Assembly (NCBI GenBank): GCA_903853285.1 | Contig: CAINTF010000218.1 | Location: forward strand, 1 to 20,765 | DNA from: an uncultured Acidimicrobium sp. | GTDB lineage: Bacteria; Actinomycetota; Acidimicrobiia; Acidimicrobiales; Ilumatobacteraceae | Length of the DNA: 20,765 nucleotides | Direction of reading: 5' to 3' | Shown: in pieces, positions 1-20,765 of the stretch | Layout of the letters: the number at the start of each line of letters is the position of its first letter | How positions within the stretch are numbered: position 1 is the stretch's first letter | Made by a program: the position numbers and the translations under genes | The notes under the pieces: model-generated | Told to the model about the DNA's origin: nothing | Databases searched by the model: none | What the model saw: the letters and a program-made list of their open reading frames with translations, nothing else

Positions 1-353
1 AAGTCTTTTCGCAAAACAGGTAGTGCAGTGGCAGCTCGAGCCTGTTGCAAATCATCGACCGAACCACCAAACGAAACATCGTCTGTGAGCACAGATAGAC
101 AACTTGCTGTACCGATTTCATATGCCCGCGCTAAATCATTTGCAATGATGCCCTCACGGAGCACGCCTTTTGATGGCGAGCGACGCTTGATCTCTGCAAT
201 TACCGCTAGCTGCTGTATTGAATCGGCACGCAATCTTTGAACGAAGCCCCTTGTTGGCCCTGCAAACTTTGCTTCTTCGATGAGTTGAGACAGTCGCCGA
301 GAATCAGATAGCGCCGTTTCTCTGTGGCGTTCAAGAATCTTGGCTAAATACAA
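1..353 (-). CDS. trpC: Indole-3-glycerol phosphate synthase, 5' part (runs off window edge)
   Basis: Converts carboxyphenylamino-deoxyribulose phosphate to indole-3-glycerol phosphate in cytosolic tryptophan synthesis. Only the first 117 or so residues are in the window. The translation shows the family's N-terminal pattern: [11 protein letters not shown] near the start, then [13 protein letters not shown] (the first beta strand with its catalytic Lys), [13 protein letters not shown], and LPVLRKDF at the window edge. The start is a TTG at 351-353. It is forced, because an in-frame TAG lies two codons upstream and no ATG or GTG precedes the homology. An AAAGG lies 10 nt before this TTG; an AGGAG abutting it is too close to act normally. 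The gene begins 3 nt after the ABM gene's stop codon, so coupled translation is likely. The family assignment is firm; the exact start is moderately sure. Confidence 0.93.
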
Positions 354-356
354 CTC

Positions 357-662
357 CTAGAGACCTTTGCCGCCTACTGGCTTCAAAAATGACATTTCTG
401 GTGCCCCATCGACGAAAGGAGCAAGTGACTTTGACCATGACGCGAATGCCGCACTTCCGGAATGCGCCTGCGCTGACGCATCGTCTGCATACAACTCGTA
501 AAACCACACAACGTTCTCATCGACGAGGTCGTGATGAAAAAGATAAGTCAGGGTTCCGGCTTCACCTTGAGCAGTCTCAAGACCAGGCTGAACGGCGGCC
601 GTCATCGCATCGCGTTGACCAGCCTTTACTCGGATCTTTACTGCCACTGCTACTTTGCTCAT
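357..662 (-). CDS. ABM-domain (antibiotic biosynthesis monooxygenase-like) protein
   Basis: A 101-residue single-domain protein of the dimeric alpha/beta-barrel ABM superfamily. The supporting pattern is an opening beta strand (VAVAVKIRVKAGQ), the central GTLTYLFHHDLVDENVVWFYELYADDASAQAH segment read in parts, and a closing strand near FLKPVGGKG. The E-x-Y followed by a helix with A-x-x-x-H is typical of YgiN/PG130-like members. Members include quinol monooxygenases and heme-degrading or purely structural proteins, so the substrate cannot be inferred. It is one of the few genes here with a well-spaced Shine-Dalgarno (AGGAG ending 6 nt before the ATG at 662). It lies 56 bp after glyS and 3 nt before trpC on the same strand, probably in one transcript. 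No signal peptide is seen. Confidence 0.8.
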   Translation of the reverse strand: MSKVAVAVKIRVKAGQRDAMTAAVQPGLETAQGEAGTLTYLFHHDLVDENVVWFYELYADDASAQAHSGSAAFASWSKSLAPFVDGAPEMSFLKPVGGKGL

Positions 663-718
663 GATGTGCTCCTATTGTCTGGTGTTTTTAATTTCGAATT
701 CGTGAAATTGTAATCGTA

Positions 719-2026
719 TTAGAAACCGATTTTGATGCGCAAGACATTTTCTAGATCGCTCAGCGCAACACGCTCTTGAGCAGTTGTGTCGCGTTCGCGA
801 ATTGTTACTGCTCCGTCTTCAAGTGAGTCAAAATCGACTGTTACGCAATACGGCGTACCGATCTCATCTTGACGCCTGTAGCGACGACCTATTGCTTGGG
901 TTTCGTCGAACTCACACATGTATCGCTTTGACAACTTCGAATAGATCTCTTTTGCTAGAGGCATCAATGTTTCTTTTTTGGATAACGGCAACACAGCAAC
1001 TTGATAAGGCGCAAGTCTTGGGTGCAATCGCAACACGGTGCGCGGTTCGTCATTGATCACATCTTCGTCGTAGGCCGCAAGTAAAAAGGCCGCCATCGTT
1101 CGATTGGCGCCGGCTGCTGGCTCCACGACAAACGGTACGTATCGCTCATTTGTAGTTTGATCGAAATAGTCAAGCTTCTGCTTCGAAAATTCTGCATGGC
1201 GTTTAAGATCAAAATCGGTGCGCTGCGCAATCCCCTCGAGCTCTCCCCAACCCCATGGAAACTTAAATTCAATGTCACTGGTGCCAGCTGAATAATGAGA
1301 CAACTCATCTGATGCGTGTGCGCGTAAACGCAACATGTCTGCAGGGATTCCGTACTCGATGTACCAGTTCATTCGTTCTTGACACCAGTACTCGTACCAC
1401 TTTGCGCTCTCTGCAGGTGGAACGAAGTATTCCATCTCCATCTGCTCAAATTCGCGAGTGCGGAAAATGAAGTTGCCTGGCGTGATCTCGTTGCGGAACG
1501 ATTTACCAACTTGTGCGATTCCGAATGGTGGCTTACGACGCGAAGTCTGCAACACGTTTGCAAAGTTGACAAACATACCCTGCGCAGTTTCTGGACGCAT
1601 ATACACGTCAGTGCCTTCACCCTCCACTGGGCCCGCGTGCGTCTTGAACATGAGGTTGAATGCACGCGCTTCGGTAAAAGTGCAGCCCTTCATCTTCTGT
1701 GGACAATCTCGGTCATCAAGTTGGTCTTCACGAAAACGCTTCTTGCAAACTGTGCAATCCACAAGAGGATCGCTGAAGTTGGCCAAGTGTCCGCTGGCCT
1801 CAAACACAGCGTGAGGTCCCAAAATTGCGGCATCAATCAGCATCACGTCATCACGTTCCTGAACCATCGCGCGAACCCAAGCGTCTTTAACGTTTCGCAA
1901 CATCAGAGAGCCAAGCGGACCGTAGTCATACGAAGAGCGAAAACCGCCATAGATTTCGGCACTTGGATAGACAAAACCTCGACGCTTGCAGAGGTTGACT
2001 ATTTGCTCAAGGTCGGACGCGGGCAT
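719..2026 (-). CDS. glyS: Glycine--tRNA ligase, single-chain homodimer type
   Basis: Class II aminoacyl-tRNA synthetase that charges tRNA-Gly in the cytosol. It is the eukaryote/archaea-like alpha2 form used by actinobacteria, not the alpha2beta2 form. At 435 residues it is slightly short for the group. Visible elements are the N-terminal YGPLGSLMLRNVKDAW region (motif 1), an insertion with cysteines at 91, 94, 108 and 115 that may bind metal, ARAFNLMF, MRPETAQGMFVNF, motif 2 with FRNEITP then RTREFEQMEMEYF, and motif 3 EPAAGANRTMAAF. The C-terminal anticodon-binding domain starts near LAPYQVAVLPL. Motif 3 has Asn where GVDR or GADR is common. The ATG at 2026 has no Shine-Dalgarno, but a TAGTCT hexamer ends 6 nt upstream, fitting a leaderless message. 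The gene follows recO after 71 bp. Confidence 0.97.
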   Translation of the reverse strand: MPASDLEQIVNLCKRRGFVYPSAEIYGGFRSSYDYGPLGSLMLRNVKDAWVRAMVQERDDVMLIDAAILGPHAVFEASGHLANFSDPLVDCTVCKKRFREDQLDDRDCPQKMKGCTFTEARAFNLMFKTHAGPVEGEGTDVYMRPETAQGMFVNFANVLQTSRRKPPFGIAQVGKSFRNEITPGNFIFRTREFEQMEMEYFVPPAESAKWYEYWCQERMNWYIEYGIPADMLRLRAHASDELSHYSAGTSDIEFKFPWGWGELEGIAQRTDFDLKRHAEFSKQKLDYFDQTTNERYVPFVVEPAAGANRTMAAFLLAAYDEDVINDEPRTVLRLHPRLAPYQVAVLPLSKKETLMPLAKEIYSKLSKRYMCEFDETQAIGRRYRRQDEIGTPYCVTVDFDSLEDGAVTIRERDTTAQERVALSDLENVLRIKIGF

Positions 2027-2032
2027 TGATAC

Positions 2033-2038
2033 AGACTA
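2033..2038 (-). promoter_or_regulatory. Putative -10 element of glyS
   Basis: TAGTCT (TANNNT form) reads toward glyS and is followed by 6 nt and then the ATG. This places transcription start at or next to the start codon. No good -35 hexamer is seen. Confidence 0.5.
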
Positions 2039-2064
2039 CAACCCGTTACATATCCAAACTTGTC

Positions 2065-2094
2065 ACGTTTACTTATTACGTTTACTTATTACGT
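2065..2094. repeat. 13-bp direct repeat, 2.3 copies, upstream of glyS
   Basis: The unit ACGTTTACTTATT occurs perfectly at 2065-2077 and 2078-2090, followed by a further ACGT. It fills most of the 71-bp gap between recO and glyS and lies upstream of the putative glyS -10. It could be an operator, an A/T-rich UP-like element, or simple replication slippage. Confidence 0.85.
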
Positions 2095-2097
2095 CTT

Positions 2098-2814
2098 TTA
2101 GCCACGCTCGAACATTGCAACAGAACGAAGCCGTCTTTCAATATGGTGCTCCATCGATTGCGTAGCCAAATGAGTAATTTCAGCAGTTGCGGGTGTGGCT
2201 GCTTGAGCGAGGGCAGAATTAAGTTGTCCTCCCAAAACCTGTTGTAAGAGCAAAATTGCGCTTTGGCTCATCGATACCCCCGTGCGACATTCTTTACACT
2301 GCACTCCGCCTTGAATCATGTCGAAAGCCACAAGAGGAGCATCAGAGTTGCAAGTGACGCAGCGATCCATCTGCGGACAGACACCTTCAGCAGCCAGGAG
2401 CTTCCAATAAAAAGCCGCAAGAACCAAAGGAGATGCATGTTGGGCAAGTGCATTCAGTGCGCCAACCAACATTCGATACAGATGCGGAGAAGGCTGCCGA
2501 TCATCGGCGATCATGTCGACCGCCTCCAGCATTGAGAGACCCTGAGTCAATCGGTCCAAGTCAGCATGCAACGGAGCCGAGGATTCGATCAGTTCAACCT
2601 GGTTGACGGTGTCGAGGTCTTTGCCCTTATACAACAACACTTCAACATGACTTAACACCTCAAGTCGCGCACCAATTTTTGATTTAGTTTTGCGTACACC
2701 TTTGGCGACGGCTCTGACCTTTCCGTGATCTTGGGTCATCATCACAATGATGCGGTCAGCCTCGCCAAGTTTGTACGTACGAAGCACCACACCTTTATCG
2801 CGATACTGGTTCAT
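2098..2814 (-). CDS. recO: DNA repair protein RecO
   Basis: RecO (238 residues) helps load RecA at single-stranded gaps in the RecFOR pathway and binds SSB and DNA. The N-terminal OB fold is recognised from YRDKGVVLRTYKLGEADRI and the VRAVAKGVRKTKSK segment. An all-helical middle follows. Then comes the zinc-finger pattern with Cys152-x2-Cys155 and Cys173-x2-Cys176, where the family usually carries CxxC...CxxC. Its ATG overlaps the stop codon of the upstream UppS-like gene (ATGA at 2811-2814), so the two are very likely translated in a coupled manner. recO next to a uppS-family gene is a common arrangement in actinobacteria; here the neighbour is the degenerate paralogue, not the catalytic one. 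Confidence 0.95.
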   Translation of the reverse strand: MNQYRDKGVVLRTYKLGEADRIIVMMTQDHGKVRAVAKGVRKTKSKIGARLEVLSHVEVLLYKGKDLDTVNQVELIESSAPLHADLDRLTQGLSMLEAVDMIADDRQPSPHLYRMLVGALNALAQHASPLVLAAFYWKLLAAEGVCPQMDRCVTCNSDAPLVAFDMIQGGVQCKECRTGVSMSQSAILLLQQVLGGQLNSALAQAATPATAEITHLATQSMEHHIERRLRSVAMFERG

Positions 2815-3440
2815 GAGTCAACACCACCAAATCGCCGATCTCTTCGCTGAAAGTCACTGATTGCCATCTGCACATGTTCAACATTGCACTTTCGCCAAGA
2901 CACATCCAAAAATACAAGCTCGCTATAGCTCAGTTCCCACATCAAGCTTGGAGGCATCTGGGTTGGAGAACCGAAAATCAAAATCAAATCGGGGTCAACA
3001 AAACCTGGCGGCAACATCACCGACCGCAGGGTTTCTTCACTAATTTCTTTTTCTTGACGAGTAGACGCACTTTCGCCAGTGAAACGATTCAATGCCTGTG
3101 CAAATCTCTCCCTGCCATCCGCGCACAGGTCAACAACGACTACCAAGCCATCCTTCGCAATGTACGAAATTCGATTTCCACTGCGTTGTCCTCCGCATGC
3201 AGATAAAACCGTTGCCGCAATCTCATCTTCAGAAAAACCAGAACCCGCATAAGGGCACACTGTCAACCAACGAGCACCAGATTCGTGTACTGAATCGACA
3301 AACGTGTCGAGCTGCTGTTTCCATTCGCCAACACTTGCCTGACCCCACTCTTGCAAGGTCCCCCCGCATACCAACACGTGCGACAGACCGCCTTCGCTAG
3401 AGGATTGGCCGTGAGTTTTACTTGTAGTCCTCTTGGCCAT
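2811..3440 (-). CDS. Degenerate UppS paralogue, NgBR/Nus1-like accessory subunit candidate
   Basis: 209 residues, clearly of the cis-prenyltransferase (UppS) fold but lacking the catalytic residues. HVLVCGGTLQEW (21-32) aligns with HVAIIMDGNGRW of E. coli UppS, with Gly27 in place of the catalytic Asp. The FSSENW loop is reduced to PYAGSG. DPDLILIFGSP (149-159) replaces the diphosphate-binding RTGGEHR segment. The C-terminal part is well conserved: MWELSYSELVFLDVSW keeps Glu174 (E. coli Glu213 position), and the protein ends QRRDRRFGGVDS. This is the pattern of eukaryotic NgBR/Nus1, which has DPDLVLKFG there and ends in an RLG motif. A longer reading from 3704 would overlap uppS without homology, so I start at the ATG at 3440. 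The AGAGGG abutting it is not a spaced ribosome site; TGC-GACAAT 6 nt upstream suggests leaderless transcription. Proposed role: non-catalytic partner of the divergent UppS. Confidence 0.85.
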   Translation of the reverse strand: MAKRTTSKTHGQSSSEGGLSHVLVCGGTLQEWGQASVGEWKQQLDTFVDSVHESGARWLTVCPYAGSGFSEDEIAATVLSACGGQRSGNRISYIAKDGLVVVVDLCADGRERFAQALNRFTGESASTRQEKEISEETLRSVMLPPGFVDPDLILIFGSPTQMPPSLMWELSYSELVFLDVSWRKCNVEHVQMAISDFQRRDRRFGGVDS

Positions 3441-3446
3441 CCCTCT

Positions 3447-3452
3447 ATTGTC
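3447..3452 (-). promoter_or_regulatory. Putative extended -10 of the UppS-like/recO operon
   Basis: GACAAT preceded by TGC (extended -10) lies 6 nt before the ATG at 3440. It sits in the very short gap between the two divergent cis-prenyltransferase genes. Confidence 0.5.
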
Positions 3453-3463
3453 GCATGAACCCT

Positions 3464-3469
3464 TACGAT
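3464..3469 (+). promoter_or_regulatory. Possible -10 element of uppS
   Basis: TACGAT fits TANNNT and lies 10 nt before the ATG at 3480. If it is used, transcription would begin downstream of the ATG at 3468, making 3480 the true start. It is less well placed than the other -10 candidates in this window. Confidence 0.35.
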
Positions 3470-4169
3470 GGTGCTTCCAATGAATTCGACTCCTTCCAAC
3501 CACGGCCCTCATGTCGCTTGCATCATGGACGGCAATGGGCGCTGGGCCAAACGCCGTGGATTGCCTCGCACCGCAGGGCATACCGCAGGCGAAGAAAATC
3601 TTGCCGAAGTGGTTCGTATTGCTTCCGCTCGAGGCGTTGCCTATCTCACAGTTTTTGGCTTCTCTACGGAGAACTGGGTGCGACCTAAAGCTGAAGTTCG
3701 ACACATTCTGTCACTACACAAAAGACTCTTCGGACGTATTGAAGAGCTCAATGCAAATAACGTGCGTATCAACTGGATCGGTCGACCATTCGACGAGCCA
3801 GGCGCGCGAACTCCTGCCTTCGTTCAACGTGCAATTCGTCAAGCTATTTCGGATACCGCTGCAAACACTGGAATGGTGCTGACTGTTGCTTTTGACTATG
3901 GCAGTCGGGCCGAGCTTCTGCGGGCTGCGCAACTGAGCATTAGCGAATCCATTAGCGGGATACCCATCACTACCCTCAATGTGCAATCGCATCTTTATAG
4001 TCCCGAATTACCTGATGTCGATTTATTGATTCGTACATCTGGCGAAAGTCGCATATCCAATTTCTTGCTGTGGCAGATCTCCAAAGCAAAGGTCTACTTC
4101 ACCGAACGCTCTTGGCCCGACCTTGATGCAAACGAAATAGATGCAGCATTGGCGTTAATCCGCCAGTGA
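3468..4169 (+). CDS. uppS: Undecaprenyl diphosphate synthase, catalytic-type, C-terminally short
   Basis: Condenses isopentenyl diphosphate units in cis to make the C55 lipid carrier for peptidoglycan. Conserved residues: CIMDGNGRWAKRRG with catalytic Asp21, GHTAG (37-41), FGFSTENWVRP (63-73), and DLLIRTSGESRISNFLLWQ with Arg189 and Arg195. Two features are abnormal. Lys208 (SKAKVYF) replaces the Mg-site Glu213 of E. coli (AYAELYF), and the protein stops at ALALIRQ, lacking the usual RERRFGG tail. Neither shifted frame beyond the stop encodes that tail, so a simple frameshift is not the cause. Human DHDDS is altered in the same two places. At 233 residues (229 from the alternative ATG at 3480, which is equally plausible) it is shorter than E. 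coli's 253. It is divergent from the NgBR-like gene and overlaps dinG by GTGA. Confidence 0.93.
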   Translation: MVLPMNSTPSNHGPHVACIMDGNGRWAKRRGLPRTAGHTAGEENLAEVVRIASARGVAYLTVFGFSTENWVRPKAEVRHILSLHKRLFGRIEELNANNVRINWIGRPFDEPGARTPAFVQRAIRQAISDTAANTGMVLTVAFDYGSRAELLRAAQLSISESISGIPITTLNVQSHLYSPELPDVDLLIRTSGESRISNFLLWQISKAKVYFTERSWPDLDANEIDAALALIRQ

Positions 4170-6061
4170 GTGATAAAGAGATCCAGCGCAAGACGCTTTC
4201 GCTCCTGCACACTGTCACTGCGGCGTTACCTCATGCCGAGGAACGACAAGGCCAAAATGAGATGGCTGTTGCGATCGCCCTCGCCGTCGACTCCAAACGG
4301 CACCTGATTGTTCAAGCAGGTACCGGAACCGGAAAGACTCTTGGTTATCTTGTTCCGCTCATCGCTTCCGGAAAGCGAGTTGTCGTCTCTACCTATACGA
4401 AAGCGTTGCAGGATCAGCTTGCTGCGAACGATCTGCCTTTGCTGTCTGATGTGCTGGGCAAGGAACTCAACCGTCATATCTCCTGGGCGGTACTCAAGGG
4501 GCGTAGTAACTACATCTGCGCTCAGCGAGTTGACGAAATCGCAAACCCGAAGCATTCGAAGCTTGACCTCGAAACCACTCCAGCGAAGGTCACCAAAGAA
4601 ATTGCTCAACTCACCGAATGGGCTGCACAAACAGAATCCGGCGATCAAGGTGACTTGACGTGGAGCCCAAGCGATCAAGCATGGCGCATGGTCAGTGTGG
4701 GCAGCGACGAATGCCCGGGCGCACAACGATGTCCCGCAGGATCACGGTGCTTTGCAGAGCGCGCTCGCGACAAGGCAGCAGATGCAGATGTCATCGTCGT
4801 GAACACACATATCTACGGACTACACATTGCAACCGGAGGCGCGCTTCTGCCTGAACATGAAGTTGTGGTCTTCGATGAAGCACATCAGCTAGAAGACGTC
4901 ATCAGTGCATCAGTCAGCACCGAAATTGGACCAGGTCGAGTCAATGCAGTTGCGGCGTCGCTGCGCGCAATCATTCGCGATGACGCTATGAGCGGATCAC
5001 TCAACCAAATCGCTCACGAGTTGCACACCCAACTAGCCCCGTTTGTCGACAAACGGCTCACCATGCCACTTCCCGACGGCATTCAGAACGGACTCATCGA
5101 TCTGCGCCTCAAAATTGACTCAGCCCTTGAGATGCTGCGAAGTATCAGCACAAAGGATGAATCGACCAAGCAACGAGCGCTACGCGCGCAAACCCTGTCG
5201 ACACGTCTGATCGATTCCATCGATATATCACTCATGGAGTTAAAGGGTCGGGTGGCGTTTGTGAGTGGCTCGAAAGACAGACCTGTTCTAGAGATTGCAC
5301 CACTCGACGTTGGTCCATCCTTGATAGAAAATGTTTGGAATCAACGCACCGCAATTCTCACCAGTGCCACTATTCCATTATCGCTCCCAAATCGAATTGG
5401 ACTCGCCGAAGATTCCGTAGATGTTATTGATGTAGGTAGTCCGTTCGATTACGAACAGAGCCTGCTCTACTGCGCCAAGCAACTTCCCGAACCAAATAGT
5501 CCTTTGCGAGACGAGGCTCTTCATAATGAGATAGAGCGTTTGATCATTGCAGCAGGCGGCAGAACGCTTGCACTCTTCACGACATACCGAGCAATGCACT
5601 TGGCCGCTGACGAAATGGCAAAGCGATTGCCTTTTGCCATTTTGCGTCAAGACGATTTGCCAAAAATGGCACTCATCAATGCCTTTGCAGCCGATGAATC
5701 AACATGTCTCTTTGCAACTGCAGGATTCTTCCAAGGGGTTGATGTCCCCGGACGCACATTGAGCCTTGTCATAATTGACAAAATTCCATTCCCGAGACCA
5801 GACGAACCTCTATTAAGTGCGAGGCGAGATGTGATCGGACGGTACTACTTCAACGAGATAGATATCCCACTTGCTGCCACACAACTAGCACAAGCATCAG
5901 GTCGTCTCATCCGTGCGCAATCAGATCGCGGAGTTGTAGCAATACTCGACCCACGGCTTGCAACGAAGGGCTACGGCAAAACCCTGGTTGCCACGTTGCC
6001 GCCAATGCCACGCACAGTCGATCTTGAAGAAGCAGAGAGTTTTCTACGCAGCCTTGCGTAA
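4166..6061 (+). CDS. dinG: DinG-family ATP-dependent DNA helicase (XPD-like, Fe-S)
   Basis: Superfamily 2 helicase of 631 residues with 5'-3' polarity expected from the family, acting in DNA repair and removal of DNA-RNA structures. Motif I is AGTGTGKT (51-58) and motif II is DEAH (237-240). The four cysteines typical of the Fe-S domain are Cys118, Cys183, Cys189 and Cys195, arranged as in XPD/DinG. Later motifs include FATAGFFQGVDVPG, VIIDKIPFPRPDEP and the motif VI segment QASGRLIRAQSDRG. Translation starts at GTG 4166, which overlaps the uppS stop codon in GTGA, so the two genes are coupled. No exonuclease domain is fused at the N terminus. The downstream response-regulator gene converges, with only 12 bp between the stop codons. 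Confidence 0.93.
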   Translation: MSDKEIQRKTLSLLHTVTAALPHAEERQGQNEMAVAIALAVDSKRHLIVQAGTGTGKTLGYLVPLIASGKRVVVSTYTKALQDQLAANDLPLLSDVLGKELNRHISWAVLKGRSNYICAQRVDEIANPKHSKLDLETTPAKVTKEIAQLTEWAAQTESGDQGDLTWSPSDQAWRMVSVGSDECPGAQRCPAGSRCFAERARDKAADADVIVVNTHIYGLHIATGGALLPEHEVVVFDEAHQLEDVISASVSTEIGPGRVNAVAASLRAIIRDDAMSGSLNQIAHELHTQLAPFVDKRLTMPLPDGIQNGLIDLRLKIDSALEMLRSISTKDESTKQRALRAQTLSTRLIDSIDISLMELKGRVAFVSGSKDRPVLEIAPLDVGPSLIENVWNQRTAILTSATIPLSLPNRIGLAEDSVDVIDVGSPFDYEQSLLYCAKQLPEPNSPLRDEALHNEIERLIIAAGGRTLALFTTYRAMHLAADEMAKRLPFAILRQDDLPKMALINAFAADESTCLFATAGFFQGVDVPGRTLSLVIIDKIPFPRPDEPLLSARRDVIGRYYFNEIDIPLAATQLAQASGRLIRAQSDRGVVAILDPRLATKGYGKTLVATLPPMPRTVDLEEAESFLRSLA

Positions 6062-6073
6062 TATCACTTATTT

Positions 6074-6769
6074 TTACTTAGCAACCAACTTGTAACCCAT
6101 GCCATGCACCGTTTGGATAATTGATGGATTCATCGGTTGCTCTTCGATTTTTACACGCAGACGTCGGATATGTGCATCAACCAAACGTGAATCTCCGAGA
6201 TACTCATACCCCCACACTCGCTCAAGCAGCTGATCTCGCGACATCACCATTCCCGGATGATCCGCAAATTCACACAACAAATTGAATTCGGTCTTAGTCA
6301 AACTCAACTCGACACCGTCTTTATGTACGACATTGAGCTGCCTATTGAGCTCAACATCGCCAAATCGTTGAACATGCACTCCTCCACCTACTACATGAGG
6401 TTCAACAAACTGTTTCCGTCGCAATGCAGCACGAATTCTTGCTGCTAGTTCTTTTGCAACAACAGGTTTGGTCACATAATCATCTGCACCAGCCTCTAGA
6501 CCAGCTACGAGATCATGCGTATCTGTCTGTGCAGTAACCATGATGATTGGCACAATTGAGTGCTGGCGTATCTGTCGGCAAACTTCAAAACCCGAAATAT
6601 CTGGAAGTCGAAGGTCGAGCAAAACGAGATCGGGGGTATTTTCTGCAAACTTTGCAAGCCCGTCAGCTCCATCCTTAGCTTCGCGAACCGTGTAACCCTC
6701 ATCTTCAAGGGCCAGGCGCAATGCGGTTCGAATCGCCGTGTCATCTTCGATAAAGAGCAACGAATGCAT
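6074..6769 (-). CDS. OmpR/PhoB-family response regulator, MtrA-like
   Basis: 231-residue DNA-binding response regulator. The receiver domain (about 1-120) has the acidic pocket Glu8-Asp9-Asp10, phospho-acceptor Asp52 in LVLLDLRLP, switch residue Thr79 and Lys101 in VTKPV. The C-terminal winged helix (about 135-231) shows ELSLTKTEFNLLCEFADHPG, LLERVWGYEY, SRLVDAHIRRLRVKIE and VHGMGYKLV. The sequence resembles MtrA more than PhoB by eye, for example TDTHDLVAGLEAGADDYVTKP. In mycobacteria mtrA, mtrB and lpqB run in one direction. Here the regulator is divergent from a kinase and GerMN lipoprotein of the MtrB/LpqB kind, with 167 bp between them, so partnership is inferred from context. A CAGACT hexamer 6 nt before the ATG suggests a leaderless message. 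Confidence 0.92.
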   Translation of the reverse strand: MHSLLFIEDDTAIRTALRLALEDEGYTVREAKDGADGLAKFAENTPDLVLLDLRLPDISGFEVCRQIRQHSIVPIIMVTAQTDTHDLVAGLEAGADDYVTKPVVAKELAARIRAALRRKQFVEPHVVGGGVHVQRFGDVELNRQLNVVHKDGVELSLTKTEFNLLCEFADHPGMVMSRDQLLERVWGYEYLGDSRLVDAHIRRLRVKIEEQPMNPSIIQTVHGMGYKLVAK

Positions 6770-6775
6770 GCAAGT

Positions 6776-6781
6776 AGTCTG
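6776..6781 (-). promoter_or_regulatory. Putative -10 element of the response-regulator gene
   Basis: CAGACT (nAnnnT) lies 6 nt before the ATG at 6769. There is no TGn extension and no clear -35, so it is one of the weaker examples. Confidence 0.35.
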
Positions 6782-6860
6782 CCTGAAACAAACAAATTGT
6801 TACTAAAAACGCACAAAATAGGCGTCTGAGAGTCAAATCACTCCACAACAATGAAGCCAT

Positions 6861-6913
6861 CGAACCGGTGGGAGATCATGCTCCCCCTTGATCCTCACCG
6901 GTTCGGATCTCCC
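6861..6913. other. Large imperfect palindrome with a competing alternative stem
   Basis: Perfect arms CGAACCGGTG (6861-6870) and CACCGGTTCG (6896-6905) extend inward through a G-T pair, a G-C pair, a one-base bulge at 6873 and GATC/GATC, giving about 16 pairs around a 12-nt loop containing five Cs. The inner left strand GGGAGATC (6870-6877) can instead pair perfectly with GATCTCCC (6906-6913), which excludes most of the inner stem. No T-run follows on either strand, so it does not look like an intrinsic terminator. It lies between the divergent regulator and kinase genes and upstream of both predicted start points. It could be an operator or part of an unannotated small RNA. Confidence 0.7.
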
Positions 6914-6924
6914 CTTCTTCCTGC

Positions 6925-6930
6925 CATGCT
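6925..6930 (+). promoter_or_regulatory. Putative extended -10 of the kinase/lipoprotein operon
   Basis: CATGCT preceded by TGC lies 6 nt before the ATG at 6937. The AGGGA abutting the start codon is too close to serve as a Shine-Dalgarno. Confidence 0.45.
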
Positions 6931-6936
6931 TAGGGA

Positions 6937-8358
6937 ATGAAAGACGTTCGACGCTTTCCAAATTTGTTTGGACTTCGCGGAAGAATGGTCCTGTTTTTTA
7001 GTCTCGGAGCATTCGCTGCAGCACTTGCACTCAGCATCGTGACATTTGCAAGCACTCGCTCGTATCTGCTCAGTCAACGAAGTGAAGTCGCAAAACGCCA
7101 AGCGTTCAACAACGCACAACTTGTACGAACGCTTTACGCGGAAAACCCTGCGGACGTAGATCAACTCATCGCGAATATTCGCAGTGAGCGCGGAGGCTAT
7201 GCGGTGCTGCATCTTGATGCCACAGAATCTGACAGTGAGTATTTCTATGCACAGGAACCACTGCGTTTCACTCAATCGAATTTGCCACAGGATCTCGTAA
7301 ACAAGACACTGCAAGGCGGCACTGGCCGACAACGCTTCACATTTGACTCCAATCCTTACGAAGCAATTGGTGTATCAATACCTTCAATACATGCTCAATA
7401 CTTCGAAGCATTTCCTCTGGCCGACGTGGCAACAACACTCGGCACAATTCAAACAACACTTCTCATCGGCGTCATTCTGATCACGGTTGCTGCAGCCTTT
7501 CTTGGATCGACCACCAGCCGAAATGTTTTACGACCACTTTTGCGAGTAACTGGTGCAGCAGACAACATCGCTACAGGCGGTCTCGACACACGCCTCGAAA
7601 TCGAGAAAGATCCCGATCTAGAGCGACTTGTTACATCCTTCAACGAAATGGCAGATGCCGTGCAACAACGCATCGAACGAGAACAGCGCTTTGCCAGTGA
7701 TGTAAGTCATGAGCTTCGATCACCAGTCACAGCACTTGGTGCCGCAGTAGATGTACTCGTATCCAAACGAGTGGAGTTTTCGGATCGCAACAAGGAAGCA
7801 ATCGACATCCTTGCCTCTCAGGTCAAACGCTTCGATCGCACTGTTGTCGATCTTCTCGAGCTTTCCCGACTTGATGCAGGCGCGAGCGAAAACAACATCG
7901 ACAATGTGCACCTCGCAGATTTGCTCAAACGTATTATGTCGAGGCACGGGTTCGATCAAGTCGCTTTCTCTCCGATTTTGCCTGTGAAGGAAGGATCTAC
8001 CGAAATCGACGACAGTGTGATGGTGGATCGTAGACGTATTGAACGCATCCTCCTCAACCTGCTCGAGAATGCTCGTGATCATGGTGGTGGCGCAACACGT
8101 GTGTCGCTCGATGAACAACAGGATCATTTTGTACTCAGTGTTGAAGACAATGGCCAAGGAATCGCGATTAGCGAACGAAGCCGAATATTTGAGCGCTTTG
8201 CCCGAGGAACTGCAGCACGACTCTCGACGGGCAGTGGCCTCGGATTAGCGATTGTCCAAGAACATGCTCGCGCGTTAGGTGGCACAGCATTCGTCGAAGA
8301 TTCTCCATCAGGTGGAGCAAAGTTTGTTGTAACCATTAAGAAAACGGTTGCATCGTGA
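6937..8358 (+). CDS. Two-component sensor histidine kinase, MtrB-like
   Basis: 473-residue membrane kinase. The first membrane helix is about residues 17-38 and the second about 172-192, enclosing a roughly 130-residue extracytoplasmic sensor region. A HAMP linker follows (about 193-245, including SRNVLRPLLRVTGAADNIA). The H-box FASDVSHELRSPV has phospho-acceptor His258. The ATPase domain shows the N-box NLLENARDHGGG, G1 DNGQGI, an F-box near IFERFARG and G2 GSGLGLAI. Membrane topology and the downstream GerMN lipoprotein match MtrB-LpqB of actinobacteria, which links cell-wall state and division to MtrA. The lipoprotein gene overlaps its stop codon by 4 bp (GTGA). The likely partner is the divergent response regulator at 6074-6769. 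The signal sensed cannot be read from the sequence. Confidence 0.93.
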   Translation: MKDVRRFPNLFGLRGRMVLFFSLGAFAAALALSIVTFASTRSYLLSQRSEVAKRQAFNNAQLVRTLYAENPADVDQLIANIRSERGGYAVLHLDATESDSEYFYAQEPLRFTQSNLPQDLVNKTLQGGTGRQRFTFDSNPYEAIGVSIPSIHAQYFEAFPLADVATTLGTIQTTLLIGVILITVAAAFLGSTTSRNVLRPLLRVTGAADNIATGGLDTRLEIEKDPDLERLVTSFNEMADAVQQRIEREQRFASDVSHELRSPVTALGAAVDVLVSKRVEFSDRNKEAIDILASQVKRFDRTVVDLLELSRLDAGASENNIDNVHLADLLKRIMSRHGFDQVAFSPILPVKEGSTEIDDSVMVDRRRIERILLNLLENARDHGGGATRVSLDEQQDHFVLSVEDNGQGIAISERSRIFERFARGTAARLSTGSGLGLAIVQEHARALGGTAFVEDSPSGGAKFVVTIKKTVAS

Positions 8359-8987
8359 AGCCATCTACGAGGACTTCGTTCGTATGGCAGACAGTGCTGC
8401 TATTTACTGTGCTCTCATCATGCGCAGTACCAAGCAGCGGTTCATATCAAAAGGTTGCTTCGGCTGATATTCCCTTTGGCTTGGACGCACCACAAACGAC
8501 ACTTCCACCAACCACTACGACAATTTCTGACCCCATGAGCACTGACACACTGCCGGTCGCAGTTTCAGAGCCAGTTGATCTCTTCTATATTTCCAACTCA
8601 AAGATCATAAAAGTTCAGCGCAATGTAGCAAGCCCCGCAAATCCATCCCAGGCTTTATCCTCTTTAGTCGAAGGACCGAGTACTAGCCCAGAGTTTGTCG
8701 GACTCCGAACGGCACTCCCACCAACATTTGCCGCAAGCGTCGACGTCATCCGAGGCGTTGCACGAGTTGATGCCACTCGAGCTTTTCTCAATTCACTTTC
8801 AGGACTCGACCAAAAACTTGCAATTGCGCAGATCGTATTGACTTTGACAAGCCGACCGGGTGTCGGGCAGGTGCTTTTTAGTGTTGATGGAAAACTCATT
8901 TCCGTACCACGAGGTCGTGGAGACTCTGTCGCTAGCGGAATTGCCGTAACCTTTGACGACTACTCGTCGCTTATTAGCCAACAATAG
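8355..8987 (+). CDS. GerMN-domain lipoprotein, LpqB-like
   Basis: 210-residue predicted lipoprotein. The N terminus is a short signal peptide with Lys and Arg, the hydrophobic stretch VWQTVLLFTVL and a lipobox LSSC with lipidated Cys23. A Ser/Thr/Pro-rich linker containing TTLPPTTTT follows. The rest (about 70-205) is a GerMN domain: VDLFYISNSKIIKV, then SLVEGP, the conserved core VARVDATRAFL, and QVLFSVDGK near the end. LpqB of mycobacteria has GerMN plus a beta-propeller; this protein has only GerMN and is much shorter. It starts at GTG 8355 overlapping the kinase stop codon, so coupled expression and a role in modulating the kinase are likely by analogy with MtrB-LpqB. era converges, with 11 bp between the stops. 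Confidence 0.87.
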   Translation: MKPSTRTSFVWQTVLLFTVLSSCAVPSSGSYQKVASADIPFGLDAPQTTLPPTTTTISDPMSTDTLPVAVSEPVDLFYISNSKIIKVQRNVASPANPSQALSSLVEGPSTSPEFVGLRTALPPTFAASVDVIRGVARVDATRAFLNSLSGLDQKLAIAQIVLTLTSRPGVGQVLFSVDGKLISVPRGRGDSVASGIAVTFDDYSSLISQQ

Positions 8988-8998
8988 TTGCGACCGAT

Positions 8999-9838
8999 TT
9001 AGTAGCCCAAGCGCTCCACACGCTCTGGTCGCTGTTGCCAGTTTTTGTCAACCACAACTGCCAGTTCAAGAAATGTTCCACTCGGCAACTGTCGTCGCAC
9101 ATTTGTGCCAACGATCTTGAGCATTGCACCGTTTTTGCCGATGACCATTCCCTTTTGGCTCTCGCGTTCAACAACAATCTCGCAACGAATTCTTGGTGGC
9201 TCATACTCGGTTACCCGCGTCGCAATGGAATAAGGCAGTTCTTCGTGCGTGTTCTCAAGCAATTGCTCACGCACCAATTCGGCAATCCAAACGCTGTCTG
9301 GTGTTTCCGTCACCATGTCAACTGGGTACAACAACTCACCTTCAGGCATACGCGAAGCCAAATATGCGGTGAGTTCTGCAACCCCGTCGCCAGTCTTGGC
9401 ACTAATAGGGAAATATTCTGCGGCGCCTAATGCTGAGAGGGCCTGCAATTGTTTGAGGATTTTTGCTGGTTCTGCTCGATCGATCTTGTTCAGAATCACG
9501 ACCGCATTTGACATGTCAATGTGGCTGCTTACATATTTATCGCCGGTACCAAAAGTCTGTGTCGCATCAATGACCAGGCACACCACGTCCACATCTTTGG
9601 TTGACTCAATCGCTGTGGCGTTAACGCGTTCGCCGAGAGCACTCACTGCTTTATGAATACCAGGAGTATCGACAAAGATAAGTTGAGTTTCTGCTGTCGT
9701 CAAGACGCCACGAATTCGGTTGCGAGTGGTTTGGGGCTTGTCGGAAACAATGCTGACTTTCTTGCCGCAAATCGCATTGAGCAGCGTCGACTTGCCAACA
9801 TTTGGTCGACCAACAAAAGAGACAAAACCAGAACGCAT
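8999..9838 (-). CDS. era: GTPase Era
   Basis: Essential GTPase that binds 16S rRNA near its 3' end and assists 30S subunit maturation. The 279 residues carry G1 GRPNVGKS (10-17), the switch segment with QTTRNRIRG, G3 DTPG (57-60), G4 NKID (117-120) and SAK in PISAKTGDG as G5. The C-terminal KH domain has KGMVIGKNGAMLK, with the GxxG-type loop that contacts RNA. Length and order are normal for the family. era stands alone here, not next to recO or ybeY as in many bacteria. The ATG at 9838 has no Shine-Dalgarno. TAGCCT lies 7 nt upstream, as in the menG promoter. Confidence 0.97.
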   Translation of the reverse strand: MRSGFVSFVGRPNVGKSTLLNAICGKKVSIVSDKPQTTRNRIRGVLTTAETQLIFVDTPGIHKAVSALGERVNATAIESTKDVDVVCLVIDATQTFGTGDKYVSSHIDMSNAVVILNKIDRAEPAKILKQLQALSALGAAEYFPISAKTGDGVAELTAYLASRMPEGELLYPVDMVTETPDSVWIAELVREQLLENTHEELPYSIATRVTEYEPPRIRCEIVVERESQKGMVIGKNGAMLKIVGTNVRRQLPSGTFLELAVVVDKNWQQRPERVERLGY

Positions 9839-9845
9839 GAACTAC

Positions 9846-9851
9846 AGGCTA
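9846..9851 (-). promoter_or_regulatory. Putative -10 element of era
   Basis: TAGCCT (TANNNT) lies 7 nt before the ATG at 9838. The identical hexamer at the same distance precedes the menG GTG start. Confidence 0.5.
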
Positions 9852-9888
9852 CGAGTAGAAGATGTGTCCCCTCGGGACTTGGCGCTGC

Positions 9889-9894
9889 CATAAT
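9889..9894 (+). promoter_or_regulatory. Putative extended -10 of the small membrane protein gene
   Basis: CATAAT, one mismatch from the TATAAT consensus and preceded by TGC, lies 6 nt before the ATG at 9901. It is the clearest -10 of the set and supports starting the gene at 9901. Confidence 0.6.
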
Positions 9895-9900
9895 GCAAAG

Positions 9901-10359
9901 ATGCAAAACATCGACCCCAAAAAGTGGTTTGACCGAATGCAGCCACAAACACTTCAAATCGCTACCTGGTTGTTGTACTTCGACGGATTCTTCGCTCTTG
10001 TAAGCGTGCTCGACAAAAGTGGCCACTGGGGCTATCTGCGTTACCGCTATTCCTTTGGCATCTTGCTCGGGTTCATCTCAGTTGCCCTCTATGCCCTGGG
10101 TGGTTTGCTGATGGCGAACGAACGCAAGATTGGCTACAGAATTAGTGTCGCCGCTGCTTTCTCGCCAATTGTGCTCCGCTTCATGGCCGTGCGATCTGTT
10201 GCTTCAGACTTCTTGCTCAATACGCCGATCAAGTTCACCGACTATTTCACCGGACGTGTATTCGGTGGCTCCGTTGTCAGTAGCGCCTTTGACATCGCAC
10301 TCATTGCGCTACTCCTCCACAACCAGTCCCGTGAGCACCAACGCATCTGGTATCGCTAA
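9901..10359 (+). CDS. Small integral membrane protein of unknown function
   Basis: 152 residues that I do not recognise as a named family. It begins with a short charged, amphipathic segment (MQNIDPKKWFDRMQPQT), followed by about four hydrophobic stretches: roughly 18-36 (QIATWLLYFDGFFALVSVL), 50-70 (FGILLGFISVALYALGGLL), 78-95 (YRISVAAAFSPIVLRFMA) and 128-140 (DIALIALLL). The C terminus is basic (REHQRIWYR). No catalytic motif is visible. The reading frame is open from 9862, but the ATG at 9901 is preferred because a near-consensus -10 ends 6 nt before it. It is divergent from era (62 bp apart), and its stop codon forms part of the putative maoC promoter. Confidence 0.75.
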   Translation: MQNIDPKKWFDRMQPQTLQIATWLLYFDGFFALVSVLDKSGHWGYLRYRYSFGILLGFISVALYALGGLLMANERKIGYRISVAAAFSPIVLRFMAVRSVASDFLLNTPIKFTDYFTGRVFGGSVVSSAFDIALIALLLHNQSREHQRIWYR

Positions 10360-10362
10360 ACT
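10357..10362 (+). promoter_or_regulatory. Putative -10 element of the MaoC-like gene, fused to the upstream stop codon
   Basis: TAAACT (TANNNT) lies 6 nt before the ATG at 10369. Its first three bases are the TAA stop codon of the upstream membrane protein gene. Confidence 0.45.
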
Positions 10363-10368
10363 TTGAAC

Positions 10369-10824
10369 ATGACCACAATCATCAAAGACCACGAAGACCT
10401 TAAAGCCCATGTTGGACAACACTTGGGCTACAGCGACTACTTGACCGTCACACAAGAACAAGTACAACTTTTCGCCGATGCCACAGGTGATCATCAGTGG
10501 ATTCACCTCGATGTAGAAAAAGCAAAGACTGGCCCATTTGGCCAAACCATCGCACACGGTTACCTCACATTGTCACTGGCACCCGTCCTGATGGCAGGCA
10601 TCTGGCGCCATGAAGGCACCAAGATGGGCGTCAACTATGGAGCAAACAAAATCCGATTCATGTCCCCAGTTCCAGTAGGTTCAAAAATTCGAGCTGGTGC
10701 AAAATTGCTCCAGGTTGACGACATTGCCGGTGGTGCTCAGGTCGTAGTTGAAACAACGTTTGAAGTTGAAGGTGCGACAAAGCCTTCGTGCGTTGCAGAG
10801 CTCATCTTTCGCTATTACTACTAG
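10369..10824 (+). CDS. MaoC/NodN-type hot-dog dehydratase
   Basis: 151-residue single hot-dog domain of the (R)-specific enoyl-CoA hydratase family, which hydrates trans-2-enoyl-CoA or performs the reverse reaction. The hydratase-2 signature is present: FADATGDHQWIHLD with Asp41 and His46 as the catalytic pair, followed by GQTIAHGYLTLSL. NYGANKIRFMSPVPVGSKIRA is the usual second strand region. NodN-like members have exactly this layout, and their substrates are mostly unassigned. An in-frame TTG at 10363 would add two residues, but the ATG at 10369 is better placed relative to the -10. It converges on the LLM oxidoreductase with zero bases between the stop codons. A lipid or acyl-CoA role fits the neighbouring acyl-CoA dehydrogenase but is not proven. 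Confidence 0.88.
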   Translation: MTTIIKDHEDLKAHVGQHLGYSDYLTVTQEQVQLFADATGDHQWIHLDVEKAKTGPFGQTIAHGYLTLSLAPVLMAGIWRHEGTKMGVNYGANKIRFMSPVPVGSKIRAGAKLLQVDDIAGGAQVVVETTFEVEGATKPSCVAELIFRYYY

Positions 10825-11790
10825 TTAGCGATATTTCGCCATGATCTTGGCGAACTCATCCATTGTGTGTGTGCTTGGGTAATCAACACACCACGGAATG
10901 AACCCAGTGCAACCGACCTTGATGTATTGCTCAATCTTCTCGGCAACTTGTTCTGGTGTACCAACGATGTTGGATCGCTGCCATGTTTCGAACTGATCGC
11001 CACGACCACTCGCAATCTGAAATTCACGACACTCCTGTTCGGTGTCACGAATTAATATTTCACCCGAAATCGTCTTCCCAATTTCGTCGGCGTCTCGACC
11101 AACGTTGAGGCAATGACCCTTCAATATCTCAACCTTGCGTGCAAAGTCCTCTGGTGACCCACCAAAGTTGGAATAGTCAGCGTGCTGAGCAACAACTCGA
11201 AGCGTCGGCTGCTCGCCACCACCACCTACCCAAATTGGTGGATGTGGATTCTGCAAAGGTTTTGGATCGCAGTTAGCACGTGATGTTTGGTAATACTTTC
11301 CCTCATATGTCGCTTCTTCTTGCGACCACATCATCTTCACGATTTCCACAGTTTCGCGCAACATCCCAATGCGATCTTTAGGTACCGGAAACTGATAGCC
11401 GTAGCTCCTAAATTCGTTTTCGTACCAGCCTGCACCGATACCCCAGTCCAAGCGTCCACCCGAGATCACATCAAGCGTTGACGTGATCTTGGCAAGCAAC
11501 GCTGGTGGTCGATACAACGCACAACCCACCATCTGTCCAAGACGGATTCGGGTAGTCAATTGACTGATTGCGGCCATAACTGTCCAGCACTCAAATACAG
11601 CCTCGTGTGCCGGACGCGGGACGTTATGGAAATGGTCGTACACCCAAATCGAGTCAAAGCCGAGTTTTTCTGCACGGAGCGCAATATCTACTGAAGCTTG
11701 CCATTTTTCGGCTGCTGTTGGGATCTTTACTAACTCCATTTTCCAACCCTGAGGGATGAACACTCCAAACGTGATGTGTTGCTTTGTCAT
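10825..11790 (-). CDS. LLM-class (luciferase-like) F420-dependent oxidoreductase
   Basis: 321-residue TIM-barrel protein of the luciferase-like superfamily. In actinobacteria, proteins of this type mostly use coenzyme F420, though some members use FMN. Typical segments are ITFGVFIPQG at the N terminus, AEKLGFDSIWVYDHF, RIRLGQMV, LAKITSTLDVISGGRLDWGIGAGW, WVGGGGEQPTLRVVAQHADYSNF and VGTPEQVAEKIEQYIKVGCTGF. Read by eye it resembles the subfamily annotated as probable F420-dependent oxidoreductases of unknown substrate. Its ATG overlaps the stop codon of the acyl-CoA dehydrogenase gene (ATGA at 11787-11790). The two are therefore co-expressed and may act on the same substrate. Cofactor use is inferred from family and taxonomy. 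Confidence 0.9.
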   Translation of the reverse strand: MTKQHITFGVFIPQGWKMELVKIPTAAEKWQASVDIALRAEKLGFDSIWVYDHFHNVPRPAHEAVFECWTVMAAISQLTTRIRLGQMVGCALYRPPALLAKITSTLDVISGGRLDWGIGAGWYENEFRSYGYQFPVPKDRIGMLRETVEIVKMMWSQEEATYEGKYYQTSRANCDPKPLQNPHPPIWVGGGGEQPTLRVVAQHADYSNFGGSPEDFARKVEILKGHCLNVGRDADEIGKTISGEILIRDTEQECREFQIASGRGDQFETWQRSNIVGTPEQVAEKIEQYIKVGCTGFIPWCVDYPSTHTMDEFAKIMAKYR

Positions 11791-13007
11791 AATGGCAAAT
11801 CTCCAGTGGCTTTCTTTGTAGAACCATGATCTTTATATGCGGCAATTGTGCGTTGAGCGATTCGCATTTGGTGGATTTCATCAGCACCGTCTGCAAAGCG
11901 ACTCCATCGAGCTTGCTGCAACATTCCAGCAAGTGGCGTATCGGTTGAGTAGCCCAAAGCACCATGCACTTGAATTGCTCGGTCAACTATTCGCCACAAA
12001 CTATTTGCAACAAAGTGCTTGGCCATGGAGACTTCACTCGTAAATTCGAGTCCGTGTTCAATTTTGTATGCAGCGTGCAAGACCATGAGTTTGCATTGGT
12101 ACAACTCCATCGCTGAATCTGCGATCAACCACTGAATTCCCTGCTTCTCCGCCAAGATTGAACCATGTGAGTACCTGTCAAGTGAGCGTGCGACCATCAT
12201 GTCGAGCGCAGTTTCGGCTTGGCCGATCCAACGCATGCAATGCGCGAGACGAGCTGGACCTAATCGATACTGACCGAGCAAGTGACCCTGTCCACGGCCA
12301 CCAAGCATGCTGCTCGCCGGTACTCGCAAATCCTTGATCAAAATTTCGCAATGGTTGTGTCCACCAGACATCGTCTCTACATCACGTACGACATTCCATC
12401 CTTCGCTCGGGATGTCAACAATGAAACACGAGTTTGCGGCTTGAGGTAGATCTGGATCCTCTTCAGTTCGCGCAACTAATAATGCAAACTGTGCACCCCT
12501 TGCTCCAGAGATGAACCACTTGTGACCATTGATCACCCATTCGTCACCGTCTTGATACGCGAAAGTCTTAATCAGAGTTGGATCACTACCTGCGACTTCT
12601 GGTTCGGTCATCGCGAAACATGAGCGTGCGGTACCTTCGCACAACGGCCGCAGATATTTCTCTTTCTGCTCTGGTGTTGCCCAGTGCAACAGCGTGTGCT
12701 GGTTGCCTTCATCTGGAGCCTGAGCATTAAGCACGAAAGGTCCAATGCTGACCTTGGCCGCTTCTGCGGAGACGGCGGCCATCGCGGTTGGTCCAAGACC
12801 CATGCCGCCCCATTCTGCAGGCATATGTGGAAGCCACAATTTCCAATCTTCTCGCGCAACTTTTCGCAATTTCACAATTGTCTTGACAACCTGAGATCGA
12901 TCATGCTGATCAATTGATTCCCACTGCGGCCGCACCACCGTGTCCATAAACTCGCGAACCTGCATCCGAACTTTCTCGACTTCTGGCGGGAAGGAAAAAT
13001 CAATCAT
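11787..13007 (-). CDS. Acyl-CoA dehydrogenase family protein (ACAD10/11-like C-terminal pattern)
   Basis: Flavoprotein that oxidises acyl-CoA thioesters or a related substrate. From the ATG at 13007 it has 406 residues. Features: the N-terminal helical domain starting MIDFSFPPEVEKVRMQVREF, the flavin-binding region CFAMTEPEVAGSDPT followed by WVINGHKWFISGA, and the C-terminal helices with QVHGALGYSTDTPLAGM and RWSRFADGADEIHQMRIAQ. Where MCAD-type enzymes have the catalytic Tyr-Glu-Gly-Thr, this one has Ala-Asp-Gly-Ala, as in ACAD10/11-like proteins. The catalytic base may therefore be Asp or lie elsewhere. The frame is open up to 13079, but that extension overlaps the menG promoter and has no homology. 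CAAACT lies 6 nt before the chosen ATG. It forms an operon with the LLM oxidoreductase. Confidence 0.92.
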   Translation of the reverse strand: MIDFSFPPEVEKVRMQVREFMDTVVRPQWESIDQHDRSQVVKTIVKLRKVAREDWKLWLPHMPAEWGGMGLGPTAMAAVSAEAAKVSIGPFVLNAQAPDEGNQHTLLHWATPEQKEKYLRPLCEGTARSCFAMTEPEVAGSDPTLIKTFAYQDGDEWVINGHKWFISGARGAQFALLVARTEEDPDLPQAANSCFIVDIPSEGWNVVRDVETMSGGHNHCEILIKDLRVPASSMLGGRGQGHLLGQYRLGPARLAHCMRWIGQAETALDMMVARSLDRYSHGSILAEKQGIQWLIADSAMELYQCKLMVLHAAYKIEHGLEFTSEVSMAKHFVANSLWRIVDRAIQVHGALGYSTDTPLAGMLQQARWSRFADGADEIHQMRIAQRTIAAYKDHGSTKKATGDLPL

Positions 13008-13013
13008 CTTGCA

Positions 13014-13019
13014 AGTTTG
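13014..13019 (-). promoter_or_regulatory. Putative -10 element of the acyl-CoA dehydrogenase operon
   Basis: CAAACT (nAnnnT) lies 6 nt before the ATG at 13007. There is no TGn extension, so support is modest. Confidence 0.35.
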
Positions 13020-13058
13020 CCCGATCAAGACACATTGCCACGAGTCGGCTTCTGGTCG

Positions 13059-13064
13059 TAGCCT
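13059..13064 (+). promoter_or_regulatory. Putative -10 element of the menG-menF operon
   Basis: TAGCCT (TANNNT) lies 7 nt before the GTG at 13072. It has the same hexamer and spacing as the era promoter and supports the GTG as the start. Confidence 0.5.
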
Positions 13065-13071
13065 GAATACT

Positions 13072-13773
13072 GTGAACAATGCTTGGGACTCGGTCGACTT
13101 ACCCCAGGGTCAAGCCAAAGTACATGCCGTTCGGAGCATGTTTGATGCAATAGCCCCGCGCTACGACCTCGTCAATCGAATTATGACGTTTCGTCTCGAT
13201 GTGCGCTGGAGACGTAAAGCCATTCGCAGTCTTGGACTTGCCGCAAACAGCGTCATTCTCGATTTGGCTAGCGGTACTGGCGACATGTGCATCGATCTGC
13301 GAAAGTCTGGCTACCAGCCTCTTTCAATGGATCTCTCTTTAGGAATGCTGATCGCTGACCGAAGTCATGCCCCTCGCACGCAAACTGACATTTTGCAGTT
13401 GCCTTGTGCCAACGAATCCGTCGACGGGGTTACTTGTGGATTTGCGCTGCGAAATCTGCTCGACCTCAATACGTTCTTCGCGGAACTCTCCCGAGTTACG
13501 AAATCCGGTGGGCGCATTGCCTTGCTCGATGTAGGCATACCAACGAACCCACTCATCAAGTGGGGCAACAGCATTTACTTCGGCAAAATCGTTCCGCGAA
13601 TCGGTGGCTTGCTGTCCAACCGTGCCGCCTATAACTATCTTCCTAAAAGTGTCGCCTATCTTCCCTCGCCTGCCGCAATGGTTGAAATGTTGACTCGAAA
13701 TGGATTTACATCTGTTGAGCACCGACAGCTCTCTGGTGGTCTCACACAATTACTGCTCGCGACCAAGGCGTAA
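13072..13773 (+). CDS. menG: Demethylmenaquinone methyltransferase
   Basis: SAM-dependent C-methyltransferase of the UbiE/MenG family that converts demethylmenaquinone to menaquinone, the last step of the pathway. It has 233 residues from GTG 13072. Recognisable parts are VRSMFDAIAPRYDLVNRIMTF at the N terminus (read in pieces), the SAM motif I VILDLASGTGDM (60-71), DGVTCGFALRNLLDLN, the motif region SGGRIALLDVGIP, and a C-terminal YNYLPKSVAYLPSPAAMVEML, all typical of UbiE. An upstream ATG at 12940 is in frame, but that stretch overlaps the divergent acyl-CoA dehydrogenase and lacks homology. The GTG has a TAGCCT element 7 nt upstream and gives a normal length. menF follows after 2 nt. The chemistry cannot be separated from ubiquinone methylation by sequence alone, but the Men genes around it settle the role. 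Confidence 0.93.
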   Translation: MNNAWDSVDLPQGQAKVHAVRSMFDAIAPRYDLVNRIMTFRLDVRWRRKAIRSLGLAANSVILDLASGTGDMCIDLRKSGYQPLSMDLSLGMLIADRSHAPRTQTDILQLPCANESVDGVTCGFALRNLLDLNTFFAELSRVTKSGGRIALLDVGIPTNPLIKWGNSIYFGKIVPRIGGLLSNRAAYNYLPKSVAYLPSPAAMVEMLTRNGFTSVEHRQLSGGLTQLLLATKA

Positions 13774-13775
13774 CG

Positions 13776-15005
13776 ATGCGCGCTGTCACGCGTCTGCTTT
13801 CCGAGATTTCACCAACGTCCACAGCGGACGACATTGACCTCAATGCCTTTGCTGGCTCTGACGGAATGTTGTTCGTTCGAAACGGCGCCGGCTTTGCAAC
13901 CCGTGGCATTGCAGCACGAGTGGCGTCACAAGACATCAAAGAGTTTTTAGCAAGCATCCAAGTTATTGACTCTGTGAATGCACCTGGCAGTGGTCCAGTT
14001 GTCATCGGTGCTATTCCCTTTGATTCACAACAGCTACATGATTTCGTTCTCCCAACAATGCTGATCTGCAAATCAAACGACGGGCGTTGTTGGGTCACAA
14101 CAATTCACGAAAATGACCAATCTGATCCTGCCGAAGATTTTTTAGATCTCAGTCCTGTAGTTACTCCGGGTGCAACGTCATCGTCGTACACCGTCACACC
14201 TGGCGTCACGGTCGAGACATATCTCCACGCTGTGACTGCCGCTCGTGATGGCGTGCGCAATGGTTCCATTTCAAAGGCTGTGATTGCTCGCGATGTATTC
14301 GTCGCCAGTAGTCAACCCATCGATATCTATTCAGTGCTTCTTCGACTTCGTAACGTGTTTGGCTCGAGTTATCAATTTTCCGTAGATGGTTTCATTGGTG
14401 CTTCACCCGAATTACTCGTCTCCATCGTTGACGGTGAAGTATCAAGCCATCCATTGGCCGGTACAGCACCTCGCACTGGTGATCCAGCGACCGACGCCCA
14501 ACTAGCAAGTTCACTCCTTTCATCAACCAAGAATCAGATTGAGCATCGAATCGTTATAGATGCGGTCCACGACACATTGCTGCCTTGGTGTTCGTACCTC
14601 GACTGGGAGCCCGAGGCAAGCATTGTTACTGTTGCAAACGTGCAACATCTTGGCACCCATATGTCAGGAAGACTTTCCGAACCATTCCTTCATGTGCTTG
14701 ATGCCGTGTATGCGCTTTCGCCTACACCCGCACTCGGTGGTTTTCCGCGCGATCAAGCCCTACAGCTCATCAAAGAAGTCGAAGGCATGTCACGCGGACG
14801 GTACGGCGGAGCAGTTGGCTGGTGTGACAGCCGAGGAAACGGAGTTTGGGCTGTTGCAATTCGCTGTGCAGAGTTTTCAAACGACAATAAGACAGCTCGA
14901 TTATTTGCTGGTGGTGGGATTGTTGCCGATAGTGATCCGCTTTCTGAACTTGCTGAAACACAAGCAAAACTCCAAGCAATGCTTGCAGCGATTATCCGGC
15001 CCTAA
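13776..15005 (+). CDS. menF: Isochorismate synthase
   Basis: Chorismate-utilising enzyme that makes isochorismate, the first committed intermediate of menaquinone synthesis. It has 409 residues. The C-terminal chorismate-binding domain is clear: SISKAVIARDVFV, YQFSVDGFIGASPELLVS, HPLAGTAPR, NQIEHRIVIDAVHDTL, NVQHLGTHMSGRL, PALGGFPRDQAL, GRYGGAVGWCDSRGNGVWAVAIR and FAGGGIVADSDPLSE. The conserved HPLAGT and GAVG elements distinguish the family. EntC/DhbC for siderophores and salicylate synthases are the alternatives, but position directly after menG and opposite menD supports menF. The last 14 bp overlap the 3' end of the convergent menD gene, so the two mRNAs are complementary there. Confidence 0.93.
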   Translation: MRAVTRLLSEISPTSTADDIDLNAFAGSDGMLFVRNGAGFATRGIAARVASQDIKEFLASIQVIDSVNAPGSGPVVIGAIPFDSQQLHDFVLPTMLICKSNDGRCWVTTIHENDQSDPAEDFLDLSPVVTPGATSSSYTVTPGVTVETYLHAVTAARDGVRNGSISKAVIARDVFVASSQPIDIYSVLLRLRNVFGSSYQFSVDGFIGASPELLVSIVDGEVSSHPLAGTAPRTGDPATDAQLASSLLSSTKNQIEHRIVIDAVHDTLLPWCSYLDWEPEASIVTVANVQHLGTHMSGRLSEPFLHVLDAVYALSPTPALGGFPRDQALQLIKEVEGMSRGRYGGAVGWCDSRGNGVWAVAIRCAEFSNDNKTARLFAGGGIVADSDPLSELAETQAKLQAMLAAIIRP

Positions 15006-16716
15006 GAGCCTTCGCAACAGCGGCATAGACCGCATCGTGATCAACGACATTCTGCCCTCGATCAGTGTTCACAATGATTACTCTCGAACCCGACTGATTC
15101 AGTGCGTCCTGTAATTGTGCAACAGTGTTCGCAGTGATGCACGAGAGACCATGTGCTTCGACCAATTGACTAATGTCCACATCGTGTGGGGTACCAAATA
15201 ATTGTTCAAATCTTTGTGGGTCCAGAGTTGTCGACTGCGGCAAGAAGCTAAATATGCCTCCTCCTTTATTGTCAACAACCACGATTTTGAGATCAACTTC
15301 ACGTTGCATCAAATTGAGCAATCCGTTTGTGTCATGCAACAACGCAATGTCTCCAATCAATAACGCTGTCAATTGATTACTTTCTGCAGCAACACCAACC
15401 GCCGTAGACACCACGCCATCGATGCCATTAACACCACGATTGGAAAGAACTCGTACGCCACTCCTCGGAGCACTAAACCACTCCACATCGCGTACCGGCA
15501 TGCTGGATGAAAGCACGAGATTTGAATTTTTTGGTAACGCATCCGAAACTGTTCTGGCAACCAAAGGTTCCGTTAATGCGCTCGAGTCATTCCACATCGA
15601 ATCAAGAACAGCACTGCATATTGCTTGCAATTTTGCCCAGTCATTACTCCATGATGTTTCAGGCTTAGCCTGAACACTCGCGAAGAGATGCTCACAAACC
15701 GTTGATGCACGCGCAACTAAATGTTCCGAGACAATCCTGTCTGGATCAATCAATTGCATCGTTTTGCTTACAGCAAAATACGTGCAGTTGCTCTCTCGAA
15801 GCCAAGCGTTCACCACTTTCGAAACAGGTGGTTCACCAAAACGCAGAATGACCCTCGGAGTAAATGCTTGAGCGGTTGACGCATCCCGCAATAACACATC
15901 GGCATTGCTGATCACTTCTGCTCCACAACAATTGCTCTCATCAACCCGACATCCACTGCGACTATCGGCCAAGATTGGCCACTGCAACTTATGTGCCAAC
16001 TCGAGAACCATTCGCGGATTATCAATTCCATTTCCCGCAATAATGACTCCTCTTTCGAGGATACATACCTCTGACAATTTGCGAATCTGATCTTGCGTCA
16101 GCAATTCCTGATCATCAAGTGTGTGATCCAAGTTTGAACCGATCAGAGGAGGCAACTCTTCTGCAATGCCTACAAGCGGCTCCCTAAAGGGCAGGTTGAG
16201 GTGTACAGGTCCGGCATCAGTCTGCACAGCAGCATTTAACACTTCTTGTGCCAACACGCGCCAGCTATTGCGTTCAGCATCGTCAGCAACACCAGCGTCC
16301 ACAAAAAGACGCGTTGATGAACCATAGAGATTTTGTTGATCAATTGTTTGAGGTGCGCCAACTCCCTGCAACTCAGGAGGTCGATCTGCAGTACACACCA
16401 ACATTGGTACCGATGCATAGTGTGCTTCCACGACTGCAGGATGGAATTCAACTGCTGCAGTTCCAGAGGTACACAACAAAATCGCTGGCATCAACTTGCC
16501 GTTCTTACTCGACAATCCAATTCCGAGTGCTGCAAACGAAGCCGACCGCTCGTCATGGAAAATGTGCAACCGCAATTCACTTCGAGCCGCAATCGCCAGA
16601 GCCATCGGGGTGCTCCTCGAACCAGGAGCGACTACCGCATGCTCAACCCCACAGCGAATCCACTCGTCCACCAGCGTTGCGCAGAAGGTCGCTGTGATTG
16701 CAGAACTGCTCGTCAT
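14992..16716 (-). CDS. menD: SEPHCHC synthase
   Basis: Thiamine diphosphate enzyme that joins 2-oxoglutarate (as succinic semialdehyde) to isochorismate, giving SEPHCHC. The 574 residues match the family length. Signature parts are VAPGSRSTPMALAIA at the N terminus, HDERSASFAALGIGL with the ThDP-activating Glu region, LLCTSGTAAVEFHPAVVEA, VPMLVCTADRPPELQGVGAPQTIDQ, LSSSMPVRDVEWF, NRGVNGIDG, and the ThDP/Mg site LIGDIALLHDTNGLL. It starts at ATG 16716, only 19 bp from the divergent frnE start. The AGAGGGG abutting the ATG is too close for a ribosome site; TGC-CACGAT lies 7 nt upstream. The tail overlaps menF by 14 bp. Confidence 0.96.
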   Translation of the reverse strand: MTSSSAITATFCATLVDEWIRCGVEHAVVAPGSRSTPMALAIAARSELRLHIFHDERSASFAALGIGLSSKNGKLMPAILLCTSGTAAVEFHPAVVEAHYASVPMLVCTADRPPELQGVGAPQTIDQQNLYGSSTRLFVDAGVADDAERNSWRVLAQEVLNAAVQTDAGPVHLNLPFREPLVGIAEELPPLIGSNLDHTLDDQELLTQDQIRKLSEVCILERGVIIAGNGIDNPRMVLELAHKLQWPILADSRSGCRVDESNCCGAEVISNADVLLRDASTAQAFTPRVILRFGEPPVSKVVNAWLRESNCTYFAVSKTMQLIDPDRIVSEHLVARASTVCEHLFASVQAKPETSWSNDWAKLQAICSAVLDSMWNDSSALTEPLVARTVSDALPKNSNLVLSSSMPVRDVEWFSAPRSGVRVLSNRGVNGIDGVVSTAVGVAAESNQLTALLIGDIALLHDTNGLLNLMQREVDLKIVVVDNKGGGIFSFLPQSTTLDPQRFEQLFGTPHDVDISQLVEAHGLSCITANTVAQLQDALNQSGSRVIIVNTDRGQNVVDHDAVYAAVAKALRAG

Positions 16717-16722
16717 CCCCTC

Positions 16723-16728
16723 TATCGT
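16723..16728 (+). promoter_or_regulatory. Putative -10 element of the frnE-menH operon
   Basis: TATCGT (TANNNT) lies 7 nt before the ATG at 16736. It overlaps, by five base pairs, the element serving menD on the other strand. Confidence 0.5.
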
Positions 16729-16729
16729 G
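16724..16729 (-). promoter_or_regulatory. Putative extended -10 of menD
   Basis: CACGAT preceded by TGC lies 7 nt before the ATG at 16716. It is read from the complement of the frnE -10, making a shared bidirectional promoter. Confidence 0.45.
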
Positions 16730-16735
16730 GCACCT

Positions 16736-17392
16736 ATGCGCGTAGAAATCTTCTCTGACGTGGTTTGCCCCTGGTGTTACATCGGAAAACGCAGACTGGA
16801 TACGGCTGTGGCCAACCTTCGATCTCGTGGAGTTGAAGTAGATCTCGACATCTCCTACAAGCCTTATCAATTAGACCCCACAGCCCCTATCGGGCAGTCA
16901 ACTCCAGTATCAGAGGCCTACGCCAAGAAGTTCGGTGGTGCGGAAAAGGCTCAACAGATTCTCGCGCATGTGACAAACATCGCTGCTCAAGACGGCATCG
17001 TCTTCAACATGGACATCGCCCTGCGCGCAAACACACTCTTGGCACATCGACTACTCGTCATGGCCCAGCGCGATTACGGCAACGAATTACAGGCAAAGCT
17101 CAAAGAGCGAATCATGCAGTCGTACTTTACGGACGGTGAAGACATTGCAGATGTGAATGTTCTTTCGACATGCGCATCAGAGGTTGGCATATCACGTGAT
17201 GTAGCAATGACTTTTCTTCTCAGCGATGAATGCGTTGATGACGTGCAGGACTCGTTACAGATGGCTGCCGAAAACGGCATCACTGCCGTACCGACTTTCA
17301 TCTTCAACGATCAATGGTCAGTACCGGGTGCACAAGACGTAGAAATGTTTGAGCGAGTCATACAACGCCTCAGCGAACGCACAGTGTTATGA
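16736..17392 (+). CDS. frnE: DsbA-family oxidoreductase, FrnE type
   Basis: 218-residue thioredoxin-fold protein with the helical insertion of the DsbA/FrnE group. The N terminus MRVEIFSDVVCPWCYIGKRRL contains the CPWC redox motif (Cys11, Cys14). PYQLDPTAP is characteristic of FrnE-like proteins, and the cis-proline loop is ITAVPTFIFN near the C terminus. There is no signal peptide, so it should act in the cytosol, possibly as a disulfide oxidoreductase in stress defence. The upstream open frame from 16496 is antisense to menD and is rejected. menH starts in its stop codon (ATGA, 17389-17392), so a dithiol protein is translationally tied to a menaquinone gene. Whether they are functionally linked is unknown. 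Confidence 0.92.
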   Translation: MRVEIFSDVVCPWCYIGKRRLDTAVANLRSRGVEVDLDISYKPYQLDPTAPIGQSTPVSEAYAKKFGGAEKAQQILAHVTNIAAQDGIVFNMDIALRANTLLAHRLLVMAQRDYGNELQAKLKERIMQSYFTDGEDIADVNVLSTCASEVGISRDVAMTFLLSDECVDDVQDSLQMAAENGITAVPTFIFNDQWSVPGAQDVEMFERVIQRLSERTVL

Positions 17393-18156
17393 AACTCACG
17401 TACGACCTATTGGGCAACCAAGGTGCTCCACAAACGATTGCATTTCTCCATGGCTTCACACAAACTCGTCGTTCAATGCATGGTCTTATTTCCGAGATGA
17501 ACAATTTGTCTACTCTCTTCTCGGCGATTGCAGTTGATGCGCCACTACACGGAGATTCACAACAAGTTGCAGTAGATGTAGCGGGTGCAGCGGATGCATT
17601 GGTCGACACATGCGGTCCAGCGATTTATTTGGGTTACAGCATGGGAGCTCGCATGTGCCTTCATGCCGCGCTCCAACACCCATCCGAAGTCAAGGCTCTT
17701 GTTTTGATCAGTGGCACAGCCGGAATCATTGACCCAATTCAGCGACAGCATCGCAAAGACTCAGACAATGAGCTGGCCGATCATGTTGAGCAGATTGGCA
17801 CACATCAATTCATTGCCGAATGGCTTGCGAAACCGATGTTCGCATTACTTCCCGACAATCCGAAAGACATCGAACAGCGATGCACCAATTCGGCCGCATC
17901 ACTTGCTTCAAGTTTGCGCTTGTGCGGTACAGGAACCCAAGAAAGCTTGTGGGACAAATTGCCTTCACTTTCAATGCCCGTGTTGCTGATTGCTGGTGCC
18001 CACGACGAAGCATTCTGTCAACACGCGCGTCGAATGCAGGAACTTATTGGGGAAAATGCCTCTATCAAAATTGTGCAAGATGCGGGACACAGCGTTCATC
18101 TAGAACAACCAGTAGAAACAGCTGAGATTATATTGAACTGGTTAGCAACTCTTTAA
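17389..18156 (+). CDS. menH: SHCHC synthase (alpha/beta hydrolase)
   Basis: Alpha/beta hydrolase of 255 residues, assigned as MenH, which eliminates pyruvate from SEPHCHC to form SHCHC. The N-terminal FLHGFTQTRRSMHGL forms the oxyanion region, GYSMGAR (82-88) is the nucleophile elbow with Ser84, and the catalytic His is His234 in DAGHSVHLEQP. The GYSMG-A/G-R pattern and HGFTQT match MenH. The fold is generic, so the assignment rests partly on the surrounding men genes. It is coupled to frnE by a 4-bp overlap. Its TAA stop and the stop of the convergent menA are nested in one TTTAAA palindrome. Confidence 0.87.
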   Translation: MKLTYDLLGNQGAPQTIAFLHGFTQTRRSMHGLISEMNNLSTLFSAIAVDAPLHGDSQQVAVDVAGAADALVDTCGPAIYLGYSMGARMCLHAALQHPSEVKALVLISGTAGIIDPIQRQHRKDSDNELADHVEQIGTHQFIAEWLAKPMFALLPDNPKDIEQRCTNSAASLASSLRLCGTGTQESLWDKLPSLSMPVLLIAGAHDEAFCQHARRMQELIGENASIKIVQDAGHSVHLEQPVETAEIILNWLATL

Positions 18157-19043
18157 AGCAATAGCCCTAACGACAACAACAGTCCAGTTGCCATTTGCGT
18201 TTTGCCAGTTGTCGCGAGTACAGCAATAAGTTCGCGCCCACTTGCACCGCTTCGCACAATCCGAATCGCCGGAACGGCAACTACAAGTCCCAGTAATCCA
18301 ACTATTGATCCAATTCTCGATGTAGCACACAGCACTATTGCAACACCACACGCCACAAACAACAGGTTGTACAAAGTGCGTGTCTTTTTGTCGCCAAGCC
18401 GCACAGCCAAAGTAACTTTGCCGACTTCTGTATCGCCAGGTATATCGCGCAGGTTGTTGATTACAAGAAGCGCAACTGCCAGACAACCAACGGCTATCGA
18501 TGCAAAAAAGCTCAGCATTGTGATGTGCTGCGTAATCGCGAACATCGTGCCGCACGTGGCGACTAATCCAAAAAACACAAAGACGAACAGCTCACCAAGT
18601 CCCATATATCCATATGGTTTTGGTCCACCCGTATACAGCCATCCGGCGCCAATACAAGCCGCACCGACAACAACCAACCACAATGAAGTCGCAAGTGCAA
18701 TCACCAAACCGAATACTGCCGCCACGCCAAAGGCTATGAAAGCCGCGCGTTTCACCACTTGTGGGGCAACTAGACCTGAGCCAACTAGACGCAATGGCCC
18801 AACACGCTTTTCGTCAGTGCCTCGAACCCCATCTGAATAGTCGTTTGCATAGTTGACACCAACTTGCAATGCAAGGCTGACCACCAAAGCCAACAACGCG
18901 AATGTCCAATTCTTATCAACAGCACCTTCAAATGCTCCAGCACAAGCACTCCCCACCATGACTGGCATGATTGCCGCGGGAAGCGTGCGCAAACGGGCTC
19001 CGAGAATCCATAGCTGTACACCAGTCGGTTGCGAATTTGTCAT
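18153..19043 (-). CDS. menA: 1,4-dihydroxy-2-naphthoate polyprenyltransferase
   Basis: UbiA-superfamily integral membrane enzyme that attaches the isoprenoid tail to 1,4-dihydroxy-2-naphthoate, giving demethylmenaquinone. The 296 residues have about eight or nine hydrophobic helices. The first Asp-rich motif is NYANDYSDGVRGTD (64-77) and the second is NNLRDIPGDTEVGKVTLAVRLGD; both are typical of MenA rather than UbiA. The RLRTLPAAIMPVMVG N-terminal segment is also characteristic. It starts at ATG 19043 with AACACT 6 nt upstream, preceded by TGG, and no Shine-Dalgarno. It is divergent from menE (68 bp apart) and overlaps menH by 4 bp at its 3' end. Confidence 0.95.
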   Translation of the reverse strand: MTNSQPTGVQLWILGARLRTLPAAIMPVMVGSACAGAFEGAVDKNWTFALLALVVSLALQVGVNYANDYSDGVRGTDEKRVGPLRLVGSGLVAPQVVKRAAFIAFGVAAVFGLVIALATSLWLVVVGAACIGAGWLYTGGPKPYGYMGLGELFVFVFFGLVATCGTMFAITQHITMLSFFASIAVGCLAVALLVINNLRDIPGDTEVGKVTLAVRLGDKKTRTLYNLLFVACGVAIVLCATSRIGSIVGLLGLVVAVPAIRIVRSGASGRELIAVLATTGKTQMATGLLLSLGLLL

Positions 19044-19049
19044 ATCAAC

Positions 19050-19055
19050 AGTGTT
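19050..19055 (-). promoter_or_regulatory. Putative extended -10 of menA
   Basis: AACACT preceded by TGG lies 6 nt before the ATG at 19043, fitting the TGn-nAnnnT pattern seen at menD, the kinase gene and others. Confidence 0.4.
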
Positions 19056-19099
19056 CCATGCTTCACACCCGCAACAGATGACCCTTTAGTCGTCCGACC

Positions 19100-19105
19100 T
19101 ATCCT
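19100..19105 (+). promoter_or_regulatory. Putative -10 element of menE
   Basis: TATCCT (TANNNT) lies 6 nt before the ATG at 19112. There is no Shine-Dalgarno between them. Confidence 0.55.
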
Positions 19106-19111
19106 GTTTAT

Positions 19112-20236
19112 ATGGCTCGTCTCATCGCCTTTGACATGCCCGCGAGCCAAACTTTTGTCGACCTGGTGCGGCGCACGTGGTCCAACGGCGACGCCGTTTT
19201 GCCCATTGATCAACGTCTACGACCAGATGGCAAGAAGTTGTTGATAGACGCAATGGCCCCTTCGGAGGTGATTGACGCCAGTTTCACAAGTACATCACTC
19301 ACCAATGGAATCCCGATGCAAGACGGCGATTCTCTGGTTATTGCATCGAGCGGATCCACTGGCGATCCGAAAGGCATTGTGCATACTCATTCATCATTGC
19401 TCGCTGGCGCACGATCAAGCGCGAAACGGCTTGAACTGACCCCCAGCGATCACTGGCTTGTCTGTATTCCGGTTTCCCACGTTGGTGGTTTTTCGGTCAT
19501 ATCTCGGGCTCTGCATGTAGGTTCTGCAGTTACTCTGCATTCAACTTTTGATGCGGCATCGGTTCAAGAATCAGCAAGAAATGGCGTCACTCATACTTCA
19601 CTAGTCGCAACCGCTCTGTCACGCATTGACGCTTCCCTGTTTCAAACAATTTTACTTGGCGGGAGTAGCGCACCAGACAACTTGCCAGACAACGTCGTCA
19701 CAACATACGGAATGACCGAAACTGGTGGTGGAGTCGTATACGACGGAATGCCACTTGACGACGTCGAAATCAAGATCCTTGATAATGAAATACAGTTGCG
19801 ATGCCCAATGTTGATGCGCACATACCGCGACGAACGCACAATTCCATTCAATGACGGCTGGTACGCAACTGGCGACATGGGCGAACTCGACGTCAATGGC
19901 AAACTTTCCGTATTTGGAAGACGATCCGACATGATCATCACTGGTGGTGAAAATGTTTGGCCCGCTGTGGTTGAGAACGCGCTCACCTCCCACCCGAACA
20001 TCGCCCAATCGGTTGTGCGTGGAACACCAGATGCAACATGGGGCCAACGAGTTGTTGCCTATGTTGTCCTCAATGATCCGATTCGTGTGTCGGACGCGGC
20101 ATTGCTGTCCGAATTACGCGAGCATGTCAAACAAACGCTCCCGGCATTCTGTGCGCCTCAACAAATTGTCGTGCTCGCCGACCTTCCGAGAACAAGTCTC
20201 GGAAAAATTGATCTACTAGAACTACCCTCTCCTTAA
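19112..20236 (+). CDS. menE: o-succinylbenzoate--CoA ligase
   Basis: Acyl-adenylate-forming enzyme that activates o-succinylbenzoate with ATP and CoA. It has 374 residues, shorter than the roughly 450-480 of E. coli or Bacillus MenE but close to the short mycobacterial form; the N-terminal region is reduced. Motifs: the P-loop-like SSGSTGDPKG (79-88), CIPVSHVGGFSV, TYGMTETGGGVVYDG, DGWYATGDMGELD, GRRSDMIITGGENVWPAVVENAL, and the C-terminal SLGKIDL with the catalytic Lys. Substrate assignment uses the men context, since other AMP ligases share these motifs. The MFS gene begins within its stop codon (TAATG). Confidence 0.92.
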   Translation: MARLIAFDMPASQTFVDLVRRTWSNGDAVLPIDQRLRPDGKKLLIDAMAPSEVIDASFTSTSLTNGIPMQDGDSLVIASSGSTGDPKGIVHTHSSLLAGARSSAKRLELTPSDHWLVCIPVSHVGGFSVISRALHVGSAVTLHSTFDAASVQESARNGVTHTSLVATALSRIDASLFQTILLGGSSAPDNLPDNVVTTYGMTETGGGVVYDGMPLDDVEIKILDNEIQLRCPMLMRTYRDERTIPFNDGWYATGDMGELDVNGKLSVFGRRSDMIITGGENVWPAVVENALTSHPNIAQSVVRGTPDATWGQRVVAYVVLNDPIRVSDAALLSELREHVKQTLPAFCAPQQIVVLADLPRTSLGKIDLLELPSP

Positions 20237-20765
20237 TGTCTCGCTCACCCAATTCTTTGCCTTCCAACTATTGGCGACAGTTCATTGCAACTTCAATTTC
20301 CAACGTTGGCGACGGAATGGAACACGCTGCAGCACCACTACTGGCGCTCTCACTCACACATGACCCCCGTCTGATTGCTGGTGTTTCATTTGCAACAGCA
20401 CTTCCATGGCTTGTACTCACGCTTCCGGCCGGTGTCTACATTGATCGTTTCAATCGCAAGAAATTAATGGTCGCAGTAAATGCAATCAGAACTGTGTTGT
20501 ATGCCCTCATTGCATACAGCGCATGGCAGGGATCTTTAACAATCTGGTCTTTCATGCTGATACTTCTTGGTGTCGGATGCTGCGAAGTCATTTTTGACAT
20601 GTCTGCCCAAGCATTTTTACCCGCAATTGTTCCCCCCGATTTACTTGAAAAAGCCAATGGGCGTCTGTACACGGCAGAAGTAATCGCAAATAGTTTCGTT
20701 GGACTGCCACTCGGCGCTTGGGCGTTCGTAGCTGCCGTAGGGATTCCATTTGGCGCCAATGCTGC
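20236..20765 (+). CDS. MFS transporter, N-terminal part (runs off window edge)
   Basis: The frame is open from ATG 20236 to the window end (176 codons), beginning MSRSPNSLPSNYWRQFIATS. It reads as the first half of a major facilitator protein: an initial helix with ISNVGDGMEHAAAPLLAL, a second helix LIAGVSFATALPWLVLTLPAG, the MFS motif A-like loop GVYIDRFNRKKLM, then helices VLYALIAYSAW, FMLILLGVGCCEVIFDM and a further one near the edge. The GxxxDRxxRK pattern and the EVIFDMSAQAFLPAIVP region resemble the MFS-3/enterobactin-exporter-like group. The substrate is unknown. Its start overlaps the menE stop by 1 bp, so it is in the menE operon, though nothing shows a role in menaquinone synthesis. 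Confidence 0.87.
   Translation, partial: MSRSPNSLPSNYWRQFIATSISNVGDGMEHAAAPLLALSLTHDPRLIAGVSFATALPWLVLTLPAGVYIDRFNRKKLMVAVNAIRTVLYALIAYSAWQGSLTIWSFMLILLGVGCCEVIFDMSAQAFLPAIVPPDLLEKANGRLYTAEVIANSFVGLPLGAWAFVAAVGIPFGANA

Follow-up and report, generated by a model that had tools for sequence, protein, structure and literature searches.

UppS, the enzyme that produces the carrier lipid of the cell wall, is essential and a drug target. Humans, yeast, plants and an archaeon have cis-prenyltransferases that divide their work between a catalytic and a helper subunit. In the human enzyme, the C-terminal tail of NgBR carries an RxG motif, crosses the subunit interface and helps build both substrate sites of DHDDS; NgBR itself lacks a cavity (PMC7573591). 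DHDDS alone is reported to form a weakly active homodimer (PMC6921004). In the homodimeric enzyme of M. tuberculosis, too, the RxG arginine is described as acting from the other subunit (PMC6450523). In Methanosarcina mazei, MM_0618 and MM_1083 are reported to form an archaeal heteromer with C45-50 products, likely for a glycosyl carrier lipid (PMC8131916). A review assigns the homodimeric form of cis-prenyltransferases to bacteria and plants and the heteromeric form, with long-chain products, to eukaryotes (PMC7839719).

In the open literature that we searched, mostly at abstract level and with subscription literature largely outside it, we found no bacterial heteromeric cis-prenyltransferase among the papers listed. 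The heteromeric form as such is already known from eukaryotes and an archaeon, whereas descriptions of the bacterial enzyme usually have two identical chains. Here we analyse a locus in a 20,765-nucleotide stretch of DNA (the window) from an uncultured Acidimicrobium sp. of the family Ilumatobacteraceae, aquatic actinobacteria of the order Acidimicrobiales. Two divergent genes in it very probably each supply one subunit of a single heteromeric cis-prenyltransferase, which would be the organism's undecaprenyl (C50-55) diphosphate synthase. Our best reading is an obligate heteromeric UPP synthase that would work like DHDDS/NgBR.

The bacterial pair resembles human DHDDS/NgBR and yeast Rer2/Nus1 in joining a catalytic subunit to a non-catalytic subunit of UppS fold. 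It differs from both in being bacterial and divergently encoded, in having a partner without a transmembrane-like stretch, and in the position of that partner, which sits in the ancestral uppS slot. The catalytic subunit also leaves no room for a C-terminal domain of the DHDDS type, and its product is presumably medium-chain. The M. mazei pair is also reported to be a prokaryotic heteromer (PMC8131916) but comes from another domain of life.

Results

Two divergent UppS-family genes between recO and dinG

The predicted catalytic cis-prenyltransferase subunit, a UppS without the C-terminal RxG tail, is encoded on the plus strand (3468..4169, 233 aa, with an alternative start at 3480). Its putative non-catalytic partner of UppS fold, which carries Y211/E213 and the RxG tail, is encoded on the minus strand (2811..3440, 209 aa). 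The start codons, ATG 3440 and ATG 3468, are separated by a divergent spacer of 27 bp (3441..3467), or by 39 bp if the plus-strand gene begins at 3480. An earlier reading of the locus from its sequence only had described two UppS-family genes lying head to head at these two spacings; the coordinates proved correct, and both proteins match PF01255. On the minus strand, recO (2098..2814; PF11967/PF02565 and synteny) overlaps the stop codon of the partner gene (ATGA) and marks the ancestral uppS slot. A DinG-type helicase gene on the plus strand (4166..6061; PF13307 and synteny) overlaps the stop codon of the catalytic gene (GTGA).

In Pfam profile searches, the plus-strand protein matches PF01255 over positions 1-208 of 219 with 221 bits. 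The minus-strand protein matches over positions 112-219 only, with 49 bits against a cut-off of 27. The plus-strand protein contains Asp21, FSTENW and RTSGESR, and it terminates just short of the RxG tail that homodimeric UppS has. The minus-strand protein has Gly at the Asp position, contains IFGSP and ends in RRDRRFGG. Its C-terminal tail with the RxG motif, QRRDRRFGGVDS (codons at 2814..2849, minus strand), is predicted to reach the active site of the catalytic subunit.

Single-chain models of each subunit give UppS folds. The AF2 monomer model of the catalytic subunit has a pLDDT of 90.7, and its aligned range stops at residue 238 of E. coli UppS. The AF2 monomer model of the partner also has a UppS fold, supported by the VIA comparison. 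The window's partner lacks an N-terminal transmembrane segment: the highest 19-residue Kyte-Doolittle mean in this protein is 1.19, at residue 138, and its N-terminal 30 residues average -0.4.

An active site apparently divided between two chains

The alignment contained the distinct sequences of 61 catalytic subunits and 55 partners, together with E. coli IspU and 14 full-length UppS; of these 14, nine belong to other families of the order and four to the family, and the last is from G026. Only near-complete genes were selected and identical sequences were collapsed. The partial or interrupted genes dropped at this step include a catalytic gene and a partner gene at contig ends (L021 and L060) and two partners with interrupted frames (L091 and L095).

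The motifs that the sequence-only reading had picked out in the plus-strand protein are there, and the catalytic residues extend through the family. In E. coli numbering, D26, N28, R30, H43, S71, E73, N74, W75, R77, R194, E198, R200 and S202 are present in 61/61 catalytic subunits. Y211 is found in 0/61 and E213 in 5/61, and the G244 column holds a gap in 59/61 and a non-Gly residue in the other 2/61. The substitutions noted for the minus-strand protein are just as general, with Gly at D26 in 55/55 partners and Pro at S202 in 54/55. Y211, E213, R239, R241, R242, F243, G244 and G245 are present in 55/55 partners, where the tail counts are partly definitional given the way the groups were drawn (catalytic and full-length genes were sorted by partner-profile score, and partners had to reach the profile end). 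Three observations are independent of this grouping. All partner-bearing family loci with a complete catalytic gene have the tail-less kind, every uninterrupted partner has the tail, and the listed catalytic residues occur in the catalytic subunits without exception. An assembly error or frameshift hiding the tail of the catalytic subunit is ruled out, since the tail is absent at every family locus with a partner and a complete catalytic gene. That the plus-strand protein itself ends before RxG, and that Y211/E213 are kept by the partner instead, had been missed in the sequence-only reading.

Conservation was scored against 34 full-length UppS, comprising the 14 above, 19 from the phylum and E. 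coli. Among these, 54 positions are at least 94% conserved. The catalytic subunit retains 31/54 that the partner has lost, and the partner retains 8/54 that the catalytic subunit has lost: G61, G147, L191, Y211, E213, R239, R241 and G244. The remaining positions are retained in both (5), lost in both (3) or intermediate (7). Fisher's test on the clear classes only gives p 5e-4 for this partition, a value to be read with the positions not being independent and the tail positions being partly set by the grouping. Complementary residue loss is the pattern expected from one active site common to two different chains. By this alignment the active site looks divided, with each half carrying pieces that the other has lost. 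In E. coli IspU and M. tuberculosis Rv2361c, each chain of the homodimer combines the catalytic residues with the RxG tail, features that here lie on different chains.

In the mechanism that we propose, the plus-strand subunit would bind the allylic primer, IPP and Mg2+ and carry out the chemistry. The minus-strand subunit would have no usable active site and would stand in for the second monomer of the UppS homodimer. Its C-terminal RxG tail, with Y211/E213 nearby, would cross the interface and complete the active site of the catalytic subunit. NgBR presumably keeps a Glu at the position equivalent to E213; our search of the open literature for the part that E213 plays in the homodimer gave no result. 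We infer a physical complex, partner-dependent activity, 1:1 stoichiometry, a trans role of Y211/E213, and the product length.

Alternatively, the plus-strand protein could be a self-sufficient homodimer that does without RxG, and the minus-strand protein a separate regulator or adaptor acting away from the active site. Human DHDDS sets a precedent, as its homodimer is reported to be active without NgBR, with a kcat about 500-fold lower (PMC6921004), and the plus-strand protein, with its catalytic residues intact, might have some activity by itself. If two truncated subunits paired, however, the dimer would have zero RxG tails, which points to a heteromer. The invariant residues of the partner include the very ones that the catalytic subunit has lost (the RxG tail, Y211 and E213; 55/55), and throughout the family the tail-less catalytic gene comes with this partner. 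A general regulator would have no need of an invariant RRFGG tail. We therefore regard a self-sufficient homodimer as improbable.

The pair is the family's usual UppS-type gene content

PF01255 and the partner profile were searched over the same 121 Ilumatobacteraceae genomes. The partner occurs in 113/121, a count that includes a contig-end fragment (G066), a gene in two pieces on separate contigs (G081) and interrupted frames in two draft assemblies (G064 and G131). The sequence-only reading had suggested surveying related genomes for co-occurrence and for an additional full-length uppS. Co-occurrence is close to complete: the catalytic gene is present in 111/113 partner-bearing genomes, and the two exceptions, G066 and G071, each have the partner next to a contig end. 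Neither profile matched in four genomes that are 77-81% complete (G042, G078, G094 and G126). Four others (G048, G060, G092 and G140) carry a single full-length UppS and no pair, which counts against the heteromer reading, as does the E213 remaining in 5/61 catalytic subunits.

The PF01255 search found no intact third uppS beside the pair among the family genomes that carry it. Three PF01255 matches occur only in G013, where one contig carries a complete catalytic gene and the contig with the partner carries, at its edge, the beginning of such a gene, and in G141, where the catalytic gene is in two pieces. The single-contig genomes G049, G056 and G074 have exactly two PF01255 matches each, namely the pair. 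The pair also accounts for the only PF01255 matches in the window's own genome, an assembly that is 82% complete. We take PF00953 to be the polyprenyl-phosphate sugar-phosphate transferase family of MraY/WecA type. It has members in 4/4 genomes searched (G000, G049, G056 and G074), so these genomes presumably need undecaprenyl phosphate.

These searches bear on a second alternative, that an unlinked enzyme makes undecaprenyl diphosphate and the pair makes some other product, such as a short-chain Z-prenyl diphosphate. M. tuberculosis is described as having a second, short-chain cis-prenyltransferase, Rv1086 (PMC6450523), and the window's own genome is incomplete. Against this, the pair is the sole PF01255 content of the three single-contig relatives. 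The chain-length position equivalent to L137 is Met in 57/61 catalytic subunits, as it is in 11/14 full-length UppS, so no shift to short products is indicated. A separate product for the pair thus seems very unlikely. For the heteromeric UPP synthase a medium-chain product would be the default expectation, on the basis of this Met.

We also searched the partner profile beyond the family. The family genomes drawn (12 in the order set and 11 in the phylum set) match along almost the full length, at 149-271 bits. Among the matches listed from outside the family, no score exceeds 105 bits in the order (298 genomes) or 99.8 bits in the phylum (396 genomes). No match was found in 15/298 genomes of the order set and 35/396 of the phylum set, counts in which single misses are possible. 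The listed matches outside the family mostly cover the C-terminal half only (about 85-195 of 196), as expected for ordinary UppS. Some are longer, starting for example at position 29 in G398 and at position 12 in G551 and G580; the G551 match is a full-length UppS (L134).

Gene layout and selection

The catalytic and partner genes are divergent in 49/49 pairs measured; another 4/53 were skipped, as the motif used for measuring failed there. In G132 (L096), about 9 kb separates the two genes, yet both are retained and divergent.

Setting the closest relatives aside, identity to the window's protein is 61-76% among family homologues of the catalytic subunit and 31-54% among those of the partner, which is the more divergent of the two. 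Sixteen columns are invariant among 54 partner homologues. Partner Ka/Ks is 0.03-0.08 in 4/5 comparisons (window versus L062-L066) with the fifth saturated, and these values are rough, since synonymous sites are near saturation in all comparisons. Ka/Ks is low for the catalytic gene too. The minus-strand gene therefore looks to be under purifying selection. Its conservation in the family and its Ka/Ks also rule out a chance or spurious minus-strand ORF. That the minus-strand protein is a functionless, decaying duplicate, as the loss of its catalytic residues and its greater divergence might suggest, is barely credible given the low Ka/Ks, the 16 invariant columns and a partner kept in 113/121 genomes with only two interrupted frames, both in draft assemblies.

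Origin of the two genes

In 6/7 relatives from other families of the order (L099-L105), the gene immediately preceding recO on its strand is a full-length uppS. In the seventh, G026, the UppS is a different one and lies elsewhere. Within the family, the partner fills the slot before recO, and the catalytic gene lies on its other side, facing away and adjoining dinG. Because it occupies the ancestral uppS slot, the partner is most likely the lineage's own old UppS turned pseudoenzyme.

Gene trees agree with this weakly. Both subunits are monophyletic with support 100 (catalytic 23/23). The 16 partners form a clade together with 10 UppS from the order, including that of G048, and 3 from the phylum, in a tree that holds no eukaryotic sequences. 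The support for this clade is weak (51), so we base the origin of the partner on synteny. The catalytic subunit has a long stem and an uncertain position in the gene trees. With the partner profile, UppS scores E 1.4e-22 versus E 3.5e-8 for NUS1 chains (profile positions 35-192), and the likeness of the partner's fold to ordinary UppS is at least equal to that to NUS1, two comparisons that also weigh against the heteromer reading. The sequence-only reading had called the minus-strand protein NgBR/Nus1-like. The likeness holds for its lack of catalytic residues, its RxG tail and its UppS fold; by synteny, and weakly by the tree, it is probably not an ortholog of NgBR/Nus1.

Two genera of the family depart from the paired arrangement. 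Genus g27 (G048) shows the ancestral arrangement: its one UppS is full-length and shares 71% identity with that of G032, a member of another family. In genus g39, which includes G060 and G092, recO stands next to dinG in 3/3 genomes and no uppS separates them. A different full-length UppS lies elsewhere in 2/3 of these genomes, and none was found in the third (81% complete). G140, which also has a single full-length UppS, is 72% complete. In a three-gene species tree g27 and g39 group together with support 90. Placing them before or after the split gives AU values of 0.38-0.56, with neither placement rejected. As they may have branched off before the split, we make no claim of co-loss, and an initial explanation of g39 by loss of the pair and replacement was dropped for the same reason.

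It is reasonably likely that a bacterial family re-invented the DHDDS/NgBR architecture independently. A second uppS-type gene, either a duplicate or an acquired one, would have come to lie next to the native gene. The native UppS before recO would then have turned into a pseudoenzyme that donates RxG, with catalysis left to the newcomer alone; the result would be an obligate heteromeric undecaprenyl diphosphate synthase with a medium-chain product.

Discussion

The earlier interpretation of the locus as a heteromeric UppS is supported by the sequence-level tests, with few exceptions, and by the modelled monomer folds. If it is true, a family-wide bacterial heteromer would offer a simple system for asking why cis-prenyltransferases become heteromeric. 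Its partner looks soluble, its ancestral state can be inferred in the sister families, and one cultured species, Ilumatobacter coccineus, has a completely sequenced genome. The pair would also be a natural separation of cis- and trans-acting active-site residues, and the way they are partitioned predicts a role across the interface not only for RxG but also for Y211 and E213. If the re-invention is true, the heteromeric architecture would be decoupled from long-chain products and membrane anchoring.

Bacterial two-subunit prenyl diphosphate synthases of another kind are HexA/HexB and HepS/HepT, whose fold is unrelated to that of cis-prenyltransferases. These two-subunit enzymes are trans-prenyltransferases with other products (PMC7839719).

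Close partners occur in five named relatives, namely Acidimicrobium sp. UBA3029 and MAGs labelled Acidimicrobiaceae, Actinobacteria or Actinomycetota. JGI labels some partner proteins 'undecaprenyl diphosphate synthase', a misleading name.

The two subunit genes run in opposite directions from a common 27-bp spacer (window 3441-3467), and each ends within a downstream neighbour. The partner gene, which encodes the non-catalytic UppS-fold protein (2811-3440, minus strand), overlaps recO by 4 bases, ATGA (2811-2814). The catalytic gene (3468-4169, plus strand) overlaps dinG by 4 bases, GTGA (4166-4169). Judged from these overlaps in the sequence, translation of the partner is probably coupled to that of recO and translation of the catalytic subunit to that of dinG, so the neighbours differ despite the shared spacer.

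At locus L096 of family genome G132 (3107-13632), the catalytic and partner genes lie about 9 kb apart. Both keep their usual orientation there and are still beside dinG and recO, respectively.

In genus g39 of the same family, uppS is absent between dinG and recO (loci L145, L146 and L147). A different full-length UppS type, with the motif RTSSE..R.SN[F/Y]FPW, is found in two of the three g39 genomes, in G140 (a family genome) and in the distant G026 (the observation also takes in loci L087, L093, L094 and L103). Together, these observations suggest that another UppS has taken over.

The window also carries a menaquinone cluster (12940-20236). Its MenH-like hydrolase and MenE-like ligase score below their own model cut-offs; MenD, MenA, isochorismate synthase and the MenG/UbiE-type methyltransferase each pass at least one. 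A TIGR03560 family member at 10825-11790, an F420-dependent oxidoreductase of the LLM class, scores above the model cut-off.
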